Below, one piece after another: positions 1 through 64,000 of a DNA stretch of 64,000 nt. Origin of the DNA: Brachyhypopomus gauderio (Eukaryota > Chordata > Actinopteri > Gymnotiformes > Hypopomidae); assembly GCF_052324685.1 (NCBI RefSeq), contig NC_135226.1, positions 16,517,384 to 16,581,383 of the forward strand, given 5' to 3'. The position numbers were made by a program, and so were the translations under genes. The notes beneath the pieces are model-generated. The model was given only the letters and a program-made list of their open reading frames with translations, did no database searches and was not told where the DNA came from. Numbering within the stretch: the first letter of the stretch is position 1; each line of letters begins with the position of its first letter.

Positions 1-869
1 AATTGTTCAAGAATATTATTCTGTTTCAAGTAGCTGAGGGTTTTTTGTATAAATTTACATAAAAATATGTTTACCTATTGGCAGTTTTTCAAAAGACAAA
101 AACTACTTAAAATAAGGTTTTAAAAAATAAGCTTTTTTGACTAATCAATGTGTCACATTTTGCAGTGTGAAAACAATCCTATATTTGTACAAAGGAGGCA
201 TACTTGAGATGTTTTGCAATTATAATTCAAATATTATGTTTGTGTCAATGTCACATTATTTCAATCTTTCACTAATCAAATCTCAAACATATGGTCCTGT
301 AGATGAGGAGACTTCATCACCTCCAGAAAAGAGAGGTCACATGGAGACACACGAGTGGCTAACAGAGACGCCAAAAAGCATCTGCAACTGCAACTACCCC
401 ACCTCAACCTGCATCCCCTGTGCAACCTTCTTTTCCTCCTTGCAACAGTTCTGTCCCATCTTCTGGTCCTTCCTCTGCACAACACATTGAAAGGCCTTCA
501 CATGCTCTTGACAATGAATGTAGATGCAGCGACATCTAATGGCAAATACAGAGAAAAAGTGAATTAGGAAAATCAGAGCAAGCAAGAGAAAACAAGGAGG
601 GTACTTAAGATCAGAGCACCATCAGTTTCTCAGTGCTCACTCTCAAGACCAACCTGATTTATTGATCAGGTTGACTCTAACTTCATTTTAAATATGTGCT
701 GTTTTACTTATTCTCAAATCTCAAATCGTATATGAAAAAGAATCTTCCATAAAAATGGCAAGTGGTAACAGGTTTTGGGGCAGAATGCACACTAATGTCC
801 ATTGCTTGAATTATGTATTTTAAAGACTTTAAAATAGCTTATCTAGTTTTGATATACTGAATACAAGTG
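1..869. other. Region upstream of OR1, no gene seen
   Basis: AT-rich DNA. A short stretch at about 290-530 has less biased composition and one frame rich in Pro and Ser, which could be a decayed exon or transposon piece; I do not recognise it. The TCTTCAGGGA-like module found upstream of five other ORs in the cluster was not seen here, and no clear TATA box stands out. Confidence 0.4.
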
Positions 870-1808
870 ATGGAAAATTCCTCTGCATTGTTCATGTTTG
901 TGCTTCATGGACTTAACGATACAAGGACAAGCACACACATGTACTTTGGATTTTGTCTTGTTTTCTATATTGCAACGGTGTTGGTCAATTTATTACTAAT
1001 TATAACAGTTATTCTGGACCAGACTCTTCATGAACCTATGCATCTGTTTATATGCAGTTTGTTTGTTAATGGAATATGTGGTGCTTCTGCTTTCTATCCA
1101 AAGATCCTTGCTGATCTTTTATCAGATTCCCATGTTATTTCATATACAGCATGCATGACACAAATTTGGGCAATTTATTCTTATGCCTTGTATGAATTCA
1201 CATGTCTAACAGTCATGGCATATGATCGATATGTAGCTATTTGTAAACCTTTAGAATATCTGTGTATTATGACCCACCAGAAGGTTGTAAAACTGCTTAT
1301 TTTTATCTGCCTCTTGTCCATACTAGAGTCAGTACTTGGAACGGCACTGACAATCCGGCTACCCTTATGTGGTAATGACATTGACAAGCTGTACTGCTCT
1401 AATTGGGAGGTTGTTAAACTCTCTTGCACAGATGTGATTGTGAATAACCTGTACGGATACTTTCTAATACTCTCTCATTTTTCTCAAACTGTGCTCATCA
1501 TTGTGTCATATATTCATATCATCAGAGCTTGTTTACAGTCCAAGTCAGGGAAGGTTAAGTTCATGCAGACATGTTTCCCCCACTTAATCACTTTAACCAA
1601 TTTCGCTCTTTCTCTACTCTTTGATCTCATGTATTCTCGCTATGGCAAAAGCCAGGGGCTACAAGCTCTGCGCAATATCTTGGGTATAGAGTATCTTGTT
1701 GTACCTCCTCTCCTAAACCCGATAATATACGGACTGAATTTATCCCAGATACGGCAACAGTTTTTAAAAATGTTCAGACAAAATCTGGTTTGGGTCTCAC
1801 AACATTGA
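870..1808 (+). CDS. Odorant receptor OR1 (fish-type, 312 aa)
   Basis: Seven-transmembrane GPCR, expected in the ciliary membrane of olfactory neurons and coupled to a G protein on odorant binding. The single exon is full length for the family. Visible signatures: an N-glycosylation site NSS at residues 3-5; TM1 with Asn40 but VN instead of the usual GN; LHEPMHLF near 53-60 (most relatives have MY); MAYDRYVAIC at 116-125; loop-2 cysteines at 167, 176 and 186 with Cys95 as partner; KVKFMQTC in TM6 at 228-235; PPLLNPIIY at 279-287. The start is the ATG in the context GTGATGG, which lines up with the MENSS start of its paralogues; the frame extends one GTG codon upstream. The body is closest to OR3 and OR6. 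The C-terminal tail (NLVWVSQH) differs from all other members. Subgroup assignment (delta-like) is inference. Confidence 0.95.
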   Translation: MENSSALFMFVLHGLNDTRTSTHMYFGFCLVFYIATVLVNLLLIITVILDQTLHEPMHLFICSLFVNGICGASAFYPKILADLLSDSHVISYTACMTQIWAIYSYALYEFTCLTVMAYDRYVAICKPLEYLCIMTHQKVVKLLIFICLLSILESVLGTALTIRLPLCGNDIDKLYCSNWEVVKLSCTDVIVNNLYGYFLILSHFSQTVLIIVSYIHIIRACLQSKSGKVKFMQTCFPHLITLTNFALSLLFDLMYSRYGKSQGLQALRNILGIEYLVVPPLLNPIIYGLNLSQIRQQFLKMFRQNLVWVSQH

Positions 1809-3135
1809 GCCAGAGCTGATTTTGGGGTTTTGTGTACCATCAGATGTTATAATGAGAATGTGATCCAATTGCTTGTATTATTAAGCTCATTATCATCATA
1901 TTACTTAGTTGTGTCAGTCATTGGGTGATCAACTTTGTCTTTTGCCTTTTAATTCTTGAATGAATTTGTACAGAATGCTGCTAACTAGGAGAATAGCCAG
2001 CAGCTGTAAGCTATTTACTGAACACTATGTCTTTGTCTCTGTGGGTGTTTCAGTTGAATTTTTTTTTCAGTGCCATTATGAAAATAGCTTTTGCTTAATT
2101 TGAACATTAAAGTGCTAAAGCAATTTCTGTTTTAAAAAACGACTTAAACGGAACTTTCACTTATCAGTGGTGTATTGTACAAAAGTCTAGGATAGTTGTG
2201 CAAGGGCGGCTTGACCAAGACTGATCAGCATAGTTGGTTGCACGTTTGCTGAGCCAGGATGAAAAGGTATGGCTATGTCAAGTTAGGGATAGATAATAAG
2301 TATGTGTTCATAGCATTCTTAAATAGACCTCGACACTGCCCACAGAATCACAGATGGGAAAATGGATAATGGGTGTCTTACTTCAAAGTGGCTGAACAAC
2401 AGCTTTTCATGGAGATTTATGAAGTGGTTAAACACATAATAAGAAAAAAAGGCAGTACTGTTGCTATAAATAATCCTTCAGTCAACCTTTTACACTAGCT
2501 ATGACCAGTACACAGCATCACAGTGGTAATGGTTAAGGCAAGAAATAAAATATGCTCGGGGCCTGTTTTGGGTCTCCTTGCCATGAAGTTAAACTGCAGT
2601 TTCTACCTAGAAAAAGTACTAACTAAAGTGTTCTTGCTATATCACACAACGTAGACCAGTAGAAAATTATTACTCAGCACTATATTTTTACTCAACAGTA
2701 TTAATACAACCTAGAAGGTTCTAGGGTCTAGAATGGAGTTCTTGACAAAATCAGCTTTGAATAGAGGCAGCTTTAGATTAACATAAAATAGTTTATTATC
2801 CTACACATGAGAGTAGACTTTCATTGTCACTGAAATTTTGTGGATATACAAACAACTTCCACAGTGAGTCTCGACTGTTGTGAAATAATGACTTGCCACA
2901 CATCATTCCTGTGGTAAAATATGTTACAAGCCAGTATAGCTTAAGCGCGTAACAGAAAGAAAGTAAATTGTGTACTAAGGTAAAGGAAAATTGCTGTAAT
3001 AGTAGAAGATCATGGAAGCCTGATAAATAACCCACAAATTGCTCCAGCACTGATAAATGAGTAGATATATTGTTCACAAACTACAGCAACAATAGAAACA
3101 ATAGCAACAACACAAAGCATGAAGTGAGGCTCTCC
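1809..3135. other. OR1 downstream flank, no gene seen
   Basis: AT-rich intergenic DNA. The first 120 bases resemble the 3' flanks of OR3 and OR4 (a run with TTGCTTGTATTATTAAGCTCAT near 1870 corresponds to similar words after OR3 and OR4), which supports duplication of gene plus flank. No convincing coding frame or RNA gene was seen. Confidence 0.5.
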
Positions 3136-3138
3136 TTA

Positions 3139-3726
3139 AGCCTGGTTTATACTTGACGCGCCGCGAGCGGCGCGAGGGTCCGCGCGGCGAAAATGACGTA
3201 ATCGCTGTGGCTCCGCCCGTGCGCGAGGGCCTCGCGCGCTGTCGCGGCGCGAGGTCGTGCACCTCTCGAATTTTGTGCGCCGCGCTTCAGCGCGATCAAC
3301 AAAGTCATGTTTGCAGGGTTCATACACCTTTACAACGTGGAATTAAAGCATTTGTACGGCACTTTCAAGGTCCATTTCAATATTTTCCAGCACGATAAAC
3401 ATAATTAAGTTAAATATTAATACATATACTCGAAATGATTCGAAATAATTCCCTTTTTTATCACATTATTTAATGGTGGTTTATTTTCAAAACGCCCAAT
3501 CTTAACGTCTTCACGTTCTCTCATGTTTCGTCCTGGAATTACAAGAGGCTCGTATTTGTTAACGTAATTTCAACATTTTAATGTACTTTAGCCTAAATTC
3601 CAGCACTTTTCAAACCTGAAATGAAAACCTTTCGCGAAAGTATAAACGCCTACACCGCTCGCGCAGGGTCGCGCGAGGTGGGCGGAGTCGCGCGCTACGG
3701 TCGCTCGCGAAAGTATAAACCAGGCT
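3139..3726. mobile_element. Harbinger-like MITE, 588 bp
   Basis: Terminal inverted repeats AGCCTGGTTTATACTT and AAGTATAAACCAGGCT bound the element, with a 3-bp TTA target duplication at 3136-3138 and 3727-3729. That TSD fits PIF/Harbinger. The ends are very CpG-rich (repeated GCGCG, CGCGAG) while the middle is AT-rich. It has no transposase, so it would depend on an autonomous relative. Parts of its sequence recur at 23886-24396 and inside the hAT elements at 17276, 20513 and 35698. Confidence 0.85.
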
Positions 3727-3729
3727 TTA

Positions 3730-4208
3730 CAGCGTCTCTGGTTGGCGACTTCCACAAAACATGAGAAAAGTGAGTATCACTAGGGGCACACAGAGATATG
3801 GGAGACCAACACAGGCAGTGAAACAGAGCACACAAGTGCACCAACAAGCCTAAAGACCTAACAAGACTTTGTCTGTCTAGTTTTCCTAGGCAATTGTCAA
3901 AACATTTTCCAAACATATATTTTCCGGGAGGCCGGGATGGGCAGGAACCATGGAATGGTTATGATAGGAGGTAGGTCTGAAGGCTTGGCTACTGCATTGT
4001 TCAGAATTCCTCCTAGCTATAGCATGGCCACATAGTCACAATTTTGATATTGAAGTTGTTCAATTGTGCAGGTTATAGGGGTTTAAAAGATACACGTGAC
4101 TCCATGTCAGACCACAGGGAAATGCACAATGTGAGAGGTATAATTGAAGCCTCCATAATTTGCTGTGCACACTTGCTCTAGAAAACATTTAAGTTCATAT
4201 GTCACACT
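3730..4208. other. Intergenic, no gene seen
   Basis: No protein frame or repeat was recognised between the MITE and the Gypsy fossil. Confidence 0.4.
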
Positions 4209-5170
4209 TCATTCCACCCTTACTTTGTTATTTTGGGTGCACACCCTCTTCTTCCTGTGGATGGAACAAGATTCAGACAGGAGAATTGTGGTATGTTTGG
4301 TCTGTTGAGATGATACTAGTGATGAGTGACTAATCAATCGTATGGCCAGTATTTTAGTAAAATTTTTTACATCAGCATTCAACTGATGGACGATATGAAT
4401 TACATTTTGTTGCATCTTTACCTGGATGAAATAAGATTGTAATCGAGGCCTCTTGGCTGCAGATATGAGTGGTAAGAGATAATGATATTTCTTAGCTATT
4501 TTATTTAGTCTTCTATAATCAATACAAGGGTATAGTCTTCCATTTTTCTTTCTTAGAAAAAGAAACCAGAAGCCAGGAGAGAAGTGGAGGGGCATATAAA
4601 TGCTTATTTCAAGGTGATGTATTCTTCCATAGACCGTTCTTCCTTTTGGGTGAGGGGGTAGATGCTGGCCTTGGGGATGGTAACGCCTTTGTTTAACTCA
4701 GTCATACAGTCATATGGCCAGTGTTGAGGTATCATGGTGGCCTTTTCTCTACTAAACACTGCTCGTAGATCTTTATATTCAGGAGGTATTTCAAATGATA
4801 CAGCAGTTTCAGGACTTTTCTCTGAAGTAGAAGTAACTCGAACAGTATGGGACACTAACCCTAGTATGGTTCACTCACCATTGCAGATCTGGACCTGGGT
4901 TCATTAGAGAACCGCTTAGCAGATCAACGTCTTTTGCAGGGCACTTCAGGGCAACATCTTACCGGATGAACCTCTATACCACAATACAAGAATAAATCAT
5001 GGTTCAAATGTCTGTAGCGCTCCTCTCAGATTAATCTGGAGAAGTCGCACTGTATAGGCTCCTCAGTGGTGGGACCCTCAGCTCATGTGAAGGTGGTAGG
5101 ACAGCGCTGCTTATGGCACTTTCTCTCCTTTATACTCCTACATTGCCCTCTGTGGAAGCTCAGTAGTTTA
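4209..5170 (-). mobile_element. Ty3/Gypsy gag-pol fossil
   Basis: Reverse-strand frames at 4604-4855 and 4209-4595 resemble the start of a Gypsy reverse transcriptase region (IPPEYKDL, then PYDCMTELN, then CIDYRRLNKI). Upstream of it, about 4860-5070, a Cys-rich stretch could be the nucleocapsid zinc knuckle. No LTRs are attached. The copy is short, old and clearly broken. Confidence 0.75.
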
Positions 5171-5491
5171 TGGCACATGTCTGAACTAGGCCTAATTTGG
5201 CACAGTTCCTGTCCATGTACCTAGGCAAACTTTCCACTTAGGGCTGGGAGATGTGCAACTAGACCTTATTTTATAGAGACATTAAATCATGAACTAAATT
5301 ATAGATTCATCATCAAATAAACAAATTTCCATCACAAATGGTCTCTGTCTCTTTTAAAGTGTTACTTTTTTGGGCAAGGTACCGCCAAACAAGAGAATCA
5401 CATGTATTAAAGCTGATGTAAGCTATTTGTTTAATTAAGCCACTTTTTATATCCTGTCTGGGTAACTACTTTGAGATCTATCAGGGACTAC

Positions 5492-5957
5492 TGTCACTTA
5501 GGGCTACTCCCCCCTCTCCTAGCTGTCACTCCAGTGTCCCTGCTCCTCGTGTCTGTGTTGTTCCTTGCTTGTTACCATAGCTTCCCGCTGTCTGCCACGC
5601 CCATGTCGTCATTGTTTTCACCTGTTTCTAGTGTAGTTCCGTGTACTTATAGTCCCTGTGTTTCCCTAGTCCTTGGTCTGTTATTTGTAGTTTATAGTTC
5701 CTTTGTGCATCTATGTTCTGTCTTTGCTGCCTTGTGGTAATCGCTATCTCTGTTGTCTGCTCCTTGTTCTGTGTTACTCTGCCTTGTTTCATTACTGTCT
5801 GTTTTATCATGCCTCTGTATCTGTCTAATCTGGATGGCTCACCCGTTATGACCCCTGCCTATACCTATGACTTTGACTATGTAATTCCCCTTATTAAATC
5901 TTGCTCTCCTCAGCGTTTGTGGCCGCTTCCATGCTCCGTAACGCGCTACACGTTACA
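5492..5957 (+). mobile_element. Solo LTR, 466 bp
   Basis: It starts TGTCACTTAGGG and ends ACGTTACA, flanked by a perfect 5-bp duplication ACTAC (5487-5491 and 5958-5962). Word order (CTGTCACTCC near the start, AATAAATC/TTAAATCTTGCTCT and CTCAGC near the end) resembles the LTRs of the element at 59096-61525, so it belongs to the same broad family. It is a fossil left by recombination between two LTRs. Confidence 0.85.
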
Positions 5958-6159
5958 ACTACAAATTCATGCATTTCAGCTCAGCTGTCTTGATCATTCT
6001 GGAAATTGTTATTAATTGTTATTTATGCTTAATAAAACAGCATGAAAATCAATAATTGCCACACAAATTAAAACATTCAGTAATACATGTATTCGTCCGA
6101 AATGCATTTAGAATTCTCTTCATGTCTATATGTGAATGCACTACAATGAAACAAAGCTT

Positions 6160-6249
6160 GTTAAATAGTGCAGAAGTGGTTTTTTAGGGTTATCCACAAG
6201 AAACCATTCATTTAGCCCCAATGTGGTCCACAAAAGTGCAGAAGGTGGT
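6160..6249. repeat. Left end of the 68-bp satellite array
   Basis: The last one and a third satellite units before the LTR insertion. The break falls within the GGTGGT of a unit and the array resumes at 9993, so the array was continuous before the insertion. Confidence 0.85.
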
Positions 6250-6937
6250 TGTAACGTTTCACGGGGGCAGGAGGTAGCAGGAGTGACGCAAGTGCAATAT
6301 TCAGGGGGGTTTAATAGGAAAGTAACAAACACAAATATAACACAGAGGGCAGAGGGACAATACTAAACAATAGGGAGAGGACACCAACTAAACAGGTAAG
6401 CTAACCAACAGGGAAACGTGAATGTATAGACCATAACAACCTGAGAACTATGTAAGCATACGGAGGGGAAGAACATATGATACAGGGATAACACAACCGT
6501 AAACTTAAACTAAGCAAACAATGAGACACGGAAGTACAAAAGATTACAGAAGACTAGGGGTATGCACAAGGAAAACATACGCGCTGAACATGGGAAACAA
6601 AACAAACGAAGGCTAAGAACGAAGCAGAGAGGGAGAACAAGAACTATAACATAACCAGACTATGAAGCAGGGCAAAAGGAAAAACGAGGGACTTATACAC
6701 AAGGACAATAGCATGAACGGACCAAAGGCAAAACAGAGGAACAGCGAGGGACTCACGTACAGGGAATAACCGACAAGGGAATGAAACACTCGGGGTTCTT
6801 TATACACAGAGACAAGATGGTGAAACGAGACTCAGGTGTGTGGGCACTAACGAGGGGGGCGTGACAGACAGAGGGAGGAACGAATGGGAGTGGGGAGCTA
6901 GGCGGGACCAGGGAGGAGGGAGGGGCTGGACGTGACA
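6250..6937 (-). repeat. LTR (3' LTR of the 6250-9992 element)
   Basis: 688 bp, TGTAACGTTTCACGG at the left end and GGACGTGACA at the right. Nearly identical to the partner LTR at 9312-9992. Confidence 0.88.
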
Positions 6938-8787
6938 TAACCCCCCCTCAAGGCGTGCAACTCCGGGGCACGCCAACCAGGGAGGGCCAGACAGACGCTG
7001 GGGACAGAGACACCACGACACAGAGGGAAACGAGAGGGCGAGGCCGGGGCAGGGACAACAGACACGGGGTAGGACGGACACAACGGCCAGGACACCGGAC
7101 GCATGGGAGGACCAGGACAAGGAACGGGTGGCGACATGGGAACGGGGCCAGACAAGACAGGACAGGGGGTCGACACAGGGGGCGAGACCAAGGGGGCTGG
7201 ACAAGACGGGGTCAAGGGCACAGGACTGGACACCAGGGAGGACTGAGGCGCGGAGGCAAACAGGCGGAGGACGACGGAGATGGGGACGGGAACAAAGTGG
7301 GTGATGATCTGGGGAACAGAGACAGGGACAGGGACATGAAGGACACCACCAAGGACGGACACAGGGACGGGCACGCGGACGCGGACAGACACGCACACAG
7401 GAACGGGGACCAACAGGAAACCAGGAAGGGGACAGGGCAAAAAGGGGAACACAGGTGTGTGCAAAACAGGATCAACCAAGGGGCGAGTATGTACACAGAA
7501 AGGCATAGAATTAGTCCCAGGCCCACAGGCGGGCAAAGTAGTCTCTGTAGGGGCTGGCGTATGCTGAGAAGCGTCCTGGGGAATCGGCTGAGCCGGTGGA
7601 GTGTCCACGGGAGCCGGGGAAGGGTCCAGGGGTGCCGGCTGGTCCGGCTGAAGGACAGCGGAGACCGGGGAGGCCGGAGGAGGGGCCGCAGGGAACTGGG
7701 AGGCCAGGTGACGGGTCGCAGGGAGCGACCAGGCCTGTTGGTCGGCAGCGGGAACAGGCGGAGTCCGCTGGTGGGCAGCGGGAACAGGCGGGGTCCGCTG
7801 GCGGGCAGCGGGAACAGGCGGGGTCCGCTGGCGGGCAGCGGGAGCCGCAGCCGGCGCGGGCGACCTCTCCAGGGTCGTGGGGACAGGAACTGGCGTGGAC
7901 TGCCGACGGGCAGCGGGAACAGGAACTGACGTGGACAACCCCTCCAGGGTCGCGGGGACAGCAGCCGGCGCGGGCGACCTCTCCAGGGTCGCGGGGACAG
8001 CAGCCGGCGCGGGCGACCTCTCCAGGGTCGCGGGGACAGGGGTGTCAACAGGGCCTGAGGCAGCTGTGCGGATGACATCGGGGGGTACGGCCGCCGTGTA
8101 GACGTCATTGTGGGGCGCGACCGCCGTGCAGACGTCATCGGGGGCTGAGGCAGCAGAGGCGTTGTCGCCGTCTGGAGCAGGCGGGGATGCCGGGCAGGCG
8201 TCGCCGCCGTCAGGGACCGGGCTCGCCGGGCAGGCGTCGCCGCCGTCAGGGACTAGGGAGGCCGGGCGGCGGGCCGCAGAGACCGGCCGTCGGGCCGCAG
8301 GGACCGGAGGTGCCGCCGGAGTACAGTCATCGGAGAGCGGTGCCGCCGCACTGACGTCATCGGGGGGCGGTGCCGTCGCACTGACGTCATCGGGGGGCGG
8401 TGCCGTCGCACTGACGTCATCGGGGGGCGGTGCCGTCGCACTGACGTCATCTGGGGCCGGTGCCGTCGCACTGACGTCATCGGGAGCAGGCGACACCGGG
8501 CAGGTCTCACTTGGAACAGGCAGGAATGCAGGGCCGGTGCTGCCTGCAGGAGCCGGAGACGTAGGGACCGCGTCGTCGTCAGGGGTCAGAGCAGCTGGGC
8601 CGACGTCGTCGTTGAGGGACGGAGCAGCTGGACCAACGTCACCAGGCAGGGAGGCCGTTGCGCCGACGTCACCGGAGGGCGGGGCCACCGTGCCAACGTC
8701 ATCTGGGGTCGGGAGCACCGGTGTGGTATCCTCGGAGCCCAGGGACGTAGGGCAGGCGCCGTCCTTGCGGTCCCCGATTCCTCCCAC
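6898..8787 (-). CDS. Pro-rich repetitive frame of the LTR element (629 codons)
   Basis: Long open frame reading away from the gag-like frame. It is built from tandem 10-residue repeats of the type PPPDDVSATA (30-bp DNA repeats, about 8340-8480) and 10-13-residue repeats of the types VPATLERSPAPA and VPAARQRTPP (about 7730-8040). The end of the frame runs into the LTR. The same two repeat types occur in the element at 59096-61525, so a protein product shared by the family is plausible. The composition also keeps antisense frames open, so length alone is weak evidence. No enzyme domain was recognised. Confidence 0.5.
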   Translation of the reverse strand: MGGIGDRKDGACPTSLGSEDTTPVLPTPDDVGTVAPPSGDVGATASLPGDVGPAAPSLNDDVGPAALTPDDDAVPTSPAPAGSTGPAFLPVPSETCPVSPAPDDVSATAPAPDDVSATAPPPDDVSATAPPPDDVSATAPPPDDVSAAAPLSDDCTPAAPPVPAARRPVSAARRPASLVPDGGDACPASPVPDGGDACPASPPAPDGDNASAASAPDDVCTAVAPHNDVYTAAVPPDVIRTAASGPVDTPVPATLERSPAPAAVPATLERSPAPAAVPATLEGLSTSVPVPAARRQSTPVPVPTTLERSPAPAAAPAARQRTPPVPAARQRTPPVPAAHQRTPPVPAADQQAWSLPATRHLASQFPAAPPPASPVSAVLQPDQPAPLDPSPAPVDTPPAQPIPQDASQHTPAPTETTLPACGPGTNSMPFCVHTRPLVDPVLHTPVFPFLPCPLPGFLLVPVPVCVSVRVRVPVPVSVLGGVLHVPVPVSVPQIITHFVPVPISVVLRLFASAPQSSLVSSPVPLTPSCPAPLVSPPVSTPCPVLSGPVPMSPPVPCPGPPMRPVSWPLCPSYPVSVVPAPASPSRFPLCRGVSVPSVCLALPGWRAPELHALRGGYVTSSPSLLPGPA

Positions 8788-8805
8788 ACGGCTGATGGAG
8801 TAGGC

Positions 8806-9324
8806 CTATTGGGGACCGCGGGTTTGGGCACAACCACCCGCAAAAAATCCTTTGGGGAATGCCCCCGCCGCTTGTCCCCCAATCTGATGGGAGGAGGGCC
8901 GTATAGTGACTCCAGCGAACCTGGCGCGCATATACTTAAAAAACCCCTCAACAGTTAAGGCTTCAGTCATGCGCTGAGATAATATTAAGTTCGCCCACTC
9001 GAGGGCCTTGGCTCTTAGGAGAGAACGCATAAATAAAACCAGTATATCCTCAGGTGGCGGAGGGCAAGTTAACATTCGGATGTAAAGTGTACATTGCATG
9101 ACAAAGTAGTCAGCAGGCATGGTCTCCCCATCGTACTCCTCAGGGCAGGGGGCCAGCGATGGTAGGGCAATGTATTTTCCCTTCGAGTCCTTGACCAGTA
9201 AGGCCTGCAGGTTATCTAGACTGGATAAAAAATAATCACTTTCTCCGGGAACTACGGGATTGCGGGAAGTACATGGTTCTTGCTGCGTCATATTTTTAGG
9301 GTCGGTCATTCTGTAACGTTTCAC
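8806..9324 (-). CDS. Gag-like protein of the LTR element
   Basis: A frame of 172 codons beginning next to the 5' LTR; the inner ATG (MTDPKN) a few bases inside the LTR junction is the likelier start. It has an acidic or polar N-terminus, then a helical stretch with PADYFVMQCTLYI, ALEWANLI and FFKYMRARF, which follows the pattern of Ty3/Gypsy capsid proteins of fish and the related domesticated RTL/PEG10 proteins. No zinc knuckle was seen. Its position directly after the LTR and its orientation agree with gag. Family assignment is by pattern only. Confidence 0.6.
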   Translation of the reverse strand: MKRYRMTDPKNMTQQEPCTSRNPVVPGESDYFLSSLDNLQALLVKDSKGKYIALPSLAPCPEEYDGETMPADYFVMQCTLYIRMLTCPPPPEDILVLFMRSLLRAKALEWANLILSQRMTEALTVEGFFKYMRARFAGVTIRPSSHQIGGQAAGAFPKGFFAGGCAQTRGPQ

Positions 9325-9992
9325 GGGGGCAGGAGGTAGCAGGAGTGACGCAAGTGCAATATTCAGGGGGGTTTAATAGGAAAGTAACAAACACAAATAT
9401 AACACAGAGGGACAATACTAAACAATAGGGAGAGGACACCAACTAAACAGGTAAGCTAACCAACAGGGAAACGTGAATGTATAGACCATAACAACCTGAG
9501 AACTATGTAAGCATACGGAGGGGAAGAACATATGATACAGGGATAACACAACCGTAAACTTAAACTAAGCAAACAATGAGACACGGAAGTACAAAAGATT
9601 ACAGAAGACTAGGGGTATGCACAAGGAAAACATACGCGCTGAACATGGGAAACAAAACAAACGAAGGCTAAGAAAGAAGCAGAGAGGGAGAACAAGAACT
9701 ATAACATAACCAGACTATGAAGCAGGGCAAAAGGAAAAACGAGGGACTTATACACAAGGACAATAGCATGAACGGACCAAAGGCAAAACAGAGGAACAGC
9801 GAGGGACTCACGTACAGGGAATGACCGACAAGGGAATGAAACACTCGGGGTTCTTTATACACAGAGACAAGACGGTGAAACGAGACTCAGGTGTGTGGGC
9901 ACTAACGAGGGGGGCGTGACAGACAGAGGGAGGAACGAATGGGAGCGGGGAGCTAGGCGGGACCAGGGAGGAGGGAGGGGCTGGACGTGACA
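9312..9992 (-). repeat. LTR (5' LTR of the 6250-9992 element)
   Basis: 681 bp, with the same ends as the left LTR. It abuts satellite DNA through GTGGT at 9993-9997. Confidence 0.88.
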
Positions 9993-12540
9993 GTGGTTTT
10001 TAGGGTTATCCACAAGAACCAATTCATTTAGCACCAAAGTGGTCCAGAATAGTGCAGAAGTGGTTTTTTAGGGTTATCTACAATAACCCATTCATTTAGC
10101 ACCAAAGTGGTCCACAATAGTGCAGAAGTGGTTTTTTAGGGTTAGCCACAAGAACCAATTCATTTAGCACCAAAGTGGTCCAGAATAGTGCAGAAGTGGT
10201 TTTTTAGGGTTATCTACAAGAATGCATTCATTTTGCACCAAAGTGGTCCACAATAGTGCGGAAGTGGTTTTTAGGGTTATCCACAAGAACCCATTCATTT
10301 AGCCCCAAAGTGGTTTAAATAGTGCATAAGTGGTTTTTAGCTATAAGAACCCATTCGTTTAGCCCCAAAGTGGTTTAAATAGTGCAGAAGTGGTTTTTTA
10401 AGGTTAGCCATAAGAACCCATTCATTTAGCACCAAAGTGGTCCACAATAGTGCAGAAGTGGTTTTTTAGGGTTATCCATAAGAACCCATTCATTTAGCCC
10501 CAAAGTGGTTTAAATAGTGCAGAAGTGGTTTTTTAGGGTTATCCACAAGAACCCATTCATTTAGCCCCAATGTGGTCCACAAAAGTGCAGAAGGTGGTTT
10601 TTAGGGTTATCCACAATAACCCATTCATTTAGCACCAAAGTGGTCCACAATAGTGCAGAAGTGGTTTTTTAGGGTTATCTACAAGAATGCATTCATTTTG
10701 CACCAAAGTGGTCCAGAATAGTGCAGAAGTGGTTTTTTAGGGTTATCTACAAGAATGCATTCATTTTGCACCAAAGTGGTCCACAATAGTGCATAAGTGG
10801 TTTTTGAGGGTTAGCCATAAGAACCCATTCATTTAGCCCCAATGTGGTTTAAATAGTACAGAAGTGGTTTTTTAGGTTTATACACAAGAACCAATTCATT
10901 TAGCACCAAAGTGGTCCAGAATAGTGCAGAAGTGGTTTTTTAGGGTTATCTACAAGAATGCATTCATTTTGCACCAAAGTGGTCCACAATAGTGCGGAAG
11001 TGGTTTTTAGGGTTATCCACAAGAACCCATTCATTTAGCCCCAAAGTGGTTTAAATAGTGCAGAAGTGGTTTTTTAGGGTTATCCACAAGAACCCATTCA
11101 TTTAGCCCCAATGTGGTCCACAAAAGTGCAGAAGGTGGTTTTTAGGGTTATCCACAAGAACCAATTCATTTAGCACCAAAGTGGTCCAGAATAGTGCAGA
11201 AGTGGTTTTTTAGGGTTATCTACAAGAATGCATTCATTTTGCACCAAAGTGGTCCACAATAGTGCGGAAGTGGTTTTTAGGGTTATCCACAAGAACCCAT
11301 TCATTTAGCCCCAAAGTGGTTTAAATAGTGCATAAGTGGTTTTTTAGGGTTAGCTATAAGAACCCATTCATTTAGCCCCAAAGTGGTTTAAATAGTGCAG
11401 AAGTGGTTTTTTAGGGTTAGCCATAAGAACCCATTCATTTAGCACCAAAGTGGTCCACAATAGTGCAGAAGTGGTTTTTTAGGGTTATCCATAAGAACCC
11501 ATTCATTTAGCCCCAAAGTGGTTTAAATAGTGCAGAAGTGGTTTTTTAGGGTTATCCACAAGAACCCATTCATTTAGCCCCAATGTGGTCCACAAAAGTG
11601 CAGAAAGTGGTTTTTAGGGTTATCCACAATAACCCATTCATTTAGCACCAAAGTGGTCCACAATAGTGCAGAAGTGGTTTTTTAGGGTTATCTACAATAA
11701 CCCTTTCATTTAGCACCAAAGTGGTCCACAATAGTGCAGAAGTGGTTTTTTAGGGTTATCTACAAGAATGCATTCATTTTGCACCAAAGTGGTCCAGAAT
11801 AGTGCAGAAGTGGTTTTTTAGGGTTATCTACAAGAATGCATTCATTTTGCACCAAAGTGGTCCACAATAGTGCATAAGTGGTTTTTTAGGGTTAGCCATA
11901 AGAACCCATTCATTTAGCCCCAATGTGGTTTAAATAGTACAGAAGTGGTTTTTTAGGTTTATACACAAGAACCAATTCATGTAGCACCAAAGTGGTCCAG
12001 AATAGTGCAGAAGTGGTTTTTTAGGGTTATCTACAAGAATGCATTCATTTTGCACCAAAGTGGTCCACAATAGTGCGGAAGTGGTTTTTAGGGTTATCCA
12101 CAAGAACCCATTCATTTAGCCCCAAAGTGGTTTAAATAGTGCAGAAGTGTTTTTTTAGGGTTATCCACAAGAACCCATTCATTTAGCCCCAATGTGGTCC
12201 ACAAAAGTGCAGAAGGTGGTTTTTAGGGTTATCCACAAGAACCAATTCATTTAGCACCAAAGTGGTCCAGAATAGTGCAGAAGTGGTTTTTTAGGGTTAT
12301 CTACAATAACCCATTCATTTAGCACCAAAGTGGTCCACAACAGTGCAGAAGTGGTTTTTTAGGTTTATACACAAGAACCAATTCATTTAGCACCAAAGTG
12401 GTCCAGAATAGTGCAGAAGTGGTTTTTTAGGGTTATCTACAAGAATGCATTCATTTTGCACCAAAGTGGTCCACAATAGTGCGGAAGTGGTTTTTAGGGT
12501 TATCCACAAGAACCCATTCATTTAGCCCCAAAGTGGTTTA
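9993..12540. repeat. 68-bp satellite with higher-order structure
   Basis: About 37 tandem units with a 68-bp period (for example 10057 to 10125). Each unit carries GTGGTTTTTTAGGGTTA, then a variable ACCCATTCATTTAGC-type segment, then AAAGTGG and AATAGTGCAGAAG. At least eight unit variants recur in fixed order. The run from about 10143 to 11150 is repeated from 11150 to 12235 with one extra unit, so this is a higher-order repeat of 15-16 units (about 1.0-1.1 kb). It ends within a unit at 12540, about 340 bp before OR2. Confidence 0.92.
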
Positions 12541-12601
12541 AGACACAAATAAGATTGATAGAGGTAGTTGCATCACTGGGTCAATACTAGAGTAATTAGA
12601 A

Positions 12602-12660
12602 TCTTCAGGGAGTTTTTACACATGATCTGTATGGCAGTCGACAAAAAAACTGTATATATA
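12602..12660 (+). promoter_or_regulatory. OR2 proximal promoter
   Basis: TCTTCAGGGA at 12602-12611, ACAAAAAAACTG, then TATATATA ending at 12660. The same order occurs upstream of OR3, OR4, OR7 and OR8. The octamer-like ATTTGCATA seen in OR3, OR4 and OR7 is degraded here to a TCTGTATGG-like word. The first motif matches the O/E (EBF/Olf-1) consensus TCCCNNGGGA except for two positions; function is inferred. Confidence 0.55.
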
Positions 12661-12883
12661 ACTGAGGGCACCAGGTATGGAAAACAGAAAAGTAAGTGTT
12701 GATGGAACTATGAGCATACTAACAAATGATGAGTGACTGTGGACATTTTAAGCAGATAGACAAATTGCTACACAAAGAAACCATTTAGGGATTATAATTG
12801 TTTTCTTTTACAGCAAATGAGGTTGTAATTTTTTTTTTTAACTTGACATCTGGATTTGTTTCCAAATATACTGAAAAGGAGTG

Positions 12884-13816
12884 ATGGAAAATTCTTCTGC
12901 AGAGTTCACATTTGTCCTTCATGGACTAAATGACACAAGAACAAACAAACAGATTTACTTTGGATTTGGTCTTGTTGTCTACACTGTGACTGTCCTGGTA
13001 AATTCAGCATTAGTCATAACAATTATTCTGGATAAGACACTTCATGAACCTATGTATCTGTTCATATGCAATTTGTTTGTTAATGGAATGTGTGGTGCTT
13101 CTGCTTTTTATCCAAAGATCCTTTATGATCTTTTATCAGATATCCGTGTTATTTCATACACAGCATGCCTGATACAAATATATTTTATTGTCTTTTATAC
13201 TTTGTGTGAGTTCACATGTTTAACTGTCATGGCATATGACAGATATGTAGCCATTTGTAAGCCTTTGGAATATTTCACTATTATGACACATCAGAAGGTT
13301 ATGAAGCTACTGGCTTTTAGTTGGCTCATGTCCTTTTTGCAAACATCCATCGGGGCAGTGTTGACAGCAAGGCTGGTTTTATGTGGTAATGACATTGACA
13401 AGCTGTACTGCTCTAATTGGGAGGTCGTTAAGTTGTCTTGCACAGATGTGATTCTGAACAATGTGTATGGGTACTTCCTCATTTTGTCTCATGTTTCCCA
13501 AGCTGTGCTCATTATTGTGTCATATATTCACATCATCAGAGCTTGCTTGTGGTCCAAGACAGGGAGGGTTAAATTCATGCAGACATGCATTCCCCATTTA
13601 ATCACCCTCATGAATTTCAGTGTCTCCCTAATCTTTGATGTCATGTATTCTCGCTATGGCAAAAGCCAGGGGCTGCAAGCTCTTCGCAATATCTTGGGTA
13701 TGGAGTATCTTGTTGCACCTGCTCTCCTAAACCCTATAATATATGGAATAAACCTCAGTAAGATACAACAGCGGTTTGTGAAAATGTACAACCACAGACT
13801 TAAAGCTGTGAGTTGA
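12884..13816 (+). CDS. Odorant receptor OR2 (310 aa)
   Basis: Intact single-exon olfactory GPCR starting at the ATG of GTGATGG (MENSSAEF). The family signatures are in register with OR1: LHEPMYLFIC, MAYDRYVAIC, the three loop-2 cysteines, RVKFMQTC in TM6 and PALLNPIIY in TM7 (Ala replaces the second Pro found in paralogues). TM3 (QIYFIVFYTLCEF) is unlike any other member, which suggests a different ligand pocket. In loop 3 it has WSKTGRVK where most others have QSKAG. The C-terminus is two residues shorter. It lies just after the satellite array, whose end is about 340 bp from the start codon. Confidence 0.95.
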   Translation: MENSSAEFTFVLHGLNDTRTNKQIYFGFGLVVYTVTVLVNSALVITIILDKTLHEPMYLFICNLFVNGMCGASAFYPKILYDLLSDIRVISYTACLIQIYFIVFYTLCEFTCLTVMAYDRYVAICKPLEYFTIMTHQKVMKLLAFSWLMSFLQTSIGAVLTARLVLCGNDIDKLYCSNWEVVKLSCTDVILNNVYGYFLILSHVSQAVLIIVSYIHIIRACLWSKTGRVKFMQTCIPHLITLMNFSVSLIFDVMYSRYGKSQGLQALRNILGMEYLVAPALLNPIIYGINLSKIQQRFVKMYNHRLKAVS

Positions 13817-15385
13817 TATTGATAACAGTAAAACATTCAATTCAATTCACTTTATTGATCCCACGAGTGGGAAATTCAAGCACAAAATGGACATACGTTA
13901 AAGCGACAGAGAATAGATGTACCGTGTAATGATGAGAAGGCAGAGCCCTGTGTGCTTTGTGTCATATGAACAGTAGGCACAAAGATAATTCAAATCAGAA
14001 TTTGGCAGTGAGCTTTTTTATTGCCCAAGAACTGTTTTAATTCATAGTTTTAAAATAGCCTGCCGTATTCACCTTTACAACCATGCAATAGAGGTTACTG
14101 TTAAAGTAATATTTATTTTTCATGAAACATTCTTAAAAGTATAATCGCATTACATCAGAATACTTTTAACTTTAATATTTGCATTTATATAAATTTTTTA
14201 TGCTCTTTGTCTATGTTAATACTTTAACTGAAACACTTACTCTAACAAAAGAATTACAACAGTCTGCCTGTATTCATCATGTAGGAAATGTCTTCTGTGA
14301 AGGTGGTCCTCCCTTCCTGTCAGTCAACATGCCTGTGGATAGAAGGATTTTGGAGAAAAGTTTTGAAACAAACCAAGGATTGAAAGAAGAGAATGGTTTC
14401 ATATCAATGACATTAAAATTGATTACAACAGCTTTAAATGGCCTCTAAAAGTGTTTCAAATAGCAATTGTATATGAGAGTATTCAATCAAAGAGCAATAC
14501 CACCATTTATTCTTTGATAGTTGTATGACTATAGTCAGACCCTGCCATAAACAAAATTACAATTTGCCAATTTACCTTTTCATGGTTTCCCCCTCCCTGG
14601 TGTGAAGGATCCCACGGCAATGCCTCCTCGTGTTCTTGGTCTTGGTTAGTGCTTTGGTAATTTCCTCGGGTTTCTATGTGCTAAGCTTGCTATATCAATA
14701 GAGCGATGGTCATAAAGACATGATACAGAAAAGTAATGAAGCACCATCACTTGATGTTCAAGGACAATTCTCCTCCAAAAAGGTACAGTTTAATAATAGA
14801 TAAATACATTTTTAAAACCTTCAGATGAAAGCAGATGCATGAAATGGTTTTTAATATGTAGCCTTTGTCTAGCATCTATTCTGTTGGATAATGCTTTAAT
14901 TTGTTTAGGTTTCAAAACGCAATTTTATTTAACTGTCCCAAACGGAGGTCAAAAGGGAAGCACAGCTAGAGACAAATAATGTCCCCCTCCCATGTTCCCA
15001 GGTAGGACATTTTAGGATAGGACAAGATATGTCATTGGTACATGAGGTGGAACAAAATTGAGTACCCAAGGTCTGCAGTTACCCCAGTCTTATTTTAGAA
15101 AATCTGAGCCAATTTTGATATTGGTAAAGTGACTGTGTGGTAAAATGTCAGTGTGCCGGATATTATTTTGAGCTATACATTTCTGGAATTAAGCTATTCC
15201 TCAGTCTATACTTTATGCTCTACAACCTCCTGCCTGAGGGAGGGGGACAAAAAGTATGTGTGCTTGGTCAGTGGGGTCGTACTTGATGCAGAGGGCACTC
15301 TTCCTACATCTGGAGGTATAAATTTATGTGGTGGTGGGGAGGCTGGTACGTTGACAGGCCTCTCCCCGAGGGAGGCTGATCAGAG
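13817..15385. other. OR2 downstream flank
   Basis: At 13843-13890 the word CTTTATTGATCCCACGAGTG followed by GGGAAATTC is typical of the 3' ends of fish LINE-type repeats and is probably a small fragment. A frame at 14179-14448 (89 codons) is not recognised and may be chance. The rest is AT-rich with no supported gene. Confidence 0.35.
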
Positions 15386-15660
15386 TTTCATAGTGATGGT
15401 GCTCCATGCTCTAGTCTCACCCTTCGTTGCTGGTCTGGGGTCAGACTGCTGGGCACTGGGCAATCTTGGAGAATGCTCCCCTTGGGACTCTTTTCTCATC
15501 TGCTTCTTCTTTCTAATGTTTATTTATTTATTTTAAATTTGTGGTCATTTTTCTAATCCATTATAGTTTTTATATAAACTCTCTTGTTTATTTTCCTGTA
15601 AAGTGTCCTTGTGTGTCCTGAAAGGCGCTTATAAATAAAATTCTATTATTATTATTATTG
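15386..15660 (+). mobile_element. 3' end of a LINE with ATT-repeat tail
   Basis: A 3'-UTR-like segment ends with GTCCTGAAAGGCGCTTATAA and then ATAAAATTCTATTATTATT. This CTGAAAGGCGCT...AAATAAAAT...(ATT)n arrangement is common at the 3' ends of fish L2/CR1-type LINEs. No ORF2 motif is left; the frame at 15153-15536 across it looks non-coding. Confidence 0.45.
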
Positions 15661-16700
15661 GGGGCAGGGCTCAGTCATGGTACAGCCCCTCCCCCGGGCC
15701 TGTTGGTGTATGTGGTTACCTTTGTCTGTGTCTATCTATGAGTATGTGCTTTTGCTTTTCTTCTTAATGTTGTGTGTCTTGGTTATGTTCATGTATTTAA
15801 GTAAAGTCTATGTCTTTACAGTTCTTGTCATATGTCATCCACAACGTAGTGTCCCCCGAAACTACATGACCTGAAATGAAGGAGTTAATGGTGAAGGAGA
15901 TGGAGATGATGGTTAATTGGATCCAGTGGGCATTGCTGGAAGTCAGGAGTTGATGGATATTATCTGAGTAGAGAGGGTAGAAAGAAGGTTAGAGATACTG
16001 CAATCTCAGGAGTAAGAAGGGATGAAGGAGGAGTGGGGGAGGGTTAAGGAGAGAAGAAAAAATGCTAAATAGCTTGAGTGGGTTGGATGCGAATGATTCA
16101 AATTTCTGTCTGCAGTGGGCCGACTTTGCCTATGTGACTTCCAATGAGAACTTTGAAAGGTGAGCCTGATATGAGCTGAGGTCTGAATCTTGGTGACTCT
16201 GTTTCCACTGCTTCTCTACATTTCTTAGTTTTCTCCTGTGGCTGCATAGCACTTCCATTAGCCAGGGGTGGATGGGTCAGATCATCAGATTATTGATTGA
16301 TGAAGAGAGGAAAGTATTTGTAATTGTGTCCAGGGAGAGAGAAGAAAGACAGTCCTGGTGAGGATGGGAGGTCAAGATTATAGCAGCAAGGGTTGAGGGA
16401 GTGATGATTTAGATGGAAGTAAGAATAATGTATGGAGGAAGTGTGAGTGGAAATGGCAGGAAGGGAAAGAGAAGGATAGAAGGTGATGGTCTGAGAGGTG
16501 AAGTGGGGTGGCTGTAATGTCCGATGTTCCAGTGGCTCATGTAAAGACCAAGTCCAGAATGTTGCCAACAACAAAAATACAACTGCCACTGTGGACAGGG
16601 GCGAACAGTAGTGGGCCCACTGTACCGTGACAGTACATGCTTATTTATGATAAATATCTGTTAATAAGATGATTCCAGTATTTTTAACTATTGACACAGT
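15661..16700. other. Unassigned intergenic sequence
   Basis: 15660-15870 has a promoter/LTR-like pyrimidine-rich composition; 15880-16620 is purine-rich with many GGAAG/GATGG words and could be a decayed LINE segment. No coding frame is convincing on either strand. Confidence 0.3.
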
Positions 16701-17275
16701 TACAGTGGGGGGGGAAAGTATTTAGTCAGTTACCAATTGTGCAAGTTCTCCCACTTAAAAAGATGAGAGAGGCCTGTAATTTACATAATAGTTAGACCTC
16801 AACTATGTCTCAACATCAACAGACCTCAACAGAAATTTAGATTTTTTAAGAATTTATTTGCAAATTATGGTGGAAAACGTATTTGGTCACCTACAAAAAA
16901 GCAAGATTTCTGGCTGTCACAGATCTGTAACCTCTTTTTTAAGAGAGAGTTGTGGCAGTTCACTGCTGAATCGTTTTGGTCCCCATGCTTTATCTCTCTC
17001 AGTCTTCTCTTGTTGGTATCGTGCTGCATTTGTTGGTGTTTTGCCACGATTGCATTTTTTCTCTCTCTTGCTCCCTTTGTTCTTTCGAGTACTTACCTCC
17101 TGCGCCGCTCCCTGGCCTATCTCAAGTTTTCTCCCACTACTATATTCCTGTGCAGTTCATGACAGACATGAGAAGATAAGCATACCAGGAAATCTGTTTA
17201 CAATAATGTAATATCGATCATTAGATGCATGTACTCGCTATACATAGAACGCTAAAGTCAGCAACATTCTATAGA

Positions 17276-18286
17276 CAGTGATGGTTTAGTTACCTTGAAA
17301 AAGTAATATGATTACTGAGTACTGATTACTCCTTTAAAAAGTAACTAAGTTACATATTACTGTCACGGTGAGGCGGCCGCCTCCGTCCACAGCGGCTGTT
17401 GTTGTTGTTGTTTGGTGACGTCATGTGCGTCCCTCAGGTGGGCGGAGCCCATGATCCGTCTCACCTGAGGGTCGTTTGTTTGCCTATTATGTCTTGTCTT
17501 TGTACCAGTTGACCGCTGGTCATTATATCCTTAATTTGGATCTTTTGCACGGGTTTTGGTTTGCACACTTTCTATTAAACCATCCTTTTTCCCTGAGACT
17601 TGGCGTGATCGCTTCCTTTTCAGTTGCTCACACCGCCCGTCACAATTACTTGATTTTAAAAGTAACTACATTAGATTACAGGTTACTTTAGTAGTTACAT
17701 TCAGCAGCAAAATGAGTTTTTCCAATACTCACTTTATTGGAAGTGCATTTTAACAATGTATCTCCTGACATTACGTTTATGTGGCTGCACAGTATTATTT
17801 GTAAATATATTTGTAAACATAATACAAGAGAACTGTTCAGTCAGACAGCCATTTGTTGTGAAACAAAATACCATTACAATTTCAAGCATTTTTAAGTAGG
17901 CTACGTTAGCCAAAATTGCAGCACTTTTCAAACCTGGAACACAATGCAACATTAAAATTTGTCAGGTAAATGTTCCTTCCCCTGTTTTCGAGGGGTATTC
18001 CTTTACACTACCACATATCGTTACGGACAACACTGCAAAGAATGACGTGAACGCTTTCGCGCTCTCACAGGTTTGCGCGCAGCATGCAGAGTCGAGCGCT
18101 ACAGTCGGATGCAAAAGTATAACTGAGCCAGGAAGAAAGGAAAAATATATATTTTTACTAAGGAAAATAAAAATAGTAACACACAGTTATTTGGATAAGT
18201 AACTTTAATCTGATTACTGGACTGGAAATATTACTTGTTACTGAAAAAAGTGGTAAGATTAGAGTAACGCGTTACTGACATAACTG
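17276..18286. mobile_element. Non-autonomous hAT element (copy 1)
   Basis: An exact 8-bp duplication TCTATAGA (17268-17275 and 18287-18294) flanks an element starting CAGTGATGG and ending TAACTG, with subterminal GTAACGCGTTACT and many scattered GTTAC words. It carries a solo LTR (17361-17644), and its middle (about 17750-18130) contains the distal half of the Harbinger-like MITE seen at 3139 and 23886. A sister copy lies at 35698-36698. Confidence 0.88.
17361..17644 (+). mobile_element. Solo LTR, 284 bp, inside hAT
   Basis: TGTCACGG...CCGTCACA with a perfect 5-bp duplication ATTAC (17356-17360 and 17645-17649). The empty site is seen in the sister hAT at about 35783, which confirms the insertion. 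The sequence is related, in opposite orientation, to the LTRs of 53794-55702. Confidence 0.9.
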
Positions 18287-18415
18287 TCTATAGATTAATT
18301 CCAAATGTCCATATAGCTGGACATAAATGTTTTGCTCAAAATTTGGGACTGTGAAAATAACTTTCCATTGTTGGTATAATTATTTTTCATATCAGTTTAT
18401 GGGTACGCTCCAACG

Positions 18416-18870
18416 TTGTTTGCTGACCAGGAGAAAGATGTGCCTGTGCCAGCTTTGGTGAAACGGTGTCGGCTGACCTGGCAGAGGCCCTGCAGGACCT
18501 TACTAGTAGCATCCTCCAGGTACCACCGTAGCGCTGACAAGCAGCGACTCCCTGCCACGTCCTTCCGTCCGGGTCAGAGAGTGTGGTTGTCGGCGAAGGA
18601 CCTGCCGGTTCGGGGAGCCACCTGGAAATTGGCTCCGTTACCTGGGTCCATTGAAGATCCGGTATCTTACCGTCTGCTGTTTCCCCCATCGCTCAGGGTC
18701 CATCCGGTCTTTCATATGTCTCGCCTCCAGCTGGTACTGTATCACCTACCTCTGGCTCCGCCACCCCCTCGGATCATTGATTGGGCTCCGGCCTAGAGGC
18801 CATGATCAGTACCTGATGGACTGGGAGGGGTACGGTCCTGAGGAGCTTTTGCCTCCCTGCATTTTCTCCT
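18416..18870 (+). mobile_element. Gypsy integrase C-terminus and chromodomain fossil
   Basis: The frame has the words RPGQRVWLSAKDLPVR, KLAPLPGSI, DPVSYRL and HPVFHMSRL, the usual C-terminal integrase pattern of fish Gypsy elements. It is followed by a chromodomain-like QYLMDWEGYGPEE. Broken. Confidence 0.8.
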
Positions 18871-18886
18871 GGTGTTTTTGCTAGAC

Positions 18887-19249
18887 CAGTGTTTTGCTGT
18901 TGAAAGAGCCATATTGGACCAAAAAAACAAAAAACAAATATGTCTGGAGCCGCAAAAAATGTAAAGCCATATAAGCCTTATAATGAAGGCAACACCTATA
19001 TGTATCTATATTAGCCTACTATCAAAGTTAGCTATAACTTTTGGCAACTTTTCAAGATCACTTGAAATTGAATTTCATTAAGAATGTTGGTGTCATGTTT
19101 GTCTCCTACAAAAACTATATAAAACAAAAAATATATTTCTCTCCCCCATCTTTTTACATTTTCAAACATTTTTGAAAAAGCTCCAGGGAACGCTAGGGTA
19201 GCGCCAAAGAGCCGCATGCGGCTCTAGAGCCATGGGTTGCCGACCCCCG
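18887..19249. mobile_element. Non-autonomous hAT, 363 bp
   Basis: 8-bp duplication TGCTAGAC (18879-18886 and 19250-19257). The right end carries GAGCCGCATGCGGCTC and GGTTGCCGACCCCCG, typical of a common vertebrate hAT family; the left end (CAGTGTTTTGC) is diverged. Inserted into the Gypsy fossil. Confidence 0.75.
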
Positions 19250-19426
19250 TGCTAGACTGAGTTTTTGAATGAGCTTTGGTTTGAGTTTTCCACGCTCTTT
19301 AAGTTGGAGTTTTTCCCTAATTCCCTGTGTTTGTCTGCTTCTCTCGCTTTTCAGCATTTACTGTTGTTACTACTTGTGCAAGCCGGCACTTGGGTCCACC
19401 TTTTCACAGTATTTTCACTCACAGCA

Positions 19427-20250
19427 TTATATCAACTGTGGGAGCAATAATTAGAAAATGGAAGACCTTCAAGACCACTGATAATCTCCCTCGATTCTCC
19501 ACACAAGATCTAAGCCAGTTGGGGCAAAATGATCACAAGAACGGTGAGCAAAAATCCCAGAACCACACGGGGGAACCTAGTGAAGGACCTGCTGAAAGCT
19601 AGAACCAACATTAAAAAGGTTACAGTCAGTAACATACTACGCTGCCAGGGACTCAGATCCTGCAGTGCCAGACATGTCCCCCTGCGTAAGCCAGTACATA
19701 TCCGGCCCCATCTAAAGTTTGCTAGAGAGCATTTGGATGTTCCAGAAGAATACAGGGAGAATGTCATATGGTCAGATGAAACCAAAGTAGAGATGTTTGG
19801 TACAAATACAACTCATCGCGTTTGGAGGAGAGTGAATGCTGAGTTGCGTCCAAAGAACACCATACCTCCTGTGAAGCATGGAGGTGGCAACACCATGCAT
19901 TGGGAATGTTTCTCTGCAAAGGGCAACATGAAAGAATGAATGGGGTCATGTATTGTAAGAAAATGAGTGCAAACCTCCTTCCATTAGTAAGGGCATTGAA
20001 GATGAAACGTCTTTCAGCATGACAATGATCCCAAGCACACTGCCAGGGCAACAAAGGAGTGGCTTTGTAAGATATATTACAAAGTCCTAGAGTGGCCTAG
20101 CTAGTCTCCAGATCCCAACCCCATAGAAAACCTTTGGAGGGAGTTGAAAGTCTGTGGTGCTTGCTGACAGCCGCAAAACATCACTGCTCTAGAGGAGATC
20201 TGCATAGAGGAATGGGCCAACATAAGGATATATAACAAAGTACTAGCATT
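19427..20250 (+). pseudogene. Decayed Tc1 transposase
   Basis: Tc1-type words in order: GAIIRKWKTF (end of the DNA-binding part), [21 protein letters not shown] (first catalytic Asp), [29 protein letters not shown] (second Asp region) and SPDPNPIENLW (catalytic Glu). The longest surviving frame is 19529-19939; frameshifts separate it from the pieces on both sides, and the N-terminal helix-turn-helix was lost where the Gypsy element inserted. Non-functional. Confidence 0.85.
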
Positions 20251-20447
20251 AACTTTTGTTATTGACGAAATACTTATTTTTCACCATAATTTGCAAATAA
20301 ATTCTTTAAAAATCAGACAGTGTGATTTTCTGAATTTTTGTTTCTCATATTGTCTCTCATAGCTGAGGTCTACCTATGATGTCAATTACAGGCCTCTCTC
20401 ATCTCTTTAAGTGGGAGAATTTGCACAATTGGTGACTGTAAATTACA

Positions 20448-20512
20448 CCTTCAGGGAGTTTATGCACAGCATCATTTGCATAACAGACTACAAAAAAAAT
20501 CTATATATAAGC
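20448..20512 (+). promoter_or_regulatory. OR3 upstream module, displaced from the gene
   Basis: CCTTCAGGGA at 20448-20457, ATTTGCATA (octamer-like) at 20474-20482, ACAAAAAAAATC, then TATATATAAGC ending 20512. The hAT at 20513-20983 inserted right after the TATA word, so these upstream sites now lie about 640-690 bp from the OR3 start codon instead of roughly 150-280 bp as in the paralogues. Confidence 0.6.
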
Positions 20513-20983
20513 TAGGGTGACCAAACGTCCATATTTCCCAGGACATGTCCGTATTTCACGTCCTGTCCCGGGTTTTTTTTTTTAAGTGAGGAAATGTCCT
20601 GGTTTTTAAATTATCTTCATACAGGCACTAGGGCACTGTGCACAGCGCTGTGTGTGACTTTCGTGAGTGACCATAGCGCGTGACTCCGCACACCTCGCGT
20701 GAACCAGCGCAAACGGCGGAGGCATTTATACTTGGCGCGTCACATTCTTTGCAGTGTTCTCCGAAACGATATGTGGTAGTATAAAGAAACACCTCCCAAA
20801 ACAGGGGAATGAACATTTACCTGACGAATTTTAATGTTGCATTGTGTTCCAGGTTTGAAAAGTGCTGGAATTTAGGCTAAAGTGAGGGCAGCCCTGTTCT
20901 TTGTGACTGTCAGTACACAAGCAACAAGCAACCCCCCCACTCCAAGGTGTCCTGGTTTTCCCAAATGAAAATATGGACATCCT
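20513..20983. mobile_element. Non-autonomous hAT inserted at the OR3 TATA box
   Basis: 8-bp duplication ATATAAGC (20505-20512 and 20984-20991) flanks an element starting TAGGGTGACCAAACGTCC and ending GGACATCCT. Its middle (about 20640-20880) is the reverse complement of the MITE-derived segment found in the hATs at 17276 and 35698. No transposase. Confidence 0.85.
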
Positions 20984-20991
20984 ATATAAGC
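20984..20991 (+). promoter_or_regulatory. Duplicated TATA word retained next to OR3
   Basis: The right-hand target duplication ATATAAGC, preceded by T from the element end, recreates TATATAAGC 145 bp before the OR3 start. The hAT insertion therefore left a TATA-like sequence on the gene side. Confidence 0.5.
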
Positions 20992-21135
20992 AAGCACACA
21001 TAGAAAGCAGAAGTCGTTAAGGGACAGTGAGGATTTGACTGTCTAATGGGTGAACATCAGCAGGGATGTCATTTTTATTTTCTAGCAAATTATGTTTTTC
21101 TGTCTGAAACTGAAAACTGACATTGAAAATAAGTG

Positions 21136-22074
21136 ATGGGAAATTCATCTGCAGAGTTTACGTTTGTGCTTCATGGACTTACTGACACAAAAACAAACAT
21201 CCACATGTACTTTGGATTTGGTCTTGTTTTCTATATTGTGACAGTGTTGGTCAATTTGTTGCTAATTATGACAGTTATTTTGGATAAGACGCTTCATGAA
21301 CCTATGTATCTTTTTATATGCAGTTTGTTTGTTAATGGAATATGTGGTGCTTCTGCCTTCTATCCAAATATCCTTGCTGATCTTTTATCTGACACTCATG
21401 TTATTTCATATACAGCATGTCTGACACAAATGTGTGTAATTTATTCTTATGTATTGTATGAATTCACATGTCTAACAGTCATGGCATATGACCGATATGT
21501 AGCTATTTGTAAACCTTTGGAATATCTGTGTATTATGACCCACCAGAAGGTTATAAAACTGCTTACTTGTATCTGTCTCTTCTCCATAACAGAGTCATTA
21601 ATTGGTGCTGCACTGACCATCCGGCTTCCCTTATGTGGCAATGACATTGACAAGCTTTACTGCTCAAACTGGGAGGTTGTTAAACTCTCTTGCACAGATG
21701 TAACTGTGAACAATGTGTATGGGTACATTCTAATATTTTCTCATATTTCCCAAGGCATGTTCATCATTCTGTCATATATTCACATCATCAGAGTTTCATT
21801 ACAGTCTAAAGCAGGAAGAGTTAAATTTATGCAAACATGCCTTCCTCATTTAATTACCCTCATGAATTTCAGTGTTTCCATAATCTTTGATGTCATGTAT
21901 TCTCGCTATGGCAAAAGCCAGGGGTTGCAAGCTATGCGCAATATCTTGGGTATAGAGTATCTTGTTGTACCTCCCCTACTAAACCCCATAATATATGGAA
22001 TAAACTTGTCCCACATACGGCAACAGTTTTTAAAAATGTTCAGGCACAAACTTGAAGCTGTGAGACAGAGCTGA
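21136..22074 (+). CDS. Odorant receptor OR3 (312 aa)
   Basis: Intact olfactory GPCR. The start lines up with the paralogues but the second codon is Gly (MGNSSAEF). It has LHEPMYLFIC, MAYDRYVAIC, the loop-2 cysteine set, RVKFMQTC and PPLLNPIIYGIN at the expected spacing. TM3 (QMCVIYSYVLYEF) and TM4 (TCICLFSITESLIGAAL) place it with OR1 and the body of OR6. The tail MFRHKLEAVRQS matches the tail of OR4 and most of that of OR6. Codon use and length are ordinary for the cluster. Its promoter has been split by a hAT element. Confidence 0.95.
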   Translation: MGNSSAEFTFVLHGLTDTKTNIHMYFGFGLVFYIVTVLVNLLLIMTVILDKTLHEPMYLFICSLFVNGICGASAFYPNILADLLSDTHVISYTACLTQMCVIYSYVLYEFTCLTVMAYDRYVAICKPLEYLCIMTHQKVIKLLTCICLFSITESLIGAALTIRLPLCGNDIDKLYCSNWEVVKLSCTDVTVNNVYGYILIFSHISQGMFIILSYIHIIRVSLQSKAGRVKFMQTCLPHLITLMNFSVSIIFDVMYSRYGKSQGLQAMRNILGIEYLVVPPLLNPIIYGINLSHIRQQFLKMFRHKLEAVRQS

Positions 22075-23885
22075 TATTGCTGTTCTGTGTAACAGTAACC
22101 CATCTGTCTCAATTCAGGCAATCAGTCTAGGATTACAGTTGCCTGTGGGCTGTTTCTAAGATAAATGGAAAGGACTCACACAAGGGGATTTCAAATCATA
22201 ATCCATAGTGCTCTACATGTCTAAGCAATTTGTGATTATTATTACTGGGGGAATTTTCTGCTTCATGCATTTGACTCAATCTAAATATAGCTGCCTCAAA
22301 TATTATTTAAAGTAAATAATTTTATAAAGATTTCTGTGTAGTAAAATACATCATGCATATACATTAGAATGAATTATGATTGCCTGTATTACTGAACTCA
22401 TTCTAACAAATACATCACATAAAACAATGAAAATTCTCTAGTTGTGTGAATGATCAAGTTTAGTGGCTGACTTTCTTTCTTATTCCATCTTGTAATGCTT
22501 CAAAGAACTTGTCTTGTTGAACAAAAGAACAGCCATGTTAAATTATAAAATTTTAAACAAAACTTTGGCTGAAAGGCAGAATATTACCATAAAGCCATTC
22601 ACTAAATCTGTTACTTTAACATTCTCTGGCTGTTTCCATTCAAGTTATTTTTTATGAAAATTGCTTTAGTGCTTAACATTTGGAAATAGAAATTGTCTTA
22701 ATTCTAAAACATTGCATTCATAAGTTGTGTCATCAAGCATTTTATATGCTAAAGCAATTGAACATGAAAATGAGAAAAAAAAGTGCTTTTGCACTTAAAA
22801 TGTTTGAACCAAGGTTATAATAGTTTTGGATTTTTCATTATAGTTTAGTTTTTATTTAATTGTGAATTTTTTTTCTAATTCAGTTAGTTTTAATTCGTTT
22901 TAGAACATATTTGCTAGTTCTTATTAGTAAATATTTTTTTAAGCTTAGTTTTAGTTTTGTTTTCATTAGTTCTAGTATTTGGTTCGAGTGAAAAACTAAA
23001 GGCTTTTTGAAGGCAATCGAGTCACACAGTCGTGTTGACATCCCAGTCTCAACACATTAACCAGTGCATCCTCCCGCTTGCAGTTTTCCTGCATATTAAT
23101 TAACCAGCAGCTATTTGATCACTGAAGAAAATTGTCCATTATGGTTGTGTCCATCCCGGTGCTACCTAGCCGGAATGTTGCTTCTCTTTCAGCGGAGCTA
23201 CTCAGAGAGTCTAGCTTGTCAAGGTACTGGCATTTAGCCCTATTATGTGAGCTCAACCCCCACAAAATCCACCAGCCACTTGCACATCTCGCAACCTGTG
23301 AAACAATACTTTATGAAACAGGCATATGGGACCTAGCATATGGGGACAAACATAGTCATAGGAACAGGAACAGACACATATGAGACCTGAAACAAGTACA
23401 TCAAAAGAGGCACAAACTGAAGTAATCATAGGAACCAGAACAGCATGAGGGACAGGAGACAGTAACACCAGGGCACCCACAGGGAACACAGTATGCACTG
23501 GGGAACTACAAGGTGCGGATATGTAGAGGACATGACTATAGAACTCCACTGGAAACAGACCATCCATACATATATATTTTTTAATTATTATCTGTCACTT
23601 TATTGTTTTTTTTTTAAATAATATTTGTGAGAGGGTATCAGCAGTCAGGAGCGACAAGTTGGTATTTTCCTCAGAGCCTGTAGAGGGCGCTCGGTGCTGA
23701 TTGTTAGGAAAACTAATGCCTCTGGCAAAATACAAAAAGGTCAGAAGGTCACAGATTATATATTTTTTAACTATCTGTCAACCTCAGGAAATTATTTATG
23801 CTCAAATGGTACAATAAGCTTTTAAGTTTAAACATTTAAGGCAATTCGTTTCCTCAAATCATGCGAGTTGACTTAGCTCAGGTGG
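22075..23885. other. OR3 downstream flank
   Basis: 22080-22700 resembles the flanks of OR1, OR4 and OR6 (TGTTCTGTGTAACAGTA soon after the stop; CATCATGCATATA further on). 22810-22990 is a T-rich repeat with GGTTATAATAGTTTTGGATT, a word seen in common fish MITEs. 23100-23570 has LTR-retrotransposon-like composition (GGAACAGGAACAG words) without usable boundaries. Confidence 0.4.
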
Positions 23886-24396
23886 GAGGGTCCGTGCGGC
23901 GAAAATGAGGTAATCGTAGTGGCTCCGCCCGTGCGCGAGGGCCTCACACGCTGTCGATTCGTGCCACGCTTCAGTGCAATGAACAAAGTCATGTTTGCCG
24001 GGTCCATACACCTTTATAAGGTGGAATTAAAGCACGTGTATGTCACTTTAAAGGTCCATTTCAATATTTTCCAGCACGTTAAACTTAATTAAGTAAAATA
24101 TTTATACCTATACTCGAAATGATTCGAAATAATTCGCTTTTTATCACATTATTTAATAGTTGTTTATTTTCAAAACGCCCAATATTAACGTCTTCATGTT
24201 CTCTCGTGTTTCGTCCTGGAATTACAAGCGGCTCGTATTTATTAACGTAATACAAGAGAACTGTTCAGTCAGACAGATATTTGTTGTGAAACGAAGTAGT
24301 TACTATTTCAAGCATTTTCAAGTACTTTAGCCTAAATTCCAGCACTTTTCAAACCTGGAACACAATGCAACTTTAAAATTCATCAGGTAAATGTGT
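23886..24396. mobile_element. Second copy of the Harbinger-like MITE, ends lost
   Basis: About 510 bp align by eye with 3176-3625 of the complete copy (GGTCCGTGCGGCGAAAATGA, then CATACACCTTTATAAGGTGG, then CCAGCACTTTTCAAACCTGG). It also contains the GAACTGTTCAGTCAGACAG segment missing from the 3139 copy but present in the hAT-carried versions. The inverted ends are not present. Confidence 0.7.
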
Positions 24397-25440
24397 TTCC
24401 TTTCTTTTCTGCACTCCAGATTTCTGTATTTACTTTAACTATCCACCACTGTATTTCTCGCTGTTGGGCGGGTACCAGCCGGTTACGGTCGCTGGATCAA
24501 TCAATTTTTCAGTGGGAGGCAGGGGTGTATGCACTTAATGGAAAATATGCAGATAGGTAAAAACACATATACTTTAGCCATTGAGCTTATTTTGAGTACA
24601 GAATTTTATATTAATGAAAGATTTCAAGATTATTTAAAAATTATAGACTTTAAATAAAAAATAATAAATTGCTGGGCTCTTTTATGGGCCCCCCTGGCCC
24701 CTTGTTTATCCAGAGGTGTCAATTCCAGGTTCAAAAAGTAAAAGTCTTTCTGGATTGTGTTGATTCCACTAATTTTACCTGGATTGCACTAATTAGAAAA
24801 TCTATCAAGCTTGAGCAAAATCCTGGTGAGGACTTTTACTTTCTTAACCTGAAAATGACACCTCTGTGTTTATTTACAAAAACTACTGGTAGAAGTATTA
24901 TGCTGCCCTCGCTCTGAGTTCTCTAATTTCACTAGCTAGACAGCGAGTTAACGATGCTTCAAATAATCAAGCTTTGTTTCTTTTAGTGTTGACTTATTTG
25001 TAGAATGGCCTCTAACCATTGACCTCTTTAGGCCGTCGTAAATCTAAGAAAAAATGTACAAGCATAGCATTAGCTAACATCGCAAACTGTCATGTTACAT
25101 GTTAACTGTAGGCTAGACCATACAAATCCATATCAACCCAAATGCACATATTTTTACACAAACAAAAATAAAACCACCATTTTGTCATATTCTGATACTT
25201 ACGGACAAATCTCGTCCAAGGCTACAACGTTTGGAGTTCAACACTAATTCAACACATGAATGGCTCAACATTGCGTAGCCTACAGCCATCTTGAATGATT
25301 TCTTCTTTTTTTACAAAGTTAATGAAACAGTAATGCCAATCGTCCACAAGAGGGTGTCCTGAAATAGTGTACAAAAGACTGCTGCTCGACAAAACTTACA
25401 AGGGGCAAAACAAGTATATCATATTGAGAGTGACTCCAGT
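24397..25440. other. Intergenic, no gene seen
   Basis: AT-rich with short transposon-like words (GGGCCCCCCTGGCCCC near 24690). The 82-codon frame at 24669-24917 has no family features. Confidence 0.35.
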
Positions 25441-25444
25441 AGGA

Positions 25445-25510
25445 TCTTCAGGGAATTCTAATAATTTGCATAGCAGTCACACAAAAAAAATCTGTATGTA
25501 TATTTATACA
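25445..25510 (+). promoter_or_regulatory. OR4 proximal promoter
   Basis: TCTTCAGGGA at 25445-25454, ATTTGCATA at 25464-25472, ACAAAAAAAATCTGTATG, then TATTTATAC at 25501-25509. The start codon is 65 bp further on. Spacing between the first two sites (19 bp start to start) is the same as at OR7. Confidence 0.6.
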
Positions 25511-25574
25511 GGCACCATGTATGGAAAGACATTTTTCAAAGTCTAGAGTTTTTGTCCAGATGTACTGAGAAGTG

Positions 25575-26513
25575 ATGGAAAATGCATCAATAGAGTTTGT
25601 ATTTGTACTTCACGGATTGAATGACACAATGACAAACAAACATATTTACTTTGGATTTGGTCTTCTTCTGTATATTGTGACACTGTTTGTAAATTTGGTA
25701 CTTATTATCACTGTTATTCTAGACAAAGCACTTCATGAACCTATGTATCTGTTCATATGCAATTTGTTTGTAAATGGACTATGGGGTACATCTGCTTTCT
25801 ATCCAAAGATTCTTGCTGATCTTTTATCAGACTCCCATATTATCTCATTTTTAGCATGTCTGGTACAAATATATATGATTTTATGTTATACCATGTGTGA
25901 ACAAACATGTCTAACTGTAATGGCATATGATCGATATGTAGCTATTTGTAAGCCTTTGGAATATCTGGACATTATGACACACCAGAAGGTTGCAAAACTG
26001 CTGGCTTTTAGTTGGCTCTTCTCCTTACTAGTGACATCTATCGGGGCAGTGCTGACAGTCAGAACGCCTTTATGTGGCAATGACATTGACAAACTGTACT
26101 GCTCTAACTGGGAGGTTGTTAAACTCTCTTGCACAGATTTGATTATGATTGATGTATATGGAAACTTTCTTTTACTTTGTCTTGTTTTCCAAGTTACATT
26201 CATTACTGTATCGTATATTCACATAATTAGAGCATCTTTACAGTCCAAGGCAGGCAAGATTAAATTCATGCAGACATGTCTTCCACATTTAATCACTCTC
26301 GTAAACTTTGCACTTTCTCTAGTCTTTGATGGCATGTATTCTCGCTATGGCAAAAGCCAAACACAGCAAGCTCTGCGCAATATCTTTGGCATAGAGCTTC
26401 TTGTTGTGCCTCCTCTCCTAAACCCCATAATATATGGAATGAACTTGTCCCAGATACGGAGACAGGTTGTAAAAATGTTCAGGCACAAACTTAAAGCTGT
26501 GAGACAGAGCTAA
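25575..26513 (+). CDS. Odorant receptor OR4 (312 aa)
   Basis: Intact olfactory GPCR, start at MENASIEF. All class signatures are present (LHEPMYLFIC, MAYDRYVAIC, loop-2 cysteines, KIKFMQTC, PPLLNPIIY). TM3 QIYMILCYTMCEQT and TM5 LIMIDVYGNF pair it with OR7. From about residue 288 onward (NLSQIRRQ, then MFRHKLKAVRQS) and through the 3' flank it instead matches OR3, which suggests a recombinant tail. GLWGTSAF in the TM2-TM3 region is distinctive (others GICGASAF or GIWGASAF). Loop 3 starts HIIRASLQSKAG. Confidence 0.95.
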   Translation: MENASIEFVFVLHGLNDTMTNKHIYFGFGLLLYIVTLFVNLVLIITVILDKALHEPMYLFICNLFVNGLWGTSAFYPKILADLLSDSHIISFLACLVQIYMILCYTMCEQTCLTVMAYDRYVAICKPLEYLDIMTHQKVAKLLAFSWLFSLLVTSIGAVLTVRTPLCGNDIDKLYCSNWEVVKLSCTDLIMIDVYGNFLLLCLVFQVTFITVSYIHIIRASLQSKAGKIKFMQTCLPHLITLVNFALSLVFDGMYSRYGKSQTQQALRNIFGIELLVVPPLLNPIIYGMNLSQIRRQVVKMFRHKLKAVRQS

Positions 26514-27796
26514 TATTGATGTTCTGTGTAACATTAGTAACTTTATAAAAGTAAAGCATTTCAAGATTTCTGTGTAGTAGACATCATGCATATAAATTAG
26601 AATAGATTCTGATTGCCTGTGTTATTGAACTCATTTGAACAAAAACAGCACATAAAATACAAATTCCCTTCAATGACGCAGTGCCAGTCTGTAAAAATTT
26701 ACATGAAACTTAAAGCAGCCCAGAGGAAAATTTTATTGCTTAAATGTTGATCTTTGATGTCTCAGGACACTTATTTGAGATTCTCATTTATGTTTCATTA
26801 AGATATCAACTTTGTCACAGATGTTTCTCCTAAAAGTTCTTAGGAGAAATAGAATTAGACAAAATTGAGACTTGAGAAATCTCTGAGGTTAAAGGAGTCA
26901 AAACTGAGAATTCCAAATGATATCTCTTTCTTGTATTGAATTAATCTCCTTCAAGGCTCCATTTTTACTATAGAATGAAAAGGAAATGACTCAGTTACAT
27001 TTTGTTTCCCCAAATAAACAAATTCATTTTAATTAAGACACAACATTTTACATACATACATTTTATTCTTGCATGCGTCTTGCAACTTCTTTTTTCTTGA
27101 ACAGAAATGTTGCATATGTACAAAAAGAAAAAAAAAAAGAAATTGCAGGAGTAATAACTGAGGTGTTGGTGCAATGTCAGAAACTGAAGTACAATTTATG
27201 TACAACTGAATTAGATGCTAAATAGATTCGAACAAAATACAAACAAAAAACAGTAGCATAATATGATACATCATACATGACAAAGGTAAGACAATATTCC
27301 CTGCAAAACACTGTCTTTTGAGCCTTATTAATTTAACTTAAAAATGTAACTTAAAAAATTTAAATAACTTATGTTAACAAACAATGCTAAATATTAACAA
27401 TACCAAAGCGTAAAACAAAAGAACTCACACTACAAATATGAATTGTCAAGTCAAATCTGGCCAATAGACTGTATGTAATGTAATATAATATATTATATAA
27501 TATGTACGTAATAACTTGTATCCTACAATTTTTCCCCTTTTCTTCAACTGAAAGATTGCTATGCTCGTTTCAAGCATTACTTCTAATAAGTAATATAAAC
27601 AATTTTCATTAAAAAGATAACACTTGTGTGTTAGAACTGTGTATTAACTGTGTATCTAAAACTAAAATATTATTTAAAAATATCTTGTTCATGAAGTTGT
27701 ACATCAGTGTTCTGCGCAAAGAACCTTAGTTTCTTTGGTGGACAGCGGGTTCTCTTGAGCATTTCCCGTGCACCTCACCTACAGTCAGTCAGTCAG
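26514..27796. other. OR4 downstream flank, AT-rich, no gene
   Basis: The first 150 bp are homologous to the OR3 flank (GTTCTGTGTAACATTAG, CATCATGCATATAAATTAGA). From 26750 to 27700 the DNA is strongly AT-rich with poly-A and poly-T runs, with no supported feature. Confidence 0.45.
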
Positions 27797-28115
27797 GCAG
27801 TCATGGCCTGGCGGTTAGGGAACTGGTCTTGTGACCGGAGGGTCGTGGGTTCGATTCCCAGACAGGCCATGACTGAGGTGCCCTTGAGCAAGGCACCTAA
27901 CCCCAACTGCTCCCCGGGCGCCGGGCTAGGGCTGCCCACCGCTCTGGGTACGTTTGATCCACAGCCCCCTAGTAATCACTAGTGTGTGTGTGTGTGTGTT
28001 CTGACTGCACAGATGGGTTAAAAGCGGAGGACAAATTTCGATTGGGGTGTAAAAAATCACAATTGACAAAATATGGCACATTTCATTTTTCATTTTCATT
28101 ACCAGGACTTGCCAT
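27791..28115 (+). mobile_element. tRNA-derived SINE
   Basis: The head folds as a tRNA: TGGCCTG at 27804-27810 pairs with CAGGCCA at 27863-27869. An A-box-like segment (TGGCGGTTAGGG with its lead) and a B box GGTTCGATTCC at 27849-27859 form a Pol III internal promoter. It is followed by the conserved fish SINE body (CCCTTGAGCAAGGCACCTAA, CTGCTCCCCGGGCGCC, GCGGAGGACAAATTTCG) and an AT-rich tail. The acceptor stem is extended to 13 bp by CAGTCA/TGACTG. Confidence 0.85.
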
Positions 28116-28238
28116 TCTGTGAAAAAGATAAAATTGTAAGATTGTCTAAACTCAGGAAATCCAATTTAGCAGAAAATATTTTATTTTAATAAAATAATTG
28201 TTTGTACATGTGGAATCTAGGCTAACATACATACATTA

Positions 28239-28242
<4 letters not shown>

Positions 28243-28305
<63 letters not shown>
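28243..28305. repeat. (AT)n microsatellite
   Basis: About 31 uninterrupted AT dinucleotides. Confidence 0.97.
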
Positions 28306-28306
<1 letters not shown>

Positions 28307-28899
28307 GTGCACACACAAACACACAGTATACAGAGCAAGACCAACAACACTTACGTGTCTGAGCAAACTGGAACCCCAGTGATTTTCCAATCTAAACAAC
28401 CCAAAAATAAATATTTCTGTAACACACTAAAGTAGGAATACTAGTGTATATGTTAATAAAGCAGGCATTTGACGATCATTCTTTTTGTCTGGATTATAAT
28501 GGCTGCAAAAACATGTTTGCAAGTAAACTAAACTATATTAGCATAAATATAGGATGATGCTTACTAAAATTAATCTGGAGAAGAGCTGTATTTTCAGACA
28601 TATATGCTAAAAATGATTTAAGAAAAAAACGTAATGTTTTATGACAAGATGCAATTGGCATGTATTTGTCAAACTACAAACTCTGAACAAAATGTAGAAA
28701 ATGTCTTGGTTATATTGCTAGCATACCAACATCGTTAGCCAGATATCCAGCGGACCGTTACGAAGCTATACCACTAGACTAACAAGTTGTTAGTAATGAC
28801 ACCTGAAATATAACTTAAAACATAGCCTTGTCTTTCGACAAAAATATCACATTTTAAACCAAGTAATGTTAAATAACGTTACTCGTATAACATTCAATG
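28306..28899. other. Intergenic, no gene seen
   Basis: AT-rich sequence between the microsatellite and the CpG-containing patch; nothing recognised. Confidence 0.4.
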
Positions 28900-29300
28900 T
28901 TTGGGTCTATTTACCGTGTGATTTCCCGTCGGATTCCTCAGCAGTTCTTCGTGACTTCACTGAAGGAGGGACTTGCACTTGAACGGACCAATCACAGTCC
29001 ATCTCCCGTACTATTGACTAATTAGGATCGCACACCGCTTTCAGCAGTTCTTTAATTGGATGATGTGGGATGACAACGAAAGGTGCGTTCACAGATCTCT
29101 CCTTCAGAACTGGGGCAATGGCGCAGCGTCTTCTGAAGAAACAGCTGATCCACGGTCAGTTGTTTCAATCTCTTTCATTATTTCCCAGTACAAGTTGATC
29201 GCAAACCTGGCGCATGCGCGATGCTAGGATGGTTGTTACGGTTACGTGGAAGTTCAGTGCTACTTCTCTCACATAATTTGGCCCGCCTTCTGGCTTCGTG
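28900..29300. promoter_or_regulatory. CpG-containing, promoter-like patch
   Basis: Unlike its surroundings, this patch has many CpGs, CCAAT-type words on both strands (GACCAATCAC near 28986, AATTGG near 29055) and a perfect NRF1-type palindrome GCGCATGCGC at 29210-29219. These are features of TATA-less housekeeping promoters, often bidirectional. On the minus strand ACACGGTAAAT at about 28912-28922 could be a splice donor of a non-coding exon. Inferred only. Confidence 0.4.
29118..29154 (+). CDS. Possible first coding exon of an unknown gene
   Basis: An ATG in good context (GCAATGGCG) opens MAQRLLKKQLIH and is followed at 29155 by GTCAGT, a fair splice donor, giving a 37-nt exon ending in phase 1. 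The frame otherwise stops after 27 residues. It sits in the CpG-containing patch. No downstream exon was recognised before the OR ghost, so it could be a relic or have a distant second exon. I do not recognise the protein. Confidence 0.3.
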
Positions 29301-29985
29301 CCTGAATTTGAACGAGGAACCAACAGTGCTGTTTTTTGGGCTACTTTTTAGTTGGTCTACCGCGGGAGTTACAAGTAAACATAAAGAATCGATCGCGATA
29401 TAATACTTAATTTGCTTTACATTTATTTGTGGCCCGGCTCCTCCTTCAAGTTGTGCATCCCTGGGCTGTAGTATGCACTGATAACATGACAAATGTTCAA
29501 TGAACTTTGCGTTGGGCAAAAAAAATCTAACTGGGTGTTATAAATATAATTTATCTTATATTGTAGAAGGAATCTAACTCAGGAGCCCAAAACAACAATA
29601 GCATTATTGGTATTTATGGTATATGATAATTATACAGGCAAGTATCTGGTAATTATATAGGCAAGTTGAATCTGACACTTGACCAAATGCAGAGTTTGTC
29701 CAGTAAATCTTGTCATGTATTTGTATCATTAGGGTTTTTTATTAGTGCTTGCTGTTTTACCATCCAAATGTTCTATGCATAATTGTTTTTCCAGTGAACT
29801 AGTCCTTTTGATCCAGTGTGTGATTTATTAAATTAAGGATACTGCAAAATTGCTAGTTTATTCTAATAAAATGTGAATTCCTGTATTTGTCCATACTGAG
29901 ACTCATTTAATGCAATTGTTTGGTAAATCTGAGCACAATGTGAGACTTTACAGTGATGTGTGAATAAATTCAGAAGGAGACATAT
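29301..29985. other. Intergenic, no gene seen
   Basis: AT-rich; it contains a short local duplication around 29620-29665 (AATTATACAGGCAAGT and AATTATATAGGCAAGT). Confidence 0.4.
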
Positions 29986-29989
29986 GTAT

Positions 29990-30240
29990 AATACTTAATT
30001 TCTGTAGTCTTTACTGAGATCTCTACTAAAATTAAGAAGAGACACATGTAAGATTACTGGAGTCTTTACTAAGATTTATACTAAAACTTAAGAAGAGACA
30101 TGTGAGATTACTGGAGTCTTTACTGAGATTTATACTAAAACTTAAGAAGAGACACATGTGCGATTACTGGAGTCTTTACTGAGATCTCTACTAAAACTCA
30201 AGATGAGACACACAGAAGATTACCAAGATCTTTATCTCAA
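29990..30240. repeat. Minisatellite, about 4 copies of 51-58 bp
   Basis: GTCTTTACTGAGAT-type words recur at about 30009, 30064, 30115 and 30173, each followed by ACTAAAA, AAGAAGAGACACATGT (or near variants) and GATTACTGGA. Confidence 0.8.
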
Positions 30241-30369
30241 GAGACACATTTGAGCAGCAGGAGACTTAAGGAAAAATCTCATTTGTCTTTCCATATAATC
30301 TCAGTGTTGTCTAGGAGAAACTGCAGAGATATTAAGGAGATCTCCTTTTTGATTTTTCTTTCCTCTGGG

Positions 30370-31160
30370 AGTGAGTCAGGGCTGATAATGGTTTTGAGAA
30401 ATAATGTTTGTGTGTCTCAATTCAGGCACACCATACTGTATGACAACATGTATATTTACATGTATATTAAATTTTAGTAATGGAAGCTGATCTCTCTACT
30501 GTAATCAGTTGATTTGCTATGAGAGCTTAGAATTTAATAGTTCTGTCTTGAAATATAAGGCCAAAAATAGATGCCACAGTAAACTCTGTTTAACTGTTAT
30601 TTTCCCATTTGTTTTTGGAAAGTACATTTTCAGCATTTTCACATTCAGTGTTACCACACATAAAAGCTATGTTTTAGATTAATTTACACAAGCCTTGCAA
30701 TATAGAACATACTGTATGTGGCAATTGTCCTGTATGCTGTCTGTTTCTGTTAAAGTTTAAACTACCTTGTTGTACAAGGTGCTATTGAACAGGAAAGTCA
30801 CCAGTGTTAAATTAATTGTAAAAGTGTGTAAGAATTCTCCATTTTATTTGGTCACCTAGTAAAAACATTACAAATAAAGGTAAAAGTAAACATAGGTAAA
30901 GATATAACATGTAGAGTACCAATGTGCATTTTCAAATTCTGCTCTTTAGTCTTCCATGCTCTCATACATTTTATTAGTACAAGATTCTGTGTCTCACTAA
31001 GCATTCAAAGTGCAAGATGCTCTCCCCCCGTTGTTCTTGTAGTTTAGTTCACTACTGTCTGTCTCCTTCTTGCTTTAGTTTGCTGTGATTTTGCTGACTT
31101 ATTTATTTTTTATTGTTTGTAATTTTGAGAGATTGCATAATTGACTGGATAGTTCTATAA
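30370..31160 (+). pseudogene. Orphan 3' flank of a lost OR gene
   Basis: It begins with GTGAGTCAGGGCTGATAATG, which corresponds to the last codons and stop of OR5 and OR7. It then follows their 3' flanks for nearly 800 bp (GCTATGAGAGCTTAGAATT, ATAGATGCCA, TTCAGTGTTACC, GCTCTCATACATTTTATTAG, CTCACTAAGCATTCAAAG). No receptor coding sequence remains upstream. Most simply, a gene copy was duplicated and its body then deleted. Confidence 0.75.
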
Positions 31161-31488
31161 GAAATTTTTGAAAAACTTCTCAAATAAATAAGAAGAAGTA
31201 TACAAAGTAATAGGAATGATTATAGATTGTGACGCACGGTGCAGGGCGAAGGACAAGGCACAGACATCCTTGCTTTCTCTCACGGTCACTTAATTTATAC
31301 AAATATAGCACAGTCAGCGCTCGTGTAAACAACATAAACACACTATGTGTAGACTCAGAACAAAGACCAGCACGGGACACTGTGCGAACGCACATTAAAT
31401 AGACGAACCACATAAACCCCAAATGTTGACAAGACGAGCCACAGGTGAGACCAATAAACACTTGGGCTGTGTTCGAAATAGTCTACAA

Positions 31489-31582
31489 CAGGGGTAATCA
31501 ATTAAATCTTTCCGCGGTCCATTTTTGGCAGATAGCTCAGACCTTAGGTCCGGGTCCGCGGTGGCGAACGAAAGTTGTTGAG

Positions 31583-31621
<39 letters not shown>

Positions 31622-31834
31622 ACGTAACACTCAAATGGGTGGGGGGGGGGGGGGCAACGCAACACTCAAATGGGTGGTGAACGTAACACTCGTCTCCGGT
31701 TTAAAATATAGTCTCCCGTTAAAAATTTTTTGGCATTTGGGTCCGTATCCAGTTAATCAGGAATGTAATTGGGTCCGGACAGGACGGCGTTCGGGTCCGG
31801 ATCCGGACCGCGGTCCGCCATTTGGTGATACCTG
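31489..31834. mobile_element. Small hAT element nested in the MITE
   Basis: 8-bp duplication GTCTACAA (31481-31488 and 31835-31842); ends CAGGGGTAATCAA and TTGGTGATACCTG. Rich in GGTCCG words and containing the poly-G tract. Confidence 0.88.
31584..31619 (+). repeat. 36-base poly-G tract
   Basis: An unbroken run of 36 G, followed by a second run of 14 G at 31641-31654. It could form G-quadruplexes on the + strand, and its length is prone to sequencing error. Confidence 0.9.
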
Positions 31835-32265
31835 GTCTACAACATACTGGATACTGCATACTGGACTCAGTATATACTGGATACTGCATACTGGTCCTCG
31901 TAGTAGTATGCAGTACAGTTTCCAGTATGCGACAAAAGCAAAGCATACTATGGGGTAACGTGAACATAGCGTTGCACGATGGGATGTAGTACACCACGAA
32001 GATAGCTCTGTTCGTGTACTGGAATATTTTGCGGAAGTAGTAGGTCATCCGGGTATGTTTCGCATACTGGAAAATTTCATTTTGGTCACATACTGCATAC
32101 GGCATACTGATTTGGGGCTCGATCAGTACGCCAGTAGTATGTAGTAGGCTATTTTGAACACAGCCTTGGACACAATCGCACCCACAGAGATCCACCGACG
32201 CAGACGACTTGACGTAGGCAATGTAACACGCCCAAAAGGGAGGAGTCAGGGGCTGTAACGTGACA

Positions 32266-32855
32266 TAGATTACCTACACAGAAAAGTTAAGGTCAAGTAA
32301 TATTTTTATTGAATTCTGATACTTGATTTTGCTACATATTAAATGGTCGTAAATATTTCCCAAACATCGGCAGTCTTTCAAGTAGTTTAGTACAATGTTT
32401 GTACACATTCAAATGACATTTTTGTATTGTATATGTACATGGTATTTTACTGTTTTATATTTTGTTTGGGTTGGATATTCCTGAGTCATCTAGGTTTAGA
32501 TGCAGTTTAATAATCCTTTAATATATAATCAGGAGCCCATAAACTAGGGATGACCAATCGCTGAAATTCTCTTTCCAACTGTTCCTTAATCTGGGAGGGC
32601 CCATAACAGCAATGGTGTGATATGATGAACAGGCTATTAAGATATTGCATGTTTAAAGATATCCTACATGATTGTTGTTCATAACATATACTTGATCACA
32701 AAACTCTGAACATAAAAGTAAATCTAGAAATGAGCATGGAAAGTAGGAAAAGTCAGCACGACTATGTCTAGTAGTTGAAGTTATGAACATTTTATGAACT
32801 AGTTATGGGCATTTTAAATCAGGTTAAAAAATGTGTAGGCTATACTTCTTTTGAT

Positions 32856-32886
<31 letters not shown>

Positions 32887-32906
32887 GAAAGGGCTGGGAG
32901 TGGAAT
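32266..32906. other. OR5 upstream flank
   Basis: 32526-32820 is shared with the region upstream of OR6 (40980-41360, interrupted there by a hAT) and with 63838-64000. Shared words include ATGATGAACAG, TTGTTGTTCATAACATA and CTTGATCACAAAAC. A 20-base poly-C run lies at 32857-32876. Confidence 0.7.
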
Positions 32907-32957
32907 GGGAGGGGGTGAGAAGATGAGGCTTATAAGACATTTTAAAAGCTTGATGTC
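32907..32957 (+). promoter_or_regulatory. OR5 proximal promoter (type 2)
   Basis: GGGAGGGGGTGAGAAGATGA, then GGCTTATAAGAC (TATA word at 32930-32936) and TTTTAAAAGCTTGATGTC. Practically the same block precedes OR6. It lacks the TCTTCAGGGA and octamer sites of the type 1 promoters. The TATA word lies about 55 bp before the start codon. Confidence 0.55.
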
Positions 32958-32987
32958 TTGTATTGCATACAGCTGTGCAGAGGAGTG

Positions 32988-33923
32988 ATGGAAAATTCCT
33001 CTAGTGAGTTCCAGTTTGTATTACATGGATTGAATGACACAATGACAAACAGAAATATTTACTTTGCATTTGGTTTTCTTGTCTATATTATGACACTTTT
33101 TGTGAATTTGACACTTGTGATAACTGTTATTCTGGACAAGACTCTTCATGAACCAATGTATCTGTTCATATGTAATTTGTTTATAAATGGAATATGTGGT
33201 GCGTCGGCCTTCTATCCAAAGATACTTGCTGATCTTTTATCAGACTCCCATATTGTATCATATATACCATGCCTGATACAAATATATTTGATTTTTTGTT
33301 ATGCTATGAGTGAATTCTCATGTCTAACAGTTATGGCATATGATCGATATGTAGCTATTTGTAAGCCTTTGGAATATTCAGAAATTATGACACACCAGAA
33401 GGTTGCAAAACTGTTGGCTTTTAGTTGGCTCTTCTCTTTACTAGTGACATCTCTGGGGGCAGTGCTGACAGTCAGAATGCCTTTATGTGGCAATGACATT
33501 GACAAACTGTACTGCTCTAACTGGGAGGTTGTTAAACTCACTTGCACAGATTTGATTATAATTGATGTATATGGCTACTTTGTTTTTATTTATCTTGTTT
33601 TCCTAGTTACAATCATTATTGTGTCATATATTTACATAATTAGAGCATCGTTACAGTCCAAGGCAGGGAAGGTTAAATTCATGCAGACATGTCTTCCACA
33701 TTTAATCACCCTCATAAACTTTGCAGTTTCTCTAGTCTTTGATGCCATGTATTCTCGCTATGGCAAAAGCCAAACACAGCAAGCTCTGCGTAATATCTTG
33801 GGTATAGAGTTTCTTGTTGTGCCGCCTCTCCTAAACCCCATCATATACGGAATAAAACAGACTGAGATGCGCCGTCAGTTTGTAAAAATGTACACAAAAC
33901 TTAAATCAGTGAGTCGGAGCTGA
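32988..33923 (+). CDS. Odorant receptor OR5 (311 aa)
   Basis: Intact olfactory GPCR. The frame is open further upstream, but the ATG of GTGATGGAA (MENSSSEFQF) lines up with every paralogue and gives normal length. Signatures: LHEPMYLFIC, MAYDRYVAIC, loop-2 cysteines (TCTD instead of SCTD after the invariant block), KVKFMQTC and PPLLNPIIY. TM3 QIYLIFCYAMSEF is identical to OR8. The C-terminus (KQTEMRRQFVKMYTKL) is shared in kind with OR7. SYIPCLIQ at the start of TM3 is unique (others have TACL or similar). Its first 60 codons are the closest match to those of OR6. Confidence 0.95.
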   Translation: MENSSSEFQFVLHGLNDTMTNRNIYFAFGFLVYIMTLFVNLTLVITVILDKTLHEPMYLFICNLFINGICGASAFYPKILADLLSDSHIVSYIPCLIQIYLIFCYAMSEFSCLTVMAYDRYVAICKPLEYSEIMTHQKVAKLLAFSWLFSLLVTSLGAVLTVRMPLCGNDIDKLYCSNWEVVKLTCTDLIIIDVYGYFVFIYLVFLVTIIIVSYIYIIRASLQSKAGKVKFMQTCLPHLITLINFAVSLVFDAMYSRYGKSQTQQALRNILGIEFLVVPPLLNPIIYGIKQTEMRRQFVKMYTKLKSVSRS

Positions 33924-34492
33924 TAATGGTTCTGAGAAGTGTTCTGTATTTTAGATGAGCAAATACCACCAGGACTTTTTTAGGATGAAAACATTTGTGT
34001 TTGCGAACGTGTGTATGTCAAATTTTGATTTTGAATATGCATCTTATCTCTCAACTGTTATCACCTGTTTTGCTATGAGAGCTTAGAATTGAATTATTCT
34101 ATCTGAAATATAAGGCACCAAATAGATGCCATAATAAATTATGTTTAAAGACAGTTCTTCCCATTTATTTTGGGAAAACACATTTTCAGCAGTTCTGCAT
34201 TCAGTGTTCAATGAAAAAGCTGTGCTTTTTTTCTTATACAAGGCGCTATTGAACAGAAAAATCACCAGTGTTAAATCAGCTGAAAAGGTGTGTAAATTCT
34301 TCATATTATTTGATCGCCTAGATAAAGATATAACTATTATTATGAAATTATGAAATTATTTTCCTGGTTTCTGCTTTGTAGTGTTCTTTGCTCTCATACA
34401 TTAATTTGTAGTAAGATTCTCACTAAGCATTCAAAGAGCGTGACACTTTCCCCCATTTGTTCTTGTAGTTATATCACTACTTTCTGCCTTCT
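33924..34492. other. OR5 downstream flank
   Basis: Homologous to the flanks after OR7 (46944-47600) and to the ghost at 30370. Interrupted at 34493, where an LTR fossil begins with TGTTATCC. Confidence 0.65.
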
Positions 34493-35697
34493 TGTTATCC
34501 TGGGAGGGCCCGTGAAATGCCATCAGCGTCAGGGGGCGATAAGGCAGATGCAAGCGCTGAGAAGAGCATGATTTAATAAAAGGCATATATTCAGGGTCAT
34601 ATTCAGGGTCGCATGAACAGGCAGTGGTCAAATCCAAATGTGAGTCTGACAGGTGGGGGCAGGACTACAGTAGGCTACATGTGACAGCAACTTCCTCCCC
34701 CCAAAAGCGCACCACACTGAGGTGCGCAAACCAAAAAAACAAAACCAGAAACCTAGAATATAACCACCAAACAAAACACAACTAGAACATCAACCAAGCA
34801 CACCCGAAGGAGAACCAAAAACAGACAACACAGACAAACCAGGCAGAGACACAGATAACACCAGAAGAGCAAAAAGTAACAGAAGAAGCAGAAGAAACTG
34901 AAGGAAACGCAGACACAGGAAACACAGAAGCTGAACGAGAAACAGAAAAACCAGAGACAGACACAGGAACGGGAGTGAACTCAGGATAACACAACCAAGA
35001 ACACACGGACGACGAACAGGCCGACAAGAGGACGGAGGAGCATCGACACAAACAGAACGATGACATCCCGGAGGAGACACCACAGGAGAACAAAAAACAA
35101 CGCAACAAAGATCAGGCAAAAGACAATGGAATGGGCACAAAAACCGGCACAGACACTGAAACAGAAACCACAACACAAGCAAAAATAAAACCAGACACGA
35201 AAGACGGCAAAAACAACAAAACAGGAAACACAGAAATAGAAAAAACAGAAGAGGGTGGGACAGGTGGGAACCAAGGAGCTACAGGAGGCAATGAACAGGG
35301 CGGGATGGGCTGGAACCAATGAGCAACAGGATGCGTAGGCTGGCCCGGGTCCTCTGGCGCAGTGAGGACATCCAGTGGACATTCACCGGAGGCATGGCGT
35401 CAACGTCACGTGGAGGCAGGTCTAGAGGTACCGAAGGGTCACAAGACCTGAGGTTGACCCACTCAAGGATCACTGGAGCCAGGGTTGATCTACTCAGTGT
35501 CACTAGAGCTGGGGGAAATGACCTTTTCTGGGTCACAGGAATGGGAGCAGCTGCCGTGACGGCCTCCAGGGTTGCTGCCACTGTGGAAACGGTCTCCAGA
35601 GACACTATCGTTGTGGAAAAGTGTCCATATGTGCAGCTGCTGTGGAAATGGCGTCCAGGGATGCTGCCACTGTGGGGAAGGTGTCCAGGTCCAGGAC

Positions 35698-36698
35698 CAG
35701 TGATGGCTAAGTTACCTTGAGAAAGTAATCCGATTACTGATTACTGATTACTCCTTTTAAAAGTAACTTAGTTACGTTACATATTACTTGATTTTAAAAG
35801 TAACTACGTTAGATTACAAGTTACTTTAGTAGTTACATTCAGCAGCAAAATAAATTTTTCCAATACTCACTTTATTGGAAGTGCATTTTTAACAGTAACA
35901 ATGTATTGAAGCAGGTTCGGTAACCGAGGCAGAAACTGCTTAATCCAAAAATCCCGAGGAGGGAAACTTTATTGATAACGCAACCCTGGCTCGCGCAGGC
36001 TCCGCCCCCCACAGTGTCACTTAAAGGGCGAGACTCGCCGTGAGGAGTAGTAGTCGCTACAGTATCTCCTGACATTACGTTTGTGTAGCTGCGTGGTATT
36101 ATTTGTAAATTTATTTGTAAACGTAATACAAGCGAACTGGGGTGGGTTTCCCGAAACGTTCGTAGCGCCAAGTACTTCGTAACCTCGTATGAAACGTACG
36201 TTTCGGGAAACCCACCCCTGTTCAGTCAGACAGCTTGTGAAACGAAATACCATTACAATTTCAAGCATTTTAAAGTAGGCGACGTTAGTCAAAATTCCAG
36301 CACTTTTCAAACGTGGAACACAGTGCAACATTAAAATTCTTCAGGTAAATGTTCCTTCCCCTGTTTTTGAGGGGTGTTTCTTTATACTACCACACATCGT
36401 TATGGGAGGACACTGCAAAAAATGACTTGTAAAACGCGCTCGCGCTCTCACAGGGTCGCGCGCAGCGTGCGGAGTCGAGCGCTACGGTCAGAAGCAAAAG
36501 TAGAACTGAGCCAAGAAGAAAGCAAAAATATATATATTTTACTAGGGAAAATAAAAATAGTAACGCACAGTTATTTGGATAAGTAACTTTAATCTGATTA
36601 CTGGACTGGAAATAGTAGCGCGTTATATTACTCGTTACCGAAAAAAGTGGTAAGATTAGAGTAACGCATTACTAAGTAACGCGTTACTGACATCACTG
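35698..36698. mobile_element. Non-autonomous hAT element (copy 2)
   Basis: 8-bp duplication TCCAGGAC (35690-35697 and 36699-36706). Same family as 17276-18286 (CAGTGATGG start, GTAACGCGTTACTGACATCACTG end) with the same MITE-derived middle. It lacks the solo LTR of copy 1 but carries a 78-bp palindromic MITE (36140-36217) and an extra block of about 155 bp at 35908-36062 of unknown type. Confidence 0.88.
36140..36217. mobile_element. 78-bp palindromic MITE
   Basis: GGGTGGGTTTCCCGAAACG at the left is the reverse complement of the right end. The 3-bp flank CTG is duplicated (36137-36139 and 36218-36220), and the empty site is present in hAT copy 1 at about 17832. Almost the whole element can fold on itself. 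Confidence 0.8.
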
Positions 36699-37003
36699 TC
36701 CAGGACCTAATGAAGACACCCAGTATCCCACCTTCAAAACATCCAGGCATTTCACAAGCCTCTGGGGAATCCAGAGGAACAGCTGGGTGAACTGGAATAG
36801 AGTGCATGGTCCTCTCCACACCTGCAACCGTGGTATGCCGGGGGCATGAGCTTCCATCTCCCTCACAGGAGCCTGGAAGACCCTGGAAGAACATACAGAC
36901 ACAATCCCCTCTCGGCCACTCTCACTATGCCAGCTCCCTCCACACGAGGTATGGGGAGCTCATATTGGTGCTTGAGAGTGCACAGAGAGTACTGCCTTGG
37001 GTT

Positions 37004-37968
37004 TAGGGGTGACCTGCAATAGTCGCTGATTCGACTATAGTCGACTATACCCCCTAGTCGACTATGAACTTCATAGTCGAATGTACCATTCTAACTGCAT
37101 GGGGGTGCCCAAGGATGTTGCTAAGCATTAGTTGTTACATTAAATGTCTTTATTTTCGTTATATATAGCCTTTTGTCAAATAAAATCATCCTAATTTCTG
37201 TTAATAAATATTTAAAAATGATGTGTGCGCATTAACAATAGGCATCTTCCTTACTACACATTAATACATCACACCCTGCAGTTGCACAATCCAAACGAGC
37301 GGAGCTGAACACGCTACAGGATCAGCGTCCGCCGAGATTATAATGTCTACTAAAAAACTTCAAAAGTATTTTGAAAAAGATAAAGATGAATCAAATAAAG
37401 TAAAGTGCAAGTTATGTCATCAACGTCTTTTATTTCACACGACAACAACCAACATGGCATACCATTTAAAACGCGTAAGGCGAAAAAAAACGTTTGCCGC
37501 TTGTCGTCTCGTCGCGGTGCGTCTCGGCAAGTAATCCTATAAACATTTATTGTTGTTGTTTGCTTTTAAACCCTGTTACTTGAACCTTTCCTTATAATTT
37601 GTTTGCTGTTGTGTGGAAATGTTTTATATATATTTTCAGGCAGGCATATTTTATTTAAAATATTTTTGACATTTTGCACAGTGCCTGTCTGACAGTTCGA
37701 TATGCGCACTGACGGTTAATGTTCTCTAACGTTTCATTAAAAAATAAATAAGTAATAAATAAAAGCTGAATAAAGACAACCTACCATGTTTATTCATTTA
37801 TCTGAGTGTTTTAGGTTTTTACTTTGAAGTGGAAAAAAGTCCTGAATGAGAACGGTATCCCGTTTAAGGTGCTCTTTAAAAAAACCCTGATTCGACTATT
37901 AGTCGACTAAAGGGAAAATCTGACGAATCAGATTCGACTATGAAAATCCTTAGTTGAATACACCCCTA
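37004..37968 (+). mobile_element. hAT element with BED-finger remnant
   Basis: 8-bp duplication CTTGGGTT (36996-37003 and 37969-37976), ends TAGGGGTG and ACACCCCTA, and subterminal repeats of ATTCGACTATAGTCGACTA type at both ends. It contains the start of a transposase-like frame (37343-37534) and then no more coding sequence, so it is an internally deleted copy. Confidence 0.88.
37343..37534 (+). pseudogene. N-terminal BED zinc finger of a hAT transposase
   Basis: 63 codons. MSTKKLQKYFEKDKDESNKV leads into a BED-type finger start with CKLC (Cys pair), then NMAYHLKR (His of the finger). The sequence diverges after RVRRKK, and the RNase H-like catalytic domain and the dimerisation domain are absent. 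It is a truncated remnant, not a functional transposase. Confidence 0.65.
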
Positions 37969-38281
37969 CTTGGGTTAATTGCAAACCACATTTTGCACTA
38001 CAGGTCACTCCTCCCTGTAGTGTTGGTTAAGATGGGTAGACTCACAGATCTTAACTGGGGTCTCGTCATAAAACCCAGCCAAAACCAAAAGCGATGGCTT
38101 TCTTCCATGAATGAGAAGAAACAGTGCCAGGGGAATTCTTATCTCTGGCTCATATTTGCTGAAACATGGGAGACTCTAACTGCATGGAACCAACCAGAGA
38201 CTCGTTCCAGCTATAGAACTTACCAGAGTCTCGCTCTCTCACTGAATCCTGTTTAGGCTGATTTTTATGTAACACTGCAGG

Positions 38282-38449
38282 CAGAGGCGGTCTTTGCATA
38301 GAGGCGTGGCTAGGCAACTGCCTTGGGCCCCTCCCACTGCAGCCCACTGTAGGGCCCCCTGATTAGCTAACTTATTTCTCCTATATTAATGTTGATGGGC
38401 CCCCTAGCTAAATTTGCCTTGAGCCCCCAAACTGCTAAGTCCGCCACTG
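38282..38449. mobile_element. Probable hAT-type MITE, 168 bp
   Basis: Ends CAGAGGCGG and CCGCCACTG are inverted repeats. The interior has GGGCCCCTCCC and GGGCCCCCT words. No perfect target duplication was found, so boundaries are tentative. Confidence 0.5.
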
Positions 38450-38453
38450 ACTG

Positions 38454-40979
38454 TGTAACGGAGGGGTGGTAATGTAACCAGGGGGCGGACACACTGGCGC
38501 TGGAGAGCGGGACTCTAAGCTATTTGAACTAGCCATCTTGGCTAACCGTATCGTGCCTGCACATAGAACTCTACTTTTACGTGGCATGTGAACAAAGGAA
38601 CAGACACAGACTACTGACTACTTAAATAAGAGGACGCGACACAAACCAGGTAAATTCGAACAAATTATAAATACTGAAAGCAACAACGATCATGAACATA
38701 CCAAAACACAAGACTAGATGAAATACAAATGACACCAGGAGTAAACGCAAAACAGAACCAGATCAAACAGAAACATAGACCGTAGAATACATACAATATA
38801 AGCCGACACAGGGAACAGTGAATGTGTAGGCTACTTTAGACCAAACGTAAACTAGCAGCAGGACAATACACCATTGGATTACAAAGACATATAACGAAAC
38901 TGACAATGAACCGTAGACAACACCAGACTATATACAAAGTAACCACAACAAAGAGAAACGTGACACAACAGAAACAAACCTTACACACTGACTCTCGAAC
39001 TAAGAGACACACAGAAGACCAACATCTAGAACGACCATATTCCTGAAACATAAGCAAGACTATCCACATAAACAATAAGCCGAAGCACTCGCAACATTCA
39101 GACCGAAACATAAACCACTGCAGTACGAGACACTGACTTCACCATAAACATTGACCCACAACAAATACCCGAAACACAAGGATTAAATACAAACCTTAAC
39201 GAACACTCAAACAAGCAACAGCTGAAACCAATGAAACAAACAGGCAGAACTAAACAGAAGACCAGAGGAGGAGGAGCCAGGTGTGACAGAACCCCCCCTG
39301 TAAAGCGCCACTCCGGGGCACTTAAAACCACACCAGAAAACAAAACAAGTCACGTACAAAAAGGAGCAAAACCAGGACGAACAACACGGAAACCAGGAAA
39401 CAAGACAGGAGACACGGAGGCAGGACCAGACGCAGAAGTTGGCGAATACCCAAAACCAGAACCAAACATAGAAGACACAGAAGAGGCCGGGGACACAGGG
39501 GCAGTGAAAGGAAGCGAAACACTGGACGCAGTCGGCACAGTACCGGACGGCCCAAGCGACCCAGAGGCAGAGAATGGACTGGATCCCATCGGGGGCACTC
39601 CAGAAAGTGAGGCTGTAGAAAAAGAGACATTATCGGGTGTACGAATGGGAGTGGATGAGGAACCAGCCGAACCCTCAGAGGGAGAAGAGGTAAGTACAGC
39701 AGCAGACCTGGGGGGAAACACCGGATCGGAGGAACAGGAGAACACCGAGGTGAGTATACGAAAAACAACAGATACATGAATAGGAACGAGTTGAACACAC
39801 AGACAAGGAACCGGAATCGTACAGGGCACAAAAACACACAAACCTGAAACATATATGGGTACAGAGACTACAGAAAAACGATAGGAGGTCACAGGCACTG
39901 GCACAAACACGTATTCAGGGACAGGAGTCCAGAACAAAAGTTTCATGTGGGACATGTGTTCCAGGAGTTCCCATATCATGGGGGTTACGCTGACCCCTAT
40001 ATCACTGTCATAGTTCTCTTGGGTGGCTGTTCCCGGTAGTCCCTGTGGCAGGATAGTGGGAACAGGCGGCACAGGTCCTGGCCCAAGCTCAGTAGTCTGA
40101 GGGTCAGGCAAAGACCCCTTGCAGGGCGCCGAGACGGGCGGCGACGACCACCTCCCAGCAGCTGGAACAGGTAGCGGCGACGGCTCTGACCCCCTCCGGA
40201 CAGCAGGAACAGGTAGCGGCGACGGCTCTGACCCCCTCCGGACAGCAGGAACAGGTAGCGGCGACGGCTCTGACCCCCTCCGGACAGCAGGAACAGGTAG
40301 CGGCGACGGCTCTGACCCCCTCCGGATAGCAGGAACAGGCGGCGGCAACGGCGGCGGAAACTGACAACGAACCGTAGACAACACCAGACTATATACAAAG
40401 TAACCACAACGAAGAGAAACGTGACACAACAGAAACAAACCTTACACACTGATTCTCGAACTAAGAGACACACAGAAGACCAACATCTAGAACGACCATA
40501 TTCCTGAAACATAAACAAGACTATCCACATAAACAATAAACCGAAGCACTCGCAACATTCAGACTGAAACATAAACCACTGCAGTACGAGACACTGACTT
40601 CACCATAAACATTGACCCACAACGAATACCCGAAACACAAGGATTAAAGGGCATTGCATATTCAGGGTCATATAAACAGGCAGTGGTCAAATCTGAAAGT
40701 GAGTCTGACATATAAACAGAACCAACAAGCAAAGACATACTTGAACACAAAGAACAAACAGTAGCACTTCAAAAATACATTAACACACAAAGCTGTACAT
40801 AAAACAAAGATCAGTACAGACTAGACACAACAAGGGGTTTAAATATAACAGAAAAAACAAGAAACATCTGAAACCAATGATGTGCCGGGTTACAAAAAAA
40901 ACACAAGGAGGGGAATACATGACAGCACGCACATGGCTAAATAAACAAGTACTCGTGAGGGGCGGGGTTAACCATGACA
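38454..40979 (-). mobile_element. LTR retrotransposon fossil with Pro-rich repeats
   Basis: An LTR-like segment 38454-39288 (TGTAACGG...GTGTGACA), then a C-rich tract (polypurine tract in reverse) and the shared word GCCACTCCGGGGCAC, as in the 6250 element. The interior runs to about 40358 and includes 45-48-bp tandem repeats at 40150-40340 (reverse frame units of type VPAVRRGSEPSPL). Then part of the LTR recurs from 40359. The distal LTR part resembles 34583-34660. Mosaic and broken. Confidence 0.65.
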
Positions 40980-41049
40980 GCCCTTATCAGCGACGGTGTG
41001 GTATGATGAACAGACTATTAAGATATTGCCTGTTTACAGACATCCTACA

Positions 41050-41205
41050 CATAGGCGTGGTAGTGGGGGGAAAAGTGGACCTGACTATACAGGGCCTGAG
41101 TAGGGAAAGGGGCCCATTTTTCTCATGTACCTCATTTACTGGCAATTATAAGGGCCCACTGTCATTGAGAGTGTACAGGGCCCAGAATTTGCTGCTACAC
41201 CCCTG
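41050..41205. mobile_element. hAT-type MITE upstream of OR6
   Basis: Flanked by ATCCTACA (41042-41049) and ATCTTACA (41206-41213), an 8-bp duplication with one change. Ends are CATAGGCGTGGTAGT and the complement of CAGGGGTGTAGCAGC. The uninterrupted sequence is present upstream of OR5 (near 32665), so this is an insertion into the duplicated flank. Confidence 0.8.
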
Positions 41206-41436
41206 ATCTTACATAATTGTTGTTCATAACATACTTGATCACAAAACACTGAACATAAAAGTAAATCTAAAAATAAGCATGGAAAATAACCAATAATAAG
41301 ACATCAGTACAACTATAGTTATATCCAGTAAATGAACATCTTTAAATTTAGTTCATAATAATGTTTTAAAACATTTAAAAACAGGTAGAGAAAAAAAGTA
41401 TACTTCTTTTGATCCCCCACCCCCCCTCCCCCCTGG

Positions 41437-41500
41437 ACTGGGAGTGGGATGGGAGGGGGTGGGAAGATGAGGCTTATAAGACATTTTAAAAGCTTGATGT
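41437..41500 (+). promoter_or_regulatory. OR6 proximal promoter (type 2)
   Basis: GGGAGTGGGATGGGAGGGGG, GAAGATGAGGCTTATAAGAC (TATA word at 41475-41481) and TTTTAAAAGCTTGATGTC, almost base for base the OR5 promoter. Confidence 0.55.
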
Positions 41501-41534
41501 CTGGTATTGCATACAATTGTGCAGGAAACGAGCG

Positions 41535-42473
41535 ATGGAAAATTCTTCTAGAGAGTTCCAGTTTGTACTGCATGGATTGAATGACACAATGACAAACAAA
41601 AATATTTACTTTGCATTTGGTCTTCTTGCCTATATTATGACTCTGCTTGTGAATTTGACACTAGTGATAACTGTTATTCTGGAAAAGACACTTCATGAAC
41701 CTATGTATCTGTTCATATGCAGTTTGTTTGTAAATGGAATATGTGGTGCTTCTGCTTTCTATCCAAAGATCCTTGCTGATCTTTTATCAGATTCCCATGT
41801 AATTTCATATACAGCATGTCTGACACAAATTTGTGTAATTTATACTTATGCCTTGTATGAATTCACATGTCTAACAGTCATGGCATATGACAGATATGTA
41901 GCTATTTGTAAACCTTTAGAATATCTGTGTATTATGACCCACCAGAAGGTTATAAAACTGTTAACTTGTATCTGCCTCTTCTGTTTAACAGAGTCATTCA
42001 TTGGTGCTGTACTGACAATCCGGCTACCCTTATGTGGTAATGATATTGACAAGCTGTACTGCTCTAACTGGGAGGTTGTTAAACTCTCTTGCACAGATGT
42101 AACTGTGAACAATGTGTTTGGGTACATTCTAATATTTTCTCATATTTCCCAAGGCATGTTCATCATTATGTCATATATTCACATCATCAGAGCTTGTTTA
42201 CAGTCTAAAGCAGGAAGAGTTAAATTTATGCAAACATGCCTTCCTCATTTAATCACCCTCATGAATTTCAGTGTTTCCTTAATCTTTGATGTCATGTTTT
42301 CTCGCTATGGAAAAAACCAGGGGCTGCAAGCTATGCGCAATATCTTGGGTATAGAGTATCTTGTTGTACCTCCTCTCCTAAACCCCATAGTATATGGAAT
42401 TAACTTGTCCCACATACGGCAACAGTTTTTAAAAATGTTCAGGCATAAACTTGAAGCTATGAATTTGAGGTGA
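41535..42473 (+). CDS. Odorant receptor OR6, mosaic of OR5 and OR3 types (312 aa)
   Basis: Intact olfactory GPCR; start at MENSSREFQF by alignment with its paralogues. Residues 1 to about 60 (including KNIYFAFGLLAYIMTLLVN) follow OR5. From ICSLFVNG onward the protein follows OR1/OR3 (QICVIYTYALYEF in TM3, TVNNVFGYILIFSHISQGMF in TM5). The promoter is of OR5 type and the 3' flank of OR3 type, so this gene looks like an unequal crossover or conversion product. MAYDRYVAIC, the loop-2 block, RVKFMQTC and PPLLNPIVY are intact. MFSRYGKN replaces MYSRYGKS. The tail ends EAMNLR, unlike the EAVRQS of OR3. Confidence 0.95.
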   Translation: MENSSREFQFVLHGLNDTMTNKNIYFAFGLLAYIMTLLVNLTLVITVILEKTLHEPMYLFICSLFVNGICGASAFYPKILADLLSDSHVISYTACLTQICVIYTYALYEFTCLTVMAYDRYVAICKPLEYLCIMTHQKVIKLLTCICLFCLTESFIGAVLTIRLPLCGNDIDKLYCSNWEVVKLSCTDVTVNNVFGYILIFSHISQGMFIIMSYIHIIRACLQSKAGRVKFMQTCLPHLITLMNFSVSLIFDVMFSRYGKNQGLQAMRNILGIEYLVVPPLLNPIVYGINLSHIRQQFLKMFRHKLEAMNLR

Positions 42474-43009
42474 TATTGGTGTTCTGTGTAACAGTACTAA
42501 ACTAATTTGAAAAAAAAAAACATCACATAAAACCATGCAAAGTCCTTAGTTGTATCAATGATTAGGTATATTGGGTGACTTTCTTTATTGATATGTTTAT
42601 GCTTCAAACAACGTGTCCTGCAGACTACTGCTAAACAAAAGAACAGCTTATGTTAAATTAAGCAATTTTTAAGAAAACTTTGACCGAAAGGTTGAAAATC
42701 ACCTCAAAGGCATTCACTAAAGCAATTACTTAAATGTTCTCTGCCTGTTGCCATTCAAGTACAAATTGCTTTGTTTTTTATCATTAATTAATTAATCATT
42801 AATTATTTGATCATTAACTAATTTTTTAAGTGCAGGTGCAACATGCTAAGGATTATGGCCAATTGAGGTATGATAAATATTAATGTTATATTAATGTTAT
42901 AATGTTTGTTATAAAATGCTAAATAAAGGTAAGGATCAGGAGCCCATAAACTTCCCTTTCCAACTGTTCATTAAGCTGGGGGACCTTTTAAAAATGTGCA
43001 AATGTGCCT
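42474..43009. other. OR6 downstream flank
   Basis: Starts like the OR3 flank (GATATTGGTGTTCTGTGTAA). Around 42844 (ATGCTAAGGATTATGG) it matches 53030-53090, and at 42935-42985 (AGGAGCCCATAAACT) it matches the OR5 upstream flank. Confidence 0.5.
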
Positions 43010-44150
43010 CTGTTTATGCTCCTGTGTGTCATAATCATGCATTTCCACCTTCACTGTCTGATGCAACTTTTCACACTTGGAAATTAACAGGCATAGTTGC
43101 TTTGAAGGATTTGTACATCAATAAGCATTGTTGCTTCATTTACTCAACTGCAACATAAGTTCTCCCCCCCAGCGTCACATTTCTTCAGGTACCTGCAAGT
43201 TAGGAACTATGTACGCCAAAACATAGATAATTTCAAAATTCATGCTGAGGAAAGTAAGATTTATAATCTTTAGTTTGGCCCACCAGATTCAAGGCACCTG
43301 ATTTCAAATGTTGTTAAAATATTCTCTGAACAATTGGATTGTGCCACCCAGTCCTTGAAAAATGCTTGGGAAGAAGAGTTGAGTATACAGATTGATGATA
43401 TTGTTTGGGGGGAAGGTCTCAGTAGGATACAACATTGTTCCATCGATGCTAGACATCACCTTATTCAGTTCAAGGTCATGCATAGGCTCCACTACTCTAA
43501 AACCAAATTGCCTAAAATATATCCAACTGTCTCCCCTTTGTATCAGAGAGGCAAATCTGCAGAGGGTAGCCCACCTTTTCTGGTCAAGTCCAAAACTGTA
43601 TGACTTTTGGTGTAGTGTATTTCAATGGTTTTCTGAGCTGTACAATTGTGTTTTCAAGCCTGACCCACAGGTGGCACTTTTTGGGTTCTCAATGTCTCTG
43701 TTGCCGCAAAGTATGCGTGTACAACATACCATAATGTACGGAATGGTTATTGCAAAAAAACTAGACATGGTTGTCTGAGCTTTTCAAGACATGGTTGTCT
43801 GAGCTCACATCTTTATTGTCTAACAATCTCAGAGAAATTTACAAGATATGGCGGCCATTCTTGGACCATCTCGAAGAGTTTGATGGAGACCTTGAAATGT
43901 GACAGGCTACCCACCTCTTACTCTTTTCTTTTTTTTTTTTTATAAATGCTGGCTTTGCACTAGTGAAGATATGTCATTGCCTTAGTTTGTACGCCCCGTC
44001 TGTTTTGTTTTTGTGTGTGTTTTTCTTTCCTTTTTTTTCTTTCTTTTCTTTCTTTTTCTTAAGCATATTGTATTATTTTTTCAGCTGTTTACTTGTCAAT
44101 TTGTACATAACATTTCTGAAAAACTGTAATAAACATATTGATAAAAAAAA
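43010..44150 (+). mobile_element. 5'-truncated L1-type LINE
   Basis: C-terminal ORF2 remnants of fish L1: SLSDATFHTWK, LKDLYINK, then RIQHCSIDARHHLIQFKVMH, HRLHYSKTKLPKIYP and AHLFWSSPKLYDFWC, DPQVALFG. The pieces are in different frames with frameshifts and stops (LINE, not an active copy). Reverse transcriptase and endonuclease are missing. It ends with AATAAACATATTGATAAAAA, a poly-A-like tail. Confidence 0.85.
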
Positions 44151-44427
44151 TAAAAATGTGCAAAGTGGTACCTTTGCACTGTACTGTAGAAATGGTATTT
44201 GGGTCAAATCTATAATCAGGGTATACATTTCACATTTTTCAATTTAAAAAAGATGATTTCCATAAATTTTTTTGGAAAGCATTACGTATGCACAAATTTT
44301 TTGATGTCACAAATAAACTGTCTAGTGACAGGTTTAGTGGTGCCCCGTGACGCTAGTTGTTATTTTGGCTTTTAGAACTAGGCCTTATGAGTTCCATATT
44401 TGTGGTTCGTTTAAAGGGCCTTATGAG

Positions 44428-44459
<32 letters not shown>

Positions 44460-44802
44460 CCTCACTTATATAGAGTGTTATGAGAAGTAATGCTTTGTAA
44501 GTAAGGCTTTGACTAAATCAGGTTATTTGTGTAACTGTGTAAATTATATATAATTGTATATAACTAATACGGTTTGTTTTTTGTATTTCCTCTTTTTTTG
44601 GACTTGTACAGGTGGGTTGCCATTTTGGTTTGCATTTTCTCCTGTTTATGTTTGTAGTGAGATGGGAGGATAATTAGTATTTTGTTTGTTTTATGTTGCA
44701 AGGAGACTTAGTTTATAAGTTGCTAGTGATTTTTTGTTTGTTGTGTTGGCATAAGCCCACCCTGAAGCCCCAAATGTAAAAACATTTATTAATTATTATA
44801 GA
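44151..44802. other. OR7 distal upstream flank
   Basis: 44157-44330 is homologous to 53690-53793 plus 55708-55740 (TTTTTTGATGTCACA after an ACGTATGC word). It thereby gives the empty site for the LTR element at 53794. A short (TA)n tract lies at 44438-44458. No gene. Confidence 0.5.
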
Positions 44803-45605
44803 TGCATCATTTTGCCAAAAGTATTCGCTCAGCCATCCAAATGATTGGAATGAGTTGTTCCAATCAGTTTCCTGGTCACAGGTGTATAAAATTAAGCACC
44901 TAGTTGTGCAGGCATGTTTGTTTTTACAAACATTTGTAAAAGAATGAGCTTTCAGGACCTCAGTGAATTTCAGCGTGGAACTGTGATAGGATGCCACCTG
45001 TGCAACAAATCCAGTCATGAAATTTCTTTGCTTCTAAATATTACACAGTCATCTGTCAGCTGTATTATAAGAAAATGAAATTGTTTGAGAACGACAACAA
45101 CTCAGCCATGAAGCGGTAGGCCACGTAAACTGATGGAGTGGGGTCAGCAGATGCTGAAGCGCATAGTACGAAGAAGTTGCCAATTTTCTTCGAAGTCAAT
45201 TACTACAGACATCCAAACCTCATGTGGCCTTCAGATTAGCTCAAGAACAGTGCGTAGAGAGCTTCATGGAATGGGTTTCCATGGTCGAGCAGCTGTATCC
45301 AAGCAATACATCGTCAAGTGCAATGCAAAGCGTCGGATGCAGCGGTGTAAGGCACACCGCCACTGTACTCTAGAGCCATGGAGATGCATTCTCTGGAGTG
45401 ATGAATCGACCTTGTCCATCTGGCAATCTGATGGACGAGTATGAATTTGGCGGTTGCCAGGAGAATGCCCATAAACACACTCCTAAACCTTGTGGACAGC
45501 CTTTGCAGAAAAATTTAAGCTGTTCTATCTGCAAAGGTTGGATGGATCAACGTCATATTGAACCCTATGGATTAGGAATAGGATGTCACTTATGGCAATA
45601 GTATA
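44803..45605 (+). mobile_element. Internally deleted Tc1-type element
   Basis: The left end TTTTGCCAAAAGTATTCGCT and right end TTATGGCAATAGTAT are those of a widespread fish Tc1 family. Between them the DNA-binding part is readable (FQDLSEFQRGTVIGCHL and SSRTVRRELHGMGFHGRAAV, the latter in the frame 45133-45444), then ILWSDESTLSIWQSDGR with the first catalytic Asp. The region with the second Asp and Glu has been lost between about 45470 and 45500. Stops and frameshifts are present; non-functional. Confidence 0.85.
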
Positions 45606-45772
45606 TATTGTATTTTGTATTTTGACACATAGGTTTAAAAATACACATTAATGAGGGAAAACAAGAGACAGGTGAACACACAAGGCAAGCTAACAAGGGG
45701 AATGGCACAATAACCACATCAACACTACAAAAAACATGCACATAGTGGACCATACCAGGGGCGCCAGGCCAG

Positions 45773-45774
<2 letters not shown>

Positions 45775-45807
<33 letters not shown>
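45775..45807. repeat. (GT)n microsatellite
   Basis: About 15 GT dinucleotides, 200 bp before OR7. Confidence 0.9.
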
Positions 45808-45859
45808 GTACCGTTACACTTGTTTATCTACTTATCTGACTGAAGAATATGCAATTGCA

Positions 45860-45925
45860 TCTTCAGGGAATTGTAATAATTTGCATATAGAAACACAAAA
45901 AAAATCTGTACAAATATTTATAGGA
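45860..45925 (+). promoter_or_regulatory. OR7 proximal promoter
   Basis: TCTTCAGGGA at 45860-45869, ATTTGCATA at 45879-45887, ACAAAAAAAATCTGTA and AATATTTATAGG near 45913-45924. Almost identical in order and spacing to OR4. Confidence 0.6.
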
Positions 45926-46007
45926 TCACTAAGTACTGTAAGTGATGTTTATCAGACTTTTTTGAAAGCCTGCAATCTGTGTTTTTGTTGAGATATGCTG
46001 AGAAGTG

Positions 46008-46943
46008 ATGGAGAATTCATCTACAGCGATAATATTTGTACTTCATGGACTGAATGACACAACGACAAACAAACATGTTTACTTTGCATTTGGTCTTCTT
46101 GTCTATATTGTGACACTGTTTATAAACTTGGTACTAATTATCACAGTTATTGTGGATAAGGCACTTCATGAACCTATGTATCTGTTCATATGCAATTTGT
46201 TTGTAAATGGAATTTGGGGTGCATCTGCATTTTATCCAAAGATCCTTGCTGATCTTTTATCAGACTCCCATGTTATCTCATTTGTAGCATGCATGATACA
46301 AATATATATGATGTTATGTTATACTTTGTGTGAACAAACATGTCTAACTGTAATGGCATATGATCGATATGTAGCTATTTGTAAGCCTTTGGAATATCTG
46401 GACATTATGACATATCAGAAGGTTGCAAAACTGCTGGCTTTTAGTTGGCTCTTCTCCTTACTTTTGACATCTATCGGGGCAGTGTTGACAGTCAGACTGC
46501 CTTTATGTGGCAATGACATTGACAAGCTGTACTGCTCTAACTGGGAGGTTGTTAAACTCTCTTGCACAGATTTGATTATGATTGATGTATATGGATACTT
46601 TCTTTTACTTTATCTTGTTTTCCAAGTGACATTTATTATTGTATCTTATATTTACATAATTAGAGCATCTTTACAGTCCAAGGCAGGCAAGATTAAATTC
46701 ATGCAGACATGTCTTCCACATTTAATCACCCTCATAAACTTCGCAGTTTCTCTAGTCATTGATGCCATGTATTCTCGCTATGGCATAAGCCAAACACAGC
46801 AAGCTCTGCACAATATCTTGGGTATTGAGTTTCTTGTTGTGCCTCCTCTCCTAAACCCCATCATATATGGAATGAAACAGACTGAGATGCGCCGCCAGTT
46901 CGTAAAAATTTACACAAACCTTAAAGCAGTGAGTCGGAGCTGA
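46008..46943 (+). CDS. Odorant receptor OR7 (311 aa)
   Basis: Intact olfactory GPCR, start MENSSTAI. LHEPMYLFIC, MAYDRYVAIC, loop-2 cysteines, KIKFMQTC and PPLLNPIIY are all present. The first three quarters match OR4 (QIYMMLCYTLCEQT in TM3, LIMIDVYGYF in TM5). From about residue 240 it matches OR5 (INFAVSLV, ALHNILGIEF, KQTEMRRQFVK) and so does the 3' flank. DAMYSRYGISQ has Ile where the others have Lys. Both the promoter and the first coding part are OR4-like. Confidence 0.95.
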   Translation: MENSSTAIIFVLHGLNDTTTNKHVYFAFGLLVYIVTLFINLVLIITVIVDKALHEPMYLFICNLFVNGIWGASAFYPKILADLLSDSHVISFVACMIQIYMMLCYTLCEQTCLTVMAYDRYVAICKPLEYLDIMTYQKVAKLLAFSWLFSLLLTSIGAVLTVRLPLCGNDIDKLYCSNWEVVKLSCTDLIMIDVYGYFLLLYLVFQVTFIIVSYIYIIRASLQSKAGKIKFMQTCLPHLITLINFAVSLVIDAMYSRYGISQTQQALHNILGIEFLVVPPLLNPIIYGMKQTEMRRQFVKIYTNLKAVSRS

Positions 46944-48125
46944 TAATGGTTCTAAGAGGTGTTAATGTTTGTGTGCATTCATCCAGGCACACTGTTCTGT
47001 ATTTTAGATGAGCAAATACCACCAGGACTTTCTTAGGATGAAAACATTGCCAAGTGTGTAAGAACACATGTATCTCAAATTTTGATTTTGGAATCAAATG
47101 TCTTTAGTGGTAATCAGCTGTTTTGCTATGAGAGCTTAGAATTGAATAGTTATATCTGAAAAAATAAGACACAAAATAGATGCCATAATAAACTCTGTTT
47201 TAACAGGCTTTTTTCCCCATTTGTTTTGGGGAAGCACATTTTCAGCATTTCCGCATTCAGTGTTCAATACCACACATAAAAATCTGTGCTTTTTTTCTTG
47301 TACTTGGTGGTAATTATCATGAAAGTCACGAATGTTAAATCAGTTGTAAAAGTGTGCAAATTTTCCCTTTCATTTGGTCACCTAGTATAAAGCATTACAT
47401 CATTTAAAGATGGAACACGTAGAGTACAAATGTGCATTGTGCATCAAATTCTGGTTTGTGATCTTTAGTCTTCCATGCTCTCATACATTTATTAGTACAA
47501 AATTCTGTGTCTCACTAAGCATTCAAAGAGCATGACACTTTCCCCTCTTTGTTCTAGTTTAGTTCACTACTGTCTGTCTCCTTCTTGCTTTAGTTTGTTG
47601 TGATTTTGCTCATTTATTTATTTTTTATTATTTGCAATTTTGAGACATTCCATAATTGAGTGGATAGGTTGCCCTACAAAAAATGTAAAATGTTTTCCTA
47701 AAAAAAAAAACAATTAGAAATATAGAAATCAATAGAAATTATTGCAGATTTACCTAATCAACTAATATTTTTTACTGTGAAACTTGATACTGCCATCTTC
47801 TGGTGAAATATAATAGCTTTTATTTTATGATTTTATGACAGAGGATGTGGGCCAGTGCAAATATGAACACAGGCCACATTTGAAACATAACTGCTAGAGA
47901 TAGTTGTGCATGAAATTCACAGTAGATCAGCAGTTTCTGAAAAACCTAGAGAAGCCCTCATTAGCACCAACAACCATGCCACATTCAAAGTAATTCATCT
48001 TTCTTTCTCATTCTGATGTTTAATTTAAACTTCACTCATCTTGACCATGTCTAAATGGCATATGATTGCTTCTGCTATAATTGGCTGTTTAAGTTAATGA
48101 TGAACAGTTTATGTGTGAGTCTGAA
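46944..48125. other. OR7 downstream flank
   Basis: 46944-47670 is homologous to the OR5 flank and the ghost at 30370-31160. From 47670 to 48120 nothing is recognised. Confidence 0.55.
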
Positions 48126-48127
48126 AC

Positions 48128-48129
<2 letters not shown>

Positions 48130-48213
<84 letters not shown>

Positions 48214-48218
48214 TGTGT
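48130..48218. repeat. (GT)n microsatellite
   Basis: Over 40 GT dinucleotides with a few interruptions at the right end, followed by an (AG)n run at 48250-48269. Confidence 0.95.
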
Positions 48219-48367
48219 ATACATATACATATATAAGCTATACACATATGAGAGAGAGAGAGAGAGAGATATTAAACGATTAAATTCTTCTATATGACTA
48301 CACATCATATGGAGTGGTCCACTGTTAATATACTATACTTTGAATATAATATATATTTTACACCTGT

Positions 48368-48369
<2 letters not shown>

Positions 48370-48423
<54 letters not shown>
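48370..48423. repeat. (AT)n microsatellite, Tc1 insertion site
   Basis: About 26 AT dinucleotides running up to the TA at 48422-48423, into which the Tc1 element inserted. Confidence 0.9.
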
Positions 48424-50041
<1,618 letters not shown>

Positions 50042-50063
50042 TATATACACCTGTGCCACCTAT

Positions 50064-50220
50064 ACGGGGGCGACCGGCAGGGGGCCCCCCCACAACGTGA
50101 CAGACCCCCCCACCAAAGCCGCACTCCCCTCCGGATGTGCGGCTTACAGCGGCAGCACACAAAATACAACAAAGGGGCGGGAGGGCGGGGACAAGACAGG
50201 GACCCGTTCCCTGCCGTCCT
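50064..50220 (-). mobile_element. Fragment of the 53794-type LTR element
   Basis: About 157 bp almost identical to 54053-54210: the end of the LTR (ACAACGTGACA) plus the adjoining interior. No ends or duplication of its own. It lies in AT-rich DNA next to the Tc1 element. Confidence 0.75.
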
Positions 50221-51186
50221 ATATAATATATATATAATTCATAATTTACATTTGGGGTATTTAGAGATCTTCCTGTCAAAACAAGAAAGGAGCAAAATAT
50301 GCAGGTATTAACGTTTTCTTTGATTACTTTGATTGCTAAAAAAATTGCTATATGTAGTTTATCATTAATGTTCAAAATTGCAGGTGAAACTGTCAAGTCT
50401 GACCATGCCCCCACCTGTCAATCATGTCCTTGTTTTCCAGTTCCATATGCCTTTGTTTTCATTTTTTTGTCATGCTTCATTGTTTGTAACCACCCCTCGT
50501 TATGGTTTCATGTGTGTTGCATGCTTTGCTGGTCTTACAGCCCTGATGTTGGTGTCCATCTTCATCTATGTATTGAGTTGATTTTGTGTTATCTTTTTTC
50601 ATTCATGTCTCACCCTGTGTTACACATAGGTAAACTGACCCTGGACCCTGTTAGTGGCAATGATTTTGGATTTGTCCCTAATAAATCTCACTCATCTCAG
50701 CACATGCATCGCTTATACTTGCTCCAAAATGGCCTCAGTGTTACATAATGATCAAAAATCTCACTGCACACTTTCACGGCTGTATCCGCTCCTTTGTCTT
50801 CTGTTTGTGGTCCTTCTGTTCTGGTTTCTTTGTCTGCTAGACTGTCCGTTTTGTCTTCTGGTTCTGCCTCTGTCCCTGGTGTGTCTTCTTTGCCTGTTGG
50901 TTATGTTGCTGTTCCCTTTGGCATTTGTAGTCCTGTTGCCATTTCTTCTGTGCCTGTTTCTTCGTGCCCTATTTCTGTGTTTCCTGGTTTATTCCATTGT
51001 CCCATGTCACCTTCATTACCTGATTTGGATGCTCTTATTTCCTAACCTCTGGTTTCTCTGGCCTTTGCCCCTAGTGTTCTGGTTTCTGGTTCTGTCCGTC
51101 TACGTATTGAGTTGATTCTGCATTATCTTTGGTCATTCATGTTTTCCCTTGTGTTATGCATAAGTAAACTGACTCTAGACCCTGTT

Positions 51187-51190
51187 AATG

Positions 51191-51236
<46 letters not shown>
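51187..51236. repeat. (AAT)n microsatellite
   Basis: About 16 AAT units, at the 3' end of the reverse-oriented LINE and probably grown from its tail. Confidence 0.95.
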
Positions 51237-51237
<1 letters not shown>

Positions 51238-51343
51238 CTATTTGTATTTGTATATTTGTCTGTTTATGGTTATTTGCCAAGAAACACAAATAACCATAAA
51301 CAGACATACAATTTAAGAACAACGGCAAGTGGTATCAGCTGAA

Positions 51344-52015
51344 TTAGTGCTCTGGTAAGAACTCAACAAACAGGTGAGTCTTCAGTCTACGCTTGAAGAT
51401 AGCAATAGACTCTGCAATCCTAGCAGCTAATGGAAGATCGTTCCACCATCTTGGAGCCAGGACGGAGAATAGTCTGAAGCTTTGTCTTCCATGAGACTTT
51501 AAGCATGGAGTTTCAAGTCGAGCCAATCTTGAGGTTCTAAGTGTTCGCTGTACAGATCGGCTTTTTACCATGGACATCATGTAGGGAGGGGCCAGTCCAT
51601 TTTTGGCTTTGTAAGCAAGCATCAAGGTTTTATATCTGATGCGTGCCGCTACTGGAAGCCAGTGAAGAGAGCGTAGTAGAGGAGTCACGTGTGAGAACTT
51701 GGGTAGATTGAAGACCAGTCGTGCTGCAGCATTCTGAATTAGTTGTAGAGGTCTGATGACCCGTAGAGCAAGACCTGCAAGTAGGAAATTGCAGTAGTCC
51801 AGCTTAGAGATTACTAGAGACTGCACAAGCACTTGAGTAGCTTCCTGTGAAAGGAAGGGTCGTATTCTCCGTATGTTGCAGAGAAATCTGCAGGATGTGG
51901 TCATCTTTGAAACATGTGTTGAGAAGGACAACTTGTTGTCCAACGTTACACCCAGATAGGAATTCTGGCCTATCTGTACTATTACCTAGGATGTATTCTG
52001 TGATCAGAAGCAAAG
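51344..52015 (-). mobile_element. LINE ORF2 C-terminal fragment (L2/Rex1-like)
   Basis: A 199-codon reverse frame (51344-51943): KLDYCNFLLAGL, IQNAAARLVF, HVTPLLRSLHWLPV, YKTLMLAYKAKNGLAPPYM and RLKTHLF, the typical region after the reverse transcriptase in fish L2/Rex1-type LINEs. The match continues in another frame to about 52015. The reverse transcriptase itself is absent from this copy. Confidence 0.8.
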
Positions 52016-52021
52016 CACTTT

Positions 52022-52085
52022 GTAATTCGCTCTGGATAAGAGCGTCTGCTAAATGCCGTAAATGTAATGTAATAAAGTGAATAAA
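52022..52085 (+). mobile_element. SINE/L2-type 3' tail
   Basis: CGCTCTGGATAAGAGCGTCT followed by GCTAAATGCCGTAAATGTAA is the highly conserved 3' tail shared by L2 LINEs and several fish SINEs. Only the tail is present. Confidence 0.75.
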
Positions 52086-52115
52086 GTAAATAAGATGGAA
52101 CAGATTTAGGGTTGC

Positions 52116-52935
52116 TTAAATAAAACTAAAAGCAGATCTAAACAGGAAGGTTTTAAGACACTTCTTAAAGCTGTGCAGGGATGAAATGCCTCTGAGCTCT
52201 TCAGGAAGAGAGTTCCAGAGCTTTGGGCCAAAGTGGCTAAAAGCCCTCTCGCCAATCTTTAATCGGCTTTTAGGAATCACCAGTAGATTACTGTTTGAAG
52301 ACCTGAGAGACCTGAGTGGAACATATCTAACCATCATTTCACTGAGGTAAAGAGGAGCAAGATTATAAAGACATTTAAAAACCATGAAATTTAAAAACCA
52401 TTAAAATCTATTCTAAAGCTGACAGGTAACCAGTGCAGTGAGTGGAGAGCAGGTGTAATATGATCTCTCTTTCTCCTGCGGGTCAGAACCCTTGCAGCAG
52501 TGTTCTGAACTCGCTGCAGGTGAGAAATCAAGCTCTTTGGAAGAGCAGATAGAACAGCGTTACAATAATCTGGCCTTGGTGTGATAAATGCATGGACAGG
52601 TTTTTCACTATCAGCAGGAGAGGGCATATCTAGGACCTTAGCGATGTTTCAGAGGTGAAAACAAGTTGTCTTGCATGTAGTCATGATGTGTGATTTGAAG
52701 TTGAGCTCATTATCAAAGGTGACGCCCATGTTCTTAACACATTGTCTGGCATTCAGATTCATTTGATTTAAATAAGTCTGGAGCAAAACAGTGAGCAAAT
52801 TGATTTTACGGCTTTAGGTTCTAGAGAAATGTAAAGTTGAGTGTCATCTGCATATTGAACATAACTAATACCATGTTTATTATTGATATGTGGTAACGGA
52901 AGCATATATAGGTTGAATAGTAAAGGCCCAAGAAT
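52116..52935 (-). mobile_element. Second LINE ORF2 fragment (L2-like)
   Basis: From right to left on the minus strand: SILGPLLFNLYMLPL and YADDTQLYISL (reverse transcriptase catalytic box), a gap, PDYCNAVLSALP, QNTAARVLTRRRKRDHITPA, SLHWLPV, then FSHFGPKLWNSLPEELR. Frames are interrupted and parts between the boxes are missing. Separate from the fragment at 51344, since the two overlap in content. Confidence 0.8.
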
Positions 52936-53030
52936 TGATGATTTAGATTTTGGCCCTAATAAATCTTGCTCTTCTCCGCACATGTGTCCATCATTCAGTC
53001 TCTCCAAAACGCCCTTGGTGTTACAGAAAC

Positions 53031-53788
53031 ATGCTAAGGATTATGGTCAATACCATAAATAATATGCTAAATAAAATTAAGGGAATTTATGTGACCCAGC
53101 CAACATTTTAACGATGTTCACAATAAGCCTGGCTATGCCACCCAGGAAGGGATGAGAAAATGAAAGGAATATTAATATTAACTAAGCGCAGCTTCCAGAT
53201 CAGGTGGTGAGCAATCAGCCAATATTTATCACAATTAATCAAAAAGACAAAGACAATCCCAGCCCCTTCCTTTGTAGAATGCCTGTAAACCAACTAACAA
53301 AACAAAAACCCCATACAACCAAAATCACTACAAACCAATAATGCACAAAAGAACACTAAAGAACACCATAACACTGCAAACCATTTTCCTTAATGCCATC
53401 TTATCTAAGAAGGAAAATGCCAAAAATACTGCCCACCCAACAATCAACACCTGGTAGACAGTCTCTTTAATCAACACCTCCATTAGATTGGTCCAAGTGG
53501 AAAAGGAAAACTTCACAATTATCACATTTACTTATATTTGTAATGAAACAGTCAGACAGATGCTTGCAGACCAGAGATATTTAATAGACAATGGATAGTC
53601 CAAAACAGGCGAGTCAGGGACAGGTGAGGGTCAAAGCTGGAGATAGACATAGACTGAAGCAGGACACTCCAGGGAACAAGACAGGAACAGGCAGAGGTAA
53701 AGAATTTTGCACAGTTCTGTAGATTTGGTATGTGAGTCAAATCTGTTACCAAGGCTTTCCATTGAAAATATTCTTTGGGAATCACTAC
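53031..53788. other. Intergenic, flank of the OR7-OR8 interval
   Basis: 53031-53090 matches the OR6 flank at 42840; 53690-53790 matches 44157-44290. The block 53540-53690 has LTR-like words (ATATTTAATAGACAATGG, GGAACAAGACAGGAACAG) but no usable boundaries. Confidence 0.4.
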
Positions 53789-53793
53789 GTATG

Positions 53794-55702
53794 TGTGACG
53801 GGCAGTGTGAGCAACTAAAAAAGTAAGCGATCACGCCAAGTCTCAGGGAAAGAGGATGGTTTAATAGAAAGTGCGCAAACCAAATACCCGTGACATAGAT
53901 CCAGATTAAGGAAATAATAACCAGCAGTCAACTGGTACAAAGACAAGACATATATAGACGAACAAATGACCCTCAGGTGAGACGGATCACGGGTCCTGCC
54001 CACCTGAAGGACAAACATCACGTGACCAAAAACAGGACATCTGCCGCTGTAAACGGGGGCGACCGGCAGGGGGCCCCCCCACAACGTGACAGACCCCCCC
54101 ACCAAAGCCGCACTCCCCTCCGGATGTGCGGCTTACAGCGGCAGCACACAAAATACAACAAAGGGGCGGGAGGGCGGGGACAAGACAGGGACCCGTTCCC
54201 TGCCATCCTGAGCTGAAACACAAAACACATAAAAGCTCCTCGTCACAGGACGCAGACCAGGCAGGGACCCGTTCCCTGCAGTCCTGGAGCTGAAAACATA
54301 AAACACATAGGTTAGCTTGCCTCCTGGGCGGGACCCTGGACCGACTGGGCCATCAACAAGACGATAACCACGCCCCGGTCGGTCACAGGGCCCTCGCGCC
54401 CTAACCGGCCTTAGGCCGCTTAAGCCCCACCGCTGTGTGCGGACCGGGAGCACATGGCCCAACACACGTCACAGGTGTGGATGTGTGCAGGCCGCCACAC
54501 TGGGGTGCGGCCACGGCTTCTACCAACCACCTCCCGAACCTACCTCCTCGCTCGGAGCTGACCCCTGCCCTTTTCGCTAGGGGTCACCCCAGACTCCTGG
54601 GGAGTGAACCCCTTCTGGGGCCCCTCATCTCAAGGTGGACTCCTCCACCCAACCCAGGAGCGCCAGAGACCAGGGCCCTGGCAATCCGCATCAGGGACAC
54701 GCTGGTCACCCCGAGCTCGAAGGGGAGGGTCTCCTCCTGGAGACCCCACTAGGTCCGGGAGTGCCACAGTCCACCACCAGGAGCGACCTGCAACACATCA
54801 CACACACACGCACACAGACAACACATAACACCAAACGCGCACTGCTCTGACCACTGACCCCCCCTTTTACCCAGGGGGGAAGGGACCCCTTCTTAGCATG
54901 AGGAGACACCCTGTCCATACACCCCAGGCATCCTCAGCCTACAAAGGGGTACAGGGGCTCCTCCCTGCTCAGGGGTCCCTCCCAAAGGTCAGGTCTCCTG
55001 ATGGAGCAGTGCCTTCTGAGCCACATGTCGTGGCTCAGGAACCTCATAGCTCCCCCCCAAAAACATATTTAGGGGGGGCCCCTCTGGGGAATAACAAAAC
55101 AAAAAACACAGACACAACATACAACATATACGCACCTGAGATGCCCTCCGTGCCACATCCAGTGGCACGGGACCTCTAATGGGCCCCTACCCACACACAG
55201 TGAAGAGGGGTGCAAGAGAGGAATTACAAACAAAGCACGCTACACGCTAGGACAAAACAAACACGCAAAGACAGAACACAAACAAACGGACAGGACCCAC
55301 CGATGCGTGCGCTCTGTGGTGCGCGACGCGCCCACTCCAGCTCTCTCTCTCTCACCGTTTTCACCACGGGATCTGTAGATCTTTGGAGAGAGAGAGCTAT
55401 GCGCGAGCGGCTTGCGCGCCACGCCCACAGCGACGCGTCCCTCTGGCTCGCGAAAGGAGCAGAGAGACGCGTCTCACGCAAAGTGCGCAAACCAAATACC
55501 CGTGACATAGATCCAGATTAAGGAAATAATAACCAGCAGTCAACTGGTACAAAGACAAGACATATATAGACGAACAAACGACCCTCAGGTGAGACGGATC
55601 ACGGGTCCCGCCCACCTGAAGGACGAACATCACGTGACAAAAACAGGACATCTGCCGCTGTAAACGGGGGCGACCGGCAGGGGGCCCCCCCACAACGTGA
55701 CA
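53794..55702 (-). mobile_element. Short non-coding LTR element, 1.9 kb
   Basis: 5-bp duplication GTATG (53789-53793 and 55703-55707). The empty site is preserved in the duplicated flank near 44290. LTR at 53794-54091 (TGTGACGGGC...AACGTGACA in reverse). A partial second LTR, 55480-55702, is about 98% similar by eye, so the insertion is fairly young. The interior is GC-rich and shows no gag or pol. Its LTR is related to the solo LTR at 17361. Not self-sufficient. Confidence 0.85.
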
Positions 55703-55889
55703 GTATGCATACATACTTTTTTGATGTCACATAAATTAAAAAGTAATACTTTTAACATCTACTTTTAACATTTGCTTTATGTATTAATAAAAAACAAACA
55801 TAAAAAACAAAGAACAAAATGACTTATGAGAAGCATTACGCACTATAAAACAGTTAAGCCCATGGGGGAAGATCCCTCAACAAATAGCT

Positions 55890-55950
55890 TCTTTAGGGAG
55901 TTCATGCATTTGTCACCATCATTTACCACACAAATTTACATATATAAGCA
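55890..55950 (+). promoter_or_regulatory. OR8 proximal promoter
   Basis: TCTTTAGGGA at 55890-55899 (one change from the other genes), ATGCATTTG just after it, and TATATAAGC at 55941-55949. The start codon is about 150 bp beyond. Confidence 0.55.
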
Positions 55951-56100
55951 TGGATTCTAGACATGGAAAGTAGTAGGCTATGAGAAAGTCAACACCGCAA
56001 CATCGCTTGAGAAAATTTTGTAGTCGAAATATTTATGGATTTAAAATCTCTGCTTTTTTGGAAAATCCTCCAACCTGATTATCTAGTTAAATAACAGGAA

Positions 56101-57039
56101 ATGGAAAATTCCTCTGAAGAGTTTATGTTTGTTCTTCATGGACTGAATGACACAGCAACAAATAGGCATATTTATTTTACATTTGGTCTTCTTGTATATA
56201 TTTTGACACTGTTTATAAATTTGTCACTTATATTAACTGTTATTCTGGACAAGACACTTCGTGAACCTATGTATCTGTTTATATGCAATTTGTTTGTAAA
56301 TGGAATATGTGGGGCTTCTGCCTTCTATCCAAAGATCCTTGCTGATCTTTTGTCAGACTCCCATATTGTATCATATACAGCATGCCTGATACAAATATAT
56401 TTGATTTTTTGTTATGCTATGAGTGAATTTGCATGTCTAACAGTTATGGCATATGACAGATATGTATCTATTTGTAAGCCTTTGGAATATTTGTGTATTA
56501 TGACATACCAGAAGGTTATGAAACTGCTTGCTTTTAGTTGGCTCTTCTCCTTATTGCAAACTTCCATAGGGGTTGGGCTGACAGCTAGAACGCCTTTATG
56601 TGGTAATGACATTGACAAGCTGTACTGCTCTAACTGGGAGGTTGTTAAACTCTTTTGCAGAGATATGGACATAATGGATATTTATGGTCACTTCCTAATA
56701 CTTTCTCATGTTTCACAAATAGCATTTATCATTGTGTCATATGTTAAAATCATCAGAGCTTCTTTACAGTCCAAGGCAGGGAGGATCAAATTCATGCAGA
56801 CATGTCTTCCCCATTTAATCTCTCTCACATACTTCACCTTTTCTTTACTCTTTGATGTCATGTATGCTCGCCATAGCAAGAGCCAAGGTCAGCAAGCTCT
56901 GCACAATATAATGGGGATGGAGTTTCTTGTTGTGCCTCCTCTCCTAAACCCTGTAATATATGGAATGAAACTGACCCAGATGCGGCGCCAGTTTGTGAAA
57001 ATGTATGTCACCAAAATTAAAGCAGTGAGACAGGGCTGA
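56101..57039 (+). CDS. Odorant receptor OR8, most divergent member (312 aa)
   Basis: Intact olfactory GPCR starting at MENSSEEF. It keeps the overall signature but with unusual changes at sites fixed in its paralogues: LREPMYLFIC (Arg for His), MAYDRYVSIC (Ser for Ala), KLFCRDMD after the loop-2 block (others SCTD or TCTD), and MYARHSKSQ (others MYSRYGKSQ). TM3 QIYLIFCYAMSEF equals OR5, while TM4 LLQTSIGVGLTAR is OR2-like. RIKFMQTC and PPLLNPVIY are present. These changes could alter G-protein coupling or trafficking, but nothing disrupts the frame. The start codon is preceded by GGAA instead of GTG. Confidence 0.94.
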   Translation: MENSSEEFMFVLHGLNDTATNRHIYFTFGLLVYILTLFINLSLILTVILDKTLREPMYLFICNLFVNGICGASAFYPKILADLLSDSHIVSYTACLIQIYLIFCYAMSEFACLTVMAYDRYVSICKPLEYLCIMTYQKVMKLLAFSWLFSLLQTSIGVGLTARTPLCGNDIDKLYCSNWEVVKLFCRDMDIMDIYGHFLILSHVSQIAFIIVSYVKIIRASLQSKAGRIKFMQTCLPHLISLTYFTFSLLFDVMYARHSKSQGQQALHNIMGMEFLVVPPLLNPVIYGMKLTQMRRQFVKMYVTKIKAVRQG

Positions 57040-59090
57040 TATCCGTGTCAGGAATTCTTCAGACTTTTATCAGGCACACCGTTCTGCATTTCAGAGGAGA
57101 AAACACTGTGGTGATTTTCTTCTAGTGGTTACCAATGTGCAGTTATGAATGACTTACTGCTCTATAGCCTACTGTTAATCAGCTGCTTGGATGAAATATT
57201 ACAATAAACAACTTCCTCCTGATCTATTTGTCTTAATCTAGGTTTCACGATGCTCTTTGTTTGTGTAACAGGCTTTTTCACCTTTTGCTTTATAAAAACC
57301 TGTCTTCTGTGTTCAGTGTTTAAAATTGAACAATCAAACCTGAGGGTCATTATAGGATTTGTTTGTATGATACTTTTCCTCCTTTCACTTTGTAAAAAAT
57401 GTTTTTTACGTTACTTTTTTTATAACAGTCCCAAAAGCCTCAGAACAGCATGTTTTAAAGGTATTTGTGTTCAGTGTTTAAAAAGTTTTAGATACAAAGG
57501 TATAAAAACAGAAAATACCTGTATGATTAGGTTTACAAAAACCTTACAATTCCCTTGATTGCATCACAAAACAGCATGGCATATGTCACACTTACTACAG
57601 TGATTCTACCACAGGTAATTTTATGCAAAATAAAAAATATTTGATGATGGGCTTGTATGTTCTGTCACTGCTAGGGATTAAACCAATTTGGTGATCAAAG
57701 CGCTTAAAAAAAGGGAAATTAGTGTTAAATTAACAACTTTTGCAGTTGTTTCATTAATTAAGACTCCAGAGTAGTCAATTTATTGTGTACTTTGTCAGTC
57801 TTTGGTTATCTTTTGAATAGAAATGAAAGATTATATATGCTCGAATAAATAATACATAAATAATACATAAACAATAATAATGCTGTGAGGTGGAAGCAGC
57901 AAGAAGCGGGGGGTTGGCTGAAATGTCTTTATTGTCATTGTTAACAACAGGTGGTTGAAATCAGTATGAGGGAGTGTTGTATTCTGGGGGTGTCTGAGAG
58001 TGGGCGTCTCCCCTGAGGACCTGGGCTAGGACAGAAACGCTAAACATCATTAAGCAAGACTTTGCAATGACAGACTAAAACAGGAGGGTTTAAATACACA
58101 GAGACAGGGATAAACTAGATTCAGAATCTGGCCAGGTATGTTCACACAATTTGGTTCTGTCTGTTGGTACCTTTAGCAATACAGGCAGCTGCATACCATA
58201 CACAATATACAAGATATATTCACAAATTAGGTATTAGGTACAAGAGAACAAACACATACAGAGGCAACAGGTGTAGCAATGCTAACATCACTAGTAACTT
58301 TGGGAGTAAAGTTCTTGTAAAGCATAATATTTATACATTTATTGTAGCTTGTTATAGCTATAAAAAAATAATTTACTTATAAGTATAGTAACTATTTATG
58401 AGGGTGATGGCTTGAGGGGAGAAAGTGCCCCTGTGTCTATCAGTTTTAGTATACAGAGTTCTGTAGCACCTGTTGGAGGGCATCACTAGAGAGAGGTCAT
58501 ATCCAGTGTATGAGAGACCTGTACAAATTTTCCATGCCTGTTTCCTGGTTCTTGAGATGTACAAGTCTTCGAAGGAGGATAGGGGAGCACACCCTGTTGT
58601 TGTTGGCCTCCCACTTCAGATCGTAGATCTTCCTAGGAACTTTATGGACTTTACAGTTGACACAGGACTGTTGCATATTGTGACAGTGATAACCGGTGCA
58701 TCAGTTATAAGATGAGGTTCATAATATACAACACAGCTACACATTTTATAAACAAATTGTGCATGGCAGCAAACAAACTATTGAAGTCTGTTGATGTTCT
58801 GCTGCAACTCAAAAGTGATTAGTTACAGATGAAATTGCTCCAGTTAAACCTAAAACAATCTAATTCCAAACCATTTCAGCATTTCATAAATGTTTCTCCA
58901 GAGATTCAATTAAGTTTGTAGACTTAGAGCAAGAGAAACTGTCAAAATATGTTACTGTTACTTCTAATATTAGGCAATTTAGTCAGTTGATTGGTCTTAG
59001 ATCTTTTCTGATTGTTGTTTTGGCACCAGCCCACCCTGACGTCATACTCCCAGGCTGTGTTTATTCATCATTGTAATTCTGTTCTGCTGT
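57040..59090. other. OR8 downstream flank and decayed repeats
   Basis: 57040-57350 has scattered similarity to the OR5/OR7 flanks (CAGGCACACCGTTCTG, ending in AT-rich DNA). 57890-58150 is LTR-like in composition. 58370-58710 resembles a LINE-derived segment (TTCTGTAGCACCTGTTGGAG, CTGGTTCTTGAGATGTACA) but has no usable frame. No supported gene. Confidence 0.4.
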
Positions 59091-59095
59091 AATAA

Positions 59096-59550
59096 TGTCA
59101 CGTATGGCCTCGCACCCTCCCTTAGCTGTCACTCCGGGTTCCCTCTTGTCTGTGCTCCTTGCTTGTTTATCCCGCCCTGCTCGTTTGTCTCCGTGATACC
59201 TCGTTTGTTACCACGCCCCCGTGTCATTGCCCTCACCTGTTCCCTGTTTGGTGTTCTGTGTATATATAGTCCCTGAGTGTCACTTGTCCCTCGTCGATTG
59301 TTTTGACTGTTTGGATGTTTCATTGTTTCTATGTTTCCATTGCCCGTAGTGTGTTTCCTGGTTTTTTATTCTTTGTTCGTTACTCGTGTTTCTGTTTAGT
59401 TATGCCCGTGTACGCTTGTATTTCTGACTGCCCTCCTGTTATGAACCCGGACTGGTTATCAGACGACGATGATGGTATGCCCTGTAATAAATCTCGTTCT
59501 TCTCAGCATTTGTGTCCGTCCCCTCGCTCCGCAGCCTATGCTGCGTTACA
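59096..59550 (+). repeat. Left LTR of the 59096-61525 element
   Basis: 455 bp with a TATATATAG word near 59260 and AATAAATC near 59488, a plausible promoter and polyadenylation signal. Confidence 0.85.
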
Positions 59551-59704
59551 TAACAATCGAGCCACCAAGGACACAGCGAGAGAGCGAGACTGGTGAGTTC
59601 ATTCACTGTAACGAGATGTTGGCTGGTTTAATTCGGTTCGACTCTCCTGTGTTACAGCTCGAACAACCCAGAGACAGGAATACCCCTGGCGCTGTGGGAA
59701 CGCT

Positions 59705-60721
59705 GTGCCGATTCCAGAAGCCGCTCCCCGAAGGCCCCCCAAGAATTTTTTGGGGGGACGTAGTAGCCACGCACCCCAGGAGTGGCCGGCTCGGACCCGG
59801 GATGATGTCAACGCGGCAGACACGCCCCCCGAGGACGTCAGCATGGCGGACACGCCCCCCGAGGACGTCAGCGTGGCGGACACGCCCCCCGAGGACGTCA
59901 GCATGGCGGACACACCCCCCGAGGACGTCAGCATGGCGGACACGCCCCCCGAGGACGTCAGCATGGCGGACACGCCCCCCGAGGACGTCAGCATGGCGGA
60001 CACGCCCCCCGAGGACGTCAGGGCGGCAGTCACGCCCCCCGAGGACGTCAGGGCGGCGGTCACGCCCCCTGAGGATGTCAGGGCGGAGGTCACGCCCCCC
60101 GAGGACGTCAGGGTGGCGGTCACGGCCCCTGAACGCATCTCCTCACCTCGGCGGCCTGTACCAGTGACCCGGAGGAGGTCTACAACGGTTCCCGTCCCCG
60201 CGACCCAGGAGGGGTCGTCCACACCGGCTCCCGTCCCCGCGACCCAGGAGGGGTCGTTCACGCTGGCTCCCGTCCCCGCAACCCAGGAGGGGTCGTTCAC
60301 GCCGGCTCCCGTCCCCGCGACCCAGGAAGGGTCGTCCACGCCGGCTCCCGTCCCCGCGACCCAGGAGAGGTCGTCCACGCCGGCTCCCGTTCCCTCTGCC
60401 CGCCAGCGGACGCCGCCTGTTCCCGCTGCCCGCCAGCGGACCCCGCCTGTTACCCCAGAGACTGTGCTGCCCTCTATGGGTCATGGACTGAATGTGCCCC
60501 CTGCTCCGCCCTGTGCCCCTGTCTCGTCGCCCATGTTCCCCTTGCTCCCATGTTCCATCCCTGGTTTTGTGTTGGTCCCGGTTCCTGTGTGTGTGCCTGT
60601 TCGTGTCCTTGTGCCCATCCCTGTGTCTGTGTCTGGTCGGTTCCTCCAGGTCCCTGTCCCCCGTGTCTGTTCCCCAAGTCATTACCCATTTTGTGCCTGT
60701 GCCTGTCACCGTTGTCGATAG
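59705..60721 (+). CDS. Pro-rich repetitive frame of the LTR element (338 codons)
   Basis: After a short basic lead (RRPPKNFLG) the frame consists of about 11 tandem 10-residue units of type DTPPEDVSMA (30-bp DNA repeats, 59816-60130). It continues with five or six units of type PAPVPATQEGSFT (about 60190-60390), ARQRTPPVPA units, and a C-terminal hydrophobic Cys/Val-rich tract. Both unit types have counterparts in the 6250-9992 element (PPPDDVSATA, VPAARQRTPP), which argues that the protein is real. No enzymatic motif. Other frames are also open because of the repeat composition. Confidence 0.5.
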   Translation: MPIPEAAPRRPPKNFLGGRSSHAPQEWPARTRDDVNAADTPPEDVSMADTPPEDVSVADTPPEDVSMADTPPEDVSMADTPPEDVSMADTPPEDVSMADTPPEDVRAAVTPPEDVRAAVTPPEDVRAEVTPPEDVRVAVTAPERISSPRRPVPVTRRRSTTVPVPATQEGSSTPAPVPATQEGSFTLAPVPATQEGSFTPAPVPATQEGSSTPAPVPATQERSSTPAPVPSARQRTPPVPAARQRTPPVTPETVLPSMGHGLNVPPAPPCAPVSSPMFPLLPCSIPGFVLVPVPVCVPVRVLVPIPVSVSGRFLQVPVPRVCSPSHYPFCACACHRCR

Positions 60722-61069
60722 TGTCTTTGCCTCGGTGTTTACCTCTGCCCTGTCCCCTGGCCCCACTCCTGTGTCTGTTCCCAGTCCTGTCCCGTCCTGT
60801 CCTGCTCCTGTACCTCGTCCCAACCCTGTCCGGTCTCCTTGTGTCCCCTGTCCGGCCTAATCCTTGCCCAGCTCTTGGCCAGTCTCCCTATCTCCGGTCC
60901 CTGCCATACCCCAGGTCCCTCGTCCTGTCCCTCCGGTCTGTCCTGTAGTGTCCTGCCCTGTGTCCGCTGTCTCTCGTCCTGCCCCATGGTTCCCTGTCCT
61001 GTCCTAGTCTGGTTCCTGTCCCGTCTGCCCTTGCGTGCCCCGGAGTGGGACGCCTTGAGGGGGGGGTAA

Positions 61070-61525
61070 TGTCACGTATGGCTTCGCCCCCTCCCTTAGC
61101 TGTCACTCCGGGTTCCCTCTTGTCTGTGCTCCTTGCTTGTTTATCCCGCCCTGCTCGTTTGTCTCTGTGATTCCTCATTTGTTACCACGCCCCCGTGTCA
61201 TTGCCCTCACCTGTTCCATGTTTGGTGTTCTGTGTATATATAGTCCCTGAGTGTCCCTTGTCCCTCGTCGATTGTTTTGACCGTTTGGATGTTTCATTGT
61301 TTCTATGTTTTCATTGCCTGTAGTGTGTTTCCTGGTTTTTTGATTCCTTGTTCGTTACTCGTGTTTCTGTTTAGTTATGCCCGTGTACGCTTGTTTTTCG
61401 GACTGCCCTCCTGTTATGAACCCGGACTGGTTACCAGACGACGATGATGGTATGCCCTGTAATAAATCTCGCTCTTCTCAGCATTTGTGTCCGTCCCCTC
61501 GCTCCGCAGCCCATGCTGCGTTACA
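61070..61525 (+). repeat. Right LTR of the 59096-61525 element
   Basis: 456 bp, same ends as the left LTR. Confidence 0.85.
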
Positions 61526-61670
61526 AATGAATATACAAATGGTAAACAAGACAATAACATTTTTGAAATACCATGGATTGTATTCACTGTGCTTTATTTT
61601 ACTTCACACCTGATTTGGATCTGGACAAACAAGCTTGTCGGATGTTTGTAGCAGGGTCGTAACATCTACA

Positions 61671-62023
61671 TGTCACGTTACGGTCCCCAAACCCTCCCTT
61701 TGGGGTGTGTGTTAACGTCGTCTGCGTCTACGCGTCTGCGTCTACTCGTCTGCGTCTGTCTATCTCCGTGGGTGGGGGTGTGTCTTGTAATTATTCGTCT
61801 CACCTGTGGCTTGTCTCGTCATCACGTGGGACTTGTGTGGTCTGTCTATTTAATGTGCGTTCGCGCAGTGTCTTGTGCTCGTCGTTGTCTATTGTCTGCA
61901 CGTTGTGTGCGCTGTGTTTGTTTATCGTGCGCTGATTGCGCAATATCTGTACAAATAAACTTGACGTCTGTTACGCAAAGACGGGATTCTGTGTCTCATC
62001 CTTGTCAAGCCGCCATCGTCACA
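61671..62023 (+). mobile_element. Solo LTR, 353 bp
   Basis: TGTCACGTTACGG...CATCGTCACA with flanks CTACA and CAACA (one mismatch). It has CTATTTAATGTG and ACAAATAAACTTG words suitable for a promoter and polyadenylation signal. Same family as the reversed solo LTR at 31228-32265. Confidence 0.75.
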
Positions 62024-62454
62024 CAACAAAGGAGTCATTTGTATGAGAAATTGCACTTTTCTGCATGCCTTTGTTGTTTTACACTAGAAGTCCCAGAGAA
62101 GGGTCATTTAACATTTCTACCTTTGGAAACCAGAGATGGGTTCGAATGACTTGAAGGATTTTAGCTAACACCCTATAATCAGCTGTGAACAGGCGCTTTT
62201 GTTCTGGAAATAAGGCCATTATTGGCAAACCACAGGAGGAGGCATGCTTAAACTCACAACTAACTGTTGTTTTCCATTGAGTTTAGCCATTTCGTTTCTA
62301 GTTAGATCTATTCAGTTTATTGTATTTTATAATATAAAGGTCATATATATTGTATTTAGTTTAGTTTTATCTGAGCAACAAAGCACAATTAATTATTATT
62401 AATAATATTTAAAATAGAAAATTAGAAATGTTACAGCCAGGTACAACTGTGAGT
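62024..62454. other. Intergenic, no gene seen
   Basis: AT-rich; nothing recognised. Confidence 0.4.
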
Positions 62455-63385
62455 AATGACCAGAAGCATTTGTGTCTATGTCAATTTGTGTGACACATTT
62501 TGTTTTGAAGCATACGTAAGTGTGGAGAGATGTGAAGAGAGGCAGTCAGAGGGCCTGCCTGAGAGCAGCAGCTACAGAGGACATGATGTAAGTTTAGAAA
62601 TATATACAATAAATATACAATAAAGTTTAAATGGTCTCATCAGAGCACTCACATACAATTATCCACCCAGTCTGCCACTCACTTGTTTGGGGAGAAAGCT
62701 AGCTACAGTATTGTGGCTATTCCCCACTTTAGTGACCCCATTTTTTTTCTCTTTCACTCAGACAGTAAAATATTAAAATACAGTGAGGACATGCACCTAA
62801 GAAGAAAATTTCAGACCCCTCCATGATTTCTAAGTGGGTGAACTTTCAAATTTGCAGGGTGTTCAAAAACCTATTTTGCTCACTGTATTTTAATTTTTTA
62901 TTGTCTGAGTGGGGACAATAAAATTAAAACTTTATTGTATATATTTCTAAACTTACATCATGTCCTCTGTAGCTGCTGCTCTCAGGCAGGCCCTCTGACT
63001 GCCTCTCTCACCTTATGCATGTCCCCTGCACAACAATGCAGCTGGGGGATGGGCAGACACACTCAGGACCAACTTACAGTCTTTTGCATGACCTTTTTTG
63101 AGGTGGATCAACACAATTAATTTGGTTTATTTTTTTTCAAAACTGTAATTTTGAACCCACTTATCTTTTTAAAAAGAAAATCATTACTAAATTATTTTAG
63201 AAAAACTTTAACATATTTCTTGAAACAGACTGTACGTTTTGCAAACTACATGTACATTTGGCAAAATGACCTGGATAATGCTGCAACATCATGGATCAGC
63301 AGCAAAAGTTCACATCTCTCCCAAAACACTTCACGTATGCTTCAAAACAAAATGTGTTTCACACAAATTGTCAGTGCCCTCAAAA
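62455..63385. repeat. Foldback (nested inverted-repeat) structure
   Basis: 62536-62613 is by eye a perfect 78-bp reverse complement of 62931-63008. Outside it, 62470-62535 (ATTTTGTTTTGAAGCATACG and CACACTT) matches 63306-63385 in reverse after an extra block of about 300 bp. Inside it, about 33 bp around 62757-62789 pair with 62885-62917 and flank a Tc1-type MITE (TACAGTGAG at 62781 to CTCACTGTA at about 62888). No coding frame is supported. Confidence 0.7.
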
Positions 63386-63837
63386 TGCAAAGTCTCTTGA
63401 GCTGTGTTTCACATGGTGTTTTGAGAATGTCATCTCGGTTTCAAGAAATGAGCCAAACCAATTGAAGAAAAAAAAAAACTGTAAATCAAACCAATTTGTT
63501 CAAAATGTGCACCACAATGCAACCAAGAGATACAAGTTCAAAATATAACCAGTTGACTTCACAACTGTTTAAATTATTAGAGAGACGTTTGTGTGAGTTC
63601 AGCTCTACTCCCCCCTTACTGATTCCTCAGGCAATGGCCACATTTGCAAATTAATAGATGTTAATTGGAGCCACCAGAGTCGTCAATTTGGACTAAGGGT
63701 CTTTTGACCCTCTTTCAGGACTTCAGGGGGGAGGTTGAAATTTCTGGTACTTCTAGTAGGCATGTGACTACAAACATGTTCATTTCAATTCACAAAAACA
63801 ACTGAATATATAATATCTCTATACAAGTAGAGACTTA
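63386..63837. other. Intergenic, no gene seen
   Basis: AT-rich sequence between the foldback and the OR-type upstream block. Confidence 0.4.
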
Positions 63838-64000
63838 AGCTAATGAGATATTGCATGTTTACAGATATCCCACATCATTGTTGCTCATAACATATTTGAT
63901 CACAGAAATCAATGGGAAAAGTCAGTACAACAATGACCAGTAAATTAACATGAAGTTATGAACATTGCATGAACTAGTTATGAACATTTTAAATGTAGAG
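63838..64000 (+). promoter_or_regulatory. OR5/OR6-type upstream block at the window edge
   Basis: GAGATATTGCATGTTTACAG, then TGTTGCTCATAACATA, TTGATCACAGAA and GAACTAGTTATGAACATTTT match the block upstream of OR5 (32636-32820) and part of that upstream of OR6. In OR5 the start codon follows about 170 bp after the last shared word. Confidence 0.7.

Follow-up and report, generated by a model that had tools for sequence, protein, structure and literature searches.

The olfactory-receptor gene OR6 is a mosaic, in which the upstream DNA and the first 66 or so codons come from one paralogue group, and the remainder of the gene and the 3' flank from OR3, with OR1. The same upstream element and N-terminus are carried by OR5 and by OR9, the latter outside the window, so that one 5' module is found on three receptor bodies.

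The window, i.e. the whole stretch of 64,000 nucleotides analyzed (C16:16517384-16581383, in a genome of 796.5 Mb and 840 contigs), lies within a bigger olfactory-receptor cluster. It contains eight uninterrupted olfactory-receptor genes on the same strand, OR1 to OR8, beyond which tblastn at E 1e-3 detected nothing within the window; the three genes scanned (OR3, OR5 and OR6) match Pfam 7tm_4. For OR6, this match (E 1.7e-48, 166 bits, with a gathering score of 27) identifies a vertebrate olfactory receptor, whose relatives with solved structures include OR52c, consOR4 and OR51E2. OR9 is the next gene to the right of the window end (64122-65057, in window coordinates, as all positions given here). 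Farther right, the array includes OR17, at 131303, which has a gap of 16 codons, in frame, close to TM1, the truncated OR26, at 207532, and partial matches at 100822, 113493 and 243257. The cluster comparison set comprises 27 full-length genes; OR26 was excluded from the alignment and every tree, and OR17 from the simulations and from the AU tests, which include 26 genes. The parts of OR6 and their source types are listed below.

40980..41049, + strand: further OR5-like upstream block of OR6 (OR5 32599-32668, 87% over 70 bp, E 6e-19).
41206..41534, + strand: proximal upstream DNA of OR6, OR5/OR9 type (BLAST to OR5 upstream DNA: 338 bp, 75%, E 4e-59; also to OR9).
41535..42473, + strand: OR6 coding sequence, an uninterrupted ORF of 312 aa with a MENSS start (ATG at 41535, stop at 42473).
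41535..41732, + strand: coding part of the 5' module, codons 1-66, OR5/OR9 type (diagnostic sites; support 99 for codons 1-59).
41733..41791, + strand: interval with the recombination break, codons 67-86, no diagnostic site inside.
41792..42473, + strand: OR3-type body of OR6 (AU tests; support 100 for OR3 with OR6, codons 63-280).
42474..42760, + strand: OR3-type 3' flank of OR6 (matches to 42496 and over 42513-42760; 75.4% over 252 bp, E 2e-43).
21132..22645, + strand: OR3 and its 3' flank, source type of the OR6 body, by sequence matches.
32599..33923, + strand: OR5 and its upstream block, sharing the 5' module, with an OR4/OR7-type body from about nt 341-356.
63839..63994, + strand: OR9 upstream DNA in the last bases of the window (63839-64000), third copy of the 5' module (gene at 64122-65057).

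Identity in sliding windows switches along the gene: the first 60 nt of OR6 are 93% identical to OR5 and 77% to OR3, the 60 nt from about nt 270 are 75% identical to OR5 and 93% to OR3. A promoter-swapped mosaic had been proposed in an earlier, sequence-only reading of this DNA, and recombination tests agree with it. OR6 is the strongest recombinant of the eight window genes in a 3SEQ-type exact test (corrected P 4.9e-14 over 336 triples), and a two-tree model beats one tree (best delta AICc -132, delta BIC -24), with the break near nt 252 and a second peak near nt 852. Separate trees for the two halves are discordant, and no single paralogue groups with both: among the eight window genes, OR6 with OR3 is rejected for codons 1-60 (delta lnL 40.0, AU p 1.4e-6) and OR6 with OR5 for codons 70-312 (delta lnL 203.7, AU p 1.8e-5). 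An AU table for codons 70-280 was set aside, as it gave AU = 0 for two trees of equal likelihood. A painting of the eight window genes by a copying model, in which OR5 likeness ends near nt 150 and is followed by a mixture of OR1, OR2 and OR3, was also discarded, since it lacked OR9.

With the 27 cluster genes, the tree of codons 1-59 puts OR5, OR6 and OR9 together (support 99), and that of codons 63-280 places OR6 with OR3 (support 100), the closest body found in the set, and OR9 elsewhere (support 49). In the 26-gene AU tests, OR6 with OR3 is rejected in the 5' part (delta 42.1, AU 8.5e-7), where OR6 with OR1 and OR3 scores a delta of 29.8 (AU 3.1e-4); in the 3' part, both OR6 with OR9 (4e-33) and OR6 with OR5 (4e-68) are rejected. 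The top single-break triple of OR6 (5' OR9, 3' OR3) reaches an LLR of 51.6, the highest among the 26 of 27 genes with a qualifying triple, and over the 189 informative sites of the whole gene 93% of those left of the break agree with OR9 and 89% of those to its right with OR3. Simulations without recombination (GTR+G, without codon structure; 40 evaluated of 60 simulated alignments) gave a maximum LLR of 13.5 over all triples. Conservation of the break region, which makes the signals local, could suggest convergence or rate variation without any recombination; given that the non-coding flanks switch as well, and that none of the 40 simulations, run without codon structure, comes near the OR6 value, such an origin is extremely improbable. 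OR6 has the following features of a hybrid gene of the OR8U1 kind: a single break within the coding sequence, sides from different paralogues, the reading frame kept, and each non-coding flank in agreement with the adjoining coding part (upstream with OR5/OR9, downstream with OR3).

Within aligned nt 101-331, the 12 one-sided sites up to 41732 are all of OR5/OR9 type and the 12 from 41792 on are all of OR3/OR1 type; as all 24 lie on the expected side, the break is placed in 41733-41791, slightly to the right of the 41660-41720 originally suggested. The ICSLFVNG motif, taken in that suggestion as the start of the OR3-like part, is not diagnostic because OR9 encodes it too. Similarly, an interim break at 41690-41722, based on the N/S codon at position 63, was dropped, as OR9 also has Ser there. 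The break region roughly coincides with a conserved stretch that we take to be TM2, from its position after the LHEPMY motif. The coding part of the 5' module presumably spans the N-terminus, TM1, the first intracellular loop and the start of TM2, and TM3-TM7 are of OR3 type.

The flanks follow the same division. When the 700 bp upstream of OR6 were compared with the 27 other genes, OR5 (307 bits), OR9 (208) and OR11 (40) were matched and OR3 was absent; for the 1500 bp downstream, OR3 alone matched, and 249 of 323 sites aligned in the 3' flank go with OR3, as originally suggested. OR5-like DNA extends to -329 and appears again from -555 to -486, the farther block being separated from the proximal match by DNA of OR6 that is unmatched. 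Identity between OR5 and OR6, in 50-column bins counted from the ATG, is 48/50 in the second, 25/41 in the fourth, 29/48 in the fifth and 45/48 in the seventh. The upstream side of OR6 does follow OR5, as proposed: TATAAGAC, at 41475-41482, lies at -60 in OR6 and -57 in OR5, and is found in the 600 bp upstream of none of the six remaining window genes. Over the 271 kb examined, the + strand has three copies of the longer CTTATAAGAC (32929, 41473 and 64067), whose TATAA is 57, 60 and 53 bases upstream of the start codons of OR5, OR6 and OR9, respectively. In a three-way alignment of these genes, 25 consecutive bases round TATAAGAC are identical, and much of the DNA farther up is poorly conserved. 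Genome-wide, 41410-41730 yields 32 scored matches, which include, besides itself, OR9 (90%, query 18-321) and OR5 (91%, query 26-320); the others are either 72-87% identical or at most 49 bases long.

Of 28 genes, 16 have the motif TTTTAAA between -85 and -20, as against 2.1% of 20,000 random 65-mers. Because it recurs upstream across the cluster, what had been termed a type 2 promoter has probably arisen by modification of a proximal element common to many of these genes. The EBF core CCCNNGGG was not found in the 600 bp upstream of OR6, and EBF and homeodomain consensus motifs proved uninformative. From its position and conservation, the OR5/OR9-type upstream block of OR6 is quite likely the promoter.

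Three LTR-like elements lie in the window (6250-9992, 38896-40648 and 59093-61525). Their terminal direct repeats measure 688, 292 and 459 bp and are 96-98% identical, and their interiors have a GC content of 65%, 55% and 66%, against 41% for the window. They contain long ORFs, on both strands in two elements, and the two ORFs tested have no match in Pfam. The second element ends 0.89 kb upstream of OR6, which it could itself affect.

As to the identity of the 5' partner, the proposal that the first 60 or so codons follow OR5 holds insofar as grouping with OR3 is rejected, yet the nearest relative of OR6 in this part may be OR9 rather than OR5. In codons 1-59, dS from OR6 is 0.108 for OR9 and 0.245 for OR5; the tree of the same codons pairs OR6 with OR5 (support 87), and the 26-gene AU test of the 5' part does not separate the two as partners. 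OR5 as sole 5' donor is thus weakened by OR9, nearer by dS. OR5, too, is probably a hybrid, in which this 5' module is joined to an OR4/OR7-type body. Its single-break LLR, 30.1 (5' OR9, 3' OR7), is second after OR6; in the 27-gene tree of codons 63-280 it falls with OR4 and OR7 (support 100); and, in the 26-gene AU tests, its union with OR9 is rejected in the 3' part (AU 7e-5) and that with OR4 and OR7 has a delta of 22.9 in the 5' part (AU 0.0011). A derivation of OR5 codons 31-115 from OR8, indicated by the 3SEQ-type test (corrected 2.2e-7), was not retained, as joining OR5 to OR4 and OR7 is only 2.0 lnL worse and is not rejected by the KH and SH tests.

Since OR5 likewise pairs the 5' module with another body, the direction of the exchange is not readable from OR6 and OR5 alone, and OR6 might be ancestral, OR3 or OR5 being the recombinant that lost the other half. 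The single-break score of OR3 (15.2; 5' OR2, 3' OR6) does exceed the simulated maximum, as is expected too if it is the shadow of a recombinant OR6. However, OR3 stays with OR1 in both halves (5' support 98 for OR1 with OR3; 3' support 99 for OR1 with OR3 and OR6), dS between them is even (0.486 in codons 1-59, 0.447 in codons 63-312), and the best single-break score of OR9, 8.7, is inside the simulated range, all of which makes an ancestral OR6 very unlikely. Tandem arrays are prone to misassembly, and a chimera of OR5/OR9 and OR3 reads or haplotypes was likewise considered; it is even less probable, because both halves of OR6 have diverged from their sources (in codons 1-59 by the dS values given above, in the body by 0.18 from OR3), with private changes in both parts.

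Overall, the best explanation, and a probable one, is that unequal crossover (non-allelic homologous recombination) between genes arranged head to tail produced OR6 at the junction. A downstream gene of OR9 type, or its relative OR5, would have paired with the upstream OR3, and the exchange would have fallen in the conserved sequence coding for TM2; the resulting duplication would carry the upstream DNA and about 66 codons of the downstream gene, followed by the OR3 body and OR3 3' flank. The copied block would begin inside OR6, and the next gene after OR3 would be copied too, OR4 giving rise to OR7. The features relevant to this second gene are the following.

25444..26525, + strand: OR4, preceded by its upstream DNA, the gene type from which OR7 would derive; it ends in about 30 codons of OR3 type.
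45859..46953, + strand: OR7, preceded by DNA of OR4 type, and presumably the second of the copied genes (87.9% identity to OR4 over 1101 bp).
47066..47750, + strand: OR7 3' flank, matching 30458-31228, taken as the displaced 3' flank of OR4, and also the 3' flank of OR5 (81.0% and 77.3%).

The sequence-only reading had left a choice between crossover and conversion: the recombinant structure itself is strongly supported, and crossover, a fairly likely mechanism in our view, is favoured because OR6-OR7 are collinear with OR3-OR4 and similarly diverged; the decay of the flanks leaves some weight on conversion. Four collinear pairs of segments (21132-22097/41531-42496, 22405-22645/42513-42760, 25444-26525/45859-46953 and 30458-31228/47066-47750) link OR3-OR4 to OR6-OR7, two of them being mostly coding, so that their match is expected anyway; the 3' flank of OR5 also matches that of OR7, i.e. 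the last match is not exclusive to 30458-31228. dS is 0.184 [0.11-0.26] between OR6 and OR3 (codons 63-312) and 0.182 [0.11-0.27] between OR7 and OR4 (codons 1-225), the latter being uneven, with 0.346 in codons 1-60 and 0.128 in codons 61-225. The middles of the spacers, 22645-25444 and 42760-45859, share no sequence at E 1e-4, and the spacing differs, OR4-OR5 being 7.4 kb apart and OR7-OR8 10.1 kb. Tc1-type transposase fragments, one above the Pfam cut-off and one below, lie in the OR6-OR7 spacer (44896-45441), and are probably part of the reason why it no longer matches the OR3-OR4 spacer. A Tc1/Sleeping-Beauty-type transposase ORF of 344 aa is found between OR7 and OR8 (48788-49822).

OR5 fits the same crossover scheme, with OR4/OR7 as partner and the break at about nt 341-356, and so does OR4. 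In 26417-26760, the last 30 or so codons of OR4 and its flank are OR3-type, after which comes what is left of an OR7-type tail (86% over 36 bp, a score reached by none of 200 shuffles), and an OR7-type 3' flank, at 30458-31228, is displaced about 3.8 kb downstream of the gene. The polarity of a duplication product was seen in 10 of 14 genes above the simulated maximum and not in the other four; as these genes are non-independent, polarity is suggestive, and was not taken as proof of crossover.

According to the alternative, OR3-OR4 were duplicated whole, after which gene conversion, with OR9 or OR5 as donor, replaced the start of the copied OR3, namely its upstream DNA and some 66 codons. Conversion-like patches are present in the array (OR1 codons 63-160 close to OR6, the OR4 tail from OR3), 14 of 27 genes have a break that scores higher than any in the simulations, and likeness to OR5/OR9 upstream can be followed no farther than about 0.58 kb. 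On the other hand, the tract would need at least 0.75 kb (40980-41732), and the return to the original paralogue that a conversion tract should show on both sides was not found: at E 1e-3, and as far as flank decay allows, the OR5-OR6 spacer gave no unique DNA resembling OR3. The only segments there that are shared with the OR2-OR3 spacer, near 35.7-36.7 kb (17.3-18.3 kb being their counterpart), had seemed to be OR3-like DNA upstream of OR6, and were rejected as such, since they belong to a dispersed element of about 1 kb (35692-36700, 17276-18288), with a third copy at 180.8 kb (180828-181755) and further pieces elsewhere in the array. Beyond about -0.58 kb, the unique DNA of OR6 matches neither OR5/OR9 nor OR3, and the upstream side is therefore silent on the choice. 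Taken together, conversion is rather unlikely as the origin of OR6.

As 14 of 27 genes exceed the simulated maximum of 13.5, mosaicism is general in the array, OR6 standing out. dS between OR1 and OR6 is 0.156 in codons 63-160 and 0.561 in codons 161-312; the former segment of OR1 is likely a conversion patch. Breaks recur near nt 840 in two separate gene groups, at about nt 842 in OR4 and about nt 831-845 in OR13, OR14, OR16 and OR18, where the conserved TM7 region presumably lies.

OR6 is intact, and its dN/dS (0.22 against OR3 in codons 63-312, 0.18 against OR5 in codons 1-59) is consistent with constraint. The view that an existing ligand-binding body was joined to a new promoter is roughly right, in that the body is OR3-type, but 21 residues differ from OR3 from codon 62 on, including 99, 104 and 106, which by alignment would lie in TM3. 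Faster protein change on the OR6 branch (8 synonymous and 13 nonsynonymous changes, against 16 and 7 on the OR3 branch) is not significant (Fisher p 0.068). Most likely, OR6 would be transcribed from the OR5/OR9-type element and display an OR3-like binding body, and it is conceivable, although somewhat doubtful, that its choice follows OR5/OR9 in neuron or stage and its odour binding follows OR3. For a mouse class I gene, the 0.9-kb Olfr544 promoter region alone is reported to have driven no reporter, the distant J element being needed (PMC5638857), and array position could hence matter as much as the swapped block.

Globin fusions of the anti-Lepore type are duplication products of intragenic unequal crossover that begin as the downstream gene and end as the upstream one; OR6, by its presumed origin, resembles them in polarity, whereas they involve globin genes and are recent alleles. 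Among olfactory receptors, gene conversion and recombination are reviewed as sources of mosaic genes, tandem duplication being presumed to derive from unequal crossover (PMC1995454), and a teleost survey inferred tandem duplication and raised conversion between two families (PMC1325023). Human OR8U1, in which OR8U8 and OR8U9 are described as fused through NAHR where the genes themselves share an identical stretch (PMC2570968), is, like OR6, a chimera of tandem genes joined inside the coding region; it is presented as a recent deletion allele segregating in people, whereas OR6 is old, with dS of 0.1-0.25, and has next to it a block that looks duplicated. The same article mentions a human OR51A2/OR51A4 recombinant with the upstream DNA of one gene and the protein of the other, a swap of upstream regions as in OR6; there, however, the protein equals OR51A4, while the exchange in OR6 also took in the first 66 or so codons. 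HBD of galago, cat and microbat is reported to have acquired a beta-like promoter (PMC4390247), again an exchange between tandem paralogues, by conversion rather than crossover and in globins. In the chicken BG family, also tandem and rich in hybrid genes, two promoter classes are described, the 5' end goes with tissue expression, and unequal crossing-over is a possible cause (PMC4046983); this is a different family, in which expression was measured. Among the titles and abstract openings listed by searches of open-licence papers (at most 20 per search), none described a fish olfactory-receptor cluster in which a single 5' module recurs on three receptor bodies. Hybrids of this kind being already known, it is the recurrence of the 5' module that is of interest.

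Misaligned crossover is a known way for smell-receptor genes to gain new combinations. Tentatively, a promoter-plus-N-terminus module native to the OR9 lineage may have been joined at least twice to other bodies by intragenic unequal crossovers, to an OR3-type body in OR6 and to an OR4/OR7-type body in OR5, growth of the array re-pairing promoters and bodies. If true, this re-pairing of promoters with ligand-binding bodies would be systematic and of fixed polarity, since a product of duplication necessarily starts as the downstream gene and continues with the upstream gene's body, and expression class and odour tuning would evolve semi-independently. Should the upstream block be the promoter, then OR5, OR6 and OR9 constitute a natural experiment, with nearly the same 5' module on three bodies, and OR3 is the counterpart, with an OR6-type body and a different upstream region. 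Comparison of these four genes would address whether neuron choice, zone and developmental onset follow proximal upstream DNA, coding sequence or position in the array, a long-running question in olfactory receptor choice.
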